From the NCBI RefSeq assembly GCF_014529625.1, contig NZ_CP076039.1:3534001-3598000 (forward strand): a DNA stretch of 64,000 nt, written 5' to 3'. Positions 1 through 64,000 of this stretch are shown here, in pieces. Every line of letters begins with the position of its first letter. The first letter of the stretch is position 1. The notes under the pieces are model-generated. The model was given only the letters and a program-made list of their open reading frames with translations. It did no database searches and was not told the DNA's origin. This stretch comes from Candidatus Pelagisphaera phototrophica (lineage in GTDB: Bacteria; Verrucomicrobiota; Verrucomicrobiia; Opitutales; Opitutaceae). Both the position numbers and the translations under genes were made by a program.

Positions 1-925
1 AGGCTCCTTTTGTGTCCGAAAGCCCCATCGCTTCAACCAAATCACTATCTAACGGCTGGATACCAACCCCCAAAAACCCGCGAGACACGGAACCCTCCTC
101 AACCAGGCTAACCATCACATTGTGGGACAAAACCGTTGGAATCGCAAATCCGATCCCTATGTTTCCGCTGCTTCTTCCATCCGTTAGGATTAGCGTATTA
201 ATTCCGATTAGCCTCCCTTCAGCATCAACCAATGCTCCACCGGAGTTTCCCTGGTTGATCGACGCATCCGTTTGTATAAAATTCTCGAATCCATCCTCGA
301 TCATACCCAATCCGTCCCGACCTTTGGCAGACACGATACCCATAGTCACTGTTTGGCCGACTCCAAGTGGGTTGCCGATCGCGAAAACTACGTCCCCCAC
401 TTCTATCTGATCGCTATCCGCCAGTACTGCAAAAGGGAGTTCCTCTTTACTCTCCACTTTGAGTACAGCGACGTCTGTTTGCGGATCGGTCCCCACGACT
501 TTCGCCTCAAGCACTCGACCACCCTGCAGGCTGACCGTAACCTCACTCGCATCCTCTACTACATGATTGTTTGTAAGGATGTATCCATCATTTGAAACAA
601 TGACACCGGACCCCTGCCCTTGAACTTCCCTTTGCCTCGGCATCTGGCCTTCCCCGAAGAATCTCCAGAAGGGATCGTTTTGCAATTGGCTGCTTGTGTC
701 CATCACGCGAGTCGATGAAATATTAACAACGGCAGGACGCGCTTTCGACAAGGATTCCGAATAGCTCACAACAGCACTCGTTGAGCTTCGATCGAGTGGC
801 TCACGATTGATCTTCACCTTATCGGCAATCGAGTCCTCTCCAAATAAGGTTGAGACAAGTGAAACGGCAATAGCGGTCATAGTCGCCAAGCGAATACTTT
901 CCATATTCTTAGATCTTATTTCCAT
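1..925 (-). CDS. HtrA/Deg-family periplasmic serine protease, 3' end outside window
   Basis: Trypsin-like protease of the DegP/DegQ/DegS family, which degrades or refolds misfolded envelope proteins. Translating the minus strand from the ATG at 925-923 gives a short hydrophobic leader, then a protease domain with the full triad: His121 in TNNHVV, Asp151 in TDVAVLKV and Ser228 in GNSGG (codon 242-244). The C-terminal PDZ part lies beyond the left edge. A second in-frame ATG at 904-902 is an equally plausible start and leaves a cleaner signal peptide. It lies downstream of lpxD on the same strand, which fits envelope quality control. Family assignment is secure; which Deg paralogue is not decidable. 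Confidence 0.93.
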   Translation of the reverse strand, partial: MEIRSKNMESIRLATMTAIAVSLVSTLFGEDSIADKVKINREPLDRSSTSAVVSYSESLSKARPAVVNISSTRVMDTSSQLQNDPFWRFFGEGQMPRQREVQGQGSGVIVSNDGYILTNNHVVEDASEVTVSLQGGRVLEAKVVGTDPQTDVAVLKVESKEELPFAVLADSDQIEVGDVVFAIGNPLGVGQTVTMGIVSAKGRDGLGMIEDGFENFIQTDASINQGNSGGALVDAEGRLIGINTLILTDGRSSGNIGIGFAIPTVLSHNVMVSLVEEGSVSRGFLGVGIQPLDSDLVEAMGLSDTKGA

Positions 926-982
926 AATTTCTGACTTTGACACTTAACCGTGCCAATGGTTTCCGAGCATACAACGAATAAT

Positions 983-2029
983 CTATGAGGATAATTGCCC
1001 CAATTGTGATTCCAAGCGCTGAACCCGCTTGAAAAGCTCCGGCAACTTGCGCTGCACCACGGTAATACGCTGATATGCGTTCAGCGGAATAGCAGGTGTG
1101 CCTCCAGATACACTGTTTTGGGGAAGATCCGAGAAGGCTGCCGCGCAACCGGCAAGTTTGGATCCTTGCCCAATCGTTAGGTGGCCCGAGGCTCCCGCAC
1201 GACCCCCAAAGACGACAAAGTCTTCAATCGTCGTACTGCCGGCGATACCAACCTGGGCGCAAAGAATACAGTGCTTCCCGATGCTAACGTTGTGCCCGAC
1301 CTGCACATGATTGTCGATTTTGGTACCTTGCCCCACAAAAGTAGCCCCCAACCTACCACGATCGATCGACGAATTGGCCCCAATTTCTACATCAGAATCC
1401 AATTCTACCCAGCCCAGGTGAGGGATTTTCTCGTGCTGTTGACCATTGAATTCATAGCCAAACCCATCCGCGCCTAGAACCACCCCTGCATGTAAACGAA
1501 CACGGTCTCCAATTTTAGTGTCCCGCAGAATACTGACATTTGAGGAAATCCAGCAATCTGCTCCAATACTTGCGCCATCGTCTATCACGGTACCCGCATG
1601 TATCTGCGTGTTCGGGCCGACTTTGACACCGCCACCGACCACACAGAAGGGTCCTAGGTAGGCGGTCTCGTCGACTTCGGCTGTGGAATCAACGATCGAA
1701 GAGGCGTGTAGGCCGCCTGGCTTGCGAGGCCAGAGGGATTGGGCGATCGACTCACAAGCCCGAGCTAGAGCTAAATTCGGGTGCTTAACTTTGAGGAAAA
1801 GCTGGTTCTGCTGCGGACTTAGCTGACAATCTTCTGGCACAAAAACAACACTCGCTTTCGTTTTCTCCAAATCCGGCACGTACTTCGCCAGACTCAAAAA
1901 AGAGAGGTCCCCATCTATTGCTTCTTTGAGAGTCGCAACGCCATGGACACATTGCCCATCGAAAGCGCCCGCTTCCTCAACTGATTCCGCGCTGGCTCTA
2001 ATTTCATCGATGCTTAGCTCAAATCGCAT
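983..2029 (-). CDS. lpxD: UDP-3-O-acylglucosamine N-acyltransferase LpxD
   Basis: Third step of lipid A synthesis: transfers a 3-hydroxyacyl chain from ACP to the 2-amino group of UDP-3-O-acylglucosamine in the cytoplasm. About 348 residues: an N-terminal uridine-binding domain, then a left-handed beta-helix of hexapeptide repeats with the HVQVGHNVSIG stretch that carries the expected catalytic His, and a short C-terminal helical tail. The frame stays open upstream to an ATG at 2104, but those 25 codons are the hairpin and T-tract of a terminator, and MRFELSIDEI at 2029 matches the normal LpxD N-terminus, so 2029 is chosen. Follows ompH and bamA, a common envelope-biogenesis order. Confidence 0.96.
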   Translation of the reverse strand: MRFELSIDEIRASAESVEEAGAFDGQCVHGVATLKEAIDGDLSFLSLAKYVPDLEKTKASVVFVPEDCQLSPQQNQLFLKVKHPNLALARACESIAQSLWPRKPGGLHASSIVDSTAEVDETAYLGPFCVVGGGVKVGPNTQIHAGTVIDDGASIGADCWISSNVSILRDTKIGDRVRLHAGVVLGADGFGYEFNGQQHEKIPHLGWVELDSDVEIGANSSIDRGRLGATFVGQGTKIDNHVQVGHNVSIGKHCILCAQVGIAGSTTIEDFVVFGGRAGASGHLTIGQGSKLAGCAAAFSDLPQNSVSGGTPAIPLNAYQRITVVQRKLPELFKRVQRLESQLGQLSS

Positions 2030-2083
2030 TTGGTTTGATTGGGATAATTGTGGAAGAACCGTTTTCCAATGCCCATTTGGAAA

Positions 2084-2116
2084 CGAAAAAACCCCGCCAA
2101 TCAAGGCAGGGTTTTA
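2084..2116 (-). terminator. Rho-independent terminator between ompH and lpxD
   Basis: On the minus strand AACCCTGCC, a 6-nt loop and GGCGGGGTT form a stem with one G-T wobble, followed by TTTTTT. It sits between the ompH stop (2138) and the lpxD start (2029), so lpxD and htrA probably need readthrough or their own promoter. It also explains why the lpxD frame appears to start too early. Confidence 0.85.
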
Positions 2117-2137
2117 AAAAATAAGGTCTCTTTGCCG

Positions 2138-2746
2138 CTATTCAGCTGCAGCCGCGGGTTCTTCTTCACTTTTGCTCGCGTTAATTCGCGTAACTACCTC
2201 AGCGGTGATATCCATCGAGTCATCGAACGTGTATACTGTAGGCATACCGTTTTGAGAGGCTCCGGACGTATCTAGAACGAGCGATGCGCTACGCTCTTTT
2301 GCCACTTCAGTCACCACTTCCATGATTTCCTTAGTGAACAGGCTCATCTGGGTGTTTTGACGCGCAGCGAGCTGTCGCTGGACGTTTTCTGCAAATTGGC
2401 GCAGTTCGTTTTGCTTTTGGGCAATTTCCTGGTATTTTACACGAGCATCCTCCTTCGCATCGTTACGAGCCTGCTCCGTGAGGATATCGCTTCCCGCTTG
2501 CTCCACCAGTTCTTGGTACTCTTGCTCGAGGGTCTTGCCTTCCTCGTTAATCGAAGCAACGCGTTCTTGCGCCTGCTCCTGAGTAGCTTGGATTTGCTCC
2601 AGAAATTCCTGTACCTTGTAGTACTGCTCGGCAGCGCCGTTCACGCTGATTGTGAGTATCACGGTCTCAGCCTGAGCCAACACCGAACCAAGGCCAGTCA
2701 TTGCAAGCAAGGTTAGGGATGAGATAAAAGTTTTCATTGATTTCAT
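2138..2746 (-). CDS. OmpH/Skp-family periplasmic chaperone
   Basis: Skp-type holdase that keeps unfolded outer-membrane proteins soluble on their way to BamA. 202 residues: a signal peptide ending near AQAE (about residue 27), then a long charged, Gln/Glu-rich coiled-coil region (about 45-140) typical of Skp tentacles, and a C-terminal segment that rejoins the beta body. The tail is acidic and Ala-rich. Either Met1 or Met4 could start it. It follows bamA by 28 bp and is closed by a terminator. Similarity to Skp is structural in style rather than strong in sequence, as is usual for this family. Confidence 0.88.
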   Translation of the reverse strand: MKSMKTFISSLTLLAMTGLGSVLAQAETVILTISVNGAAEQYYKVQEFLEQIQATQEQAQERVASINEEGKTLEQEYQELVEQAGSDILTEQARNDAKEDARVKYQEIAQKQNELRQFAENVQRQLAARQNTQMSLFTKEIMEVVTEVAKERSASLVLDTSGASQNGMPTVYTFDDSMDITAEVVTRINASKSEEEPAAAAE

Positions 2747-2774
2747 AGGAAAAGTGTTCTTGGGACCCTACAAA

Positions 2775-5255
2775 CTATAATCTTCCGCCAAATGTAAAGT
2801 TGAATTGAGCTCCATTGTCATTTCCACCGATATCCGGGGACCCTGAAGTCGTAATAGGAATCGCATAATCCAGGCGCAGAGGTGTTCCCATAACGGAAAT
2901 TCGGATGCCAACCCCGAAATTGTCATTCCAGCCGCTATTGTTATATCCAAGGGTCACTCCCTGGCCTCCATACAAAGCGGTTGCCTGCTCTCGATCGAGG
3001 CTGAAGTCGCCCGCGGCCTTATTCACGAAACCGCCATCATAGAAAATCGCTCCATGGAAACCATCAGTGAACCCGATCGTGTACTCTGCACTGAACAGGC
3101 CATAGGTCTTTCCTCCCACCTCATAAGGCCTGCGCTCCAAAGGACTAGTACCTCTCAAATTGGGATCCAGCGGGATGAAGCCACTTTCCTTGGGAGAAAC
3201 GTCGCGAAACTCGAAACCGCGCAAGGTGTTGGGCCCTCCAAGATAGAAACGCTCTTCGAAAGGCACGAACGTGCTGTCTCCCGACTCCTTGACCACGCCT
3301 GCTCGTAATAAGAACGCGATCGTTTGAGAGTGCCAGGTAGAAAGCGGCAAATGGAACAGATTGCGACTTTCGATCTTGTTATACTGGAATACGCCCCCTA
3401 ATGGTCCGCCCGCAGTCGTTAAATCCAATTCGTAGCGGGATCCGCTAAACGTGTTGATAATCCGATCTCGGCGGTCGCGAAGTAGCAGTAAATTCACCTT
3501 GGATATTTCACCATTACTCTGATCAAACAATTCTCGCTGCGATTGATCGAGCTCTGAGCTGAAGCCTGAGTATCCGTAGGAAACAAGCGAGTAAGACAGT
3601 CGAGCCTCAATCAGCTCGATCAGACGCTTACGAATGTAAACATCAAATCCTGTCTGGCCTACTTCGTAAAGCCTCGAGTAACTATTGCTGGTATCGAAAA
3701 GGTTGAAGCCGAAAGCCAGTCGCCTCTCGAACAACCATGGCTCCTCAAATGCGAGCACGATCTGGGAAGAGAGAGAACCAATTTGAGCTCTCAAACGAAA
3801 CTTCTGACCATCTCCCTGGAAGGCCCCCCGCCAGTTGAATATATCAAAATTCGACTGAGTCAGCTCCACAAAAAACGTCCCTTTTTCGAGAGAGCTAAAA
3901 CCGGCTCCGAAAGAAAAGTTTCCGGTACGACCTTCGCGGAACGTGATCTTCAAGTCGCGGCGTCCTGGGATCTGATTTACCTGCGGGGTCACGTTGACGT
4001 CCTCAAAATACCGCGTATTCTCCAGACGCATTCGCGAGGCATCCATGCGTACACTGTCAAAGGTGCTTCCGGGTCCAAGAGCCAACTCGCGTATCACAAC
4101 GGTGCTCTTAGTTTTGGTGTTTCCTTCGATTTCGATCGACTCTACCTGGTACTTTTCACTTTCGTAAATTTCGTACTCGATATCAATGTTGCCAGTAGTG
4201 ACGTTGGGAACTCGAGTGAGACGAACGCGCGTCTCCATGTATCCAAATTGCCCATAAAAATCTTCTATACGCTCGAGGTCTTCATCCAGGCGTTCGGGCC
4301 GGTATCGGTCACCAGGTTTAACTCTCAGCATCAAACGAAGAATGTCGTCCTTGTAGAGCTCATTGCCTTCGAAATTGACGCTGCCAACCTTGTATTCCTT
4401 GCCTTCGTCGACCCCGATCACGATGACCATCCGCCGCTTCGAAGGATAAGAAAACTGTACCTGAGAAGGGTCGATATCGATATCCAGATGACCTTCCTCC
4501 ATGTAGACGTCTTTCAGTTTTTCCAGATCGTCCTCAAACTGGTCAGCGTCAAACTTTCCTGACCCTGTGAAGAGAGAGAAAAATCCCCTCTTTTTGGTCT
4601 TTATATTCCGACGCAGCTTCCGAGATTTCACATTCTCGTTTCCAGTAAACTTAACTTTGCTGATCTTGTACTTTCCGCCTTCTCGAATCCTATAGATAAC
4701 ATTCCCGAATCCAGTCGCCGGGTTTCGGTCGATCTCGTATTCGACACGAGCTTGCGAATACCCGCGCTTCAAGTAATACTCCTTGAGAGTATGCCCACCC
4801 TCTTTCACGCGGCGCTCATTCAAAATGTTGTTCGCTTGAATTTCTAACTCATTTTCCAAACGGCGGTCCCGGATCTTCTCGTTTCCATCGAAACTGATTG
4901 AGGCGATGCGGAACTTAGGACGTATATCAAAAAACAGGTCGACCTCGTCATCTCCAATCGGCTGCAAACGCACTTCGATATGCTCGAAGAGTTGGGTACG
5001 ATAAAGTGTTCGGATATCGCGATCGATCGCTATCTGGTCATAGAGCTCACCCTCTCGTAAAGACATATTTGCCCGGGCTACTTCTTCGTTCACATTGGAC
5101 AAGCCAGTGAAATTAATGATGAGCTTCCGAATCGTCGGTGGTTCAACGTTCTCAGGAGACTCAACGACCTGTGCTTGGCCTGCTGAAAAGAGACTGGCCA
5201 ATGCCAGAAGCGGAAGAAGAAGATATCTTGCGGAGCTATTCCGTGTGGTTTTCAA
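2775..5255 (-). CDS. bamA: Outer membrane assembly factor BamA
   Basis: Omp85-family core of the beta-barrel assembly machine, inserting outer-membrane proteins. 826 residues: signal peptide (cleavage near SAGQAQ), five POTRA domains over roughly residues 35-440, and a C-terminal 16-strand barrel containing the NTLRGF segment and ending FTFGGRL. Length matches the family. Its start overlaps the end of dnaB by 20 bp, an unusual junction between replication and envelope genes that implies co-transcription or at least translational linkage. ompH follows 28 bp downstream. Confidence 0.97.
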   Translation of the reverse strand: MKTTRNSSARYLLLPLLALASLFSAGQAQVVESPENVEPPTIRKLIINFTGLSNVNEEVARANMSLREGELYDQIAIDRDIRTLYRTQLFEHIEVRLQPIGDDEVDLFFDIRPKFRIASISFDGNEKIRDRRLENELEIQANNILNERRVKEGGHTLKEYYLKRGYSQARVEYEIDRNPATGFGNVIYRIREGGKYKISKVKFTGNENVKSRKLRRNIKTKKRGFFSLFTGSGKFDADQFEDDLEKLKDVYMEEGHLDIDIDPSQVQFSYPSKRRMVIVIGVDEGKEYKVGSVNFEGNELYKDDILRLMLRVKPGDRYRPERLDEDLERIEDFYGQFGYMETRVRLTRVPNVTTGNIDIEYEIYESEKYQVESIEIEGNTKTKSTVVIRELALGPGSTFDSVRMDASRMRLENTRYFEDVNVTPQVNQIPGRRDLKITFREGRTGNFSFGAGFSSLEKGTFFVELTQSNFDIFNWRGAFQGDGQKFRLRAQIGSLSSQIVLAFEEPWLFERRLAFGFNLFDTSNSYSRLYEVGQTGFDVYIRKRLIELIEARLSYSLVSYGYSGFSSELDQSQRELFDQSNGEISKVNLLLLRDRRDRIINTFSGSRYELDLTTAGGPLGGVFQYNKIESRNLFHLPLSTWHSQTIAFLLRAGVVKESGDSTFVPFEERFYLGGPNTLRGFEFRDVSPKESGFIPLDPNLRGTSPLERRPYEVGGKTYGLFSAEYTIGFTDGFHGAIFYDGGFVNKAAGDFSLDREQATALYGGQGVTLGYNNSGWNDNFGVGIRISVMGTPLRLDYAIPITTSGSPDIGGNDNGAQFNFTFGGRL

Positions 5256-6636
5256 AGCGAGTGTATTCTTTTCGGAAGGTTAATTTAATTTCCCCAACCG
5301 GACCATTTCGTTGCTTGGCGATGATTAGGTCGGCTGTGTCGGCTGCTACCGAATGCTCGTCACCCGCGTCTTTAGGTCGAGCCAAAAGCAAGACCACATC
5401 AGCATCTTGCTCAATGGATCCCGATTCGCGGAGGTCTGAGAGTTTCGGTTGTCGTTTTTCTTTCTCGGAATCACGGTTTAGCTGACTTAGTACAATCACA
5501 GGAACGTTGAGTTCCTTGGCAAGGGTTTTTAATCCTCGAGAAATTTCAGAAATTTGCTGCTCGCGCTGAATTTTAGGGTCCGTTCCGGTGAGGAGCTGAA
5601 GATAGTCGATCACAATCAAACCCATATTATCGTTGCGAGCCCAGATGCGGCGGGCTTTCGCTCGCAACTGATTGATCGTCACATGCCCCGAATCGTCAAT
5701 CCACAAACGGGCGTTCTTGAGCTCCTTTGCCGCTTGAGCTAACTCTTGTTGCTCCTCCTTATTCACGAAGCCTTCCCGCAATCGTTGCGAACTCACTTTC
5801 GCCCGACTGGTCAGCAAACGCATGGCAAGCTGCTCCGCGCTCATTTCCAAACTGAAGATGAGAACGCCGGCACTTTGCCTCCCGGGCTTCATCGGCAACG
5901 CAACCGCTTCAGCAATGTTCATCGCCAGGCTTGTCTTACCCATCGAAGGACGAGCGGCCAGAACCATCATTTCCTGGGAATGGAGCCCAAAGGTCATCTT
6001 ATCAAGGTCGTCGAACCCGGACGACAGCCCCGCCAATTCACCGCGTCCCGCGATAAGCTTCTGAACCAGCTTCACGGCATCATCGACCGATTTCTTAATC
6101 GGCTGGGATGTATCGGCAACTCGGTCATCGCTGATCGCGAATATCTCCTTTTCGATATCGTCGATAAAGTTTTCCAAGCCCCCATCGAGTTGCGGTTCAA
6201 AGCAGCTCTTTACGGTTTTGGTAGCCGTGTAAATCAGCCGCCGCAAAAGGTATTTCTCTCGAACAATGTCGAGAAAGTAGGAAGCGTGAGCAGTCGTCTC
6301 AATTTGGGTGGCGAGTTCGGCCACATAAACAGGCCCACCGACCTCGTTCAACTGTCCGCGAGTATTGAGCTCTTCCGCCAGCACTTTGGCATCGAGTATC
6401 GACTTTGTTTCGAATACTTCGACGCAGGTATTGTAAATGGTCTGATGGGCCTGGCTGTAGAATGCCTCTCGAGGCAACTTCATCGAGAGACACCGAGAGA
6501 TGACTTCCGCTGGATCTATCAGACAAGCTGCAAGCAAACCTTTTTCAGCGTCGATACTGTGAGGCAAAGTCCGCCCAGCCGTTACTAAATCGACGGGGGC
6601 GTTTGGCGTTTCGGTGCTCGAAGGCTTAAACGGCAT
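5236..6636 (-). CDS. dnaB: Replicative DNA helicase DnaB
   Basis: Hexameric 5'-3' helicase that unwinds the replication fork and recruits primase. 466 residues: N-terminal primase-interaction domain (about 24-125), linker, then a RecA-type ATPase domain with Walker A ARPSMGKTS (228-236) and Walker B LIVIDYLQLL. No intein is present and the length is normal. Placed after rplI (23 bp gap), the widespread rpsF-ssb-rplI-dnaB order. The 3' end overlaps bamA. Confidence 0.98.
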   Translation of the reverse strand: MPFKPSSTETPNAPVDLVTAGRTLPHSIDAEKGLLAACLIDPAEVISRCLSMKLPREAFYSQAHQTIYNTCVEVFETKSILDAKVLAEELNTRGQLNEVGGPVYVAELATQIETTAHASYFLDIVREKYLLRRLIYTATKTVKSCFEPQLDGGLENFIDDIEKEIFAISDDRVADTSQPIKKSVDDAVKLVQKLIAGRGELAGLSSGFDDLDKMTFGLHSQEMMVLAARPSMGKTSLAMNIAEAVALPMKPGRQSAGVLIFSLEMSAEQLAMRLLTSRAKVSSQRLREGFVNKEEQQELAQAAKELKNARLWIDDSGHVTINQLRAKARRIWARNDNMGLIVIDYLQLLTGTDPKIQREQQISEISRGLKTLAKELNVPVIVLSQLNRDSEKEKRQPKLSDLRESGSIEQDADVVLLLARPKDAGDEHSVAADTADLIIAKQRNGPVGEIKLTFRKEYTRFENHTE

Positions 6637-6659
6637 GACCTGTTAAGCCTAGGAAAGCT

Positions 6660-7166
6660 TCAGTCTTCCGAAGAAGCTGCTTCCTCTTCCGCTACGTCTT
6701 CAACAATCGGATTTTCGGATACAACGTCGAACTTCAGTTCCGCTTCAATATCTTGGAAAACCTTGATCGTCACCGAGTGCTGCCCAATTTCCTTGATTGG
6801 CTCACTCAGCAGTACCTGTTTGCGAACGATCTTCTCGAATCCTGCCTCAACCAGCTTCTCGTGAACGTGGATAGCGGTAACCGCTCCGAACATTTTTCCT
6901 GAATCGCCCGTTTTTACTGCGATCGCAAAATGCGTTTCCGAGATCTTTGCGGCTTGGACCTTCGCATCTTCAAGATTTTTCGCTTCCCGCTCGGCGCGGC
7001 GAACCTTGAGAGCCTCGATCTGCTTGCGGTTTGCCCGAGTGAGAGGAACCGCGTATTTGTGAGGGAGCAGGAAATTGCGGGCAAAACCTGCCTTTACCTT
7101 AACCTGATCACCTTCCGCGCCCAAATTTTCAACGGGCTGAATGAGTAGTACTTCGCTTGTAGCCAT
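6660..7166 (-). CDS. rplI: 50S ribosomal protein bL9
   Basis: Large-subunit protein bL9, which binds 23S rRNA domain V and affects frame maintenance. 168 residues, with the N-terminal bL9 motif (GAEGDQVKVKAGFARNFLLP, residues about 16-35), the long connecting helix and the C-terminal domain. There is an extra acidic, Glu-rich tail. It lies 40 bp after ssb in the rpsF-ssb-rplI-dnaB run. Confidence 0.98.
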   Translation of the reverse strand: MATSEVLLIQPVENLGAEGDQVKVKAGFARNFLLPHKYAVPLTRANRKQIEALKVRRAEREAKNLEDAKVQAAKISETHFAIAVKTGDSGKMFGAVTAIHVHEKLVEAGFEKIVRKQVLLSEPIKEIGQHSVTIKVFQDIEAELKFDVVSENPIVEDVAEEEAASSED

Positions 7167-7206
7167 GGCCTTGTATGTTTAAAATATTTATTCAGAAATG
7201 GGTTGT

Positions 7207-7650
7207 TTAAAAGGGAACATCTTCCTCGATGTCGTCGCTCTTATTTGCAGAACCACTTGCGGGAGAGCTTTCCCTGGCAGGAGGGGCGGAATCCGACTGG
7301 CTGTATCCACCCCCTTCGCCCCGCTGGCTGATCAGTTGCATGTTCTCCAGAACTACCTTCATCTTACTACGCTTCTCCCCTTCCTTGTTCTCCCAAGTAT
7401 CGAGTTTGAGGCGGCCCTCAATGAAAAGAGGGTTTCCTTTAGTTACGTATTTAGAAATCGTTTCTGCCTGACGGCCCCAAGCCTCTACGTCGACAAACGT
7501 GGTCTCTTCCTGCCGCTCCCCGTTCGAGTTGTTGTAGATCCGGTTAACGGCGAGACCAAATTGGCACACGGCAGTGCCTGAGGGAGTGGCCCGCAATTCT
7601 GGCTCGCGGGTAAGATTTCCCATCAATAGGACTTTATTGAAATTTGGCAT
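7207..7650 (-). CDS. ssb: Single-stranded DNA-binding protein
   Basis: Binds single-stranded DNA in replication, repair and recombination. 147 residues: OB fold over about 1-108 starting with NFNKVLLMGNLTREPELR, a flexible Gly/Ser/Pro-rich linker, and an acidic tip ending DDIEEDVPF, the standard docking peptide for partner proteins. Located between rpsF (33 bp upstream) and rplI. Confidence 0.98.
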   Translation of the reverse strand: MPNFNKVLLMGNLTREPELRATPSGTAVCQFGLAVNRIYNNSNGERQEETTFVDVEAWGRQAETISKYVTKGNPLFIEGRLKLDTWENKEGEKRSKMKVVLENMQLISQRGEGGGYSQSDSAPPARESSPASGSANKSDDIEEDVPF

Positions 7651-7683
7651 GGGACGAAACGAGGGTCAGGGTGAGAGAATCAA

Positions 7684-7968
7684 TTAAATCTTCTGGATTA
7701 TCTTGTGTGACACCAGTTTGTTCAAGCGAAGTTTTTCCAGCACGTTTTTGTGCATGCTCGCATCGCCTGTCAGCTTGAATTGAGCATACAAGCCCGTCTC
7801 GTAGCGCCTGTCAGCGGCTCGAGCAAAGTCGTGCTTTCCAAGATTTTGGGCCGAGGTGACCTCGGCTCCCGCACCCTCAAGCTCGCCTTTGAGCCCTTCA
7901 ACGAGTTCGTCAGCGTTTTCTTCGCGACCGCGAGTATCGAGTATAAAAGTTGCCTTATAGTTGGCCAT
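7684..7968 (-). CDS. rpsF: 30S ribosomal protein bS6
   Basis: Small-subunit protein bS6, partner of bS18 on 16S rRNA. 94 residues with the compact beta-alpha-beta ferredoxin-like fold of the family and no acidic tail. Its start overlaps the end of pth by 14 bp, pointing to translational coupling. First of the rpsF-ssb-rplI-dnaB run. Confidence 0.97.
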   Translation of the reverse strand: MANYKATFILDTRGREENADELVEGLKGELEGAGAEVTSAQNLGKHDFARAADRRYETGLYAQFKLTGDASMHKNVLEKLRLNKLVSHKIIQKI

Positions 7969-8566
7969 CTTCTCTGTCTTTGGTTTTCGGTTTTCGGTTT
8001 ATGTGAATCATCGCCTTGTCGGCTCCCTCTCGTATCAACCTGTCGAGGCAATCGAGATAACGCTCCATGAAAGCGCTAATTAAGATTTCGTCTTCCTTAC
8101 TAAATTTTCCCAATACGTAATCCGCAAGACTCATTTCCTTTGGCGTCTTTTGGCCAATGCCTATCCTAAAGCGCGTAAAGGTCGGCTTAATACGAGATGC
8201 GATATCACTGAGGCCGTTGTGGCCTCCGGGACCCCCTGAGGTGCTGACCTTTACCTCGCCTAAACCTAGGTTGATTTCGTCGTATACGACGACGACTTCT
8301 TCAGGCGGTATCCTATAGTAGCTGCAAACCTTCTGGATACTGACACCACTCTCATTCATAAACGTGAGTGGTTTAAGCAAATAGATCTTCGCATCCAATT
8401 CAGGGACGAAAACAGAAAGGTCTCCTTTTAAATTGCGGTTTTTCGACCACGCACTAGCGCCTTGCTTCGATGCGAAGTTGTCGAGAACTTGAAATCCAAT
8501 ATTGTGGCGAGTCTGTTTGTACTCGCTACCAGGATTACCAAGACCGACAATAAGCCGATAGCTCAT
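7955..8566 (-). CDS. pth: Peptidyl-tRNA hydrolase
   Basis: Releases tRNA from peptidyl-tRNAs that drop off ribosomes. 203 residues beginning MSYRLIVGLGNPGSEY and containing TRHNIGF, with the catalytic His, and the GGPGGHNGL loop, all diagnostic. The C-terminus is slightly longer than the E. coli enzyme and basic. It overlaps rpsF by 14 bp and follows a terminator-like hairpin after rplY. Confidence 0.97.
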   Translation of the reverse strand: MSYRLIVGLGNPGSEYKQTRHNIGFQVLDNFASKQGASAWSKNRNLKGDLSVFVPELDAKIYLLKPLTFMNESGVSIQKVCSYYRIPPEEVVVVYDEINLGLGEVKVSTSGGPGGHNGLSDIASRIKPTFTRFRIGIGQKTPKEMSLADYVLGKFSKEDEILISAFMERYLDCLDRLIREGADKAMIHINRKPKTKDREDGQL

Positions 8567-8593
8567 GGAGAAAAAATTGGGATTGTTTGAAAG

Positions 8594-8632
8594 AACAAAA
8601 AGCGAGTCGCCGACAGCTGCCGGGACTCGCTG
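8594..8632 (-). terminator. Terminator or attenuator hairpin between rplY and pth
   Basis: Minus-strand AGCGAGTC, an inner CCG/CGG stem, and GACTCGCT followed by TTTTTG. The eight-base outer stem is perfect. It lies 15 bp past the rplY stop and about 30 bp before pth, so it probably limits how much of the rplY transcript continues into pth and the ribosomal/replication genes. Confidence 0.8.
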
Positions 8633-8646
8633 GGAAAAATAGTAAA

Positions 8647-9201
8647 TTACTTAATGACTGTGAATACGGGTTGCTCAGCATGGTCCATGTATTCTGCGCC
8701 ATCGATCACAGGCAACTCCTTAATGTGGATCAGGTCACCCACTTTCAATTCGCTAACATCACTCTCGATGTAGTCTGGGATGTTCTTGGGCAAAGAGCGA
8801 ATAGCGACTGAGTGGGCCACGTACTCTAAAGTACCCCCTTCGTTTTTGACACCCCAAGGCTCACCGACGGCGTGTACCGGGACTTCCAGCTGAACAACTT
8901 CGTCATCAGCGATTTCGCGAAAGTCTACATGCAAGTACTTGTCAGTGATGGCATGGCGCTGAACTTCTTGTATAATGGAAGTACGTACCGCACCCTTTCC
9001 CTCCTTCACTTTTACGATTGGAGTCGAGTTGCCAATCTCTCGAAGGGCAACCCGCAGTTCGCTGGAGTCTACGAAAAGCTTCGTCGGGTCTTTAGATTTA
9101 CCGTATGCTATCGCAGGGATCTTGCCTTCTTTACGCAGGCGTCCTGAGGCAGCGGAGCCCCCTTCTTTACGAGTTGTTGCGTTGATTGTAAGCTGTTTCA
9201 T
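8647..9201 (-). CDS. rplY: 50S ribosomal protein bL25, long CTC form
   Basis: 5S rRNA-binding large-subunit protein of the bL25/general-stress CTC type: an N-terminal 5S-binding domain (about 1-92) followed by the C-terminal TL5/CTC domain. Starting at the ATG at 9201 (MKQLTINATT) gives 184 residues, typical for the long form. An in-frame start at 9285 would add 28 residues unlike any bL25 N-terminus. The rplY-pth pairing is common. Transcription probably starts in the 170 bp before the divergent tRNA-Asn. Confidence 0.96.
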   Translation of the reverse strand: MKQLTINATTRKEGGSAASGRLRKEGKIPAIAYGKSKDPTKLFVDSSELRVALREIGNSTPIVKVKEGKGAVRTSIIQEVQRHAITDKYLHVDFREIADDEVVQLEVPVHAVGEPWGVKNEGGTLEYVAHSVAIRSLPKNIPDYIESDVSELKVGDLIHIKELPVIDGAEYMDHAEQPVFTVIK

Positions 9202-9331
9202 AGTGCCGAAATCTGTCCACTCTCGGGCGTCACGCCTATTAGAGGAGCGGAGAACCGTAAGACCCGTTCTTTGGAAATCAATCAAAAGTTTCGATCAGGT
9301 CCACTTTTCTCAGAAAAGCTCAATCTAAGAG

Positions 9332-9360
9332 TTGACAAGGGCGAAACAAAACGGCTTTTT
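9332..9360 (+). promoter_or_regulatory. Possible promoter for tRNA-Asn
   Basis: A perfect TTGACA at 9332-9337 lies 36 bp before the tRNA start, but no good -10 box is seen at the expected spacing (the region reads CTTTTT). Tentative. Confidence 0.3.
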
Positions 9361-9373
9361 CCTCCCCCATCGT

Positions 9374-9448
<75 letters not shown>

Positions 9449-9460
9449 TTTCACCGACCC

Positions 9461-9487
9461 ACCGTCTCCACCCGGGCGGTTTTTTTA
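9461..9487 (+). terminator. Terminator of tRNA-Asn
   Basis: ACCGTC and GGCGGT pair (one T-G wobble) across an 8-nt loop, followed by seven or more T. It lies 13 nt after the CCA end. Confidence 0.75.
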
Positions 9488-9647
9488 TATCCAGACAACG
9501 AAGTCATATTGGATTTGAACCAACGCGGTGGTTCGACGGAGCGAGCCCGCGAGCGGAGAGGGGGCATGCAGTGCATGAGGGCGACCGACCCGAAGGCGAG
9601 GTACCGAGCCGCAGCCAATCCAACCGGGGCAGCCATTTCAACGACCC

Positions 9648-9673
9648 ACCGTCCCCAACCGGACGGTTTTTTT
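9648..9673 (+). terminator. Second-copy terminator in the tRNA-tail repeat
   Basis: ACCGTC and GACGGT form a perfect 6-bp stem over an 8-nt loop, then TTTTTTT. It duplicates the tRNA-Asn terminator with compensating change. Confidence 0.65.
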
Positions 9674-9774
9674 ATTCAGACAACGAAACCCAATGAATGG
9701 GGACCTGCGAAATTCCCAAACGAGACCCAATCTATCGAGAATCGCTTCAACTCAATCTTTGGCTGGCTCCTTTC

Positions 9775-10446
9775 CTAATCTGTCAGATCCAGTGACGGTG
9801 CCTCCGCCCCATCCGACGATTCGACCACCTCATCCTCCACGACGAAGTCGACTACCAATAGACCCATCATCATAAAGCAGACGATCATTCGTCCGACAGC
9901 GGACAAACCGAATCCAACTCCAGCGCCGACTCCAGACCGTGCCGCCTCTTTCGGATGACGCTTCGCCCAAATCATCTCAAAGGCCACGGCACCGATAACC
10001 GGACCTATGAGGATTCCAAAAATCCCAAAAAACAGGCCAAGGAACCCTCCTACCAATGCCCCAATGATACCCCATTTGGTCCCGCCAAACCACTTGGTGC
10101 CCACGGCGGTCGCAAAAAAGTCTACTAAACGGTCCAAAACCATTAAGGCCCCTAAAATTCCAATCGCCCACCAAGTAAAAACATCCGGAAGCATCAGTTT
10201 GTGGATAAGTCCTCCCAAAAAAAACACAATCCCACCAGGGATCACCGGCACGAATACACCGATGAGCCCAAGAAAAATCGCCGCCAACAGAACTCCCCAG
10301 GCAACGCTTGCACAGATGCAAGGCCAGACCCCTATCGCCCATTCGATCACCACGCTCATCCACCCTGTCCAACCTCCACCCTCGACAATCGCTTCTATTA
10401 TTATCATTCCCCGAACACCTACGCACGACAAAAGCGAAAGTTGCAT
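9775..10446 (-). CDS. DUF456-family membrane protein
   Basis: Small integral membrane protein of unknown function, DUF456 type. About 223 residues with roughly five hydrophobic segments; glycine-rich helices such as GALVGGFLGLFFGIFGILIG (about 129-148) and the early VFVPVIPGGIVFFLGG are typical. An acidic soluble tail ends the protein. The first 13 residues may not be translated, as a second Met lies at residue 14. It has no obvious operon partner: the tRNA repeat lies downstream and a divergent small gene upstream. Confidence 0.75.
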   Translation of the reverse strand: MQLSLLSCVGVRGMIIIEAIVEGGGWTGWMSVVIEWAIGVWPCICASVAWGVLLAAIFLGLIGVFVPVIPGGIVFFLGGLIHKLMLPDVFTWWAIGILGALMVLDRLVDFFATAVGTKWFGGTKWGIIGALVGGFLGLFFGIFGILIGPVIGAVAFEMIWAKRHPKEAARSGVGAGVGFGLSAVGRMIVCFMMMGLLVVDFVVEDEVVESSDGAEAPSLDLTD

Positions 10447-10474
10447 AGTTGAACAACCTTCTTAGTAAAAAATC

Positions 10475-10720
10475 ATGCCCAGGCCCATTGGATGGAACAA
10501 ACGCGACCCGGAACTAGGAAAACTGAAGATCGAAGCCCGATTCTTCGGTCCGGCATTGACCTTCTATCGACAGTCCGGGCGATTCGAGCAGTGGGAGACC
10601 TTCACCCCTAGTGAAGGGGACTGGGACAAGCTGAACGAGCTCGCCGAAAATAAATTCCAGAGAGGGAAGATGCAGGAGAAGCAAATGCGGATAATCCGTG
10701 CACGCGGAGACAAAGTCTAG
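10475..10720 (+). CDS. Small conserved-looking hypothetical protein
   Basis: 81 residues, very rich in Lys, Arg, Glu and Trp/Phe, soluble, no signal peptide. I do not recognise the family. It is divergent from the DUF456 gene (28 bp between starts) and nearly touches the end of the convergent gene at 10722. Codon usage looks similar to its neighbours and it fills a gap that has no better frame, which is the main support. Confidence 0.5.
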   Translation: MPRPIGWNKRDPELGKLKIEARFFGPALTFYRQSGRFEQWETFTPSEGDWDKLNELAENKFQRGKMQEKQMRIIRARGDKV

Positions 10721-10721
10721 C

Positions 10722-11276
10722 CTACCTTCCCTGGATCCAATAGTAGAGGGCCGTTCCCCCACAGAAGATCCACGCAACGGCCGCAACGACTATATAAAAG
10801 ACCCCCAGCATCTTGGGAAGCCCGTCGAGCAATTTCAGCCTCAGATCTTCCGGATACATGAGTAGGGCATCGTAGAGAGGCGATTCGAGTAGACTCGCGA
10901 TTAGAACGTCCGGTTCTAGCACACTCATCTGGTAGGCGAAATAAAGGCTCAAGCTCGTTGCCAAACCGATTTGGTTGAACGCCATCCGCCTTGAGCAGGA
11001 TTTCAAGTTATCTGCTACCGACCGCTTGCTAAGGACAATTTCAAGGGTTCCATGCAAAATTAAAGCCATTGAGACAATCACTCCTGCCCAGCCGCCCGCA
11101 TAGGCCGAAATTCCCAGCGAAAGCATCCCCACAACAAAAAGGCTCCATCCATTTAAGAGAGAAAGTACATGAAAAGCACTTCGGCTGCGGCCCGGGATAG
11201 GTCCTTGCTCTCCTGCCCTCGAATCGGTTGCGTCCAACATTCGTTTGGTTATCCACAGAATAAACACGAAATACAA
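10722..11276 (-). CDS. Hypothetical membrane protein with about four TM segments
   Basis: Up to 184 residues. A start at Met13 (11240) gives a soluble leader and then four hydrophobic segments: around GWSLFVVGMLSLGISAYAGG, GVIVSMALILHG, a helix with SLSLYFAYQMS, and FYIVVAAVAWIFCGGTALYY near the C-terminus. No known motif recognised. Convergent with the 81-residue gene at 10475, whose stop is one base away. Confidence 0.6.
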   Translation of the reverse strand: MYFVFILWITKRMLDATDSRAGEQGPIPGRSRSAFHVLSLLNGWSLFVVGMLSLGISAYAGGWAGVIVSMALILHGTLEIVLSKRSVADNLKSCSRRMAFNQIGLATSLSLYFAYQMSVLEPDVLIASLLESPLYDALLMYPEDLRLKLLDGLPKMLGVFYIVVAAVAWIFCGGTALYYWIQGR

Positions 11277-11360
11277 GATTTAGAAAAAGCACCCAGTATC
11301 ACCCCCATTCTGACCCCCTTGAATAAATCCCTGCTCCGAAGTCTATGATAATAGGAGTGA

Positions 11361-11984
11361 AGAACGATTCTCCTTTGGTCGATATTAGACGCCATCAACC
11401 GGGTAGGATTTCGAGAGGTTTTCAAACTGGTGGGGTTGGCGGCAGCATCGGACTTCTTTTCGTCCCTAGACAACACCTACCGCATCGACAGTTCCACAAT
11501 GTGGGAAAACGCCTTGAGCTGCGGGCCCGCGATGGAGTCGATCACCCAGAAAATCGGGCGCGACGAGCAGGAATACTGCACCTTGGGCCTCCTTCGCTCC
11601 ATGGGTAAAACCCTCATCGATATCTGTGCCCAAAAGGAATCAGAATCTTGCCGCTATCCAATCGCTAAACGGCCTCCACTGCTCAAATGGGAACAGGATA
11701 GCTTTGGCATCACAAATCCAGCCCTAGCCGGTTTCCTCCTTTCCACTTGGAATTATTCTCCAGAGACCGTCTCGGCGATCCAATCACAGTATGGGACAAA
11801 TCCGTCCTCCCCCAAAAACGAGGCCGCGATAGTCCTGACCCTCGCCGGATCGCTGGCCGAGCTGGGCCGGCCATTGCATGGGGATTCCAATTACTGGATT
11901 AGCTCCGAAGAGCACTCTGAAAAACTAGGCCTAACGGCGGAAGATATTGAGGACACCCTCGACAGCGTAAGAACTCGACTGTAA
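11361..11984 (+). pseudogene. HDOD-domain protein, 5' part missing or broken
   Basis: The frame from 11361 reads like the C-terminal two thirds of an HDOD domain (a catalytically silent HD-GYP relative used in signalling). Visible pieces are DAINRVGFREVFKLVGLAA, TMWENALSCGPAMESI, the GLLRSMGK position where HD proteins have HDLG, and the final helix with AIVLTLAGSLAELG. Four stops in five codons (TGA TAA TAG GAG TGA, 11346-11360) close the frame just upstream, and no normal HDOD N-terminus is visible. A GTG at 11430 could still start a 184-residue product. A truncated remnant is most likely. Confidence 0.55.
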
Positions 11985-12055
11985 GCGATCCTGACTAGCG
12001 CCGAGGATTGATTCGCCAAGAAGCCACCGATTATACGCTCAACCGTACTGCGGCC

Positions 12056-12607
12056 TCACGAGTCTTCTTTTTTCTCTGCCCCGCCCTTTTCCGAGTTCGC
12101 ATCCGGCGACTCTTCTTCAGCCTTTGCATCGGAAATCGCTCCAAGCGGCGTTTCCCACTCGCCGCTTGCACCGTCCTTCTTGTCTAGTTCAGGATTGCCA
12201 TTCGAATCGGATTTCAAGGCTAGTCCCCCACCTTCGAGAGCCGTCCCTTTCTCTCTCGCCTTCTGAAGCAAATCATCTTTAAGAAACTTCAAAACCCTTT
12301 CATTCATCGCCGGGAGCTTGGCTCGTTCTGGATTCACAAGAACGTCCTCAAATCCTTTCTCCAATGACGGGATCTTGACGGAATGGATCACGCAATCGCC
12401 TTCTTCCGTCTTGAAAACCGCTTTCACATTGATGATGCACCATACAGAGGCCCCCATTTGCGGTGGATAAAGAAACAGCTCCACTTTCTTGCCACCCAAG
12501 TCAATAAAGCGAGTAAACCGCATGGATCCTGCTTCGCCATTCTCTTCGAGAAATTTGACGATCTCATTCTCAATCGCCTCTGCGATTTCAATCGATACTA
12601 CTTTCAT
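12056..12607 (-). CDS. Hypothetical soluble protein with acidic low-complexity tail
   Basis: 183 residues, no signal peptide or membrane segment. The first 115 or so form an ordered alpha/beta region (start MKVVSIEIAEAIENE); the remaining third is Glu/Lys/Ser/Gly-rich and probably disordered. No family recognised. It is followed on the same strand, after the HDOD relic, by unrelated genes; the two genes upstream at 12682 and 13177 share its strand with gaps of 70-120 bp. Confidence 0.6.
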   Translation of the reverse strand: MKVVSIEIAEAIENEIVKFLEENGEAGSMRFTRFIDLGGKKVELFLYPPQMGASVWCIINVKAVFKTEEGDCVIHSVKIPSLEKGFEDVLVNPERAKLPAMNERVLKFLKDDLLQKAREKGTALEGGGLALKSDSNGNPELDKKDGASGEWETPLGAISDAKAEEESPDANSEKGGAEKKEDS

Positions 12608-12681
12608 ATGGGCTTACCGCTAAAACAACTGTCTCTCTAAGGACTATTTATGGCCCATGCAAAGAAATAAGGAAAGCCCGA

Positions 12682-13056
12682 TTATTCTCTCGACTGATTC
12701 TCCCTCTCAATAAAAGCCTTCGTTATCTCCGCCGTTAGGTCCGCGTAGTTGAGAGCATTCAAGCTGCTGGCAGGTTTAGGCCTCCCCTGGATCCCATATG
12801 CCACGTTCAAAAAACCGATCATCACAAGCCCCAAGGAAACCGCCATATTGCCATTCTCAAACTGAAACCATATACCAAATACAAAAAGTAGAGTTCCCAG
12901 TATTACGTAAACCGATTGGAGCACAGGCGAAAAGGTCCTCACCTTGAGGGATTTGATATCATCTACCGTAATCACCGTACCCTTCTGATCGATACGTTCT
13001 TCGCAAAACTTCACCCCTTCGTTTACTAAGCGCTTTTCTATAAACGTGCTTGCCAT
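12682..13056 (-). CDS. Small two-TM hypothetical protein
   Basis: 124 residues. A cytosolic N-terminal beta-rich segment (about 1-45) is followed by two adjacent hydrophobic helices, around VYVILGTLLFVFGIWFQF (residues about 49-66) and AVSLGLVMIGFLNVAYGI, then a charged helix. The layout resembles small membrane-anchored proteins of the PH-like or DUF6232 style, but I cannot assign it. Confidence 0.55.
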   Translation of the reverse strand: MASTFIEKRLVNEGVKFCEERIDQKGTVITVDDIKSLKVRTFSPVLQSVYVILGTLLFVFGIWFQFENGNMAVSLGLVMIGFLNVAYGIQGRPKPASSLNALNYADLTAEITKAFIERENQSRE

Positions 13057-13176
13057 AGTTACGAATCAACACACCAAATTCCCCAAGTCAATCGTACGCT
13101 TTCCATCGCGGGTCTTAAAAGCAGGTCGCCAACCGGCAACGGGCGTTTGGAGATAAATCGAAGCGGATCCTCCTAT

Positions 13177-14472
13177 TCACAGCATTGAAGTCGCAATGAT
13201 CGCGGTCATATAGCAAGCGATCATCCCGCCCAACAAAGCCTTGAAAGCACACTTCAGTAGATTCGGTCGCTGCGACTTTTCCAATGCGCTGATTCCCCCC
13301 ACTTGAATTCCTATTGAAGTTAAATTGGCGAATCCGCAAAGTGCATAGGTTGCGATAATCGGAGTTTTCGGATCCATAAAGGCCCCCGACTCCTGGTATT
13401 TGGCTAGATTCAGATAGGAAATGAACTCGTTCAGCACAAGGCGCTCGCCAAGCAATTGTCCTACAATCAGGCAGTCGCCCCAAGACACACCGATCACCCA
13501 AGCAAAAGGGGCGCACAAAACCCCTGCCAAGAATGAGAAGTTAAACTCTCGAAACCGTCCGTCAGTAATGGCAGACACCCAATCGTTCAAACCGGTCCAT
13601 TTTCCGACTCCATTGGCGATCGCCCAGTTAGCGACCGCCACCAACGCAGTAAATGCCAAGAGCATTCCACCCACATTGAGAGCTAGCTTCATTCCATCAG
13701 TCGTACCTTTAGTAACCGCATCCAGGATTCCACCGCTACCAGCAACCTCCAGGTACACTAGTTTCTCGCTAACTGGCTCCGTTTGCGGTATGAGTATTTT
13801 GGATGCAACCATTGCGGCGGGCGCACTGAGAATTGAAGCGGTAAGCAAATGCTGTCCAAACACAATGGAACCAGCCTCATCCCCTCCCCCTAAAATAGCC
13901 ATGTAGGCGACCAGCACTCCTCCCGCTATGGTCGCCATTCCACCGGTCATGAGCGCCATAATCTCGGACCGGTTCATCGACTTCAGATAGGGCTTAACCA
14001 CCAGAGGCGCCTCTGTTTGCCCCACAAATATGTTCGCCGCCGCCGCCAAGCTCTCCGCGCCAGTCAAACGCAACGTCCGGTTCAACATCCATGCAAAAGC
14101 GTAAACGAGACAAGGTAGCACTCTTAGATAGTAAAGGATCGCGGAAAACGCGGAAAAGAAAATGATCGTGGGAAGCACGGTAAAAGCGAACCCGTAAGTT
14201 CCACGCGAATCGCTGGCCAAGGTTCCAAATACAAAAGCGGCCGATTCGTTGCTGAATCCTACCAACGCGTTAAACAATTGGGATACGGAACGAATGGCTT
14301 CGTGGGCGAACGGCAATTTCAATATCAACACCGCCAGCAAAATCTGCAGGACCACTCCGTAGGCAACCAATGACCAGCGAATTTTGTCTTTTCGCTCACT
14401 CAGGGAATAGCAAAACAATAGCAGAAGGCCGATTCCCAGGACAGGGCGCAAAATTACCAATACTATATCCAT
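13177..14472 (-). CDS. CNT-family concentrative nucleoside transporter (NupC-like)
   Basis: Inner-membrane symporter importing nucleosides with Na+ or H+. 431 residues, mostly hydrophobic, in family order: N-terminal domain of three helices, gate domain around residues 85-155, the GQTEAPLVV substrate-site motif, the conserved NVGGMLLAF region, and the final NEFISYLNL and ALCGFANLTSIGIQVGG motifs, which hold the second half of the nucleoside site. Length is standard. It stands alone; the 545-bp gap upstream is likely to contain its promoter. Confidence 0.93.
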   Translation of the reverse strand: MDIVLVILRPVLGIGLLLLFCYSLSERKDKIRWSLVAYGVVLQILLAVLILKLPFAHEAIRSVSQLFNALVGFSNESAAFVFGTLASDSRGTYGFAFTVLPTIIFFSAFSAILYYLRVLPCLVYAFAWMLNRTLRLTGAESLAAAANIFVGQTEAPLVVKPYLKSMNRSEIMALMTGGMATIAGGVLVAYMAILGGGDEAGSIVFGQHLLTASILSAPAAMVASKILIPQTEPVSEKLVYLEVAGSGGILDAVTKGTTDGMKLALNVGGMLLAFTALVAVANWAIANGVGKWTGLNDWVSAITDGRFREFNFSFLAGVLCAPFAWVIGVSWGDCLIVGQLLGERLVLNEFISYLNLAKYQESGAFMDPKTPIIATYALCGFANLTSIGIQVGGISALEKSQRPNLLKCAFKALLGGMIACYMTAIIATSML

Positions 14473-15017
14473 TTGTATTCTCTACTGACCCCCCACCGCA
14501 AAGATGTCCATTAAAATCCAAAGGGAAACGAAGAAAGAAAAATTACGTATTCTAACCTCAAGTACATTCGAATACCCTCAAGCAGATCCCGAGGGCCCAC
14601 TGCCAACAAGACGCAGAGGGAATTAACTCCGAAGGGCTCTCCAAAAGCCTTCGGGAAGAGATACTTTCCTAATTCGTATTCAATAATCCACTCGAAACGA
14701 TGAATAACAGAGCTGAGACCTTCAGAAAGGCCTCAGCTTGTGTCCGTTCTATTCTTCATGAATGAAGATATATCTGTATTCCGTTTTTAGCAACGAAGAA
14801 GATATAGGAGCGAACAAAGGAAGTATTGTCACAATCGCGCCAAATCCGAAGTTTTACTAAAAGAATCTCTCTCCTTTATCACATAAACAAAAGAGTGAAA
14901 CATTTGCTATTTTCCATAGTGAATGCATCTGCTATTGAAACAGCTTAACTAAGCCGTCTTAGCTCGAGCCAAACCGTAATTTTTCCAAGGATTAATCAAA
15001 AAACAATCTCCTTCAAA
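14473..15017. other. 545-bp intergenic region between divergent nupC-like and malQ genes
   Basis: No convincing gene. AT-rich towards malQ. Contains a strong hairpin at 14711-14738 (AGCTGAG, one mismatch, CCTT, 3-nt loop, AAGG, CTCAGCT) which may be regulatory or a terminator of an unseen short RNA. It must hold promoters for both flanking genes. Confidence 0.6.
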
Positions 15018-16574
15018 GTGACTGAACCACTCTTCAACTGGCTAAACCATCGAGCCTCCGGCGTTCTTCTACACCCCACGTCCCTTCCAGGAGACTACGG
15101 GATTGGCACCTTAAACGACCATTGTATCGATTTCATAGACTTCCTCGCTCATGCGGGGTTTAAATACTGGCAGATTTGCCCGTTGGGACCCACCGGATTC
15201 GGAGACTCCCCCTACCAGTCGTTCTCTTCATTCGCGGGGAACCCGTACCTGATCTCGCTACGAGAACTCCATGCGAAAGATCTTCTCGACAAACAGATTC
15301 TCGAAGACCTTTCCTCGCTTCCGCAATCTTTTGTGGACTACGGGGCCTTGTATAATACGAAGTGGCCCGTCTTGGATGCGGTCTATGAGGCCTTCGTCAA
15401 CAGTGGTAAAAAAATCCGGCCTTACGGCAGCTTTACCGCCTTTAAAAAAAGGCATCAAAAATGGCTCGAGCCATTCGCGTATTTCCAAACTCTAAAAAAG
15501 CACTTCGACGGAAAACCCTGGTACCAATGGCCAAAGGAGTACCTCTATTTTGAAAAAGCCCGCAAAGGTCCCCTCAGAAAGGAACTCGAACGGGATGTGG
15601 ATGCCCAAAAGTTTTTCCAGTATCTCTTTTACGGTCAATGGGGTAAAATCCGTGATCACGCAAAACTCAGGAACATACAGATTATTGGCGACATCCCCAT
15701 TTTCGTAGCTCTCGATTCCGCCGATGTTTGGCAGAACCAGCAATTCTTCCAGTTAAACCCGGAAACGGGTGAGCCGATCGCCGTAGCCGGATGTCCACCC
15801 GACTATTTTTCCAAGGACGGTCAATTGTGGGGGAATCCCCTCTACGATTGGAGTGCCCTCAAAGCAGACGGATATACGTGGTGGATCGATCGGCTTAAGG
15901 CTATTTTCGAAATGCACGATGTCGTTCGGATCGACCATTTTCTTGGATTCGATTCGTACTGGAAAATACCGTACGGATCAAAAACCGCACGCAAAGGCAA
16001 GTGGATTAATGGCCCAGGAATAGACTTTTTTAAAGCAGTCAAAAAGAAGATCAAGAACTGCAAATTAATTGCAGAGGATTTAGGTAAGTTAACCGATAGC
16101 GTTCGAAAATTACGGATAGATACCGGATTACCGGGAATGTCTATCCTCCAGTTCGCCTTTGGTGGAGAAGGCAACAACTACTATCTTCCCCACAATTTGA
16201 ATTCAAATACAGTCTTGTACCCGGGCACCCATGACAACGATACAAGCCTTGGCTGGTATAATACAGTCGATGAGAAAACTCAGGACCGCGTCAGGCGGTA
16301 TTTCGAAGTAAGCGGTGACAATATCGGGTGGGACCTGATTCGTGCCTCGTACAAGTCCGTCGCGAACCTTGCCATCATTCCAATGCAAGACCTGATGAGC
16401 CTTGGCAGCGAAGCGCGGTTCAACACACCCGGCGAAGCCCAAGGCAACTGGCAATGGCGCTACCAAGCCGAACAACTCAAATCGCTCAAGGGAGGTACTT
16501 CGGATTACCTGAGAACCCTTGCCCAACTCTACTACCGAGAAGGCGCCCCGGCTGTGAACGCGGATAAAGACTGA
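15018..16574 (+). CDS. malQ: 4-alpha-glucanotransferase (GH77, amylomaltase)
   Basis: Transfers alpha-1,4-glucan segments between maltodextrins, in glycogen or maltodextrin turnover. 518 residues, GTG start. The TIM barrel shows GH77 landmarks: GVLLHPTSLPG at the N-terminus, WQICPLGPTG, nucleophile Asp306 in RIDHFLG, acid/base Glu353 in IAEDLG and transition-state Asp406 in THDNDT. Length matches the short bacterial amylomaltase type without an extra N-terminal carbohydrate-binding module. No other glycogen gene is adjacent. Confidence 0.96.
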   Translation: MTEPLFNWLNHRASGVLLHPTSLPGDYGIGTLNDHCIDFIDFLAHAGFKYWQICPLGPTGFGDSPYQSFSSFAGNPYLISLRELHAKDLLDKQILEDLSSLPQSFVDYGALYNTKWPVLDAVYEAFVNSGKKIRPYGSFTAFKKRHQKWLEPFAYFQTLKKHFDGKPWYQWPKEYLYFEKARKGPLRKELERDVDAQKFFQYLFYGQWGKIRDHAKLRNIQIIGDIPIFVALDSADVWQNQQFFQLNPETGEPIAVAGCPPDYFSKDGQLWGNPLYDWSALKADGYTWWIDRLKAIFEMHDVVRIDHFLGFDSYWKIPYGSKTARKGKWINGPGIDFFKAVKKKIKNCKLIAEDLGKLTDSVRKLRIDTGLPGMSILQFAFGGEGNNYYLPHNLNSNTVLYPGTHDNDTSLGWYNTVDEKTQDRVRRYFEVSGDNIGWDLIRASYKSVANLAIIPMQDLMSLGSEARFNTPGEAQGNWQWRYQAEQLKSLKGGTSDYLRTLAQLYYREGAPAVNADKD

Positions 16575-16599
16575 ACGAGCCGTCGGGCAATGATGTCAG

Positions 16600-16915
16600 A
16601 CCACGATCATCACCCAAATCCAATTGCCGCCCTATTGAAGGCGGGTATCCAGTGATCATCGATGCCGCGCCCCTTAAGGCGGAGCAGCGGGCGGGCTTCC
16701 GGGCACTTGCGTCAATCAAACGCATTCCCTATACGATCCTTGAATTCAGTTTCCCAGAATCCAAACCGAGGCACCGAATCAAAAACCAAACCCATGGAGC
16801 CTCCGATGCTGACTTAACCGTCTTGGAACACCAGATGGCGGCGGCACAAAAGCTAGGGCCGGACGAAACTCCTCATGCCATGCGCTTGGATAAAGAACGA
16901 TTACAAATATATTAA
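16600..16915 (+). pseudogene. Remnant of an AAA-type ATPase/kinase (COG0645-like C-terminus)
   Basis: The 87-codon frame from the GTG at 16652 encodes IIDAAPLKAEQRAGFR and DADLTVLEHQMA, matching the C-terminal part of the P-loop proteins often fused to aminoglycoside phosphotransferase-like domains. The P-loop half is absent. A further IAALLKAG stretch just upstream is in another frame, joined to YPVIID only if one base is lost near 16641, so a frameshift is visible. A decayed fragment is the simplest reading. Confidence 0.6.
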
Positions 16916-17038
16916 TAGATCACCCCCACAGTTGCGAGTGCTGGCCAGCGCTCCTTTAGAGAAGGAGACCTTAGCATCGGGGACTTAGCCGAAACACACA
17001 CGAAGTAAACCTTAAGAAACCAAAACCACGTGATTAAA

Positions 17039-17962
17039 TCACGCTAACGGCGTATCCGGAATCCCGTCCTCATCATAGGAAACAAACTCCTGAATACCGA
17101 CGCAGACGCTTTCTTTTTCGTCTTCAAGAATATAGTGACCGGCATTCGCATAGTGAATCACCGTCGCTTGAGGCAAAAACCGTTTCCAACGATTCATAAA
17201 ATGATCATGGAAACAAAAGTCCTTTCCTCCCCAAAAGAGAGCGACCGGAATATCCCTCAATTTCAATAGGCCATTCTCGATCTTCACCAGACGGCCGAAA
17301 CTCCGATGGGTTATGTGCATGGGTATGTCTTTCACAAATTCGTAGACTGCCTTGCGACTCGACCAACTTCGATAGGGGAACAAATACCCTCGCTTGACTG
17401 ATTCTGCTAGGGCCTTCTTTGAAACCGCCATTCTTGTAGCCGGTCCCGCAAAACCATTGAATCCCTGCACGATCAGCTTGCCCAGCAAAGGAAATCGGCA
17501 CACCGAGATACTTCTTGGAATTCTCGAGTCAACAAAAGCAGCGGTATTCAGAACAGCCAATCGCCTCAGGCTGGATATCCGCTGCAACGCCATTCCGATT
17601 CCAATCGCTCCACCCCAGTCATGAACCACCAAATCAAATCGATCGACTCCTAAGTATTCAACCAATTCATTAAGATCCCTGATGCGCTGGTCCAAGGTGT
17701 AGCGGTATCCGCGTTTTGGTTTTTCGGAAAGTCCACAGCCTATATGATCGGGAACAATGCAACGGAAATTTCCTTTCAACGTCTGTACCACATCTCGGTA
17801 AAAGAAGGACCAGGTCGGGTTGCCATGAACCATAATGACGGGATGTCCCTCACCCTCATCGAGATAGCTCATTTCAAACCCGCAGGACAAACGTTTCCGT
17901 TTTGCAATAAACGGATAGTGAGCAGCGATATTGGAAGGAAGCTCTGTGGTTTGACTGCTCAC
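17039..17962 (-). CDS. OleB-like alpha/beta hydrolase (haloalkane dehalogenase family)
   Basis: 307-residue alpha/beta-hydrolase. The oxyanion motif HGNPTW (about 46-51) and nucleophile Asp115 in HDWGG place it with haloalkane dehalogenases and OleB; His276 in NAGHY is the base. In olefin biosynthesis OleB is a beta-lactone decarboxylase giving the cis-olefin. It starts 7 bp after the OleA-like gene, and that pairing is the main reason for preferring OleB over a dehalogenase. No oleC or oleD gene is adjacent, so its actual substrate is uncertain. Confidence 0.75.
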   Translation of the reverse strand: MSSQTTELPSNIAAHYPFIAKRKRLSCGFEMSYLDEGEGHPVIMVHGNPTWSFFYRDVVQTLKGNFRCIVPDHIGCGLSEKPKRGYRYTLDQRIRDLNELVEYLGVDRFDLVVHDWGGAIGIGMALQRISSLRRLAVLNTAAFVDSRIPRSISVCRFPLLGKLIVQGFNGFAGPATRMAVSKKALAESVKRGYLFPYRSWSSRKAVYEFVKDIPMHITHRSFGRLVKIENGLLKLRDIPVALFWGGKDFCFHDHFMNRWKRFLPQATVIHYANAGHYILEDEKESVCVGIQEFVSYDEDGIPDTPLA

Positions 17963-17969
17963 TTTTCGC

Positions 17970-19004
17970 CTACCATTCCGCTCCTAGCATGAGGCAATTT
18001 AGTCCACTGCCAATGCCTAGCATCGCAACTTGGTCACCTTTTTTGACAAAGCCATCTTCCTCCGCCTTCGCCAAGGTGATCGGAAGTGCCGCTGATCCCG
18101 TGTTTCCAAAAGTCTGGAAGGAAGAATAGTCTTTCTTATTGTCCAGACCAAGAGTATCGAAAAGCAATTTTTGATGAGCACTTCCCACTTGGTGACAGAT
18201 GACCCGATCTGCATTGTCATTTTCCCAATTCAACTCCGACTTGAACGAATCCCAGGTACGCTTTGCCAAGTTTACGCCCGCATGGAGCATTTCCTCCGAA
18301 TCCGTCTGCATCTCATAGCCAAGCCCTTCCGCGTTGGAATCACCTTGGCAAAGGTCGTTGCTAGAGGTATCCGCCAAACAAGCGCCGCCCAGCAAACGGT
18401 GTCCGTTAGGCGAGAGCGATTCATGGCAAACCACCGCGGCCACCGCCCCTGCTCCAATCGTCAAGTTGGCAAAATAGGGCTTAATCGTCTTTCTGGTCAG
18501 CTCACGTTCAAGCAACAACTGAATCGTTCTCTCAAGCAGCGGTTTTCCATTTTCCCCAGATACCACGATCCCGCTCTTGACCTGACCCGAATCGATCATC
18601 GCTGATAACAGCGTTAGCGAATTCAAAAATCCAAGGCAGGCGTTCGAGACATCCATCACCTGCACATTGGGACTCAGCCCCATCAAACGATGAGCAAAAG
18701 ATGCGGTAGCCGGTTCGAGCATGTCACGGCTCACAGAACTATGGATACAAACTTCAATCTGGTCTGGAGGAATTCCGCTCTTCTCTAAAGCCTTTTTTCC
18801 CGCCTCCGCACTGGCCTCGGAAGGCCTAATCGCATTATTCCAAAAACGGCGCTCCCGTATACCCGTCATCAACTCCAATCGCCCCTCCGGCAGGTGCAAC
18901 CTGTCGTAAAGCGGCTTCAGTTTCTCCTCAATGTCCGTGCTAGTCCAAACTTCAGGCGGAGCCACGTAGGCAAGAGAATCAATAACTGTCGACTTAATAT
19001 GCAC
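17970..19004 (-). CDS. OleA-like 3-ketoacyl synthase (KAS III fold)
   Basis: Thiolase-fold enzyme of 344 residues. OleA joins two fatty acyl-CoAs head to head to a beta-keto acid. Catalytic triad visible: Cys123 in NACLGF, His271 in CHQVGSAH and Asn301 in FGNTGSAA. Glu97 in SRDMLEP sits where OleA has its extra catalytic Glu, which ordinary FabH lacks. Followed 7 bp later by the OleB-like gene, preceded by fabI after 106 bp. A FabH-like role in a secondary lipid pathway is the alternative. Confidence 0.78.
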   Translation of the reverse strand: MHIKSTVIDSLAYVAPPEVWTSTDIEEKLKPLYDRLHLPEGRLELMTGIRERRFWNNAIRPSEASAEAGKKALEKSGIPPDQIEVCIHSSVSRDMLEPATASFAHRLMGLSPNVQVMDVSNACLGFLNSLTLLSAMIDSGQVKSGIVVSGENGKPLLERTIQLLLERELTRKTIKPYFANLTIGAGAVAAVVCHESLSPNGHRLLGGACLADTSSNDLCQGDSNAEGLGYEMQTDSEEMLHAGVNLAKRTWDSFKSELNWENDNADRVICHQVGSAHQKLLFDTLGLDNKKDYSSFQTFGNTGSAALPITLAKAEEDGFVKKGDQVAMLGIGSGLNCLMLGAEW

Positions 19005-19110
19005 GACCTATAAGGAGAAGAAAGAATACGGAATGGAGAACCGTGCTTCGCCACCGAACCCATTTTCAGCAACCATAACTAAATGCCAATACGATTCTTC
19101 ATTCCCCATT

Positions 19111-19929
19111 CTATACTTTCCCTTTATCCTCCGGTCTCATCGTCAACCTAACCACCTCTTCATCAAAATAGTTGATCCCCATTCCCGCATCCATGACCAA
19201 GCTGGTGCCGTTCATTCCACTTGAGCGATTACTGATCAAAAACGCCACTGCATTTGCGACTTCCTGGGTGTGGAGCGCCACTTTGCGAAAGGTCAGTTTT
19301 TCGCTGTAGAGATAACTTTCCAGATAACCCGGTATTCCCGCCGAAGCGCTCGTCTTAAGCGTGCCCGGATTGACAGAGTTAAAACGGACTCGCGTATCCT
19401 TGCTAAAGGATTTAGCCAGATAGCGCACCGAGGAATCCAAGGATGCCTTAATCGGAGACATGTATCCATAATTTTCTGCTGTGATCGTTAGTGATGATAT
19501 GCTAATCGCCACTACTGAGGCATCGTCAGTAAGAACGGGTTTAAACGCGTTCGAGATCTCAACCAATGAAAAACTGGATATCGCGGTCGCTTGAAGATAG
19601 TCTTCCCGCTTCGTTTCGTGAAAAGGCTTAAACCCATCACTATAGTTCGCGAAGGCAATCGAATGGACTATTCCATCAATTTTCCCATGGTCTCGAGCCA
19701 CGTCTGCCGCCAAGGCCTTGACTTCTTCTGGGTTCTCAACATCGCAAACGTAAACCGACTTGCCGCTCAAAAGTTTCGCCGAAGTTTCTTTGCGGGCTTG
19801 GGAACGGACCGAATAAATAACTGTCGCCCCTGCTTCCTCCAGAGTTTTCGCCGCAAACCAAGCAACACTCTTCCGGTTTGCGACACCCATGACGAGCACA
19901 GTCTTATTTTCTAGTCCAAGAAAGCTCAT
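19111..19929 (-). CDS. Enoyl-[ACP] reductase, FabI type
   Basis: NADH-dependent SDR enzyme for the last step of fatty-acid elongation. 272 residues; the cofactor motif is [10 protein letters not shown] near the N-terminus and the FabI-type catalytic pair is Tyr154 and Lys161 with six residues between, rather than the usual SDR YxxxK. The cluster setting, with fabZ 4 bp upstream and an OleA-like ketosynthase downstream, suggests a dedicated paralogue for a special acyl chain, but it could also be the cell's main FabI. Confidence 0.88.
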
Positions 19930-19933
19930 CGAC

Positions 19934-20386
19934 TCATTCCTTTTGCTCCGCCTTGGCTAAGGCGACGCTGAAGTTCACATTCATCACGCGCTTTCCTTCT
20001 CCGTTCTTAACGCCTCCGGCCATGAAAATGAAACGTCCTGCTTTCTCTTTGAGCTTGACGGTAATATAAAGATCGTCCCCCGGACGCACGATGCTCCTGA
20101 AACGAGCATCCACAATCTTCGTCAATACCGGCACCATATCCGAATCGCTCTCTAGCTCCTCCGCCAGCAAACGAGTCAGGAATATCGCTCCCGTTTGGAA
20201 GACGGCTTCCGAAATCAAAACTCCCGGCATAATCGGGTTGCCCGGGTAGTGCCCTTCAAAAAAAGCCTCACTCGCATCGACATGCTTTTTCGCGGTCAAC
20301 GAATCCACAGACTGCTCGACAACCTCGTCAACAAATAGAAAAGGAGGTCGGTGCGGGATCGCTTGCAGAATTTCGTCTGTTGCCAT
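19934..20386 (-). CDS. 3-hydroxyacyl-[ACP] dehydratase, FabZ type
   Basis: Hot-dog-fold dehydratase of 150 residues: opening [11 protein letters not shown], catalytic His46 in GHYPGNP and catalytic Glu60 in SEAVFQ. Makes trans-2-enoyl-ACP. It lies 4 bp before fabI, so the two would act in sequence on the same chain, and 30 bp after the CrtISO-like oxidoreductase gene. Confidence 0.9.
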
Positions 20387-20416
20387 ATCAATACCAGTTT
20401 CTCAGTCACGCTCAAA

Positions 20417-21952
20417 TTAAGCAACGTGCACTTCTTTGGCTTTGTCCCGATTTCTGGCCGTTACCAGTTGTTTGTCCACTTTGTTGGCGATGATTACCCC
20501 GTAGTTCATGGTGCCTAGCCAGCCAGACATAATAATTCCAACCGAGCCCGCGTGGTACAACCCATGAATCTGGTCGGGCAATTCCATTGAGCACCTCAAT
20601 CCTTCAAATTTCGTTCCAAACGAAGTACCTCCAGGATGTCGTGTATAGTAGTGAATGGTCCGAGGGGTCGCTGCGTCGAGATAGTCAATCTTGGATCGCA
20701 CATCCGGGATATACCTCTCCAAAGCGACAATCGACTCCTCGATCAATCGCTCCTTATGAGCTTGGTATTCATCCGCTGACAACCGGTTCCAATCAGCGTA
20801 TTTGCCATTCAATGACGCGACGACCGTATACCGCTCCGACCCAGGGCGAGTCTCTGGGTAATAAACGGAAAACGTTCGGCTCGTCGTTTTGAAGTCAACT
20901 AGCTCCTCGCTCGAAAAGCGTTCTGCATCCGAAGTGAATACAAGATCTCCAATGTTGGGAATCGTTTCGCCCGCCTTTATACCCATGTAAACTTGGCAAG
21001 AGCTGGAGTTGATGCGGACCGCGTCCAATTCATCAATGTATTCTTTCGAAAATCTATTTTCCCCGACGAGGCGCTTGACCGTACTGACGATATTTGCGTT
21101 CGAAACGACGGCCTTGCAGCAAATCGTACGACGATTGCCAAACTCACCACTTCGCTCTCTGCCAGAAACAACTGCTCCCGTAACTGAGGTTCCGCTTGGC
21201 CCGTCTTCGGTGAGAACCTCTGAGACAAGCACATTCTTACGGAGCTCGACCCCATTGCGCTTCATCTCTTCCACCATCTTCCCGATCAGGACATCCGTTC
21301 CCCCTTGGAAAGTGAAGACGCCCTTGCTCATAAAGTTCGAGAAAACGATGCCAAAGGTGATGGCCGGGTCATCCAAAGTAGAACCGTTGGCATAAGCAAT
21401 CGGCTCTAGTAAAAGACGATGGACATCGTCTCTGCCGGGAAAGAACTCTTCAAACATTTCACCGGTCGTTCGTTGGTCGTCATCGTAGAAGTTCATCTGC
21501 CGCAAATGAACGTAAAACGCCTCTACCTCAGCCCGTGAAAGCTCAAAATTGTCTACCAATATGTTCGTAAAATCTTCCCGGTCAAAAGTGGTCCAAACAT
21601 CAAACTGAGGGTTTATGAACCGCACATCCTTCAATTGGTGGATCGAGTCTGCAATTTCCCGAGTCCAGTATTTACGGCAGGACTTCACCATCCCATAGGG
21701 AAATCCGTGAAGCGAAATATCGAAAATGTGCCTTCCGGGACGCTTGAACCAGGTCGCAAGCCCCCCGTACTGGTAATGGTGCTCGAGCAACAGGACAGAA
21801 TGCCCGCATTTCGCGAGGACGTTGGCGCTCGTCAAGCCACCCAGTCCGCTGCCAATCACTACGACATCGTACTCGTCCTTGACCCCTTCTAGCCAGTCTT
21901 TGCCCATCAGCCGCGCAGTGAAGGAAGCTTTCTGCCCCTTGACAACTCTCAA
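20417..21952 (-). CDS. CrtISO/phytoene-desaturase-like FAD oxidoreductase
   Basis: About 496-511 residues. N-terminal FAD-binding GxGxx[20 protein letters not shown] (residues 30-48), then the second conserved glycine region and a C-terminal [19 protein letters not shown] segment of the carotenoid isomerase/desaturase superfamily. In its family it could saturate, desaturate or isomerise polyenes. No carotenoid genes lie nearby; instead it heads an operon with fabZ, fabI and oleA/oleB-like genes. Start is uncertain: TTG at 21952 or ATG at 21907 (MGKDWLEG), the latter matching the domain better. Confidence 0.75.
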
Positions 21953-22076
21953 ATGCCGCAGGAGTCCGGTTCCTTCACGAGTTTGATCTACCTCTCCACA
22001 GGATCACTTTCCGCTCGATCCCTTATTCCGTTTTCTCCTTGCCACTCAGATAGCTTAAATTCAGAACGACCTCCCT

Positions 22077-22553
22077 ATGAGCAAAACCCGCGTTAAATTC
22101 GAAACGAATCAGGGAACAATCGAGTTCAAACTCTATCCGGACTTCGCTCCGAAAGCGTGTGAGAATTTTACCACGCACGTAGAAAACGGCTACTACGATG
22201 GAATCATCTTCCACCGAGTCATACCGGAATTCATGGTTCAATGTGGTGACCCCACAGGAACCGGACGAGGCGGTGAATCAATCTGGGGTAAGCCTTTTGA
22301 AGATGAATGCACGACAGACCTGCGCTTCGACAAAACTGGCATTCTAGCCATGGCCAACGCTGGTCCCGGAACAAACGGCAGCCAGTTTTTCATCACAACG
22401 GCTAAAACTCCTTGGCTCAATATGCGCCACACAATATTTGGCGAGGTCGTTGAAGGCTATAATATTGTGCAGGCCATCGAAGGGGTTGCCACCGATGGTG
22501 GAGACAAACCCATCGAGGAGCAGAAGATCGTCAAAGCAACCGTGATAGAATAA
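22077..22553 (+). CDS. Cyclophilin-type peptidyl-prolyl cis-trans isomerase
   Basis: Cytosolic PpiB-like cyclophilin of 158 residues, no signal peptide. Core motifs FHRVIPEFMVQCGDP and NGSQFFIT are intact, including the catalytic Arg and the Phe/Met pocket. Monocistronic, divergent from the oxidoreductase gene and closed by a strong terminator. Confidence 0.95.
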   Translation: MSKTRVKFETNQGTIEFKLYPDFAPKACENFTTHVENGYYDGIIFHRVIPEFMVQCGDPTGTGRGGESIWGKPFEDECTTDLRFDKTGILAMANAGPGTNGSQFFITTAKTPWLNMRHTIFGEVVEGYNIVQAIEGVATDGGDKPIEEQKIVKATVIE

Positions 22554-22583
22554 TTCAACCTGACGACACGATTGACTTTCTCC

Positions 22584-22613
22584 AAGCCCGACTACCCCGT
22601 CGGGCTTTTTTTC
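22584..22613 (+). terminator. Terminator of the cyclophilin gene
   Basis: AAGCCCGAC, CCCC-containing loop and GTCGGGCTT followed by TTTTTT, 30 bp after the stop. Confidence 0.9.
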
Positions 22614-22755
22614 GCCGCTTCAGGTCAGATACCGCTTCCCAAAGGCATTTTCCCCGAACGCAAAAGCAAACCGCTCTGTTAAGAATCGCGAGCCGAGGAC
22701 GTCTCGCAACACCTTCGAATTTCCCAATCATTCGCACGGTCCGCGGGCCAGATTT

Positions 22756-23958
22756 CTATACCTGATACTCTCCGTCTTTGTAGATCACCCGGTTCGAGCC
22801 GTCTTTCAAGTAAGCAGTCACCAATCTATTGGAAGTTGCCACGATGTCGGTGTGGACAACGGAATTATTGTACCCCATAGACTCCCATTCTTCTTCAGAA
22901 ACGTTTGATTGATCCCCGGTGTAGGAATCTCGGTAGGCAGCCCCCACTGCAATGTGAGTATTACCATTCTCTCCGCCCACATTCTCGTCAAAAAGCGTTT
23001 CTCCCATGAATTTTGTGATTCTGGAAAAACGGCGATCCGTAAGCGAGAACTCGCCCACTTTGTCCGCGTTCTCAACGGCGATCATTTCTTTCAGAATGTC
23101 TTCGCCTGCAGAAGCCGTAGCCTTAACAACCCGTCCGTCCTTAAACTCCAAATACGCATCCTTTATCAGATTACCGTAACGATAAAGCGGCTCGGTAAAC
23201 TGGATTTTACCTTCTGTACCCCGCCAATCCGGGGAAATAAACAATTCAAAGCTGGGAACGTTTCGACCCGAGCCACCCAGCCATTTTCGATTATCACCGA
23301 TCGTGATCCACAGATCCGTATCTGGTGCCTCGATATGGAGCTTTTCAATCGGTAGAGCGTCCAGCCGATCCTTGTACTCGTACAAGTCCTTATAGAGCGC
23401 TTTCCACTTTTCGGCGGGCTGGGGATCATCAAGGTAGCATGCTTTGACAATCTCATCCCAATATTCCTCCAAGCTCAGATCCACCTCATCCGCCATCGCC
23501 TGGGTTCCATACATGCAAAGCGTCCAGGTATACTCGCCCGCACCTTCTTTTTCGCGCCGCCAATCCATGTAAGGCTTCAACGCCTTCTGAGCGGCCATAA
23601 TTTTGCCACTGTCGATTCCATCGAGCTCCTTTTTATCGGTTTCCGAGAGCACGGCAACCGTGTGGTCTATCTCATCGACAAGACCTTTAAGGAACTTCTT
23701 CGGGAAGAAGCTCAGTTGCTCATCGCTCGCCAATTCATAATGCTCCCGGGCAAATTCGTCCGGCGTGTAAAATATGATCGGATGGGCACCCGCTTTCAAT
23801 ACGGCTCGTCGCAACGTAACCAGTAGTGGTTTGGCCACTTCTGAGACCCGAAGTTGAACGACTTCGCCATTTTTGACGCCTTCTCCACCATTCAACGCGA
23901 AGTTGATCATAACATCCGCGTATTTTTCCAATAACTCTTCGCTCGGCTGATAGCTCAT
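22756..23958 (-). CDS. M29-family metallo-aminopeptidase
   Basis: Thermophilic-type aminopeptidase (AmpS/PepS-like), cleaving N-terminal residues with two divalent metals. 400 residues. Metal-ligand regions of the family are visible: QFTEPLY, then NTHIAVGAAYRD and NNSVVHTDIV in the C-terminal third, providing the expected Glu, His, His and Asp ligands. Length is normal. It stands alone. Confidence 0.93.
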   Translation of the reverse strand: MSYQPSEELLEKYADVMINFALNGGEGVKNGEVVQLRVSEVAKPLLVTLRRAVLKAGAHPIIFYTPDEFAREHYELASDEQLSFFPKKFLKGLVDEIDHTVAVLSETDKKELDGIDSGKIMAAQKALKPYMDWRREKEGAGEYTWTLCMYGTQAMADEVDLSLEEYWDEIVKACYLDDPQPAEKWKALYKDLYEYKDRLDALPIEKLHIEAPDTDLWITIGDNRKWLGGSGRNVPSFELFISPDWRGTEGKIQFTEPLYRYGNLIKDAYLEFKDGRVVKATASAGEDILKEMIAVENADKVGEFSLTDRRFSRITKFMGETLFDENVGGENGNTHIAVGAAYRDSYTGDQSNVSEEEWESMGYNNSVVHTDIVATSNRLVTAYLKDGSNRVIYKDGEYQV

Positions 23959-24598
23959 TATCCACTCGAATTAAGGCCAAATGCCCCGATTGCAAGCGCT
24001 CAGATTCAACTGCTGTGAGAACCCTTCCTGTCACCCAGTATTCCCAAGACCTCTTGGCGACTGTCTGATAAATAAGAGGATGTATCACAGCAGGTATTGT
24101 TTAGTTTTTGGCAAGGCGTGGTCGAGGCGCCAATGCCCATAGGGCCTTGGCTCTCTGGCAAAACGCCGCCAGAAGCGAAAAAGGTCGCTGCTTAATGGTT
24201 TGCCCGCCAAGTGGGCCTGGCTCCGCTTTGGTAGCGTAAGGAATAGCCATTTCATGGATACCCCACCCCGCACCCACCTTTCCGCAGGACCATCTGGTGA
24301 GCAACGATATTTAATCTGATTTATTAGACAGACTTTTAGACAAAAGCGAGCTTCCCGAATCGGTTGGCAATCGCGATCGCAGGATCGAGAGGAACTTCGA
24401 CCTGCTCGACGCTTTCGGGAATTTCGACTTCGGCATTGGACGAACGGTCTCGCCTCCAATTTGCGGCAGCCATTAGCTTTGCACCTCGAGCATTTCGCTC
24501 ACAACCCGGATCATCACAACCAAGTAGTCCGCGTCACGGAGTTTCATCGATTCCGTCTGGACTGCTGATTCGCAATTTCCCATATTTCCCAAACAACT
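23959..24598. other. 640-bp gap with no convincing gene
   Basis: Minus-strand frames at 24085-24459 overlap each other in different phases and resemble no family. 24105-24300 is GC-rich and has the look of a repeated intergenic element, but no second copy is in the window. Upstream, fragments such as EVEIPESVEQVEVPLDP could be the end of a lost gene. Promoters for the aminopeptidase and the sulfatase must lie here. Confidence 0.4.
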
Positions 24599-26101
24599 AT
24601 GCGTATTCTAATTCCCCTCATCCCCCTCCTTACTTCGATCTCCTACGCGGCAGAAAAAAATATCATCTTCATCGTAACCGATGACCAGAGCCCAACACTC
24701 GGTTGCTATGGAGACCCGGTTGCCATCTCACCGGCAGTCGATTCCCTCGCCCAGGACGGCACGCTATTCAAAAGAGCCTATGCCACAACCGCCAGTTGCT
24801 CAGCAAGCCGGTCCGTCATTCTTTCCGGACTCCATAACCACTTCAACGGGCAGTTCGGACACCAGCACGCCTACCACAAATTCGCCAGCTTTCACAACGT
24901 GGTCGCCCTCTCCTTACCACGCGTTTTGTCTAACGCAGGCTACCGCACCGGACAAATCGGCAAGTATCATTTGGCGCCGGAAGAAGTCTACCGATTCGAT
25001 ACCTACCTCAAAGGAAATGCTCGCAATGCGAAGCAAATGGCATCTGTCGCCAAAAACTTCATCACGGCAGATGACGAGAAACCGTTTTTCCTTTATTTTG
25101 CGACTTCCGATCCGCATCGCGGTGGGGGAGACGACGCGTCCTATCCCGGGAGGCATAAACCGAATTTCTTTGGCAACCTTCCGAACAAGGCCGCTTACGA
25201 AGGCGTGGACGAGGTCTTCTTCGATCCCAACAAGATTCCGGTTCCCCCATTCCTACCCGACACGCCCGAATCACGCAGCGAGCTGGCCCACTACTATCAA
25301 AGCTGCGCTCGTATTGACCAGGGCATCGCTGAGCTGATCAAAATTCTGAAAGAATCGGATCTCTATGATAAGACCCTAATCGTTTTTACCTCGGATCACG
25401 GCATGGCATTTGCAGGAGCTAAGACCACCGTTTTCGAAGCCGGACTCCATGTCCCCTTCATCGTTCGCAACCCGTACGAGAAAAAGCGAGGTATCGAATC
25501 CTATGCTATGATCAGCCACGCCGACATCACTCCGTCATTGGTGGATTTTGCCCAGGCGCTCGATCGCGAGAAGAACCAGCCTAAAAACTTCGTGAAAGCA
25601 GATGCGTATTGGAAGAACAAGGACTACGTGGCGAAGGACAATCGCGGACATCGCCCCTACACCAGCTACCATGGTGATTCCTGGATTCCAATTCTCGGAA
25701 AGAAAAACGCCTCTCACCACAAGACGATGTTCGCCTCCCACACATTCCACGAAATCACAATGTACTACCCGATGCGGACCGTATGGGATGGCAAGTACAA
25801 GCTCATCTGGAATATCGCTTCCGGACTCCCCTACCCATTCGCGAGCGACCTTTGGGCATCTTCCACGTGGCAAGCTCAACTCGAGAAAGGGGACGACGCC
25901 CTCTACGGCTACATGAGTGTCGGCTCCTACGTCGATCGTCCTGCGTTCGAACTCTACAACGTCACTGAGAACCGCTACGAAGAAGTGAATCTCGCCAGCA
26001 ACCCTGAATATTCCAAAATCCTCGAATCGATGAAAGCCAAGTTAAAAGCATTTCAGAAAGCGACCAACGACCCTTGGATCAGCAAGTGGGAATACGAGTA
26101 G
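24599..26101 (+). CDS. Secreted sulfatase, S1 family (N-sulfoglucosamine sulfohydrolase-like)
   Basis: Type I sulfatase acting on sulfated glycans, 500 residues. Signal peptide of about 18 residues, then IFIVTDDQSP with the first metal-binding aspartates, and the formylglycine motif C-S-A-S-R with Cys67 as the residue to be oxidised. HGMAF holds later metal ligands. The Ala form of C-x-[P/A]-x-R and the overall pattern fit the heparan-N-sulfatase-like subfamily. No sulfatase-maturase or polysaccharide-lyase gene is adjacent. Sulfatase-rich genomes are typical of marine Verrucomicrobiota. Confidence 0.92.
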   Translation: MRILIPLIPLLTSISYAAEKNIIFIVTDDQSPTLGCYGDPVAISPAVDSLAQDGTLFKRAYATTASCSASRSVILSGLHNHFNGQFGHQHAYHKFASFHNVVALSLPRVLSNAGYRTGQIGKYHLAPEEVYRFDTYLKGNARNAKQMASVAKNFITADDEKPFFLYFATSDPHRGGGDDASYPGRHKPNFFGNLPNKAAYEGVDEVFFDPNKIPVPPFLPDTPESRSELAHYYQSCARIDQGIAELIKILKESDLYDKTLIVFTSDHGMAFAGAKTTVFEAGLHVPFIVRNPYEKKRGIESYAMISHADITPSLVDFAQALDREKNQPKNFVKADAYWKNKDYVAKDNRGHRPYTSYHGDSWIPILGKKNASHHKTMFASHTFHEITMYYPMRTVWDGKYKLIWNIASGLPYPFASDLWASSTWQAQLEKGDDALYGYMSVGSYVDRPAFELYNVTENRYEEVNLASNPEYSKILESMKAKLKAFQKATNDPWISKWEYE

Positions 26102-26259
26102 TTGCTTCGTCAATGGCAGGGCTGCTTGTGGATTCGGCTGAGCTCACGGCCGACGCCCTAAGCAGCCAAAACTCCATCACTGGGCTACGATCACGACCGC
26201 TTTGGGATAAACGGCACTACCCTTAAGGACATCCGATTTATTCTAGGCCGCATGTCCTA

Positions 26260-27006
26260 CTAAGCGTAGGAGATCTTGCTAAGATTGCAGAAATGCTGCG
26301 GCGCCCAAGGGCCATTGAAAGTGAACAGCAAATCACCGCAGAATTTCTCGGCGGCATCGTATATTGAGTTTTCGAATACCTTGAGCCGTTCCCGATTCAC
26401 GAGGCAATTAAAGGTAGCCACGTCCCGCTCCTTGTAAGCGGTTTTGCTCAGAGCGATCTCAGCGCACCAGGGACCGATGAGCGCCTTTACTTGACTAGCG
26501 AAAATCTCCTTCTCCTTTTTCAGAGCGATTTCAAATTTCTCTCCCTTTCTGGCCCGGTCACCCAAACTGTAGAGTAAGCGCCCTTTCGCGAACTTGAATC
26601 GCTCGTCTTTCAAGAATGGGTACTTGGCCACCATGAACTTGAATAAGTCTGCCGTCGCAAATCGAAGCAACACTTCCATCTCCACTTTACTAAAGATACG
26701 GGAGAGTTCGCACTTTAAATGATCGTGATTCGACCGGATCACATTCTCTACCATGGAAAGGTTCTTCAACGTGAGTCCAAACTCCAGCGGTATGATACTC
26801 GCCTCATCGTTCAACGCACGAATCACTTGCTGATGGGCAAAAATGTCCTTTCCCCGAACCTCGAATCGACCGCCGCCATAGTTGCTGACCAGAGCCGAAA
26901 CTTCTCCTATCGTAACCATGAACACATTCCGCTCGTCCACGCCTTCCAGCCTCTCTAGGCGATGAGGCGCGTCTGCCAAGGTGAATCCATATAGGTAGAT
27001 GCTCAT
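26260..27006 (-). CDS. GvpF/GvpL-family protein (orphan)
   Basis: 248 residues opening MSIYLYGF, with the VSALVSNYGG strand, the HQQVIRAL and SIIPLEFG segments and the final TFNGPWAPQHF typical of gas-vesicle accessory proteins GvpF and GvpL, which bind GvpA during assembly. No gvpA, gvpN, gvpK or other gas-vesicle gene occurs in this window. It could belong to a dispersed set or have been recruited for another job. It stands alone between the sulfatase and a 435-bp gap. Confidence 0.82.
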   Translation of the reverse strand: MSIYLYGFTLADAPHRLERLEGVDERNVFMVTIGEVSALVSNYGGGRFEVRGKDIFAHQQVIRALNDEASIIPLEFGLTLKNLSMVENVIRSNHDHLKCELSRIFSKVEMEVLLRFATADLFKFMVAKYPFLKDERFKFAKGRLLYSLGDRARKGEKFEIALKKEKEIFASQVKALIGPWCAEIALSKTAYKERDVATFNCLVNRERLKVFENSIYDAAEKFCGDLLFTFNGPWAPQHFCNLSKISYA

Positions 27007-27442
27007 TAGGTGGTTGATTAGGTATGCGAGAACCGACCCTCGGGCTCGGGAGTGACCGATTCGTTAAAAAAATATCAATACTTGCCCGTGCTCGTCAATC
27101 CTAGACCGGCGTCCCCATAGGCAACGGGGATTCCCTGATAATCGAAGGAATGCCTGCTATAGTGCTAACCCTAAGGGTGGAAATCTCCCGAAAAAGGAAC
27201 GATGGCAGAAAAAACTCAATTTCGATGAACCGTTTTTTCGGATCTCTCCAAATGTTAGCGTCCGCCTAGGAAGACGCCGCCGCTCAAAAAGACGCCGCAG
27301 TTCAGGGACCTAGAAAAGACCCTTACTCAGCCTCAGCGATCGTTCTTGATGGACTTTTTCTACATAGTGCCCATCAGCTATTACCATGCTATACCGTTTT
27401 CGCACACGATGGTCGCGGAGCTCAAATCTAACGTTTTCAGAA
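27007..27442. other. 435-bp gap, nothing recognised
   Basis: No coding frame with family resemblance. A short direct repeat of AAGACGCCGC occurs twice around 27271-27300. It must hold the promoters of gvpF/L and of the secreted protein gene. Confidence 0.5.
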
Positions 27443-28312
27443 ATGAAATATTTTACACTATCGCTCAGCCTACTCGTTTTTGGCTTCTCAGTAAGCGCCC
27501 AGATTTCGGATGCGGAGACATCTGCCGACTACTACTTGTTTATGAGCGGCAAGGTAAGTGCCCAATTAAAGCGGGACTTTTTTCCAATTGAAAGCTTCGA
27601 TGGAAAACGCCTTCAGCTTACCGGTTCAAAAAAATCCCTTAAGCCCGTCGACAGGCTCAACTGTTCTATGCAGCCGGTGATGGTCATCAGCAAATACTTT
27701 GTCGAGATTCGCGACCTGGAGTTCACCTTCGACTCGCAGGCAGAAAAGCTGCGGACCATGATGGCGATCAACGAAATGAACGCCGAGCAAATGAGGCAGC
27801 AAGCCACGAACGAGTTTGAAAAAGCTGTCGCCGCCATGGACGGTCGAGGCCAGTTGGTATCCGAAGGGGACCGGTCGGTTGAGGCCTTGGGCGAACTGAC
27901 TAAAGACCAGACAGAAAAGGAGTTTCTGTATTCGGGATTACATAAACAAGTGGATAGCTTATACGGACGGTGCACGATCGTTCCCGATACCGATCTGGAG
28001 AACGCCTACACCGTCGCAGTGCTCATTTTCGAGGGAGTCGGGGCAACCAATACGTCTGCAGGGCAACAGGCCACCTTCGTCCGCATCGCCCCTATCGGTA
28101 ATCTCCAGACAGGTGTCGGTGAACCAATAAAATTCGATTACTCCTTCCCCGAACTAAAAGCGACGTCTGCCAAGATCGACATATTCCTTTTCAATGGAGA
28201 AAGCAAACACGTCGCCACCAACCTGTCTCGTGGCCTTAAATCACTTACGACTGAAGAATTCGAGGAATTCCGGAGTGTAGAGAAAAAAACCAAGACGAGG
28301 AATGCTGGCTAA
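27443..28312 (+). CDS. Secreted protein of unknown function
   Basis: 289 residues from the ATG at 27443, which begins a clear signal peptide (MKYFTLSLSLLVFGFSVSAQ); the longer frame from 27386 would hide it. The mature protein has a probable coiled-coil helix around residues 95-135 (MNAEQMRQQATNEFEKA) and a C-terminal beta-rich domain. No enzyme motif and no family recognised. Probably periplasmic. It has its own promoter region and no operon partners; tRNA-Ala follows. Confidence 0.7.
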   Translation: MKYFTLSLSLLVFGFSVSAQISDAETSADYYLFMSGKVSAQLKRDFFPIESFDGKRLQLTGSKKSLKPVDRLNCSMQPVMVISKYFVEIRDLEFTFDSQAEKLRTMMAINEMNAEQMRQQATNEFEKAVAAMDGRGQLVSEGDRSVEALGELTKDQTEKEFLYSGLHKQVDSLYGRCTIVPDTDLENAYTVAVLIFEGVGATNTSAGQQATFVRIAPIGNLQTGVGEPIKFDYSFPELKATSAKIDIFLFNGESKHVATNLSRGLKSLTTEEFEEFRSVEKKTKTRNAG

Positions 28313-28538
28313 CTGATGGGATTAGACGGTCGTTTTAAAGGGTATTGAATCCGAGTCAGCCTCGACTTACTAGTGATGACTTTTGATCCAATGAAAACCT
28401 CGTCAATACAAGGGACGAGCTATCCATGTATCTAACATAAGTGATACAACCCGGCCATATCTTTCGGGTGATTGCCTGCACAATTTAATTTTCGCTTGCC
28501 AAGGCTGAGTCATCGTGGCGCCGTGATCGCCTGTTATT

Positions 28539-28614
28539 GGGGCCGTAGCTCAGTTGGAAGAGCGCCTGCATGGCATGCAGGAGGTCGTCGGTTCGATCCC
28601 GATCGGCTCCACCA
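28539..28614 (+). tRNA. tRNA-Ala (anticodon GGC)
   Basis: Complete cloverleaf with encoded CCA: acceptor GGGGCCG/CGGCTCC, D stem GCTC/GAGC, anticodon stem CCTGC/GCAGG with loop ATGGCAT (anticodon GGC), T arm GTCGG-TTCGATC-CCGAT, discriminator A. No tail duplication like that of tRNA-Asn is seen. Confidence 0.97.
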
Positions 28615-28966
28615 GCCTCCGTTGGAATCTGAGATGCTTAGACAGTCTCTAACCTTCATGTTCAAAGTACCTCATGAAAAGATAGTTATAATACCTAATC
28701 AATTAGGCAACAAAGTGGTTAATTAATACTTAATAGAAATCCTTGCCCATTCCCGTCAAAAATTTGAGGCAAACATCTGCAAATCCCAAGAGATCACAAT
28801 CCCCCCGAGCACTAGTCCAGTCGATGATAGGCAACTTATAGAGCTTATGATCGGATAGTAAAACTCATCAAGAAACGCTTCCCAGAGCTCGAGACTTCTC
28901 GTTTCGTAACGTGAAAGTAACGAAACCTTCGCCAAAGAAAGGAATTCTGACATTAGAATTCTTTCC
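28615..28966. other. 350-bp gap after tRNA-Ala
   Basis: AT-rich, no credible gene. A 70-codon minus-strand frame (28756-28968) starts opposite the PHP gene start and matches nothing I know. Promoter for the PHP-HAD-thiD genes expected here. Confidence 0.4.
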
Positions 28967-29776
28967 ATGTTCGCTGCCTACCACAATCATACTACGCTGA
29001 GCGAAGGGAAAACTTCCGTATCGGAAAGGTACGATGCAGCCTTCGGCAAGGGGGTCCGCGATCTAGGGATTTCGGATCACTTTTGCGTTTTTCCAGACGG
29101 ATCGACTCGCCCTTGGTCTATGGTTTCATCTAAGGTTGACGAATACATATCGGAGATCCGTTCGTATAATAGGGGCCCTTCGGCTTTCGCTAAAATCGGC
29201 CTTGAGATTGAATGGTTTACGGATCATCACAGTATCTTACCTCCCCTCATCGAAGGACTCGAACTGGACTTTAGAATGGGTTCACTCCATCATGTGGGCG
29301 AAGCGTTTTTTGACGATTGCTTCTCTCCAAAAAGAAGCGAAGAAGACCGCCTTGAAATGTGGAGAAAATAATGGACGCTAAAACGCAAGATGGCGGAAAG
29401 CGGACTATTCGATATGGTAACTCACATAGACATGCCCAAACGTCTCCGCTTCTTTCCCGAAAAAGAACTAGAAAAAGAAATCGACGAGGCTCTAGATGCC
29501 TTCGCCGCCTACAACGTAGCTGTTATTTTGTATACAGCCAGCTTTTCGCTGCCTTGTCGAGGGGCTTACGCTTCGCCTAGCATACTAGAAAAATGCCGGG
29601 AATTGGATATCTCAGTTACTCTATCAGCAGACGGTCACGAGCCAGCAAAAATTCATTACGAATTCGAGCGTGGCATCAGTGTCCTAAAAAAAGCAGGCTT
29701 CAGCGAAATCGCCCGTTTCAGGGAGCGCGAGATCAGTTTTAAACCGATCGAAGAAGCCTTAGAAAAAGTGGATTAG
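28967..29776 (+). pseudogene. PHP-domain histidinol-phosphatase-like protein, broken by one nonsense codon
   Basis: One continuous frame of 269 codons except for a TAA at 29369-29371. Before it comes the PHP metal site (YHNHTTLSEG, ISDHF, GLEIEW) and after it the second half (GLFDMVTHIDMPKR and SADGHEP), so both halves of a HisK-type PHP phosphatase are present in phase. The TAA falls in MWRK-stop-WTLKRK, where a Tyr codon would need a single base change. No alternative start restores a full active site. The tail overlaps the HAD gene by one base. A recent nonsense mutation, a sequence error or readthrough are the options. Confidence 0.85.
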
Positions 29777-29778
29777 TG

Positions 29779-30477
29779 ATGATTCGAGCACTAATATTCG
29801 ATCTCGACCAGACCCTCGTCGACCGTGATTCGACTTTTCTCAACTTCGTCACAAAACAGTATGAACGATTCGAAAGCCAGCTCTCGACCATCGACCAGAG
29901 GAGATACATTGACTATTTAGTCGACAACGAAAACAATGGCTACCGCTCCAAAGACGCTCTCTATCCGCTTCTCTGCAAGGAGCTGAATCTTGAAGTCGAT
30001 CCTCAAGAGCTACTCGAAGACTTTTGGCAATTTTACGGTGACGATCCCATTCTCTTTCCAGGCGTTCCTGAAACTCTATCTCAACTGGAGCCAAACTATT
30101 CGCTCGGAATCATTACCAACGGTAGGAGTCACGGACAAAGGCGAAAGATCGAAAATTCCGGCATAGCTGGACACTTTAGATCCATCAAAGTCTCCGAAGA
30201 AGAAGGTATCAAGAAGCCGGATATTAGAATCTTCCGTGCTTGTGTAGCAGAACTCATCCTACAGCCAAACGAATGCCTCTTCATAGGAGACAACCCAGAG
30301 GTGGACATTGAAGGAGCCAAAAGCGCAGGTCTTTACGCAATCTGGATTCGCAACGATCGCTTTCCACCTCCCACTGACTGTGATGGCAGCATAGACCAGG
30401 TCGAAGAGCTAATAGAGCTACTTTCCCAAGAATCAGAATCGGGAGCAAGCTTCGTAGGGAATCCTTCAACACGATAA
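29779..30477 (+). CDS. HAD-family hydrolase
   Basis: Haloacid-dehalogenase superfamily phosphatase, about 232 residues. Motif I DLDQTL with the nucleophile Asp, motif II ITNGRS, Lys in IKKPD and motif IV GDNPEVDIEGA are all present; the cap is a helical C1 type. Substrate unknown. The gene follows the broken PHP gene (GTG at 29776 overlapping its stop, or ATG at 29779) and precedes thiD by 7 bp. A phosphatase for histidinol phosphate, a thiamine intermediate or a pyrimidine/FMN precursor would fit the setting. Confidence 0.88.
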   Translation: MIRALIFDLDQTLVDRDSTFLNFVTKQYERFESQLSTIDQRRYIDYLVDNENNGYRSKDALYPLLCKELNLEVDPQELLEDFWQFYGDDPILFPGVPETLSQLEPNYSLGIITNGRSHGQRRKIENSGIAGHFRSIKVSEEEGIKKPDIRIFRACVAELILQPNECLFIGDNPEVDIEGAKSAGLYAIWIRNDRFPPPTDCDGSIDQVEELIELLSQESESGASFVGNPSTR

Positions 30478-30484
30478 CCGAGCC

Positions 30485-31288
30485 ATGCAGACTTTTCCAA
30501 GCAGACAAGTCCCCGTCGCTTTGACGGTTGCTGGATCCGACTCAGGTGGTGTGGCCGGCATGCAAGCCGACTTGCTTACATTTGCGGCCAATGGCGTCTA
30601 CGGTATTGCGGCGATGACCTGCGTCACGGCTCAGAACCCCGAAGGGGTAGTTCAGGTGGAAGTACTCGAGCCTGAATTCGTGATCAAGCAAGCAGAAACT
30701 GTTAATCGGTATTTTGCAGCGCGAGCTGCCAAGACCGGCCTATTATGCACCCAAGAGATTGTTGAACATGTGTCAGAATTCTTTTCTCGCAACGCCAACA
30801 TTAGACTCGTCGTCGATCCCGTTATGGTTTCTAGCAGCGGAGCTCGACTTCTGAGTGAAGAAACAATCGATGCGTACAGGGAGCACCTCCTGCCAATCGC
30901 AGCGATCATCACACCAAATTTAGACGAAGCCGAGATACTGATCGGCCGCCCGCTGCGAAGCCCAGATGAAATGGATCAAGCAGCCCAAGAGATGGCTACC
31001 GAGTGGAACGCGAACATCTACCTGAAAGGCGGGCATCTTGAAGGCGATATACTCTACGACGTAGCTAGTACTCGAGAGGGGGAATCGCGTTCGTTCTTTC
31101 AGAAACGAATTCGCTCTATCGACACGCATGGCAGCGGCTGCACGCTGAGCTCGTGTGTAGCTGCTAACCTAGCCATGGGGATGGATGCCATCGCTGCGAT
31201 CGAAGCGGCTCGAATCTATCTGAGACGTGGCATGGAGCGACCTGTCTTTCATTCCGGAAATAGATTCATCAACCACTTCCCGGCATGA
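30485..31288 (+). CDS. thiD: Hydroxymethylpyrimidine (phosphomethylpyrimidine) kinase ThiD
   Basis: Phosphorylates HMP and HMP-P for thiamine diphosphate synthesis. 267 residues, ribokinase-like fold: GSDSGG...AGMQAD substrate loop (18-29), VVDPVM, ITPN and the catalytic Cys219 in HGSGCT. One residue is inserted in the GSDSGG loop relative to the usual GSDPSGGAGIQAD. Last gene of the PHP-HAD-thiD run. Confidence 0.95.
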   Translation: MQTFPSRQVPVALTVAGSDSGGVAGMQADLLTFAANGVYGIAAMTCVTAQNPEGVVQVEVLEPEFVIKQAETVNRYFAARAAKTGLLCTQEIVEHVSEFFSRNANIRLVVDPVMVSSSGARLLSEETIDAYREHLLPIAAIITPNLDEAEILIGRPLRSPDEMDQAAQEMATEWNANIYLKGGHLEGDILYDVASTREGESRSFFQKRIRSIDTHGSGCTLSSCVAANLAMGMDAIAAIEAARIYLRRGMERPVFHSGNRFINHFPA

Positions 31289-31371
31289 ATTCCCAAAGCT
31301 TCACGGATCCTCAGCTGCGTTCGCATTTCAAATTCCTTCGGGCAACTAAGTGCTCTTCTGAAAACTGACTT

Positions 31372-31463
31372 TCATTGATCCATTTCGATGATCCGATCGA
31401 AAAAATTGTCGGTAAGCTGATTTGAAAGGCCCACTCGTTTCAATGACTCCTTATAGCGAATCA
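31372..31463 (-). pseudogene. Possible IS5-type transposase fragment
   Basis: About 30 codons reading PDSLIRYKESLKRVGLSNQ in a frame overlapping the ogt stop. The pattern P-D-x-x-x-x-R-x-x-x-x-L-x-x-x-G-L resembles the N-terminal region of IS5-family transposases. No inverted repeats or other parts are seen. Weak. Confidence 0.25.
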
Positions 31464-31988
31464 GGCTGTCAGGGGCAATTCGCCTTGGTGTTCGCTTTCG
31501 AGCTCCAGCAGCTTGCGTTTCGCTCTCAGTCCACCAGCGTAGCCCACTAGAGCACCATCACCTCCAATAATTCTATGGCAAGGAACGAATATCGACAGGG
31601 CATTCGCTCCATTGGCATTCGCGACCGCTCTTACGGATTTGGGCTTACCCATAGCTTGTGCCAAATCCAAGTAAGTAGCCGTTTGGCCGAATGTCACTTT
31701 CTGGAGCTGCTCCCAAACGTTTTTCTGGAAGTCTGTTCCAATAAAACCTAAAGGAACATCGAATACTTTCCGCTTGCCTACAAAGTATTCGTTCAGCTGA
31801 ACTTTGGCTAGTTCGATAGTGGGCGAGCTTTCCTCAACGTAGTCAGTGCCCGCCCCTTCTTTGATCCGCTTGTCTATGGAAAAGCGCATTTTCCGATAGT
31901 GCCAGTCACTTAGAACCAGCCGGTCTTTCAGAGAACCCAAGAGCAATTCGCCCCAGGGAGTTCTATAGTAATCAATATGTATCATCAC
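31461..31988 (-). CDS. ogt: Methylated-DNA-protein-cysteine methyltransferase
   Basis: Suicide repair protein removing O6-alkyl groups from guanine. 175 residues with the acceptor Cys137 in VPCHRIIGG, the Asn hinge in NANGANALSIF, and a helix-turn-helix with VRAVANANG. An N-terminal domain precedes it as in Ogt/Ada-C. Length normal. A single gene; convergent with thiD. Confidence 0.95.
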   Translation of the reverse strand: MMIHIDYYRTPWGELLLGSLKDRLVLSDWHYRKMRFSIDKRIKEGAGTDYVEESSPTIELAKVQLNEYFVGKRKVFDVPLGFIGTDFQKNVWEQLQKVTFGQTATYLDLAQAMGKPKSVRAVANANGANALSIFVPCHRIIGGDGALVGYAGGLRAKRKLLELESEHQGELPLTA

Positions 31989-32064
31989 TGTATCCCTAAT
32001 CTCAATAAATCGTCTCCTTCATGTATTCCGGATAATCTTTGTCATAGGCCTCTCCGTCAAACTC

Positions 32065-32621
32065 TCAGCCATGCATTCTGGCAAAAACATGGTTCATTTC
32101 ACCGGCAGCCGTAAAATGGCTTCGCTCCGGATGAGACTCCGTTTCCCAAAGCCGCGAGCGGGCAAGCGCTTTCGGGCATTGGTAGTACACTTTTTCTGCA
32201 CCGACACCTAACACGCTACTGGAAGGTTTCCCGTTGATCGAAAAGGAAGCGTTTAATTCCTTGTCCACTACGATTCGGGCTTGGCCGCTTAAGCGGATCG
32301 TCACTCCAACATTCGGTACCAGAAAAATGATTCCCTCACATGGATTGGCGATGATATTCCTCAAGCTATCTAGCCGCTTGTTTCCTCTCCGATCGGGAAT
32401 CTGGATTGTTCTTTCATCGGCCAAGCGTACGAAACCAGCGGGATCCCCGCGAGGCGAGCAATCGATTCCCTTGGCCCCGTGAGCCGATAAAATCAGGAAT
32501 GGCAACGCCTCGATAAATTGGTGACAATGATCGTTGATATGATCGAGCTCTTTTAGTTTCGCCGTTCGATTGGCAAGCCGTATAATCCTTCAAGCTCTTC
32601 GACTGAAGCTATCGTTCTAAT
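32065..32621 (-). pseudogene. PPOX-class (pyridoxamine-phosphate-oxidase-like) flavoprotein, frameshifted near the N-terminus
   Basis: From 32505 down, the 146-residue frame shows the MSMEG_1061-type FMN split barrel: DCSPRGDPAGFV, PDRRGNKRLDSLRNI, IIFLVPNVG and KALARSRLW. Upstream the same frame continues KELDHINDHCHQFIEALPF, while the expected N-terminal SVEELEGLYGLPIER lies in another phase (32566-32606), joining only with a shift near 32557. No ATG begins that first piece. So the gene is either frameshifted or wrongly sequenced. A short form from 32505 would lack the first helix. Confidence 0.65.
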
Positions 32622-32725
32622 CGATAGCTAATTTGACTTCGGTGAGGATACTACGCGAGTGCCAACCGGAAACCTTACGGTAACGGGCGAAGAAATTAAT
32701 CAAACCCTAGCATTCTAACCGTACG

Positions 32726-34039
32726 ATGCCTGCACCCATGGCGTTGAGCAGCTATATCCAAGACCTACAGAAACGGAATACCTTCCTCTTTTCCGTCTAC
32801 AGTCTGTTGGCCACTTTCTGCTTGTATTTCTGCATGTATGCGTTCCGGAAACCATTTTCCGCAGGGCTCCTGCGAAGCGTAATCATTTTGGGGCATTGAC
32901 TACAAAATCGTACTGATCATCTCGCAGGTATTTGGATACACGCTATCCAAATTCATCGGGATCAAGGTCATATAAGAAATGCGGTCGAATCATTGCATTG
33001 TATTGTTCATTGGTATCGCGGAGACAGCTCTATTTTTCGTCGACGTTGTCCCACTTCCCTACAACTTCATCCTCATGTTTTTGAATGGACTACCGCTGGG
33101 CATGATCTGGGGCTCGTGTTCGGTTTTCTTGAAGGCCGCAAAAACACGGAAGCGTTGGGAGCGGGCCTTTGCTCCAGCTTTATCATTTCTTCGGGTTTAG
33201 TGAAATCCGTTGGTCGCTATACAATTACCGATTGGGGTGTGCCCGAACTCTGGATGCACTTCGTTACGGGATTGATCTTTACGCCCATTCTTCTGCTGTC
33301 TGTCTGGCTTCTTCGAGCTGTGCCTCCACCGAACGAAGAAGACATAGTGCACAGGACCACGCGTGCGCCCATGACGGGAGCCGAGCGTATTCAATTCTTC
33401 AAGCAAATAGGCGGCGGGCTCGCCCTCATTGTAGTCTTCCACACGCTTGTAACCGCCTACCGAGATTTTCACGACAACCTCGCTATCAGGCTTTTACGAG
33501 AAATCGGGCACGGCGATAGCGCGTCTAATCTCGTCCGATCCGAGATTCCCATAGCGTTTTCCGTTCTTATCGTGCTTGGGAGCCTATTTCTGATTCGCGG
33601 AAATCGGCTGGCCTTGGATGTGGCCCATATCGTTATGGCCGTTGGGAGCGCGCTCATTGGGATTAGCACTTGGCTTTTCCAATCGGGAGCCATCAACCCC
33701 TACCTTTGGTTCACCTTGGTGGGACTGGGACTCTATCTGGCCTACGTGCCCATCCAGTGCATGCTTTTCGATCGTCTCATTGCCGCTTTGAAAAGCGCGG
33801 CGAATATCGGCTTCTTTATGTATATTGCCGATTCAACGGGTTATCTGGCCAGCGTTGTGGTCATACTCTACCGCAATTTCTTAGCTGGAGATCAAAGCTG
33901 GCTCACCTTTTTCGTTAGTTCTAGCTACCTGATATCGATTATGGGAACAACACTTGTTCTACTTTCACTGGCTTTCTTTAATCGAAAGCTGAATACAGCG
34001 GCGAAGACTGCGCCTCCTCAGCAGGGAACGCTCGCTTAG
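32726..34039 (+). pseudogene. DUF5690-family MFS-like transporter, multiply disrupted
   Basis: Three consecutive phases each encode the right next part of one protein. Phase 1 (32726-32899): SSYIQDLQKRNTFLF to CMYAFRKPFSAG. Phase 2 (32886-33115): FWGIDYKIVLIISQVFGY and NFILMFLNGLPLGMIWG, with an additional TAA at 32973-32975. Phase 3 (from about 33113): LVFGFLEGRK to the end, about ten further TM helices. So at least two frameshifts and one nonsense codon separate a normal N-terminus from the long intact C-terminal part. The residual 348-codon frame lacks its first helices and is unlikely to work. Confidence 0.8.
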
Positions 34040-34049
34040 CAAGCATCTA

Positions 34050-35849
34050 TCATGCTAAAACAAAGTCGCCATGCAATTGTGCATAAACTCCTTTGGCGGC
34101 CAGCAAATCGCTATGGGACCCTGCTTCCACCAATTCTCCCTGATCAAGGACGAATATCCGGTCAGCGATTCGGGCAACATTAAGGCGATGGGCAATGAAG
34201 ATGCTGGTGCGGCCATCGATCAAGCGAGAAAGAGCTGCCTGAATTCTAGCTTCGGTCATCACATCAACTGAGCTTGTCGCTTCATCCAAAATCAGGATAC
34301 GGGGATCGCACAACATCGCCCTTGCGAAGCAAACAATCTGCCGTTGACCGTTCGACAAGTTCTTCCCATTCTCTCCCACTTTCGTATCCAAGCCCTCGGG
34401 CAAGGATTCCAAGATATCGCGCGAGTCCAATTGATCGATCGCCCAATGAACTAAATCCGCGGTCGCAGCTGGCGATCCCAGCTTGATATTATCTGTCACG
34501 GATCCATCGAATAAAAAGGCTTGCTGCGTTACAATGCCGAAATGCTTCCTCAATGCCAGACCGTGCATTTCCACTGTAGAGATCCCATCGATTTCTAGAC
34601 TGCCACTCGTGGGCAGATAGTGCTTGCTGATCAAATTGGCCAACGTGCTCTTGCCGGATCCCGTATGACCGACGAGGGCTACCGTTTCTCTAGGTTCGAT
34701 GCGAAAATCGATACCCTTGAGCACCGGTTTTCCATCCAGATAGCTGAAGCTGAGGTCCTTGGCCTCAATCGATCCCTTCAGAGATGCCAGCCTAACGAGC
34801 TTAGGTGTCTCTTTCCAATCGGGCTCTTTGTCGAGGAGTTGAAATACCCGTTCTGCTCCCGCCACCGAGGCCAGTGCTTGAGTGTAGATGCGTCCGATGT
34901 TCTGGACGGGCATAAAGAAATAGTTCGCCAGAAAAAAGAAGGCAATGAAATCATCCACACTGGAATCAAAGCTTCCCGTTAAGGTGCCGTAGGACCCCAC
35001 AGCTAAGAGCAGAGCAAGAAATCCCTGAGTATTGAATTCGAGCAAAGGAAGATAGATTGCCGTATTTCTAGCGAGATTCTGGTTATTGGCAGCGTGGTCC
35101 TGAATGAGCGTTTCAAATTCGTCGGCCGTCGGTCTTTCCCGAGCAAAACTTTGAATAATCTTCATTCCGTTAACTGCCTCGGCAACTTTGCTCGTCAATC
35201 GGCTTTGGCTAAGCTGCGTTTGACGGGACCAATGGGATAGTTTGCCGCGGAAATAGATATTGATTCCGTAAATTACCGGGGCCACCACTAGCACGATGCA
35301 AAACAATGCCGGGTTGTAGATGAACATGAAAACGCTCGAAACCAGCATTTGCCCGACCAGCATCAAACCGAAAAAGAATACCACGTGGACGCCTCGACGC
35401 ATATTTTCGATGTCCGAAATATAGCGACTCAGCAAGCTACCCACTTTCGTCTTGGTGTAGAATCCCAGCGAAAACGTTTGCAGCTTTTCGAACAGGCCAT
35501 TGCGCAAGCCCTGAGCCACTCGCTCCCCTAGTTGCTGCGAGGCCAGCATGCGATAACTGAAGGTCACCTCTGTCACGATCGCCAGAATGACAAACACTCC
35601 AGACCACAAAATAACCCCTTGAAAGTCCTTCGAGGCAATAGGTCCATTGATAACGTGCCCTATAAGCACCCCTTGCATAGGACGGAGGATAGATCGAGCC
35701 GCCGATAGGGCCAGACAGAGGTCGCGCAGCCTCGAATGGGGTCGCATGTAGGAGAAGATTCGGAATATCAGTTTAAGGTCTAGACGACGCTCTTCTGATT
35801 TAATTCCGGCCCCAATGGGGTCGCCACCTGTTGCCTTGACGAAACTCAT
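34050..35849 (-). CDS. ABC exporter half-transporter with canonical Walker B, noncanonical signature
   Basis: 599 residues: six-helix exporter membrane domain (about 50-330) fused to an ATPase domain. Walker A GHTGSGKST, Walker B ILILDEATS with the catalytic Glu, His switch IAHR, but the signature reads LSNGQ instead of LSGGQ. It overlaps the upstream half-transporter by 4 bp (ATGA). This division of defects between the two halves matches heterodimeric exporters of the TM287/288 and BmrCD kind, which export drugs or lipids with one degenerate ATP site. Substrate unknown. Confidence 0.93.
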   Translation of the reverse strand: MSFVKATGGDPIGAGIKSEERRLDLKLIFRIFSYMRPHSRLRDLCLALSAARSILRPMQGVLIGHVINGPIASKDFQGVILWSGVFVILAIVTEVTFSYRMLASQQLGERVAQGLRNGLFEKLQTFSLGFYTKTKVGSLLSRYISDIENMRRGVHVVFFFGLMLVGQMLVSSVFMFIYNPALFCIVLVVAPVIYGINIYFRGKLSHWSRQTQLSQSRLTSKVAEAVNGMKIIQSFARERPTADEFETLIQDHAANNQNLARNTAIYLPLLEFNTQGFLALLLAVGSYGTLTGSFDSSVDDFIAFFFLANYFFMPVQNIGRIYTQALASVAGAERVFQLLDKEPDWKETPKLVRLASLKGSIEAKDLSFSYLDGKPVLKGIDFRIEPRETVALVGHTGSGKSTLANLISKHYLPTSGSLEIDGISTVEMHGLALRKHFGIVTQQAFLFDGSVTDNIKLGSPAATADLVHWAIDQLDSRDILESLPEGLDTKVGENGKNLSNGQRQIVCFARAMLCDPRILILDEATSSVDVMTEARIQAALSRLIDGRTSIFIAHRLNVARIADRIFVLDQGELVEAGSHSDLLAAKGVYAQLHGDFVLA

Positions 35850-37783
35850 ACGGTTACCTCTCGATCGAGCAAGGATCCAAACTGGGTTGCCACCATTTCC
35901 GAATAAGCTCCGGATTGACCCATCAGTTCATCGTGGGCGCCAATCTCGACGATACGGCCTTCCTTCATAACGATAATGCGATCGGCTCGGGCCAATGTGG
36001 ATACGCGATGAGCCACGATGAAAGTCGTCTTTTCCGACATCTCGTTTTTAAGTCCGTCGAAAATGCGCTTTTCCGTTCTGGGATCGATGGCTGAAGTCGG
36101 ATCGTCTAAGAGCAGAATCTTCGGATCTGGCAATAATGCTCTGGCAATACTAAGACGCTGCCTTTGCCCTCCAGACAGGTCGACTCCCATCTCTCCGATA
36201 ATTGTATCGTATCCATTTTCCAAATCTACAATAAACTCGTTTGCGCAAGCGATCTTCGCTGCCTTAACCACTAGTTCCATTGGAGCCTCAGCATTGCCGA
36301 ATCGTATGTTTTCGGCTATCGACTGGCTGAATATAAACGCATCTTGAAAAACGACTCCAACATTTCTTCGCAAGCATTGAAGATCTAGTCTTCGAGCGTC
36401 TACGCCACTAACGGAAACAATCCCTCGATCCGGATCATAAAGTCTCGGAATCAAGTTCAATAAAGAGCTCTTGCCCGCTGCAGTCTCACCAGCCAAGGCC
36501 ACGATTTCACCGGGTTCCACCTCGAAATCAACCTCAGAAAGAGCGTTTCTAGTTTCATTGTAGGAAACCGTAACGCGATCAAAGCGCACCCGTCCGGTAA
36601 ACGGTTGAGGTGTCAGCGGATTATCTGGCTGTTGCACTGAAGGCTCGGTATTCAAAATATCATGCAACCTCCTGGCCCCTGTAAGGCTTTCTTGAGTGGC
36701 ATTAGCAATCTGAGCCACGTTGGCTATGCGGTTGGCGAACTGCTGGAGCAGTCCAGCGAAAACGACGAATCCAGCTCCCAGCGCCAATTGCCCGGAGATC
36801 ACTAAGTGTCCGCCGTAGATGATTAGGGCGAACAGACTGGCGTGCGACAAAAGGTTGATACTCGGACCGAAGAGACTGATGCTACGGAATATACGGCTCT
36901 GGCATTCCCAAATATCCTTATTCATATTCCTCATTCTGTCGATTGCTTGATCTTCAACAGAGAATCCACGGATAACTTCGGCCCCTCTGATGGCTTCCGA
37001 CAAATAGAGTATCATTCGGTCGAACGCTTCACGGTAGGAAATGAACAGCGGGCGCGTGGTCTGAGAAAAAGCGAGTGACCTCAAAGCCATTAGCGGCACG
37101 AAAATCATGCAAGCAAGAGCCAGTAGGCTGTGTATCTTATACATGAATACTACGTAGATAGAGACGGTAATTATAAGCGTAATCGCTTCCATCAAGGCCA
37201 AGTCCACGAACGACCGAACTGCTTGGATATCTCCAGTAGCCCGATTGATCATAGCCCCGCTTGGCTGCTTGGAATAGAATCGCATGCAGCCTTCCTGGAG
37301 CTTGCCGAATACTTGGCGCTGCAACTGCGGGGCCAATTTCCCGTGCACAAGCTTGGCAGTGGAAGCGGCCGCTCCATAAAAGAGAAGCCCGTGGGCAACA
37401 GCGGAAAGCAACGCTACGCTGGACAGCAAAAGAATCACTTCCATCGGCGTCCAGCCTGCAGGTGGTTGCCAGCCCAGTGGCCAGGCAGGACCAGCCTCAC
37501 GCATGCCAGACACGAAGGCCAGGTAATCGATTCCCAGGCCAACTACATTCAATCCGAAAACCGCAAACAATGTTAAGGCAACTTGGAGAATCGCAGCCAA
37601 GGCGAACAATCTTCTGAATTGCCAGCAAAGGCTTAGCATCCAGCGAGTCAGTAATAGGTTTCCGACGTCGCCACTAGCATTGGTTCCCGGTCTTAGAATT
37701 TCCTTAAGTTTGTTTTCGATAATAGAGATCCCAATTCTCTCGCCCTTATAGAGCAAACTTCGTTGAGCGACCGAGGCCGACAA
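35846..37783 (-). CDS. ABC exporter half-transporter with degenerate catalytic Glu
   Basis: 645 residues: six TM helices (about 55-350) plus ATPase domain with Walker A GETAAGKSS, consensus signature LSGGQRQ and Walker B LLLDDPTSA, where the catalytic Glu is replaced by Asp. Together with the partner gene's LSNGQ this forms one inactive composite site, while the other site is canonical. Translationally coupled to the downstream half. It lies next to phnM but with its own start and a 54-bp gap, so a link to phosphonates is not implied. Confidence 0.93.
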   Translation of the reverse strand: MSASVAQRSLLYKGERIGISIIENKLKEILRPGTNASGDVGNLLLTRWMLSLCWQFRRLFALAAILQVALTLFAVFGLNVVGLGIDYLAFVSGMREAGPAWPLGWQPPAGWTPMEVILLLSSVALLSAVAHGLLFYGAAASTAKLVHGKLAPQLQRQVFGKLQEGCMRFYSKQPSGAMINRATGDIQAVRSFVDLALMEAITLIITVSIYVVFMYKIHSLLALACMIFVPLMALRSLAFSQTTRPLFISYREAFDRMILYLSEAIRGAEVIRGFSVEDQAIDRMRNMNKDIWECQSRIFRSISLFGPSINLLSHASLFALIIYGGHLVISGQLALGAGFVVFAGLLQQFANRIANVAQIANATQESLTGARRLHDILNTEPSVQQPDNPLTPQPFTGRVRFDRVTVSYNETRNALSEVDFEVEPGEIVALAGETAAGKSSLLNLIPRLYDPDRGIVSVSGVDARRLDLQCLRRNVGVVFQDAFIFSQSIAENIRFGNAEAPMELVVKAAKIACANEFIVDLENGYDTIIGEMGVDLSGGQRQRLSIARALLPDPKILLLDDPTSAIDPRTEKRIFDGLKNEMSEKTTFIVAHRVSTLARADRIIVMKEGRIVEIGAHDELMGQSGAYSEMVATQFGSLLDREVTV

Positions 37784-37837
37784 GCTCGTTTTCAGAGCGT
37801 TTCCAGCGTCTTCGTTTTTTTACTAAGGGTTCCACGA

Positions 37838-38998
37838 CTAAACCAATGCTGGATCCGGACTTTTCATAGAAATTTTGGATACGCCATCTACCCAAACTTC
37901 CTCGACACGACCGTAGGTTTTCATTGGTTCGAAAAGCGTGAGATCGGCGACTTTGCCAACTTCAATACTTCCGAGCCGCTCTTCCCAACCTAGAACCTTC
38001 GCCGGCCCGAGCGTTATCAAATTAACAGCTCGACTCGGATCCATCCCTTGATCGATCATCTTAACGACGCTACCTAACATTGAGGGAAAATGGTAATCGC
38101 TACAAAGCGAGTCGACGAGGTCTTCACTCAAGGCATCGATACAGGACAGATTGCCGCAATGCGACCCACCACGATAATAATTGGGAGCGCCCATACAAAC
38201 ATACATGCCAAGATCCTTGGCCCTTCGAGCTGCTTCCATGGTAGTAGGCATCTCCGCCAAAGTCGCTCCCGCCTCCTTGGCCTCATCCACGTGATCGACC
38301 GTCGTGTCGTCATGGCTCCCTATACACACTTTTCCGGAGAATTTGTCCCGAACTTCAACGCGATTGTTGATGGCACTATTCGCTTCTATTCTCTCTTTGA
38401 GCTGCCTCATAGCTTCCTCCACAGTGAGACCCTTCGACGCTGCTTGCTTGACCGCGATTTCCTCGAGACTCCGAAATTGCCGTTGCCCTGGAATATTCTC
38501 GTTGTACACGATATTACCCAGTGTCGAGTAGTCCGCCAATTGATCGACAATAACGCTGGCTGGCTCGAAATTCGTGTCCCACCGGATGTGCATAAAATGG
38601 CGAACGGAAGAGATTCGAGCCATACGCTCATACTCATCCGCCAAAGCCAAGCCCGATCGAGCACGCAACTCTCCACCCTTTTTCCAAGGGTCATTCGAGA
38701 TGCGAACAGCTCCCAAAACGGTGGTTAGACCCGAGGCGAGCGCTCGCAAATCCATCATGTGGAACGCCAACTCTATGGGGAAGCCCGCACTCGGCCGCGG
38801 GTGCAATTCCTTCTCTATATAATCCGTATGAATATCGATTACCCCCGGAATAAGCCAATGCCCATGAGCATCGTATTCTCCTGGATAATACGAATCCTTC
38901 TTAATGTCCGCGATTTTGCCTTCTTCGACGATAACGGATCCCTCTACGAGACCAGAGGGAGTCACTATCTTGGCATTCGTTACGATTTGCTGATTCAT
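37838..38998 (-). CDS. phnM: Phosphonate metabolism hydrolase PhnM
   Basis: Amidohydrolase that removes diphosphate from ribosylated-phosphonate 5-triphosphate, giving the monophosphate used by the C-P lyase core. 386 residues, TIM barrel with the metal motif IDIHTDYIEKEL near residue 55 and later PTTMEAA, GAPNYYRGGSHCGN and the final GWEERLGSIEVGKVADL. Length as in E. coli. Last gene of the phn operon, 2 bp after the phnE copy. Confidence 0.95.
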   Translation of the reverse strand: MNQQIVTNAKIVTPSGLVEGSVIVEEGKIADIKKDSYYPGEYDAHGHWLIPGVIDIHTDYIEKELHPRPSAGFPIELAFHMMDLRALASGLTTVLGAVRISNDPWKKGGELRARSGLALADEYERMARISSVRHFMHIRWDTNFEPASVIVDQLADYSTLGNIVYNENIPGQRQFRSLEEIAVKQAASKGLTVEEAMRQLKERIEANSAINNRVEVRDKFSGKVCIGSHDDTTVDHVDEAKEAGATLAEMPTTMEAARRAKDLGMYVCMGAPNYYRGGSHCGNLSCIDALSEDLVDSLCSDYHFPSMLGSVVKMIDQGMDPSRAVNLITLGPAKVLGWEERLGSIEVGKVADLTLFEPMKTYGRVEEVWVDGVSKISMKSPDPALV

Positions 38999-39000
38999 AA

Positions 39001-39828
39001 TTACTTCAAAGTATTGCTGCCTAACATTTTTCGTCTCAAATAATCAGATACACGTTCCATGCTGGCTATTAGGACTATGATAAAGATCACCAAGGCTAGC
39101 ATGTTCTTGTAATTCAGTGTCTTTTGAGCGAGATGCAGCTGCATCCCAACTCCCCCGCCTCCATACACACCCAATACGATCGCTTGCCGCAAATTGATAT
39201 CGAAGGAGTAAAACCAACTGGAAATGAACGAAGGCATGGCTGCCGGAATGATGGCGTAACGGATTCTCTGGAAGCCAGTGGCTCCTATCGCTTCCAGAGA
39301 TTCAATCGGACCTCGATCCACATTCTCGATCGATTCCGCGAACAGTTTGCCGAACATCCCAATCGATCCGATAATCAAAGCTAGAGCGGCGCTGAATGGC
39401 CCAATTCCCACAGCCACTTGAAAAACGAGCATCGTGACCAGCTGAGGAATCGAGCGTTCAATTGCGAATAGTGTTCGAGTGGTTTTCGCGACGATCGGGC
39501 GAGGTGTCGTATTAGAGGCTGCCAGGAAAGCTAGCATAAACGCCAAGAGCCCGCCAAATAGAGACCCAAGAAAGGCCATCGCTATGGTTTCCCCGATCGA
39601 ATCGAACAGGTTCCTCTGCTGAACAAAGATCATCATGTTCGGGGGAGCCATTCTCTCTACTAAATCGACGATCTGACCGAACTCGTAAATGATCTTCAAC
39701 GGATCGAATCCCAAAGCTATGGATACACCCGAAAATATCACTGCGAACCCTAGGCAGTAAGTAGCATTCCGACGAAATTTCTTCGAAGGAAGCTCGTAGT
39801 CAACGACTGGCTGGTGAGACTCTCCCAA
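39001..39828 (-). CDS. phnE: Phosphonate ABC transporter permease PhnE, second copy
   Basis: Inner-membrane channel of the PhnCDE importer. 275 residues with about six hydrophobic helices; the permease EAA-type loop reads ESLEAIGATGFQRIRYAIIPAA. It is paired with the first PhnE copy, 2 bp apart; two unlike PhnE proteins probably form a heterodimer, as in several other phosphonate importers. Confidence 0.93.
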   Translation of the reverse strand: MGESHQPVVDYELPSKKFRRNATYCLGFAVIFSGVSIALGFDPLKIIYEFGQIVDLVERMAPPNMMIFVQQRNLFDSIGETIAMAFLGSLFGGLLAFMLAFLAASNTTPRPIVAKTTRTLFAIERSIPQLVTMLVFQVAVGIGPFSAALALIIGSIGMFGKLFAESIENVDRGPIESLEAIGATGFQRIRYAIIPAAMPSFISSWFYSFDINLRQAIVLGVYGGGGVGMQLHLAQKTLNYKNMLALVIFIIVLIASMERVSDYLRRKMLGSNTLK

Positions 39829-39830
39829 TG

Positions 39831-40628
39831 CTATAGCCTCTCTTTCGTCAGTATTTTTCCCCTAGCGAAATTGGATACCCGCTCCGAAAGATTTACGAGC
39901 ACCATAATCATCATGATTGCTACCGTGGCTCTCTGATAATCTACAACGGCAATCGCCCTTATAAGTTCATAACCAATTCCAACACCGGCTACGCCACCCA
40001 ATACGGTTGCCGCTCTGATATTTACTTCAAACCGAAATATGGAGTTGGCGATCAGCGAAGGTAGCACATCGGGAATTACCGTGTAACGTATCACTTGCCA
40101 ATAGCTAGCCCCAGACGCCTTCAAGGCTTCAAGGCGGCGTTCTTCCACTTCCTCAATCGCGTCCGCTAATAATTTCCCCAACATGCCCACACTCCCGATT
40201 GCGATCGCTATGACAGCCGGAAAAAGGCCGATATCCAAAGCCTTTATCAACATGATTAATACAATGATTTCCGGGAGGGCACGCTCTAAGCCCAGAGCCA
40301 CGCGGGCAAATGGACGTAAAAGTTTGCTTGATACATTCGAGGCTGCTGCTAACCCAATCCCGATCGATATTATAACCGCAATAGGCGTGGCCAGCATGGA
40401 TATTAGTACTGTGATAGCAGACTGATTTAGCATCGTCATGGTGACCGTCCAATCAGGCGGAAAAAAAATGTTAAGCCGGGAAAACCCGTCAACAATCCCG
40501 AAGGTCAGGGCACCAAGATCGAATTCACAAAGGACCGCCGCCGCGTATACGCAGATGGTTAGCCCACCCATCGGCAGGATGAGTTTAAAATAGCGCTTGG
40601 GGCTATAAGTGGCCAGAATCGATTTCAC
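39831..40628 (-). CDS. phnE: Phosphonate ABC transporter permease PhnE, first copy
   Basis: 265 residues, about six TM helices, with the permease loop RRLEALKASGASYWQVIRY and the C-terminal LGGVAGVGIGYELI that contacts the ATPase. It differs clearly from the second copy at the sequence level, so the duplication is old. Follows phnC by 9 bp. Confidence 0.93.
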   Translation of the reverse strand: MKSILATYSPKRYFKLILPMGGLTICVYAAAVLCEFDLGALTFGIVDGFSRLNIFFPPDWTVTMTMLNQSAITVLISMLATPIAVIISIGIGLAAASNVSSKLLRPFARVALGLERALPEIIVLIMLIKALDIGLFPAVIAIAIGSVGMLGKLLADAIEEVEERRLEALKASGASYWQVIRYTVIPDVLPSLIANSIFRFEVNIRAATVLGGVAGVGIGYELIRAIAVVDYQRATVAIMMIMVLVNLSERVSNFARGKILTKERL

Positions 40629-40637
40629 GCTAGAAGC

Positions 40638-41468
40638 TCAACTGAGATTAGTTATTGGGCTTGCCTGAATGGGCACCTGCTCCTCCGTGAAATCGCCACC
40701 CTGCCTGTTAGACAGTACTTCATCAAGCTCGTCTCCGTATACTTCCGCTAAATCCGATTCAGTCAGATCCGGTTTGCCGTCGTAGACAACTTCCCCGCCT
40801 CGAATCGCAACAACGCGTGTACAATATTTGCGGGTTATTTCTGGCTGATGGAAAACTCCAAGAACCGGTGTTTCTTTTGCCAAGGGCAATAAGAGTTTCA
40901 TGATCGCCTTGGCATTTTTTGGATCCAAGCTAGAAATCGGCTCGTCTGCCAAATAGATGGAAGGCCTTTGGAACATTGCCCTCGCTATGGCAACCCGCTG
41001 CTTCTCGCCGCCGCTTAGGCTACCCGCTCTGCGCGAAGCGAAGCCTTGCATGCCGACTTTGGAGAGCACCTTTAGAGCTTCTTCCGCTTCTTTGTCAGTA
41101 AATCCGTAAATCAAACTCCTGAGGGGACTTATCGCACCCAGACGGCCAACCATAACGTTTTCCAGAACGGATAACCTATGCACCAAATTGAACCCTTGGA
41201 AAATCACTCCCACATGTCGCCTTGCATTGCGAGCCTCCTTGCCTTTGGCCTGGTCCAAATTACAGCAACTTCCATCGGGACACCTAAATCGAACGGTTCC
41301 TTTTTCCGCCCTTGTGAGGCCGAGAATGCAACGCAACGTAAGCGATTTTCCGGCACCGCTCGGACCAAGAACGCCTACAAACTCGCCTTTCTGGATCTTA
41401 AAAGTCACGCCCTTGAGCAACTCTTTGCCGTTCGGCAATATTTTCTTAAGATTCGCAACTTCTAACAT
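40638..41468 (-). CDS. phnC: Phosphonate ABC transporter ATPase PhnC
   Basis: ATP-driven import subunit, 276 residues. Walker A GPSGAGKS, signature LSGGEKQR, Walker B IYLADEPIS, and the H-loop FHQPE. Follows phnD by 8 bp. The C-terminal 30 residues extend beyond the usual domain end. Confidence 0.95.
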   Translation of the reverse strand: MLEVANLKKILPNGKELLKGVTFKIQKGEFVGVLGPSGAGKSLTLRCILGLTRAEKGTVRFRCPDGSCCNLDQAKGKEARNARRHVGVIFQGFNLVHRLSVLENVMVGRLGAISPLRSLIYGFTDKEAEEALKVLSKVGMQGFASRRAGSLSGGEKQRVAIARAMFQRPSIYLADEPISSLDPKNAKAIMKLLLPLAKETPVLGVFHQPEITRKYCTRVVAIRGGEVVYDGKPDLTESDLAEVYGDELDEVLSNRQGGDFTEEQVPIQASPITNLS

Positions 41469-41476
41469 AGTTCATC

Positions 41477-42409
41477 CTAGTCCGATAGTAGTTGCATCTG
41501 ATCCATGTTTCTGGCGATGTCTCGGTAATAGTCATAAGCGGTATCGTCGCCTCGATAGAATATGGGATTGTCAGATATGTATATCGACGAAACTAGAGCC
41601 CAAGTATCTGGAGCATCATTATGCATATTGATAAAAGCATCTTGAATGGATTGTTTGAAGTCGCTCGGCAGATCCCCGCGCACCGCGAACGGTCCCGTGG
41701 GCATCCACTCTGATTTCCAAAGGACTCTGAACTCGCTCTCCTCAATCGTGCCACGCTCGACTAGGCGTGCCAAGGTAGTAGATGATATTGCGGCCACATC
41801 CACTTTTCCCGCAAGGGCAGTCATTATGTTGGCCGTGTGGCTCATGGAATAGACGACTTTTCCAAAAACCACCTCAGGCTTCACTCCGATCGAGTCGAAA
41901 TACCCTCTCGGAACTAAGTGGCCTGATGTAGAAGCTGGATCATTAAAACTGAACGTTAGTGATTTCGATTTTTCCAAAACGTCGTCCATGCTATTAAGAC
42001 CGCTGGATGGCGAGGTTATCAAGTAGGACTGATAAGCCCCGTGACGAGACTCTTCCGTTCCTATAATAACCAGTGGCTCGGCGTCCGCCTTTTCGTGAGC
42101 GATCAAATAGCTAAATGAACCGAACTGACATATATCGATCTTCTTGGATCTCATCGCTTCAATGGCTATGCTGTAGGATCCTGTCTTCGTGATCTCCACG
42201 TCTATGTTTAGCGTTTTCCCGAGATACTGCGCCAAAGCATTATAGATTTCTTTGCGAGACATCCGTTGGGTTTCTTCCTCAGGCGGGTTGTGTCCTATTC
42301 GTAGAACCGTGGGCCACCCTCTTTCATCAACGGTGAAATTCGACCCGTTGGGCTGACAACCAGATAGGGCTACAGCGGCAAGCAGAGTTACTGTAATCCA
42401 GTATTTCAA
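41477..42409 (-). CDS. phnD: Phosphonate-binding lipoprotein PhnD
   Basis: Substrate-binding protein that captures phosphonates for PhnCEE. 310 residues. The signal ends LSGC, a lipobox, so it is a membrane-anchored lipoprotein rather than a free periplasmic protein. The two-lobe fold shows family pieces such as QFGSFSYLIAH and the GHLVPRGYFDSIG hinge. It lies 23 bp after phnL. Confidence 0.93.
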   Translation of the reverse strand: MKYWITVTLLAAVALSGCQPNGSNFTVDERGWPTVLRIGHNPPEEETQRMSRKEIYNALAQYLGKTLNIDVEITKTGSYSIAIEAMRSKKIDICQFGSFSYLIAHEKADAEPLVIIGTEESRHGAYQSYLITSPSSGLNSMDDVLEKSKSLTFSFNDPASTSGHLVPRGYFDSIGVKPEVVFGKVVYSMSHTANIMTALAGKVDVAAISSTTLARLVERGTIEESEFRVLWKSEWMPTGPFAVRGDLPSDFKQSIQDAFINMHNDAPDTWALVSSIYISDNPIFYRGDDTAYDYYRDIARNMDQMQLLSD

Positions 42410-42432
42410 TACAATACTTAAATATTGGAAAT

Positions 42433-43152
42433 TTATGCGGTCGCGACTTCGACTTCTTCGATGCGGCCGCTTTTGAGCTTAAGTTCCCGATCAGCCAGGT
42501 TGCTTAGCGTATACTCATCGTGAGTAATCAAGATAATCGAAGTACCGCGCCTCTTCAGATCCAGAATCTTGCCGATGACGACATCCTTTGTTTTCTGATC
42601 GAGGGACGCGGTCGGCTCGTCGATCAGCAGAAATCTGGGAGTGGATATAATGGCTTGGGCCACATTAATCCGCTGCTGCTCTCCACCGGAGAATGTGGAT
42701 GGATACGCGTCCCAAAGCTCTTGTGGCAGTCCAAGTTCCTCCAAGAACGATCGAGCTTTTTCGAGAGCTTCATCGCGGTCTACGTTTTCCTTAATCAGCT
42801 GTTCCGCGACAATCTCTACTGCCGGAACTCTAGGTATCACCTGTAGAAACTGAGAGCAGTAGGTCATCTCGTTTCTTCGAATTGCAAGAATTTCGTGCTC
42901 GCTCGCTTTAGCCAAATCGATCTCCCCGTAGAAGCCCGAATGGTATAAGATCTCGCCCTCGTTAATTAGATAAGTTCCGTACAAGCACTTCATCAAGCTC
43001 GACTTTCCCGAGCCGGACTTGCCGGTTAATCCGATAATTTCGCCTTTAGCCATGGTGAAACTAATATCCTCCAAGGCATCAATTTTCTTATCGTTCAATA
43101 TGTGCAGAAGAAACTTCTTCTTCAGACCCCGAATCTCTAGCAAGTTTTCCAT
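42433..43152 (-). CDS. phnL: C-P lyase subunit PhnL, ABC-type ATPase
   Basis: ABC-type ATPase of the C-P lyase complex, needed with PhnGHI for ribosylation of the phosphonate. 239 residues: Walker A GKSGSGKSS, signature FSGGEQQR, Walker B FLLIDEPTA, H-loop ITHDE. Downstream of phnK by 18 bp. No membrane domain, as expected for PhnK/PhnL. Confidence 0.94.
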   Translation of the reverse strand: MENLLEIRGLKKKFLLHILNDKKIDALEDISFTMAKGEIIGLTGKSGSGKSSLMKCLYGTYLINEGEILYHSGFYGEIDLAKASEHEILAIRRNEMTYCSQFLQVIPRVPAVEIVAEQLIKENVDRDEALEKARSFLEELGLPQELWDAYPSTFSGGEQQRINVAQAIISTPRFLLIDEPTASLDQKTKDVVIGKILDLKRRGTSIILITHDEYTLSNLADRELKLKSGRIEEVEVATA

Positions 43153-43170
43153 TTAGATACCTTTTCCCAG

Positions 43171-44022
43171 TTAAAGCAGACTGCTTACTAGCAGCTGCGT
43201 GTATTCATGTTGTGGATCTTGAAGAATCTGATCAGTCAATCCCGCCTCTACGATCCGACCATCCTTCATTACCATGGTGCGATCCGTCAGCATCCGTATT
43301 ACGCTTAGGTCGTGAGACACGACTATCATCGAGATGCCTAGCTGCCTTTGTAGACCCCTAATCAAATCGAGGACTCTGGCTTGAACGGAAACGTCTAAAC
43401 CGGTAGTGACTTCATCTAAGAATAGCAGCGGGGGATTATTGGCGATAGCTTTCGATATTTGAACCCGCTGCTGCATCCCACCAGAGAACGAGCCTGGGGT
43501 ATTATCCATACGAGGCAAAGGCACTTCAGTGCGCTCAAGAAGATCGCTAGCTCGCTCACGAATCCGCCCAACGTGGAATTCCCCCGCCATCAAAAGCTTC
43601 TCGGCGATATTGCCACCCCCTGAGAATTTAAAATTCAGGCCGTCTCGCGGGTTCTGGTATACCATTCCCATCAAATGATTCCGAATGTATCGCTTCTTCT
43701 GATTAGACACGTTAAGTAGATTCGTATTACCATCGTTGAATCCACGGAACCGAACATCCCCTCCAGACGCTTCATTATCGAAATAAAGCAGTTGAACGAT
43801 CGTGCTCTTGCCCGATCCGCTTTCCCCGACAACGCCTAAGACTTCTCCCGGATAAAGATCGAAATCAATTTCCGCACACGCTACAATGGCATCAGTCTCA
43901 GGGCATTGGTTGGTCCCGAATTTCGGACCGGTGTAGTTAATTGTATTGGAAATGGGGTCACCATATATTTTCGTGAGTCCCCTAACCCGAAGGAGCCAAT
44001 CTTCCGTTTTATTCTTAACCAT
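43171..44022 (-). CDS. phnK: C-P lyase subunit PhnK, ABC-type ATPase
   Basis: ATPase that docks on the PhnGHIJ core. 283 residues, longer than E. coli PhnK because of an insertion before Walker A (about residues 20-48). Walker A GESGSGKST, signature FSGGMQQR, Walker B LLFLDEVTTG, H-loop VSHDL. Oligopeptide-ABC style C-terminus. It starts 14 bp after phnJ. Confidence 0.94.
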   Translation of the reverse strand: MVKNKTEDWLLRVRGLTKIYGDPISNTINYTGPKFGTNQCPETDAIVACAEIDFDLYPGEVLGVVGESGSGKSTIVQLLYFDNEASGGDVRFRGFNDGNTNLLNVSNQKKRYIRNHLMGMVYQNPRDGLNFKFSGGGNIAEKLLMAGEFHVGRIRERASDLLERTEVPLPRMDNTPGSFSGGMQQRVQISKAIANNPPLLFLDEVTTGLDVSVQARVLDLIRGLQRQLGISMIVVSHDLSVIRMLTDRTMVMKDGRIVEAGLTDQILQDPQHEYTQLLVSSLL

Positions 44023-44036
44023 CTTTAGTTGTCTCT

Positions 44037-44951
44037 CTACTCTGCTGGGTTCGTGAACAATCGCTGATCAGGCCGAGGGCCCTCGCGCAGCTTGTCGAGA
44101 AAGTTACTGTCATTAATAACATGTTTGCGACTGCTTTCAGATTCGTAGATTTCATCCATAAAAGCTCGGTCCTCGCCTGTAACTGAGCATCGTATACCTT
44201 CAAACTCTTCTACGCGGAATTTAATATCTTCAAACTCTAGAGGCTCTACGGTAGTGTGAGGGGGAACGCAGTGTATCCGCTTTTCCCGTCCCGCAGCAAA
44301 AACATGCAGCGTCTTGCTATCACTGAGATTAGGAACATCCCATCGGGGAATGGGTGACGGCGTCATAATGTAGCGGTTGTTTACCTTCACCGGGTAGCCA
44401 GCGCCACGCATGATCGCACCAAACTTGACATAGGATTCGTACAAGGAAACCCACATTTTAGCATAGTCCGCCTCCGCGTGCATCTGCCTAGTCTTGAATT
44501 CGTAACGTTCGACTCCTCTCAAAATTTCAGGCTGAGGAACCTGGAAAACAATGATCTGACTCTCCGTCAGTACCTCCTCGGGAAGCCGGTGCCGCGTCTG
44601 GATAAGCGTCGCATCCGAGGTATGGAAGGTCGTATCACAATGAGTCATACGCTTGACAAAGTTCCTCAAGTTGCACGCGTTTACGCTAGCGTCACTACCT
44701 TGATCGATGATCTTAAAAACGTCATTGGGACCGATCATGGACAAAGTGGCATGCAATCCACCCGTCCCCCATCCCCTGGAAATCGGCATTTCCGGCGACG
44801 AATATGGAACTTGATAGCCCGGAATGGCGGCCGCTTTAAGAATCTTTCGGCGAATCTCTTTCTTGGTAGATTCGTCAACGAAAGCGTAATTATAACTTCG
44901 ACTGAATTTCTCTTGTTCGATCATCTCAAATACTTTCCTCGCTCCCCGCAA
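44037..44951 (-). CDS. phnJ: C-P lyase subunit PhnJ lacking three of four conserved cysteines
   Basis: PhnJ is the radical-SAM lyase that cleaves the C-P bond of ribosyl phosphonate 5-phosphate in the PhnGHIJ core. 304 residues, closely alignable to E. coli PhnJ over its length, including AIPGYQVP with the glycyl position (Gly45), GWGTGG, DATLIQTRHR and AGREKRI. The C-terminal cluster is altered: Cys255 is kept, but the second Cys of CxxC is Thr258, the third is Ile279 and the thiyl-Cys position is Leu285. DNA on the minus strand at about 44095-44190 confirms this; the surrounding residues align, so it is not a frameshift. Activity is doubtful or differs in mechanism. Confidence 0.93.
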   Translation of the reverse strand: MRGARKVFEMIEQEKFSRSYNYAFVDESTKKEIRRKILKAAAIPGYQVPYSSPEMPISRGWGTGGLHATLSMIGPNDVFKIIDQGSDASVNACNLRNFVKRMTHCDTTFHTSDATLIQTRHRLPEEVLTESQIIVFQVPQPEILRGVERYEFKTRQMHAEADYAKMWVSLYESYVKFGAIMRGAGYPVKVNNRYIMTPSPIPRWDVPNLSDSKTLHVFAAGREKRIHCVPPHTTVEPLEFEDIKFRVEEFEGIRCSVTGEDRAFMDEIYESESSRKHVINDSNFLDKLREGPRPDQRLFTNPAE

Positions 44952-46115
44952 TTACAGTAATTCCTGAGCGGGATCCATGGCATCTTCCTCCGCCATAGGT
45001 GTGTTCGCCGTCTTCTTTTGCTTGTCTCCGTTTCGAGAATCATCTTTCCGCTCCATCGCTTTTCTTAGGTTGTCCAGTCCGGACTGGAAGGTCACATAAT
45101 GCGGAAGCTTCAAATGGTTGGTAAATCCGTAAGACTCAACGCCCTCTGTGTGATATAAAACGAACTCCTGACTATTAGCTGGATGCTCGTCGTTCACACG
45201 CATAGTCCGATCCAATATTCCCATGCATATGGACTTCGTTTCATTATGCCCAAAGCATAGGCCGTATCCCAAGGTCATGTAAGGTACTGAATCTCTACCC
45301 TTCTTTTTCAGCTTCGAAATAACCTCGGTTTCGGTAACCTTGATGCTTCCGATACACCTGCGTCTACCACGACGGTCCCGCACATGTATCTTAGCTTTGC
45401 CTACTCGAAGTTCTCCAATTGTTGGATGGGCAGATCCAAATCCCCTCATTGACGAGTAGGCCAATGCACATAATCCGCCAGTTTCCGCTCTAGCCAACAT
45501 TTGCAGAGCCGCTGAACGGGGGGCTGGGAACTTAACCGCCTCTCTCGTAACATCCACAACTCTATTGTCTTCGTCATCATCAACCCCTTGAAGCATCCCT
45601 TGCTCCAGAAGGATATCCATGATCTTCGAAAAGGATTGCGGATCTTCGAGCAAAGTTCGGTCAAGCCCATCCACTTCATCGATGAATCGCTCGAAGTCCT
45701 CTTTGGATTCGGATGCCAGGTCAGTGTTTAGTAAGCGAACCGTGTAGTCACGCGTAGGACCGAGAATCTGTCCGCCTGGCGCTTCCCGGAAGGCCGAGGA
45801 GATTCGGCGGGAAACTCGCATCGCTCTTGTATCAATAATGTCCGAGTAGTAGACCCGGTTGAGGGTCGCCCGATAGGCTCTCAAAATGAAAGCCCCCTCA
45901 AGCGGGCAACCTTGAACTTGCTTCAAGGCCAAGGCTGCGTGCTCAGGCGCATACAGTGAGCCCTCGCCCATTATCTTGTCCACCAAAGCACTTAGCTGCG
46001 TCTTAATCTGCTCTATTTCCAGCGGGGTGGTACGCGAGCAAACTCTTTCGTATTCAACTAGACGAGACGCATTTTCTATCGCGTCTTCTCCGCCCTTTAT
46101 AGCTACATATCCCAT
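44952..46115 (-). CDS. phnI: C-P lyase subunit PhnI
   Basis: Core subunit with nucleosidase activity that, with PhnG, H and L, attaches ribose triphosphate to the phosphonate. 387 residues, longer than E. coli PhnI (354) through a charged C-terminal tail. Conserved: MGYVAIKGG start, LGPTRDYT, RGFG-HP, and HLKLPH with His334 and His339 at the PhnI-PhnJ interface, both intact. It abuts phnJ directly (stop 44952, start 44951). Confidence 0.95.
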   Translation of the reverse strand: MGYVAIKGGEDAIENASRLVEYERVCSRTTPLEIEQIKTQLSALVDKIMGEGSLYAPEHAALALKQVQGCPLEGAFILRAYRATLNRVYYSDIIDTRAMRVSRRISSAFREAPGGQILGPTRDYTVRLLNTDLASESKEDFERFIDEVDGLDRTLLEDPQSFSKIMDILLEQGMLQGVDDDEDNRVVDVTREAVKFPAPRSAALQMLARAETGGLCALAYSSMRGFGSAHPTIGELRVGKAKIHVRDRRGRRRCIGSIKVTETEVISKLKKKGRDSVPYMTLGYGLCFGHNETKSICMGILDRTMRVNDEHPANSQEFVLYHTEGVESYGFTNHLKLPHYVTFQSGLDNLRKAMERKDDSRNGDKQKKTANTPMAEEDAMDPAQELL

Positions 46116-46130
46116 AAGTACGTTCCTTTA

Positions 46131-46739
46131 CTAAATTGGGTGGATGCGGGAGCTCCTTGGTATGCAGGCTACCTTTTGCTCACCCGGTTCGCTGTCGCTA
46201 ACGAGTATGAGATCAACACCGAGTGGGAACTCCGAGTTTTTTGCCCTCAACGCCTCTATCCATTCGAGCCCCAGTCCTCTAACGTGAAGTTCCATTACTC
46301 CATCGATCCCTGGACCTTCCAATCTAATACCTTGAAATCCATCTGCCTGTTCGTCCTCGAATCCCTTCGTTTGCAAAATAATAGTCGCTCCCTCCTCGGG
46401 ATACGTGAGTAAACCTTCTTTGACCAGTCTCACGAGATCAGGCGACTCGTCCTCGTCGACAATAATAAAATCGGCTTCTTCCAGATCGGCTGACCGGCTG
46501 CCCGTATTGACTTTCAAAAATTCTTCACTGGCGGGATTCCCTCGAGCCATGTAGAATGACACGTCCTGATTGAGAAGAGACAAGCATACAGCCGTGGTCG
46601 CACTCAATAGGCTTTGCGGCGGCTCAAAACCCAACCGCTTGAGATCGTTTATCTTCCCCGGCCTCGCCATCGAATCGAGGATCGATCGAAAGTGACATTG
46701 GGAATCGAATACTTCGTCGTAAGCTGCTTCGCGAACCAT
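46131..46739 (-). CDS. phnH: C-P lyase subunit PhnH
   Basis: Structural core subunit with a PLP-transferase-like fold but no cofactor site. 202 residues; conserved ILDSMARPG near residue 20, LEGPGI, FPLGVDLIL and CIPRSSRI at the C-terminus. It lies 1 bp after phnG and 15 bp before phnI, so tightly co-translated. Confidence 0.93.
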   Translation of the reverse strand: MVREAAYDEVFDSQCHFRSILDSMARPGKINDLKRLGFEPPQSLLSATTAVCLSLLNQDVSFYMARGNPASEEFLKVNTGSRSADLEEADFIIVDEDESPDLVRLVKEGLLTYPEEGATIILQTKGFEDEQADGFQGIRLEGPGIDGVMELHVRGLGLEWIEALRAKNSEFPLGVDLILVSDSEPGEQKVACIPRSSRIHPI

Positions 46740-46740
46740 A

Positions 46741-47160
46741 TCAGTCTTCCTCCATCAACTTGAAATCTACTCGAGTCTGTAGAGATCTAGCATACTCCTC
46801 TTTTTCTGACTGATGAACAGCCTCCGACTGCCCGTCGAGAAACTCCTTTATACGCCGATCGTCGGATGCACATCTTACAAGTGCATCCATAACTGCGATA
46901 CAATATCCTCTAACCGGCTCTTCTCCTATGCAAAGCCCATATCCCGCTTCACCTTGGACTTCTACTTCGCATTCCGTGGTCAATACCTCTCCCAGATAGA
47001 ACTCCTGCTTTTCAAGAGAATCCTCTGCCCGCACCATTGTGAGACAGACGTCAGGAGATTTAACTACTCTGACGGGATAGTCTTTTTCGATTTCTTCAAC
47101 GAAGCCCTTCAGAGGTTCTAATGGGCACTCACACATTACGTAGTCGGCGTCGTATTTCAT
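46741..47160 (-). CDS. phnG: C-P lyase subunit PhnG
   Basis: First gene of the operon; subunit forming the PhnG2H2I2J2 core. 139 residues. Recognised by FYLGEVLTTECEVEVQG and the following GEEPVRGYCIAVMDAL helix, plus position. Cys content is unusually high for the family (six). Upstream are two palindromes in a 120-bp leader. Confidence 0.88.
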   Translation of the reverse strand: MKYDADYVMCECPLEPLKGFVEEIEKDYPVRVVKSPDVCLTMVRAEDSLEKQEFYLGEVLTTECEVEVQGEAGYGLCIGEEPVRGYCIAVMDALVRCASDDRRIKEFLDGQSEAVHQSEKEEYARSLQTRVDFKLMEED

Positions 47161-47223
47161 TGTTGGTGAAAAGAGTATCTCGAGTTTGTTAAGAACGAAT
47201 GAAGTGCGAATTAAAGTCTCAGG

Positions 47224-47259
47224 ATGACTAAAGTCATTTCGATGAACGCATAGCTATGC
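47224..47259 (-). promoter_or_regulatory. Two palindromes upstream of phnG
   Basis: ATGACT-AA-AGTCAT (47224-47237) and the perfect 12-bp palindrome GCATAGCTATGC (47248-47259) are 10 bp apart in the leader of the phn operon. Either could be an operator. Neither contains the CTGTCAT direct repeats of an enteric Pho box. Confidence 0.4.
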
Positions 47260-47280
47260 CAGTTTCAGTATCCTCTCAAC

Positions 47281-48045
47281 TCACACGCACCCATGATAGA
47301 CCTTGGTTTTGTAATCGAAACGAACTTTGCCGCCGATCTGAAACCGATCGAAAAGCGCCCGCAAGTTCAACTTGGCTACAGAATGTTGTGGATGTCCCGC
47401 ATTGAAGGAGTAAGAGGATGACAGGTACCGTCCGAGCAGCCCTTCAAAATCGAACGATTGCTGATACTTATCCTGGAAAACCTGATACCCTGTATCCGAA
47501 AAAAGCCGTTCGAATACAGCATCATCGATGCGCCGGTGCTTAACTGAACCATAGGCTGAGGCGTTCTCGTGAAGGAATCCCTCATAAGCGGAGAGAAACG
47601 GCGAGGTTTCGTTCCGCTCATTCCAAATCAACGCAACTCCACCGTTTGGCTTGATAATTCGTTGAAATTCGATTTTACTGAGATCTCGATCAAACCAGTG
47701 AAAAGACTGGCCTGCGATTATCAGATCAACTGAGGAATCGGGAAGACCGGTGCTCTCCGCACTGGCATCAAGGCTCTCGAAACGCTGCCATTTCTCCAGG
47801 AGCTTGTCTCCCGCCTCTCTCATTTCCTTATTTGGCTCGATACCTAAAACTTGATAGCCATTCTCCAGAAAGGCCTCCGACAGCTTTCCTGTTCCCGATC
47901 CTACATCCGCGATCAGGGATTCCTCGGTAATTCCGAACGATTCCTCTAACGCTGCTACTACGGACCCGGGATAACTCGGCCGGTACTTCACATAATTAAC
48001 TACCCGATCTGAAAATCGGACACGACTATCTTTTATTTCACTCAT
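47281..48045 (-). CDS. Class I SAM-dependent methyltransferase
   Basis: 254-residue methyltransferase of the UbiE/COQ5-like superfamily. SAM motif I ADVGSGTGKLS near residue 45, acidic end of strand 2 in GIEPN, motif II around LIIAGQSFHWF. No substrate can be named. It is upstream of phnG on the same strand with a 120-bp gap carrying the palindromes, so it is probably a separate unit. Confidence 0.85.
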   Translation of the reverse strand: MSEIKDSRVRFSDRVVNYVKYRPSYPGSVVAALEESFGITEESLIADVGSGTGKLSEAFLENGYQVLGIEPNKEMREAGDKLLEKWQRFESLDASAESTGLPDSSVDLIIAGQSFHWFDRDLSKIEFQRIIKPNGGVALIWNERNETSPFLSAYEGFLHENASAYGSVKHRRIDDAVFERLFSDTGYQVFQDKYQQSFDFEGLLGRYLSSSYSFNAGHPQHSVAKLNLRALFDRFQIGGKVRFDYKTKVYHGCV

Positions 48046-48164
48046 GCTCTTATGACCCGATTCGAAAGCCCATCATGGAACTAACAGATCCAGTCTAGAG
48101 CGATGATTAAGCAGAGGGTGAAGAAACGGTTACGAAGTCGTAAACTCTTTGAATTCAGGCGGAC

Positions 48165-49109
48165 CTAATCCCAACGCACTGGAACTCTGACCAAACTCCG
48201 TTCGGCAAAACCATCTTTGATAGCCGGAAGGAAAAGCCACTCTTTCAGGCTTCTCTCGCATCGCTCACGCAACCGGTCATTCAATGGCACACTAGTCCGA
48301 ATATCGGAAACCATGCCTGATTCGTCGACATTCAAAGTAAAATAGGTCGTGCCATTCTGCTTCGCCACGGCGTCTTCCATACCTGAAAAATCCATTGGAA
48401 AGCGATGTACCAGAGAAACTCCACGGCTAAGCTCCTGGTTCCCCAACTGATAGCTCGCTACAAACTCGCGATAAAACTCGTGGAACATCTGGTCCACCAA
48501 AATGCTAGAACGCTTTCGGAATTCAGATACGATCTCTCCCTGATCGGAAAAGAACAGTAGACTGTATTCGATTTTCTGGCTCGAAAAATCGTAACTCGCG
48601 GGATTCATTAGGGAAACGTAGTTTCCGCTACCCGCAGCCAAGTCCCCAATGGACTCGGCCACAATTTCATGACGACCGTCGTAGGTGAAGAATATGGCCG
48701 CCATCACGACATTCGTGTAATTTCGGGTCGGGACGATCGTCGCTTCGATTACCGTCCCTTCGGATTCAATCTGCCGATAGGTCGAGAGGGAGGCATTCTG
48801 GCTCTCACCAAGTACATGAGCGGAGCTCGAGGCCACTTTTATCTCCCCTTCCGCAAACTCCGAGCCCTTGGCCAAAAAGAGTTTGCTCGAAGAGACATCG
48901 ATGCTCGAACCCTGTGAATCGAGCGCTTCCTGGCTCGTTGAATCGGCAGCTACTATATCCAATAGCTTTCCGCTGTCTAGGACGGCAAGAGCTACTGGAT
49001 AATCATCGGTTTTCAATTTGGGATGGTCAAGCATACCAGCGGTTGCGATCGGGACCAGAACAGAGCAGCATAGCGCTTTGGGTAGGAAAAATAATTTGGG
49101 GAATTTCAT
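48165..49109 (-). CDS. Secreted protein with a C-terminal TonB-like domain
   Basis: 314 residues, signal peptide of about 24 residues. The C-terminal part (about 250-314) shows the energy-transducer pattern, LKEWLFLPAIKDGFAERSLV, seen in TonB-C domains; there is no N-terminal membrane anchor or proline-rich stretch, so it does not look like a standard TonB. The middle is beta-rich and unrecognised. Such secreted TonB-C-like proteins are common in this phylum with unknown roles. Confidence 0.7.
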   Translation of the reverse strand: MKFPKLFFLPKALCCSVLVPIATAGMLDHPKLKTDDYPVALAVLDSGKLLDIVAADSTSQEALDSQGSSIDVSSSKLFLAKGSEFAEGEIKVASSSAHVLGESQNASLSTYRQIESEGTVIEATIVPTRNYTNVVMAAIFFTYDGRHEIVAESIGDLAAGSGNYVSLMNPASYDFSSQKIEYSLLFFSDQGEIVSEFRKRSSILVDQMFHEFYREFVASYQLGNQELSRGVSLVHRFPMDFSGMEDAVAKQNGTTYFTLNVDESGMVSDIRTSVPLNDRLRERCERSLKEWLFLPAIKDGFAERSLVRVPVRWD

Positions 49110-49351
49110 GGGATATAACTGGGGGCTATCCTCTCGCTCGACCGAGCAGAAAGGCGATTTCAGCGATCAGAGTTACAATTATGCGCCAAATACGCGCCAG
49201 TCAAGTTACGGTTCCTAAATTCCCAGAAAACTCTACTAATATTTGGATACATTTACAAATATTAATATTAAATTAAGATTAGATTAAGCTATTGTTTGTA
49301 GCCGCGAAAATTTTACGCGAATCCTGCTACGAAGAATCTTAAGTCTTCTGC

Positions 49352-49990
49352 TCAGCTGCAGTGGTAGTCGACCCCAGTAGTTTTATTCTGGCTAGGGCGG
49401 CCGTAAACCTCCAGGCACTCTGCCCGAATAGCCAATAAATCTGCCGCTGAATACTCTCTGAGCCTGCTGTCACTTGTTTTAAATATATCAATGGCCTGCT
49501 CAAAATAGTCCCGATAGGTGCCTTGAGCGATGAACGGTTCCGACCGAAACATAACGTCAAACTCATCTACATCTCTCAGCTTCCCCGTTTTGTTTCCTTC
49601 CGTCAGGTCGACTATCGAATAGCCGCTCGCCAAAACGCAATGGAAATTCGGAACATAGGGCAGCCCGTAGAGTTCGAGTACGGGCTCCACATTCTTGAAT
49701 CGGCTCGCATCTAAACGGTAGTAGACCAAAACCTTGGAGACGGTTTTCAATCCGCATTCGACGGCCAGGGCGGCTGCACAACCATGTTTAGAGGAACACG
49801 TTCCACAGCCATCTTGAAATACCGCTCGAGCTCCCTCGCTTTCGTTTGTTCCGTAAGGCAGCTCCTTCAGGAACTGCAGCGCTTGATGATAGTCCTGCAA
49901 TCCCTTGGATAGGAACAAGCCGGCTAGTTCCCCCTCGAGCGGAAGATCCGCATTGGGCAGATTAAATCGGCGTTGTCCGACAACTTCCAT
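49352..49990 (-). CDS. GTCSSKH-motif protein, possible cysteine-protease/transglutaminase-like fold
   Basis: 212 residues, no signal peptide. The stretch GCGTCSSKHG (about residues 61-70) with downstream PNFHCVLASG and IVDLTEG gives the Cys-His-Asp order of the papain/transglutaminase superfamily. I have no firm family name. It is the last gene of a run of four (metallophosphoesterase, ArsI, sigma factor, this), 19 bp after the sigma factor, so a role with ArsI or the sigma factor is likely but unknown. Confidence 0.65.
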   Translation of the reverse strand: MEVVGQRRFNLPNADLPLEGELAGLFLSKGLQDYHQALQFLKELPYGTNESEGARAVFQDGCGTCSSKHGCAAALAVECGLKTVSKVLVYYRLDASRFKNVEPVLELYGLPYVPNFHCVLASGYSIVDLTEGNKTGKLRDVDEFDVMFRSEPFIAQGTYRDYFEQAIDIFKTSDSRLREYSAADLLAIRAECLEVYGRPSQNKTTGVDYHCS

Positions 49991-50009
49991 ATTTCTAGCA
50001 AGAGCAAGG

Positions 50010-50579
50010 TTACCGATTAACCACGCGACTGGCTCGTTTAACCGGCTCGTAATCGATCACATTCCCGCGACGATCCATTTCGAATGAGCAACAAGCTTTT
50101 AAAGCGATAGCCAGCTTGCTCCGCCCTCTCTGGATCCTCGATTTTGCCCCGGAAAGCGAAATTCCTAGCTCTTGTGCTAACTCGCTTTGCGATCGCCCTT
50201 CCAATACATAGAGTCTGACTGCTTTTCCATAGCTCTCAGGCAAGCCGTCAATAAATCGCGGCAACCATTCAATCACTTCACCATTTAGATTGGCATTCTC
50301 CTGATTACCTTCCTCAACGGGGTCCACCAACGCGTCCCGCTGTTGGCTTCTACCGACAGATCGATAATAATCGGCTACAGCGTTTCGGGCTATTCGAAAA
50401 ACCCACGGTTCTAGCCTGTCTCGGTCCGCTAATTGAGAAACGCCTTTGGAAATACGTAGGAACGCTTCCTGCAAAATATCTTCAGCCGCGTGCTTACCAG
50501 AAACACGCGACTGAATAAACCTTCTGAGAGACGATCCAAACGAATCGTATATGTGGCCAATCAATTCGGATTCGCTCAT
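50010..50579 (-). CDS. ECF sigma factor, SigZ-like
   Basis: 189 residues: sigma region 2 (AAEDILQEAFLRI, about 31-43) and region 4 HTH (LPESYGKAVRLYVLEGRSQSELAQELG) with the DNA-binding helix GAKSRIQRGR. The C-terminus reads CCSFEMDRRGNVIDY, a tail typical of SigZ-type sigma factors and possibly metal- or thiol-responsive. No anti-sigma gene is adjacent. It lies between arsI and the GTCSSKH gene. Confidence 0.9.
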   Translation of the reverse strand: MSESELIGHIYDSFGSSLRRFIQSRVSGKHAAEDILQEAFLRISKGVSQLADRDRLEPWVFRIARNAVADYYRSVGRSQQRDALVDPVEEGNQENANLNGEVIEWLPRFIDGLPESYGKAVRLYVLEGRSQSELAQELGISLSGAKSRIQRGRSKLAIALKACCSFEMDRRGNVIDYEPVKRASRVVNR

Positions 50580-50589
50580 CAGCTCCGGA

Positions 50590-51081
50590 TTAGCAGCAAG
50601 CCGCCTTCTCAGCTTCGCTCGACTCTTCTGGGCAGCACTCCCCGCTCATGTCCTTCCGAGAATCGGCATCTGCTTCCAATACGACGAATACCTCCCAACG
50701 ATTTCCGTCGGGATCTGTGGCCCAAACCTTGTCTTGAACAGCATAGCAGCAAGTTGTCGACTCTTGAACTTCAACTTCCTGACCCGCAACCTTGAATCGA
50801 TCGATCGCTTCCAAAACCGCGTCAGTCGTTTTCACCTGAATGCCAAAATGAGTAGGTCCGCCCTTTTGAGGACCGCCTTCTCTGACCTGATTCAGGGTCA
50901 AGTTCACAGAAGGCTCATGGGGCTCGTACTTAACGTAACCCGGGCGCTTCTTAGTGGGTTCCTCTCCCAACAAGAGCGTGTAGAACGCTTCCGAACGTTC
51001 CAAGTCGCTCGAAGCGAGCCCCACATGAACGCGTGCGCTACCGGGGAATTCTACCGCAGATACACCTTTTGTCTTAATCAT
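50590..51081 (-). CDS. ArsI/CadI-family dioxygenase (C-As lyase type)
   Basis: Vicinal-oxygen-chelate enzyme of 163 residues. ArsI splits the C-As bond of trivalent methyl- and aryl-arsenicals using Fe(II). His in RVHVGL, His in PTHFGI and Glu in RWEVFVV are the expected iron ligands; the vicinal pair in STTCCYA binds As(III). A Cys-rich tail (ECC and ACC) adds further thiols, as in many family members. No arsR, arsB, acr3 or arsM lies nearby. It overlaps the metallophosphoesterase gene by 4 bp. Confidence 0.9.
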   Translation of the reverse strand: MIKTKGVSAVEFPGSARVHVGLASSDLERSEAFYTLLLGEEPTKKRPGYVKYEPHEPSVNLTLNQVREGGPQKGGPTHFGIQVKTTDAVLEAIDRFKVAGQEVEVQESTTCCYAVQDKVWATDPDGNRWEVFVVLEADADSRKDMSGECCPEESSEAEKAACC

Positions 51082-51929
51082 AATATAAGTTCCTTTTTGA
51101 ATTTGTGATAATGTTCACCCCATAAGACGCCGCTATCCGAGAAAAGACGCGCAAATCGGCAAAAACTCAGCTTTATTTCCAATCTACTCGACTCGAAATG
51201 CAATCTGTTCAAAAAACTGACGTCCGAAATGATCAACTGCTTTAGCTTCCGCCCTGTGATAGCCTGCGACAAATCTTCATCTCTCGAGACATCGGTGTTT
51301 TTGTCGTGATTTCCGGCAACGTTGTACCAAGGTATTCCGATCAGACTGACAAGATCATTAACGGTATCAAATAAACTCAGATCATCGTTGATGATATCCC
51401 CCAAAGAGATGCCAAAAGCATGCTTTCCCGTTTCGATTGCATAAGATACGATGTCGCGTGCGAAGAAATCCACCTGACGCTGAGGATCCCCAAAAAGAAG
51501 AACCGAATAGTTTTCCCTCTCAGTCTCCGCATGCATCGGAAAGTCGATTTGATCGGGAAGGGCGCCTGTTTTCCCATGCCCAGGGAATCGCGTCACCTGG
51601 CTTCCATCCGGTTCGTGCACGTAATAGAATCGCGGCACATTTCGGCTATCCAGAGGAGGAGACCAGCCATCTCTGGAAATAGCGAAAAATATAGCATCCC
51701 CTGAGTAAGGCAACTGCCACGCTCCGGACCAGTCGGTCACGGCAATGTCAGAACCAATGGACACCGGAATCCCTTCTATGCCCTTTTCGTTATCATCGAA
51801 AATCTGATTATCATTTTCGTCGAAAAAGACATATCCAGTAGCCAAATGTTCGAAGCTGGCTTTTGAATACGAAACGGCAACGAGCGTTCCAGCTAATCCG
51901 ATCACTTCAAGCGCTCTTCTAAACTCCAT
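51078..51929 (-). CDS. Calcineurin-like metallophosphoesterase, truncated after GNHD
   Basis: 283 residues: signal-like N-terminus, a beta-sandwich MetallophosN-type domain (YVFFDENDNQIFDDNEKGIEG, given in part), then the phosphoesterase domain with FGDPQRQ, GDIINDD and AGNHDKN. After that the sequence does not resemble the family: the downstream histidine and GHxH metal ligands are missing, and the protein is much shorter than usual. The end overlaps arsI by 4 bp, so truncation may be old and the junction selected. Probably inactive, or a frameshifted remnant. Confidence 0.65.
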   Translation of the reverse strand: MEFRRALEVIGLAGTLVAVSYSKASFEHLATGYVFFDENDNQIFDDNEKGIEGIPVSIGSDIAVTDWSGAWQLPYSGDAIFFAISRDGWSPPLDSRNVPRFYYVHEPDGSQVTRFPGHGKTGALPDQIDFPMHAETERENYSVLLFGDPQRQVDFFARDIVSYAIETGKHAFGISLGDIINDDLSLFDTVNDLVSLIGIPWYNVAGNHDKNTDVSRDEDLSQAITGRKLKQLIISDVSFLNRLHFESSRLEIKLSFCRFARLFSDSGVLWGEHYHKFKKELIL

Positions 51930-52065
51930 AGTGAACTTTCGGAACTTGAGATTTGGAATAAGTGAAGAAAAGTCATCGAAGCTGTTACGATCTAATCAGG
52001 GGAAAGCTGCACTTTATTAACCTGGCGTTAATACGATCCCAACATCGTTCGAGATACTAGCCAGA

Positions 52066-52878
52066 ATGAAAAAACCGCCCTTCGTAGGAGCCGCAATTAG
52101 GAGTGAGAACCTATCTAGCATTCTTGATTGGATCCTAGAAGACAATCGCGATCTGGAAATTCAGGATGCATGCCTTCCCGGATTCCTGGATTCGGACTGG
52201 AAAGCCATTTCAGAGCGTATCAACAAGCAGTTGGAGAACTATGACGGCAGAATTGGCATTCACGGCCAGTATGACGGCATCCAATTAGGAACCGGGGATC
52301 CACTCGCGCGCGAGCACGCTCAGAAACGCATTTCCCAGAGCCTTGATTTCGCCGCCTCGATCAATGCAAAGGCCTGCGTGATACACAGCCCATTCTATTT
52401 TTTTGGAGGAGGCCAAACCTGCCACACGCCTCAACTAGACTTAGGTTTCACTCTCGATCGTGTTTCCCAAACGCTGGAGCCCTTGATTACGCTCGCGGAG
52501 GAGAGCGATTGCATACTGGTAGTGGAAAATATTTTCGATCGCAGCCCGTTGCCTCTCAGGGCTCTGATTGAACGATTCGATAGTCCCTACCTGAGACGCA
52601 GCATCGATACGGGGCACGCCGCCATTACCGAACGCTGCGGCGGTGGACCTAGTCCCGAATATTGGATTCTCGAAGCGGGCGAGCTATTAAGCCATATCCA
52701 TCTCCAGGATACAAACGGGGAGTATGACTACCACTGGACCTTGGGGAACGGCACGCTGAATTGGAAAGGGATTTTTCAATCGATCGATAACATCGACGCC
52801 ACTCCTCGACTGATAATCGAGACCAGCGATCCAATGAGGGGCTGGAATTACCTTAAACGAGAAGGTTTGGTGTGCTAA
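52066..52878 (+). CDS. Sugar phosphate isomerase/epimerase-like TIM-barrel protein
   Basis: 270 residues of the xylose-isomerase-like / AP-endonuclease-2 superfamily. Metal-ligand pieces: IGIHGQYDG, VIHSPFYFF, VVENIFDR (Glu), SIDTGHA (Asp, His), HIHLQDTNG and a final LIIETSD. Not specifically endonuclease IV, which is longer with more His. Reaction unknown. It diverges from the metallophosphoesterase operon; the GNAT gene follows after 37 bp. Confidence 0.85.
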   Translation: MKKPPFVGAAIRSENLSSILDWILEDNRDLEIQDACLPGFLDSDWKAISERINKQLENYDGRIGIHGQYDGIQLGTGDPLAREHAQKRISQSLDFAASINAKACVIHSPFYFFGGGQTCHTPQLDLGFTLDRVSQTLEPLITLAEESDCILVVENIFDRSPLPLRALIERFDSPYLRRSIDTGHAAITERCGGGPSPEYWILEAGELLSHIHLQDTNGEYDYHWTLGNGTLNWKGIFQSIDNIDATPRLIIETSDPMRGWNYLKREGLVC

Positions 52879-52915
52879 AACATATGCTCATTTATTCTTC
52901 GCCCACCTCATTGAA

Positions 52916-53362
52916 ATGGTCCCAGTCCGTGTAACCCGAGAGTCTGACGCAGCCGAGTTTGCTCGTCTGTGCGCCCAGTGGGGATATCCCATCGGCGAAG
53001 AACGATGCTCCACATGCATTTCTAGAGTCCTCGCCTCCAAAAATGAAGGACTCAATTCCGCTGAGTTTGAGCCAGGCAATCTGGTCGGTTGGGCCCACGT
53101 TCAAACCCGGGATATCATAGCGGCCAGTTCCTTTGGCGAAATCGTGGGAATCGTTGTTGATGAATCATCGCGGCGTCGCGGCGTCGGCCGAGTGCTGATA
53201 GATCGATGCGTGCAATGGTCTCTTGAGCAGGGAATCGACAAAATGCACGTCAAGAGCAACTCCATTCGTTCTGAGGCGCACTCTTTCTATCCGAATATCG
53301 GATACGAACTAGAGAAAACGCAGCACTCTTACAGGAGAGAGTGGCCAGTAGGAAATCCTTGA
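52916..53362 (+). CDS. GNAT-family N-acetyltransferase
   Basis: 148 residues; acetyl-CoA motif A is clear: GIVVDESSRRRGVGRVLI. Substrate unknown. It is not part of the phn operon, so calling it PhnO (aminoalkylphosphonate acetyltransferase) would be unsupported. Likely co-transcribed with the TIM-barrel gene. Confidence 0.88.
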   Translation: MVPVRVTRESDAAEFARLCAQWGYPIGEERCSTCISRVLASKNEGLNSAEFEPGNLVGWAHVQTRDIIAASSFGEIVGIVVDESSRRRGVGRVLIDRCVQWSLEQGIDKMHVKSNSIRSEAHSFYPNIGYELEKTQHSYRREWPVGNP

Positions 53363-53515
53363 ATGATTTCTTGATGAAGGGAGCCATCGCCAATCTGGGA
53401 ATTCCATAGCTTTCTTCCAACTGAGTCGTAAATGGCTACGAACGAACCGCCCCTCTATCAGCGTCGAATACAAAGCCAATCGAGTCAAAGTTCATACCAT
53501 CCCGTCGTGCGTTAG

Positions 53516-54898
53516 CTACATCCCTTCCCGATTATAAGGCATGGTATTCTCGAATAGTCTTTCCTCACCGAGATCCGGCGCCCAATCGAGCAAGGTCTTG
53601 GAGCTATCCTCATTTTTTCTCAGCTCGAATGCGTCGTACAATTCGCCGTTTGCCATGTAAGCCTTATAGACTAAACTCATTCCTTCAACACGGATGACCT
53701 GAAAAAATTGAGTATTCTCCGCCTTGCGGTCCAAAAGGACGCCTTCCGGTCGATAAACGTCCCAACCACCTTCCATAAATTCGTACATTTTGGGGCCACT
53801 GACAGAATTTACATATATCGGACCTGTTCGCGGCGATTCGTTTGTATCCATCATTCGGATTGGAACGTGTCCTCTCGCATAAGTATGGTCATGGCCTTGC
53901 AATACGAGATCGACGTCATGCTTTTCGATTACCGGCTTCCACGCTTCCCGATTTCGGGAGTTGTCCCGACCATCTCCTGAGGAGAAGATCGGGTGGTGGA
54001 AAGTAAGAACCGTCCATCGATTTGGATTATCGTTTAATACTTTATCGAGCCAACCTGTTTGGGCGTCGATTTCACTATTGGAATTCAAAGCGACAACTCG
54101 GACACCTTGGAAGTCGATATAGTAGACCGTTTCATCTAGAGCACCCGGTAACTCGCGATAACGTGGCAACTCGAATTGCGGCCCCCACTGCAAGGAAAGC
54201 CGCCTTTCCTGCTCAGCTTCCGTAAGCTCATCGTACTCATGATTCCCTGGAACGACAATGCTGGGAATCATTCCATGCACCCATCCGCCTGCCTTGAACC
54301 ATTCGGCCCATTCACGATCCCGATGGGCTCGATTGATCAAATCGCCTGCGTGGATCGAAAAGTTGGCGTTCGGTGACTTTTGGAACGCGGCCCGCATGAT
54401 TCTAGACCAATGAGAAAGGACCGAGTTTTGGGCGTCTCCAAAATAAAGAAATTCTACCGGATCCAATCTAGAACTCGCTGTGCGAAATTGCATCCATTCG
54501 CTCCAACGCTGATCTCCATCTCCAACTCGATAGGCATATAGGGCGTCTGCATGAAGTCCCTTGAACACGACACTGTGGTAGTGAACCGTAACGGATTCGT
54601 TCTGGTCATGCCTCGAGATGTCAAGTTCTTGGGTCTTCGCCCTAAAACGCTCAGCGGACAGATCAAAGCGGGAAGAGGGATCCGCCACCGCTATTTCAGC
54701 GAAAGCGGTTTTGACTGAGTCATTGGTTCTCCAGGTAACCGCTTGGGTTCTCGCCGGATCGTCGTTCCAGGTTAGGACGATTCGATCCGGATCCGGGCTG
54801 GCGATTTCCCAATGACGCATAGTATCGCCATCATGACTATAGGTAGCCATCTGGGCAAAAATCGAAAGAAGAGCTACTGTTAGAATTCGTTTGTTCAT
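53516..54898 (-). CDS. Secreted purple-acid-phosphatase-like metallophosphoesterase
   Basis: About 460 residues from the ATG at 54898, which begins the signal peptide MNKRILTVALLSIFAQ; an in-frame upstream Met would mask it. Fibronectin-III-like N-terminal domain (about 35-140), then the PAP metal motifs FGDAQ, GDLINR, PGNHEYD, FHHPIF and GHDHTYAR, all intact. Probably releases phosphate from organic phosphoesters in the periplasm. Neighbouring PhoR/PhoB suggest phosphate-starvation control. Confidence 0.9.
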   Translation of the reverse strand: MNKRILTVALLSIFAQMATYSHDGDTMRHWEIASPDPDRIVLTWNDDPARTQAVTWRTNDSVKTAFAEIAVADPSSRFDLSAERFRAKTQELDISRHDQNESVTVHYHSVVFKGLHADALYAYRVGDGDQRWSEWMQFRTASSRLDPVEFLYFGDAQNSVLSHWSRIMRAAFQKSPNANFSIHAGDLINRAHRDREWAEWFKAGGWVHGMIPSIVVPGNHEYDELTEAEQERRLSLQWGPQFELPRYRELPGALDETVYYIDFQGVRVVALNSNSEIDAQTGWLDKVLNDNPNRWTVLTFHHPIFSSGDGRDNSRNREAWKPVIEKHDVDLVLQGHDHTYARGHVPIRMMDTNESPRTGPIYVNSVSGPKMYEFMEGGWDVYRPEGVLLDRKAENTQFFQVIRVEGMSLVYKAYMANGELYDAFELRKNEDSSKTLLDWAPDLGEERLFENTMPYNREGM

Positions 54899-54956
54899 CT
54901 CATATTCGCGTTTTATACAGACAAATTGATAGGCCATTTAAGGTATGGCGACATCG

Positions 54957-55889
54957 TTAATCAATCGGCACGAACTCGAGCTGATCTACACGAGTTAGTT
55001 CATCAAATTCAACTTTGTAAATCTCGGCATCGGCCTCGTCCGCCAAAAGAATAGTATCTCGACCATCAAAGCAAACAGCTTCCACCTGAGTGGCGGCGAA
55101 TGGCATCCAGTATATTTTGCCGCGGAAATACATATCCGTCGCTCCGTCTATTTCGAACACCCAAAGAGCATCGTAAGTGGTCACAGCCAACCTTCTGCCA
55201 TCGATCGAGGCGTCAGCAGCAGTAGTTTTGCCTCCAAAATCAAATGCGTCTACATAGGTAAGCGTGTTTGTCTGGTAAGGATTAGCCGTGTCTAAGCGGT
55301 ACAGTTTCCCCAAGGTGTCACTCCGGTTCTTCGAAACGAGGTAAACCTTATCCCTTACGCAAAATACGCCTTCGCAATCGTAGTTGAAATCACTTTGATC
55401 CGATGGGTAGAGAGCTTGATCAGGATATTTCAAAAACACTTTCTTTTGGTACGTGGTCCTGCCTGCGTGTGGGGATGGCTCCGGCAAATAGTAGAGCACG
55501 AGATCGCGTCGATCGTTACGATTATTGCCAACATCGCAAACAATCAGATTACCCAGATCATCAACTGCAATATCCTCCCAATCCACATTGACGGCTCCAC
55601 CAATCAATACACCAGGATCATCCGAATAGCGTGCAGACCCCCAGAGACGTCCATCACTGAGCACTGGATACACTTTGGGGGCGTCGCCGGAATCGTTAAT
55701 GGTCCAGAAGAGATCGTCACGAGACCGACTCCTGACAATTCCCGAGTTTTCGATACTGGCTCCAGGCCCGAATTTTCCGATCGCTTCCAGCTTAATGGGA
55801 GCGATATCGGGCAATTCCGGCATGCTAACAGGCTCCGCGATACCAGTCGAAGTTGAGAGTAAAGACAGATATGCAACTAGACGCAACAT
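54957..55889 (-). CDS. Secreted propeller-like protein of unknown function
   Basis: About 310 residues from the ATG at 55889, which gives a signal peptide (MLRLVAYLSLLSTS) and avoids overlapping phoR; longer in-frame starts exist at 55913 and 56021. The sequence repeats beta-sheet blades with motifs such as FWTINDSGDAPKVY, VDWEDIAVDDLGNL and YDCEGVFCVRDKVYLVSKN. Resembles secreted propellers often annotated as phytase-like esterases, but I see no catalytic residues. Located between phoR and the phosphatase gene, so a role in phosphoester use is an inference. Confidence 0.65.
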   Translation of the reverse strand: MLRLVAYLSLLSTSTGIAEPVSMPELPDIAPIKLEAIGKFGPGASIENSGIVRSRSRDDLFWTINDSGDAPKVYPVLSDGRLWGSARYSDDPGVLIGGAVNVDWEDIAVDDLGNLIVCDVGNNRNDRRDLVLYYLPEPSPHAGRTTYQKKVFLKYPDQALYPSDQSDFNYDCEGVFCVRDKVYLVSKNRSDTLGKLYRLDTANPYQTNTLTYVDAFDFGGKTTAADASIDGRRLAVTTYDALWVFEIDGATDMYFRGKIYWMPFAATQVEAVCFDGRDTILLADEADAEIYKVEFDELTRVDQLEFVPID

Positions 55890-55962
55890 CCTCCGATCCT
55901 TACACACATTCATTAAACTCGGATGAAGCCTTCGAAAATTTCGTGCGCCATAATTTGGCAAA

Positions 55963-57774
55963 TCAGACGGAGACACGAGAGTCTTTCGGTATCCGCAATC
56001 GAAAGACACTTCCCTTCTCAAACTCGCTTTCTACGGTTATTTCACCTCCATGGGCTTCCGCTACATGTTTAACGATAGACAGACCCAATCCGCTGCCACC
56101 CTGCTGACGCGATCTCGATGATTCTACGCGATAAAACCTTTCAAAAATTCTATCCAAGCTCTCCCGGGCGATTCCAACTCCCGTGTCCCGTACCTCGAAG
56201 AAAGCGAATTCCGCATCTGTCTTCAGATCGACCGTTACGCTTCCTCCTTTCGAGGTAAACTTGAACGCGTTCTCCACTAAACTGTTTATGGCGATCTCGA
56301 TGAGTCTCGCGTCGCAAGAAACCTCGATTGGCTCACTTCCCTCGAAGACACTAAAGTTTACACCCGGCAAGGTAGCAAATGTTTCGAATGTGGTTCGGAC
56401 CGATCTGACAATTTCTCTCAAATCGACGGTCGCACATTCCAAATAGCTGTTGGCGGATTCTAGCTTAGAAATTGCCAAAAGCTCTTCAATCAGCCTTTGC
56501 AGACGCTCATTTTGAATACGCAAACGACTGAGAAACTTTTTACGAAGGTCAGCATCGGAGTCCGCGCCTTCTTCAAGGGCATCAAGCAAAGTTGTGATAG
56601 CGGCTACCGGAGTTTTGAGCTCATGAGATACATTGGAAGAGAAGTCTCTGCGTAATTCTTCGAAGCGCCGGCCTTCAGTCACATCTCGGACTACGATCAA
56701 CGCTCCAACTATGTCATGATCGTCCCGACGCAGAGGAGCAATGTATACGGAGGCGAATCGCTTTCCTTTGCCGTCTCCCCATTGAACTTCTCCAAGACGT
56801 TGATCGCCCGATTCCCGGGCTTCATCTATCCAACCCAATAGGGAGCCGATATGAAAGGTATCTCGATAATTCGATCCTCTCGCGTCCTCTTCACGAACCG
56901 CTAGTAGACTCTCGGCGGCGGCGTTCATGAAGACAATAGAACCCGCTCGATCTATAGCGACCACAGAATCATTGAGCAGCCTTAACAAGAGCTCCAAGCG
57001 CTTGCTCTGTCGCTCCTGCTGGGCGATTTGAGATTCAATCGATTCCGCCATATGGTTGACAGAACGAGCCACCTCGCCGAATTCGTCTCGCCGATCCAGG
57101 TCGAGTCGGAGAGATAGATCCCCCTCCGAGATTCGTCTACAAGCCGTCTCGATCGTTTTGAGGGGGCGAGTGGCACTTCTGGCCAAGGGCAGACCCAGAA
57201 AAAGCGACAAGGCGGAAATCGCGAACGCTCCGATTCCAACTCGACCCTTGAGGCTCCTCGTTCGGGCGATTACTTCTTCAGTACTGCTACCTATTCTTAC
57301 GTATCCAATTTTTTCCGATTGTATTATGACGGGGCGAACAGAATAAACATACACTTCTCCTCCATCGATTTTATATCGCGACTCGCCACTCCCCTTCGAA
57401 CCCGCGGCCAGAAACTCCGTCGATTGCAGAGCCGACTCCACTAGTTTCCTCCCTCGATTAGTTTGGAGCATGAATTCTCCAGAAGCCAAAATTATGTCAG
57501 CCGTCGTGCGAGTATTTCCGCAAACCTCGCTTAGTCTTAGCTGAAGTTGGCCGGTCCAAAGTTCCTTGGGATTCGACGATACCATGGCTGCAGCAAGATC
57601 GGCTATGGTTCCCAGTTTTGCCTGCAAGGTTCGCTCCGCTTCCCTCGTGAAAAATTGATTGATCAACAAAGACAGAACTAAGGTGACTAATAGGATAATA
57701 GAGGCATAGGAACCCCACAATCTCCAGAAGAACTTCGTCCGTCCTGCCTCTCCCCATGTTCCAGCCATGACCAA
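55963..57774 (-). CDS. phoR: Phosphate-regulon-type sensor histidine kinase PhoR
   Basis: 603 residues: TM helix at about 22-42, periplasmic sensor domain (about 43-175), second TM (about 178-200), HAMP, a PAS domain (about 260-370), HisKA with His384 in SHELKTP, and HATPase_c ending in the N, G1 (DTGVGI) and G2 (GSGLGLSI) boxes. The large extracytoplasmic domain is bigger than in E. coli PhoR and fits the alkaline-phosphatase-synthesis type. Immediately follows phoB (86 bp), forming a kinase-regulator pair. Confidence 0.9.
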   Translation of the reverse strand: MVMAGTWGEAGRTKFFWRLWGSYASIILLVTLVLSLLINQFFTREAERTLQAKLGTIADLAAAMVSSNPKELWTGQLQLRLSEVCGNTRTTADIILASGEFMLQTNRGRKLVESALQSTEFLAAGSKGSGESRYKIDGGEVYVYSVRPVIIQSEKIGYVRIGSSTEEVIARTRSLKGRVGIGAFAISALSLFLGLPLARSATRPLKTIETACRRISEGDLSLRLDLDRRDEFGEVARSVNHMAESIESQIAQQERQSKRLELLLRLLNDSVVAIDRAGSIVFMNAAAESLLAVREEDARGSNYRDTFHIGSLLGWIDEARESGDQRLGEVQWGDGKGKRFASVYIAPLRRDDHDIVGALIVVRDVTEGRRFEELRRDFSSNVSHELKTPVAAITTLLDALEEGADSDADLRKKFLSRLRIQNERLQRLIEELLAISKLESANSYLECATVDLREIVRSVRTTFETFATLPGVNFSVFEGSEPIEVSCDARLIEIAINSLVENAFKFTSKGGSVTVDLKTDAEFAFFEVRDTGVGIARESLDRIFERFYRVESSRSRQQGGSGLGLSIVKHVAEAHGGEITVESEFEKGSVFRLRIPKDSRVSV

Positions 57775-57860
57775 TAATTCGAATATCGACGGTAGGAGGC
57801 TTTGTTCAATCTGTTAGTATTACTATATCTATTACGGATACAATAAATTAGTCAATACGC

Positions 57861-58568
57861 CTATGATTTATGAGTAATGTTCTGATCCGTTTCCAAGCGA
57901 TAACCGACTCCCCTAATTGTGGCTATCAAATCCGGCTGCTGCAACTTCTTACGGATGGATCGAATATGGACATCGATGTTACGATCGATAACGAATGCAT
58001 GCTCGCCAATCGACTTGCCAAGCAAATCGTCCCTGGTGAAAACACAGCCGGGATTCTCCGCCAAGCATCGCAAAATTTTGAATTCGGTAACCGTTAGTGA
58101 AAGGCGATGGTCCCCCCAGCTAGCCTCGAATCGTTCGCTGTCTACTACCAGGTCGCCAACTTCAAATCGTTTCCCTGATCCAAGATCGTCCTGCAGACTA
58201 CCTCTATTCAAGACCGCGGCCACTCGGGCCAGCAATTCCTTCGTGGAAAAGGGCTTGGTAACATAGTCGTCCGCCCCTAATCCCAGTCCAAGTACAACAT
58301 CAGTTTGATCATCCTTTGCTGTAAGCATTATTATTGGGATAGGTTTGCAGGACGTATCAGATTTCATACGCCGACAGACTTCAAAACCATCGATACCGGG
58401 AATCATAATATCAAGCAGCACGAGGTGAGGTTGTGACCTTCTGATGATATCCAGACACTGGACGCCGTCCGCTACTGTTATCACGTCAAATCCATTGCTC
58501 TCCAAGCAATATTCCAAAGGCTCACTAATATCTCGCTCGTCTTCAACTATCACAATTCTACGCCGCAT
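57861..58568 (-). CDS. phoB: OmpR/PhoB-family response regulator
   Basis: 235 residues from the ATG at 58568 (MRRRIVIVEDE); an in-frame Met upstream adds 21 non-conserved residues. Receiver domain with phosphoacceptor Asp53 in LLDIMIPG, Thr in LTAKDD, Lys in VTKPFS; C-terminal winged helix ending SIRKKLQQPDL and GVGYRLE. Pairs with the PhoR-like kinase. A CGCGC/GCGCG hairpin lies in its leader (58624-58640). Confidence 0.9.
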   Translation of the reverse strand: MRRRIVIVEDERDISEPLEYCLESNGFDVITVADGVQCLDIIRRSQPHLVLLDIMIPGIDGFEVCRRMKSDTSCKPIPIIMLTAKDDQTDVVLGLGLGADDYVTKPFSTKELLARVAAVLNRGSLQDDLGSGKRFEVGDLVVDSERFEASWGDHRLSLTVTEFKILRCLAENPGCVFTRDDLLGKSIGEHAFVIDRNIDVHIRSIRKKLQQPDLIATIRGVGYRLETDQNITHKS

Positions 58569-58822
58569 TTTCAAGCTATAGAGCGACGACCACCTTATTG
58601 CAATCAGCCTAATGCTACATAAACGCGCCAATTTTGCGCGGATTTCGTGCTAGCGGGTAAATCAATTCGAAGGCCGCTTTACAGTCTTTAAATTGGCTTA
58701 ATAAAAACGTCGCGCAATCGTTTCCAGCCCCGCTTGAAGTCGTGCCATACTTTCGAATGATTTTTTTTAGTGACCTTGTTTTCGCTGGGTTACAAGATAA
58801 TGCACAGCTTCGCCAAGACAAG

Positions 58823-59521
58823 ATGGAGAACAGAGTACTGATTCTTGAAGACGACTACGACATCGCAGGCCTACTTGTACACACCTTCCAAAAAGAGGGG
58901 TATGAAACCACACATTTCGCAGGCGGAACAGATTACAATGAACGAATCAGGACGTTCGAACCAGATCTCGTCTTGCTTGATCTCATGCTTCCAGAAGTCG
59001 ATGGCCTTACGATCTGCCGCTCTATTAAAAAATTTAGTAGGCACCAAGATGTTAAAGTCATTTTGCTTACCGCGAAAAGTGATATATCGGATATTCTGCA
59101 CGGCTATGATTCGGGAGCGGACGATTATGTTACCAAGCCCTTTTCACCTAAAGAAGTGGTTGCCCGAGCAAAAGCCGTATTAAGAAGGAAGCGGCCCAGC
59201 CTAGCTAGCGATAAGTCTCAACTAATAAGCAGGGAGTGCCTGACAATCGACGACGTTCGCTACGAAATCTCTATTTCAGGCCAACCGCTAGATCTAACTC
59301 ACTCCGAGTATCGCATTCTTCGAGAGTTGGCGATCCATCCAAAGCGGGTGTATACGCGTCAGCAACTAGCGGCTAGCGTCGTCAACGACCATGCCAGCAA
59401 TCCGCAAATTGCGGGAAACCGGAACATCGATGTTCACATTCGGTCTTTGCGCAAAAAACTCGCCGATTGCAGCGGCTATATTCGGACGATCCGAGGCGTC
59501 GGGTATTCCTTCGATCCCTAA
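58823..59521 (+). CDS. Second OmpR/PhoB-family response regulator
   Basis: 232 residues from the ATG at 58823; the frame from 58742 would add a hydrophobic stretch unlike any regulator. Asp53 in LLDLMLPE, Thr in LTAKSD and Lys in VTKPFSP are conserved; winged-helix end RSLRKKLADCS, GVGYSFD. No kinase gene beside it. It diverges from phoB across about 250 bp, so both could share regulation, or this one may be driven by PhoR or an unlinked kinase. Confidence 0.92.
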   Translation: MENRVLILEDDYDIAGLLVHTFQKEGYETTHFAGGTDYNERIRTFEPDLVLLDLMLPEVDGLTICRSIKKFSRHQDVKVILLTAKSDISDILHGYDSGADDYVTKPFSPKEVVARAKAVLRRKRPSLASDKSQLISRECLTIDDVRYEISISGQPLDLTHSEYRILRELAIHPKRVYTRQQLAASVVNDHASNPQIAGNRNIDVHIRSLRKKLADCSGYIRTIRGVGYSFDP

Positions 59522-59850
59522 CAAATCTAGCGGGCCGCCTGTCCGTTTTCCGGAAGCGGCTGGAAGAATGGAAATTGCCCGCAATTTGAATATGTTCTGG
59601 CGAACCTGCCTTTCGAAGGTCGAGAGAAACTTTACGCCGTCTATTCAATGTGAATCTAGCCCCAGCAAGGGCTTTGAGCATCTAAGACAGTGTCTAATCA
59701 GTTGCAATGAGTTCACTAAAGAGTGTGGCTGACTGGGGACACATTCAGCGCTACCAATCTAAAAGCACACACAAAAAGCCCGGCTTGCGAGAAGCCGGGC
59801 TTTGTGACTATTCAGGTTCTATTTTAATAAACGCTTACCCAAACTAAATT
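59522..59850. other. 330-bp convergent spacer
   Basis: No gene seen. Holds the terminator for the TonB-dependent receptor gene. Confidence 0.6.
59773..59806 (-). terminator. Strong terminator after the TonB-dependent receptor
   Basis: On the minus strand AAAGCCCGGCTT, loop CTCGC, AAGCCGGGCTTT then a T run (TTTTTGTG). Twelve-base stem; on the plus strand it also has a short T run, so it may serve the response-regulator gene too. Confidence 0.9.
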
Positions 59851-62800
59851 TTAGAATTCTCCGGTGATTCCAAAGTTGATACGGCGCTGATTCCAGTAGG
59901 AGTCGTCACCATACTGGCGGTAGCCCTGGACCGACTTGCGAATTTCATTTAGCACGTTGGTCACATTGCAGTAGACGCCGATTCTCTCGTTGAAGCTGTA
60001 CTTCAGGTTGATGTCCCATTCGCCAGAATCGTCGAATTGGTCGTCGCCCACGAAAGCGAACTCACCAACCGAAGAGCTTTCCTGCTGGTCGACGAAGGCC
60101 AGACCTTCGATGTACTGCGAGCGGAAGCGGTATGAGAGTTGACCCTCGAACGGACCCTTGTCGTACTGAAGCCCAACAAAGTAGAGCGTGTTAGAGGCGC
60201 CACGAGTCGGAAGCTTGTCAGGGCGACCTGGATACTCCGCATCTGAGTCTGTCAGCGTGGCATTCGCATTGAGTGTAAAGTCCTCCCACATGCTTCCGAA
60301 GGCCCCAAGGTTCTGGTACCAAGCGAGTTCGAGACCCATGTTGACTGCGCCTGGACCGGACAATGCAGTGCTGACCTCCACGTCGCCGAGCGAAGGATCG
60401 AGACCGAAATCGGCAGCACTACCAGTTTCCGTTCCCTCGAACGAAAAGTTCTTGATGTCCTTGTAAAAGAGACCAGCGGCGAATATGCCCCCATTGTCGG
60501 TGTAGTACTCCAAGCTAAGGTCCGCATTGTTCGAAGTGAGGTTTGGCAGGAGCGGATTTCCACGACTTACTGCTACGGGAGAATCCGTATCGTCTACGAT
60601 GGTGCGACCCAGCAAATCAGAGAAATTCGCACGACCGTAGGTACGGCCCAATGACGCACGACCAATCAGGTTGTCGTTGAAAAAGTACTTATAGTGCATC
60701 GATGGGAGGAACTCGTCCCAGCTGCGGCTACGTGAGTCGCGAGCGATCGTGCGTGTTTGACCGTCTGAGTCCGCGATGTACTGAATCGTCGTTTCGCCTC
60801 TTTGATCCAAAGCACTGGTTGAGAGAACTTGCTGTCCATCAAGGTAATCACCTTCCGGAGTTACGAACTGCGAAGAGCTGAAGTCCACCGTCTCCCACCG
60901 AGCGCCGGCGATGAATTCCCATTTGTCTGTTTGCCACTTACCTTGAACGTACCCAGCGAGAGTGTCCCGTGTGGCTTCGTAATCTTGTTCGAAGGAATCC
61001 TCTAGACCACCGCTTCTGAGTGAAAAGTAGGAACCATTCGTCGCGTTAGCACGCATTTGCAACACATCAGGTGTGTATGGAATACGGTAGTTCGGATCTC
61101 CAATCAGATCATCGTAGGGATTGTCGCGCAAGAACTGTGCGTATGGAAAGCCATCTTCAAAGTTGAATTGAAGTTCGTCGTAGTCCGACTCGCGGTCTTC
61201 CTTCTGGAACTTGACACCAAACTTCCATGATCCATCCGCACCCATAGAATCGGCGAATGGGATTTCAACGTTCGTTTCGATTCCGGTGTAAGTCTCTTCA
61301 ACAGTGCGGTCTTCCAATTGAAAGAAGCCACGGAAGAACTGGTCAGGATCGCCCTGCGTTGGAACACCAAAACGGTCGTAAGGTGACTGGTTGATGAAGA
61401 TTGCTTGGAATGGATCGCGTGATCGATCATACGCCCACTGGAATCCGCTGCGACGGAATTCCGTGTCACTCTCAAAGCGAAGCTTATCGGTCGTAGCAGT
61501 GAAGATGTCGTAATCCCAAGTGCCCCAGGGCATCTCAGTCTCGCCGCCGAAGTGGAGGTTGAGAAACTCGATGTCGATGTTGTTCCACTGTCCTTCGTAG
61601 GCGCTGCGTCCACGACCTGTCCCATCCGTATTCCAGCCGGTGACGGCATGAGTATCGCTGATTTCTAGAAGTGTAGAAATACGATCTGGATGACCGCCGA
61701 GACGGACGAGATTGCCGGGATTAAAGCCTCCTGCGCCCCATTGCGTAGGATCGTTGATCAGAGCGTCGAGGTCCCCTTCGTACGTGTCAGCGAATGTGAA
61801 GTAGTTACCTGCGTCGTAGTTCGAATCCCACTGGGAATAGGGAGAAACGAATTGATCGTAGGGATCTTCGCGATTTTCGTGGTCGTTATCCATGATCAAG
61901 TGATGGCGAATGTCGTCTTCTTGACGGTCTTCCTGATGCCACGTGACCTTAAAAAACACTTCCGTCTCGTCGCTCACTTTGTAGTCGAAACCGAGATTCA
62001 CTCCAAAGCGCTCACGCTCGATGTTGTAGTTGTTGTACTCGGTATCTTCGTGGAAGAAAATCACTTCCTGGTTGGCACCCTCTTCCGCAGCGGTAAGACT
62101 TGGAGCCAAATAGTCATTGACGAGATCCTGACCGGAACCGAAGTCGAGACGGTGAAACATCGGGATCCAGTCATAGTCGATATTGTCGAAACCCTCATTC
62201 ACCTTATGGTAGCTGACAGCGACGTTGATCCCAAAGTTTTGTTTGTCGCCGAAGATGTCGGAATAGCCTAAGCTGAAGTTCGGGTCCATCTCGTCGCGCA
62301 AAGCAGAGTAAGTGAAACCGGCTCTGTAAGTGCCATAACGACCGTTGCGCTGGAAAGCAGAGCGAGTCTCCAAGTTTACGATGCCACCGAGAGAGTCACC
62401 ATCGTGCTCAGGGAGTGGGCTCTTCCAAATTTCAACATTGGTGATCGCATCACCTGGGACGTCGTCGAGAGCCATACCGTTGGCCGTGTTACCGTAAGCA
62501 CCGCCACCGCCGATTCTTGTAATACCCCCGTGACCGGAAGAAGGCATGCGATTTCCATCCAATTGTACATTGACGTACTGAGTATCAACGCCACGAATGT
62601 TAACGTATCTTGGGACTTCTGAGAAACCGTCCGTATCCACCGAAAGGCCAGGCATTTTCTGAAGAGCCAAGCCGATATTGCCATCGTTCATTTGACCGAA
62701 CTCCTCTTCCGAAATAACCGTCACCAAGCCGGATGCAACGCGTTGCTGATTGATAGCAGCCGATTGCCCGATTAGAGACTGTTCAACACGAACGCCTTCG

Positions 62801-63153
62801 AGTTCTACGATGTCTTCGCTTAAATCGAAATCGACCGTTTGGCTTATGGCGTCGGAGACGCTAACTTGCTGCGTCTTGCGACCCAATCCAATGTAGGATA
62901 CTTCCACGGTGTATTCGCCTTCTGGAACATTCTTTATCGAGTAGCTACCCTGAATATTGGTGGACGCCCGGTAATCCGTTCCTGTGACGCGAATCACCGC
63001 ACCGTAAAGATACTCGCCGCTAGAATCATTGAGTACACGGCCAGAGATCGTGCCGGCGAGCAATCCCGTGTCGAAAATGCCGCTCGCCAATACGAGACCA
63101 GCGAAACACCTATAGAAGTGCTTCGCGATGTTGGAATTAAGAGTGAGTTTCAT
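59851..63153 (-). CDS. TonB-dependent outer membrane receptor
   Basis: 1,100 residues. Signal peptide (about 34 residues), a carboxypeptidase-regulatory-like domain (about 35-110), a plug domain with YVNIRGVDTQYVNVQLDGNRMPS, and a 22-strand barrel ending in FGITGEF with a terminal Phe. Ligand unknown. Its place next to phoB/phoR and the secreted phosphatase suggests uptake of organophosphate or a polymer, an inference. The TonB-like gene lies upstream on the same strand after a 258-bp gap. Confidence 0.93.
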   Translation of the reverse strand: MKLTLNSNIAKHFYRCFAGLVLASGIFDTGLLAGTISGRVLNDSSGEYLYGAVIRVTGTDYRASTNIQGSYSIKNVPEGEYTVEVSYIGLGRKTQQVSVSDAISQTVDFDLSEDIVELEGVRVEQSLIGQSAAINQQRVASGLVTVISEEEFGQMNDGNIGLALQKMPGLSVDTDGFSEVPRYVNIRGVDTQYVNVQLDGNRMPSSGHGGITRIGGGGAYGNTANGMALDDVPGDAITNVEIWKSPLPEHDGDSLGGIVNLETRSAFQRNGRYGTYRAGFTYSALRDEMDPNFSLGYSDIFGDKQNFGINVAVSYHKVNEGFDNIDYDWIPMFHRLDFGSGQDLVNDYLAPSLTAAEEGANQEVIFFHEDTEYNNYNIERERFGVNLGFDYKVSDETEVFFKVTWHQEDRQEDDIRHHLIMDNDHENREDPYDQFVSPYSQWDSNYDAGNYFTFADTYEGDLDALINDPTQWGAGGFNPGNLVRLGGHPDRISTLLEISDTHAVTGWNTDGTGRGRSAYEGQWNNIDIEFLNLHFGGETEMPWGTWDYDIFTATTDKLRFESDTEFRRSGFQWAYDRSRDPFQAIFINQSPYDRFGVPTQGDPDQFFRGFFQLEDRTVEETYTGIETNVEIPFADSMGADGSWKFGVKFQKEDRESDYDELQFNFEDGFPYAQFLRDNPYDDLIGDPNYRIPYTPDVLQMRANATNGSYFSLRSGGLEDSFEQDYEATRDTLAGYVQGKWQTDKWEFIAGARWETVDFSSSQFVTPEGDYLDGQQVLSTSALDQRGETTIQYIADSDGQTRTIARDSRSRSWDEFLPSMHYKYFFNDNLIGRASLGRTYGRANFSDLLGRTIVDDTDSPVAVSRGNPLLPNLTSNNADLSLEYYTDNGGIFAAGLFYKDIKNFSFEGTETGSAADFGLDPSLGDVEVSTALSGPGAVNMGLELAWYQNLGAFGSMWEDFTLNANATLTDSDAEYPGRPDKLPTRGASNTLYFVGLQYDKGPFEGQLSYRFRSQYIEGLAFVDQQESSSVGEFAFVGDDQFDDSGEWDINLKYSFNERIGVYCNVTNVLNEIRKSVQGYRQYGDDSYWNQRRINFGITGEF

Positions 63154-63411
63154 AGTTTATGTTCTTTTTTATTCAAATTGACCAATTCTGATCGGACCTC
63201 GAACATTAGCCGCCATCTGTTAAGAATTTATTAATAGGCAGTGAAGCTTACCCTTTGGTTGCGTGACGATTTCGAGTCGATCCGCGAGTTTTTAAAAATT
63301 TTAAGGAAAACTTGTATCTTTATTTTAGATACGTTTATAAGACTTGGACCGAGCAAGCGTTCTGGTTCAACGCCCTCAAACAACATTCCCTTTACGCGGT
63401 GAATTAATCTG
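63154..63411. other. 258-bp leader of the TonB-dependent receptor gene
   Basis: AT-rich, with the run TTTTTAAAAATTTTAA around 63289-63304. No gene. Likely promoter region of the receptor; I see no clear operator. Confidence 0.4.
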
Positions 63412-64000
63412 TCAGGGTTTAGCAAACTCTAGAGGAAAAAGATACTGTGCCCTTACCGCTTTTCCATTCCGTTTCGGAGCGGTAAAGCGAACCTCCTCCA
63501 CCCATTTAGTAATATCTTCAGTCAGCATTTTGTACTGCAATCCCTGCAACCGTCGCAACTCCACACGGCCATCCGGGTTAATGAAAATCAGCGCTTTGGC
63601 TCGTACATCTTCTTTTATTTGGCCTAATGCGTATCTGGGCCAACTCCAGAATGGCGATCTAACCATCCTCGGAATCTCGTCAAGGTCGTCGATATTGAAT
63701 ATCTCCATATCCGCCATGATGTCGATACCCTGGTCGAAGTCTCCAAAACCGAAATCGCCCGTGGCATCTCCTGAACCTGGATTCAACGCCATCTCCATTT
63801 GACTCAAGGTCATTGGAGGGGGCGGTTCTTCGACTTCTGGCTTTTCGATCTTCTCTTTTTTTTCCGGCGGAGGCGGTAATTCTTCGGGAGGCGGAGGCGG
63901 GGGAGCTTCGCCCGCTTCCATTACAACAACATCTCGAGTCTTCATACTAAGCTGACCCAGTATGTGCATTGCTGGAAGTAGAAAGAAAATAGCCGCTGTG
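63412..64000 (-). CDS. TonB-like energy transducer, 5' end outside window
   Basis: The frame is open to the right edge. Reading upstream of the visible MHIL gives AAIFFLLPAMHIL, a membrane anchor, then a proline-rich PPPPPPEELPPPPEKKEK spacer (visible residues about 23-40) and a C-terminal TonB-like domain with VRAKALIFINPDGRVELRRL and KWVEEVRFTAP. This is the normal TonB layout, so the gene starts beyond 64000. Together with the receptor downstream it forms a complete uptake pair; the ExbB/D genes may lie further right. Confidence 0.8.
   Translation of the reverse strand, partial: TAAIFFLLPAMHILGQLSMKTRDVVVMEAGEAPPPPPPEELPPPPEKKEKIEKPEVEEPPPPMTLSQMEMALNPGSGDATGDFGFGDFDQGIDIMADMEIFNIDDLDEIPRMVRSPFWSWPRYALGQIKEDVRAKALIFINPDGRVELRRLQGLQYKMLTEDITKWVEEVRFTAPKRNGKAVRAQYLFPLEFAKP

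Follow-up and report, generated by a model that had tools for sequence, protein, structure and literature searches.

In this study, we show that the PhnJ protein encoded in the window, a stretch of 64,000 nucleotides from the genome of Candidatus Pelagisphaera phototrophica, has the family and fold of PhnJ but is without two features that define the radical-SAM C-P lyase, the ligands of the [4Fe-4S] cluster and the thiyl cysteine. Taking sequence, phylogeny, selection, gene context and predicted fold together, from which catalytic activity, product and absence of the cluster are all deduced, it seems fairly probable that this protein belongs to a working C-P lyase core complex that represents a distinct and widespread subtype and would still yield ribose 1,2-cyclic phosphate without the [4Fe-4S]/thiyl machinery of PhnJ. 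The mechanism of C-P cleavage is unsettled, and a deep lineage that is without the cluster and thiyl residues and keeps the product site offers a natural test case for it: either the Cys-depleted enzymes have a different way of cutting the bond, or the mechanism given in textbooks has to be revised. Moreover, the four conserved cysteines served as a check on PhnJ in a 2025 study (PMC11978286), and because that study takes them to distinguish a functional PhnJ, our findings bear on methane release from methylphosphonate.

The phnJ gene and its operon

The phnGHIJKLM gene set of the window is complete, with PhnGHI, PhnKL, PhnDCEE and PhnM in one operon-like run. The features are as follows.

46741-47160, minus strand: phnG (Pfam PF06754)
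46131-46739, minus strand: phnH (Pfam PF05845; TIGR03292 over cut-off)
44952-46115, minus strand: phnI, metal-binding HLKLPH (His328/His333) intact (Pfam PF05861, 427 bits; alignment)
44037-44951, minus strand: phnJ, Cys-depleted (Pfam PF06007; E. coli alignment; single copy in the genome)
44187-44189, minus strand: Cys255 codon TGC (E. coli C241), sole cysteine kept of the four (codon read directly)
44178-44180, minus strand: Thr258 codon ACA, replacing C244 (codon read directly; E. coli alignment)
44115-44117, minus strand: Ile279 codon ATT, replacing C266 (codon read directly; E. coli alignment)
44097-44099, minus strand: Leu285 codon CTC, replacing C272, the proposed thiyl cysteine (codon read directly; alignment)
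43171-44022, minus strand: phnK, zinc-ribbon cysteines lost (CxxC..CxxC replaced, residual CPET)
42433-43152, minus strand: phnL (Pfam ABC_tran; conserved neighbour)
41477-42409, minus strand: phnD, phosphonate-binding protein (Pfam PF12974, 185 bits)
40638-41468, minus strand: phnC, transporter ATPase
39831-40628, minus strand: phnE1, permease
39001-39828, minus strand: phnE2, permease
37838-38998, minus strand: phnM, ribosyl-phosphonate triphosphate diphosphatase (NF011990 and NF011984 over cut-off)

Read from TTG, phnJ encodes 304 amino acids, and from the ATG at 44922-44924 it encodes 295; the ATG, which has an AGGAAAG motif upstream, is the likelier start. The match of the protein to PF06007 is full length (401.6 bits against a cut-off of 25, profile positions 2-273 of 275), and its alignment with E. 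coli PhnJ (4xb6_D/7z15_D) spans 268 residues with an E value of 1e-88. In this alignment C255 is equivalent to E. coli C241, T258 to C244, I279 to C266 and L285 to C272, so that the CX2CX21C ligand positions of the [4Fe-4S] cluster (C241, C244, C266) read C, T and I and the feature is absent, as is the thiyl-radical cysteine C272, replaced by Leu285. The glycyl radical site Gly32 is present as a residue, which speaks for the sequence and not for the radical. The retention of Cys255 with Thr258, Ile279 and Leu285 at the expected cysteine positions, as given in the original prediction, is therefore borne out by both the codons and the alignment. Returning ACA, ATT and CTC to a cysteine codon would take three, two and two base changes, seven in total. 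The presence of a second, normal PhnJ was rejected, since the search suggested with the original prediction found only this one PhnJ in the window's own genome (4.09 Mb, one contig).

None of the NCBIfam curated models gave a PhnJ match at E 0.001 for 44037-44951, and PhnK (243.5 of 302.85 bits) and PhnG (85.3 of 89) both fell under their cut-offs. Because the curated models miss these variants, annotation may under-call Cys-depleted phn operons.

PhnG, H, I, K, L and M had also been described as intact; all of them, and the PhnCDEE transporter, are full-length, but the zinc-ribbon cysteines of PhnK are gone as well. The CxxC..CxxC ribbon of PhnK was found in 74 of 83 canonical systems versus 0 of 35 Cys-depleted ones, counts that represent only one or two events because of phylogenetic non-independence. 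In the first of the two Cys-depleted clades described below (clade A) the ribbon segment remains in degenerate form, usually as CP[E/V/N/K/D]T, and in the second (clade B) it is missing. The link between the PhnK ribbon and the PhnJ cysteines is one-way, since the ribbon is also missing from E. coli and from a small number of other canonical systems.

phnM is followed at 34050-37783 of the window by a pair of ABC exporter half-transporters of 599 and 645 aa. Large ABC ORFs similar to these are also found on the flanks of phn operons at several loci from Opitutales and Acidobacteriota, for example L015, L016, L017, L019, L025, L026 and L031. A xylose-isomerase-like TIM barrel (PF01261) lies at 52066-52878; its relatives are found in the vicinity of phn genes in the two Cys-depleted clades alike (L016, L017, L152, L153, L160, L173) and in 0 of 52 canonical loci. 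The region 53516-63153, between the phn operon and phnN, encodes a purple-acid-phosphatase-like protein together with a PhoR-like kinase, a pair of response regulators and a receptor of the TonB type, and resembles a phosphate-starvation island.

Spread, origin and conservation of Cys-depleted PhnJ

A comparison set of 130 PhnJs, 39 of them distinct Cys-depleted and 91 canonical sequences, was drawn from a GTDB genome scan, phylum and family surveys, and plasmid matches. The Cys-depleted proteins are hosted by Verrucomicrobiota, Acidobacteriota, Bacteroidota, Chloroflexota, Deinococcota and Alphaproteobacteria. Within the window's own family PhnJ is present in 8 of 200 genomes surveyed and Cys-depleted in all eight, and it is Cys-depleted as well in L010, from another family of the same order. 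Thus the suspicion that the Thr/Ile/Leu pattern might be a clade trait proved correct, with a spread far wider than Opitutia. The L010 gene (L010:1501-2310) has an in-frame TAG where its relatives have a Trp codon. Among Bacteroidota the hosts include the isolates Mucilaginibacter oryzae DSM 19975 and M. endophyticus; in Chloroflexota 9 of the 27 PhnJ-bearing genomes surveyed are Cys-depleted; the deinococcal example lies on plasmid pVV8 of Thermus thermophilus HB8; and the Alphaproteobacteria are represented by Haematobacter, Nitratireductor, Rhizobium, Sinorhizobium and Mesorhizobium. The lineage thus includes a thermophile used as a laboratory strain, T. thermophilus HB8, and cultured Mucilaginibacter. 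These named hosts are largely aerobic lineages, which would suit an oxygen-tolerant PhnJ variant and proves nothing. Fifteen Cys-depleted genomes searched held no second PhnJ; an exception to this pattern is Haematobacter massiliensis, whose plasmid NZ_CP035515.1 (L174/L179) carries one canonical and one Cys-depleted PhnJ together and is a natural comparison of both types. The open-access literature searched yielded no description of the Cys-depleted clade, and prior notice elsewhere is possible.

The cysteines may have been lost once or twice. In an earlier tree without Thermus and Alphaproteobacteria the two Cys-depleted clades were joined (97/90), and a single origin seemed supported; this support did not persist after the two groups were added. 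In the fuller tree, which was built without the C-terminal domain, clade A (Opitutales, Acidobacteriota, Bacteroidota; support 100/100) and clade B (Thermus, Chloroflexota, Alphaproteobacteria; support 100/98) were joined in 24% of bootstraps, with an AU p of 0.51. Either one ancient loss has spread widely, or two separate losses removed the same three cysteines and each time spared C241.

G32, R107, Q124, C241 and D268 are invariant in 130/130 PhnJs, and all four cysteines are 100% conserved in the 91 canonical ones. In the 39 Cys-depleted proteins, position 244 is Thr or Ser (Cys in one), 266 is Ile, Leu, Val or Met, and 272 is Leu, Met, Ala, Gly or Val. In a slightly smaller set, columns 244, 266 and 272 were the only strongly canonical-conserved ones to be fully exchanged; at the other exchanged columns listed, the canonical residue is retained in part of the Cys-depleted set. 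One PhnJ from Bryobacteraceae, an acidobacterial family (L020:2551-3474), keeps C241 and C244 as CxxC and has Ile at 266 and Leu at 272, and its sequence might represent an intermediate or a partial reversal. Between close pairs whose synonymous sites are unsaturated, dN/dS is 0.02-0.11, indicating strong purifying selection. These values, together with the 39 distinct relatives and the seven base changes, confirm the earlier impression that the replaced residues are conserved in pattern and not decayed. A replacement cluster formed from new cysteines (a NAC..C pair in the N-terminal half) was considered and rejected as a general solution, because the pair is conserved in clade A alone, its second Cys is lost in some members of that clade (L029, L140), and it is absent from Chloroflexota.

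The residues around the product site are kept. In E. coli, the modelled product PRcP and the zinc are contacted by PhnJ residues 47-50, R107, H108 and Q124 and by PhnI H328/H333 (PMC9947105). G47, W48, G49, T50, R107, H108 and Q124 are found in 39/39 Cys-depleted PhnJs, and PhnI H328/H333 in 36/36 Cys-depleted systems. The AlphaFold model of the window PhnJ (pLDDT 84) superimposes on E. coli 7z19_D with a Z score of 38.0 and an rmsd of 1.5 over 271 residues (VIA-align), and its C-terminal domain is predicted to be ordered (block pLDDT about 86-90).

Proposed cleavage without the cluster and its alternatives

In E. coli, PhnN phosphorylates the ribose 1,5-bisphosphate formed from PRcP. The window's genome encodes a PhnN 1.75 kb past the window edge (G000:C1:3599749-3600276; 222 bits, cut-off 156), and PhnN over cut-off occurs in 6 of 7 PhnJ-bearing versus 0 of 113 PhnJ-lacking Opitutaceae (Fisher p 2e-9). 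It is also close to the Cys-depleted operons of Mucilaginibacter, and a Cys-depleted operon of Mesorhizobium ends in phnM-DUF1045-phnN. No PhnN over cut-off was detected in the acidobacterial and Chloroflexota genomes tested, and the PhnN argument for cleavage is weaker in these groups for that reason. The second cluster that holds phnN in the window's genome comprises a phnM paralogue, a phosphonate-operon-type acetyltransferase, a second PhnD and, at L151:6505-7305 (about G000:C1:3602504-3603304), a 266-aa protein. Adjoining phnN, just past the right edge of the window, is a PhnI paralogue (L151:2570-3721, equal to G000:C1:3598569-3599720) with H328 changed to S, H333 to N and H219 kept; with no recognised phnG, phnH or phnJ beside it and counterparts in L155, L156 and L157, it would be a pseudo-PhnI.

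PhnP over cut-off was absent from the 23 genomes searched, which, like the missing PhnN matches, weighs against the downstream route in part of these lineages. The 266-aa protein has no Pfam match above cut-off and belongs to a family with two invariant HxT motifs that is present in 11 of 30 Cys-depleted versus 0 of 52 canonical neighbourhoods. Its model is predicted to adopt a 2H phosphoesterase fold, and among the cyclic phosphodiesterases that it matches is the Appr>p enzyme of Arabidopsis, an ADP-ribose 1'',2''-cyclic phosphate phosphodiesterase that opens a ribose 1,2-cyclic phosphate. The protein lies beside the phnM paralogue in the window's genome and after phnM in Bacteroidota, and is a candidate substitute for PhnP. 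The PhnN and 2H-fold/DUF1045 context suggests that the product continues to be ribose 1,2-cyclic phosphate, which would mean that the C-P bond is broken.

We therefore propose the following pathway. PhnG/H/I/L and PhnM would make 5-phosphoribosyl 1-phosphonate as in E. coli, and this substrate would be held at the PhnI/PhnJ His-metal site, where the ligand-contacting residues are all kept and where the C-P bond would be broken to give 5-phosphoribosyl 1,2-cyclic phosphate. The cyclic phosphate would then be opened, in one clade probably by the 2H phosphodiesterase replacing PhnP, and PhnN would make PRPP. Cleavage would proceed without the PhnJ [4Fe-4S] cluster and thiyl cysteine, and the domain in which these once lay may now be a metal-free, hydrophobically packed module that holds the invariant C241. 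Candidate chemistries are a polar or an oxygen-dependent reaction at the metal, or a Gly32 radical started another way. With the cluster and thiyl residues deleted and the product site untouched, catalysis at the His-metal site without the cluster appears to be the best explanation. In E. coli structures the cluster site is about 30 Å from Gly32 and Gly32 about 31 Å from the zinc (open state), distances that already make the accepted radical relay hard to place. Against the cluster-free reading, E. coli PhnJ reportedly needs these cysteines. Moreover, methylphosphonate is unlikely on chemical grounds to be cleaved in a purely polar way, because alkyl carbanions are poor leaving groups. It is conceivable, though we are doubtful, that there is a whole class of natural C-P lyases in which unactivated C-P bonds are cut at the His-metal site by cluster-free, metal-centred and possibly oxygen-using chemistry; if so, C-P lyase chemistry would not be inherently radical-SAM, and there would be an oxygen-tolerant route from methylphosphonate to methane.

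Other explanations have to be weighed against this one. The four-Cys site may have a structural, metal-binding role in every C-P lyase, with both types sharing His-metal-site chemistry and the loss resembling that of a zinc ribbon. The 30 Å between cluster site and Gly32, the disappearance of the PhnK ribbon in the same lineages and the predicted persistence of the domain fold without ligands would fit such a view; we consider it unlikely, given that the four cysteines never vary among the canonical PhnJs and that in vitro work on E. coli PhnJ, as cited in PMC11978286, ties them to SAM-dependent cleavage. It is also quite improbable that the Gly32 glycyl radical is still used, with a separate radical-SAM activase generating it in trans and some other residue serving as the relay. 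Gly32 is indeed invariant, but it is buried and may be conserved for structural reasons, the thiyl cysteine is missing, and a radical-SAM partner gene next door was rejected after no CX3CX2C ORF was found in 30 Cys-depleted neighbourhoods, a search confined to adjacent genes.

We hold it decidedly unlikely, too, that the complex no longer cuts C-P bonds and instead works on a different P-X bond, or attaches ribose to phosphonates so that they can be detoxified or exported. The loss of cluster and thiyl residues, the ABC exporter pair adjoining the operon in several clade A loci and the coexistence of both PhnJ types on the Haematobacter plasmid would favour this reading, but PhnN tracks PhnJ and the candidate cyclic phosphodiesterases sit with phnM or its paralogue, implying a ribosyl phosphate product. 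Sequence error, frameshift or pseudogene formation, to which the in-frame TAG of L010 might point, is extremely improbable: error and decay were rejected on the seven base changes required, the strong purifying selection and the 39 distinct sequences, which include those of isolates (M. oryzae DSM 19975, T. thermophilus HB8, Sinorhizobium, Mesorhizobium). The original prediction had left a choice between a changed metal site, a different C-P cleavage mechanism and ribosylation without lyase activity. The metal site must have changed, ribosylation alone is disfavoured by the PhnN and 2H-fold context, and a different cleavage mechanism would be the best reading of these options.

Comparison with known systems

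The closest reference is E. coli PhnJ (4XB6, 7Z15-7Z19), which the window protein resembles in whole-chain fold, with 49% identity, in operon partners, in Gly32, His108, Arg107 and Gln124, and in the PhnI His-metal site. It differs in that E. coli has C244, C266 and C272 where the Cys-depleted proteins have Thr/Ser, Ile/Leu/Val/Met and Leu/Met/Ala/Gly/Val, respectively. Cys-depleted systems are also unlike E. coli in having no PhnP over cut-off and, as in the window, a degenerate PhnK ribbon where E. coli PhnK has no ribbon at all. With regard to the putative PhnP substitute, the same 2H phosphoesterase-type fold as predicted for the 266-aa protein occurs in the Arabidopsis Appr>p cyclic phosphodiesterase (1FSI) and in the DUF1045 proteins of rhizobial phn operons. 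Other, distant Verrucomicrobiota with canonical PhnJ (L009, L011, L012, L013) have the phylum and the core gene order in common with the window; unlike it, they keep all four PhnJ cysteines and the PhnK CxxC..CxxC ribbon, and they are not close to the window PhnJ in the tree. The zinc-plus and zinc-minus paralogues of ribosomal proteins are a further parallel, in that the fold of a Cys4 module persists after loss of the metal ligands. By analogy, the PhnJ domain may have outlived its ligands in a similar way, with the difference that the PhnJ ligands are assigned to catalysis and that one cysteine stays invariant.
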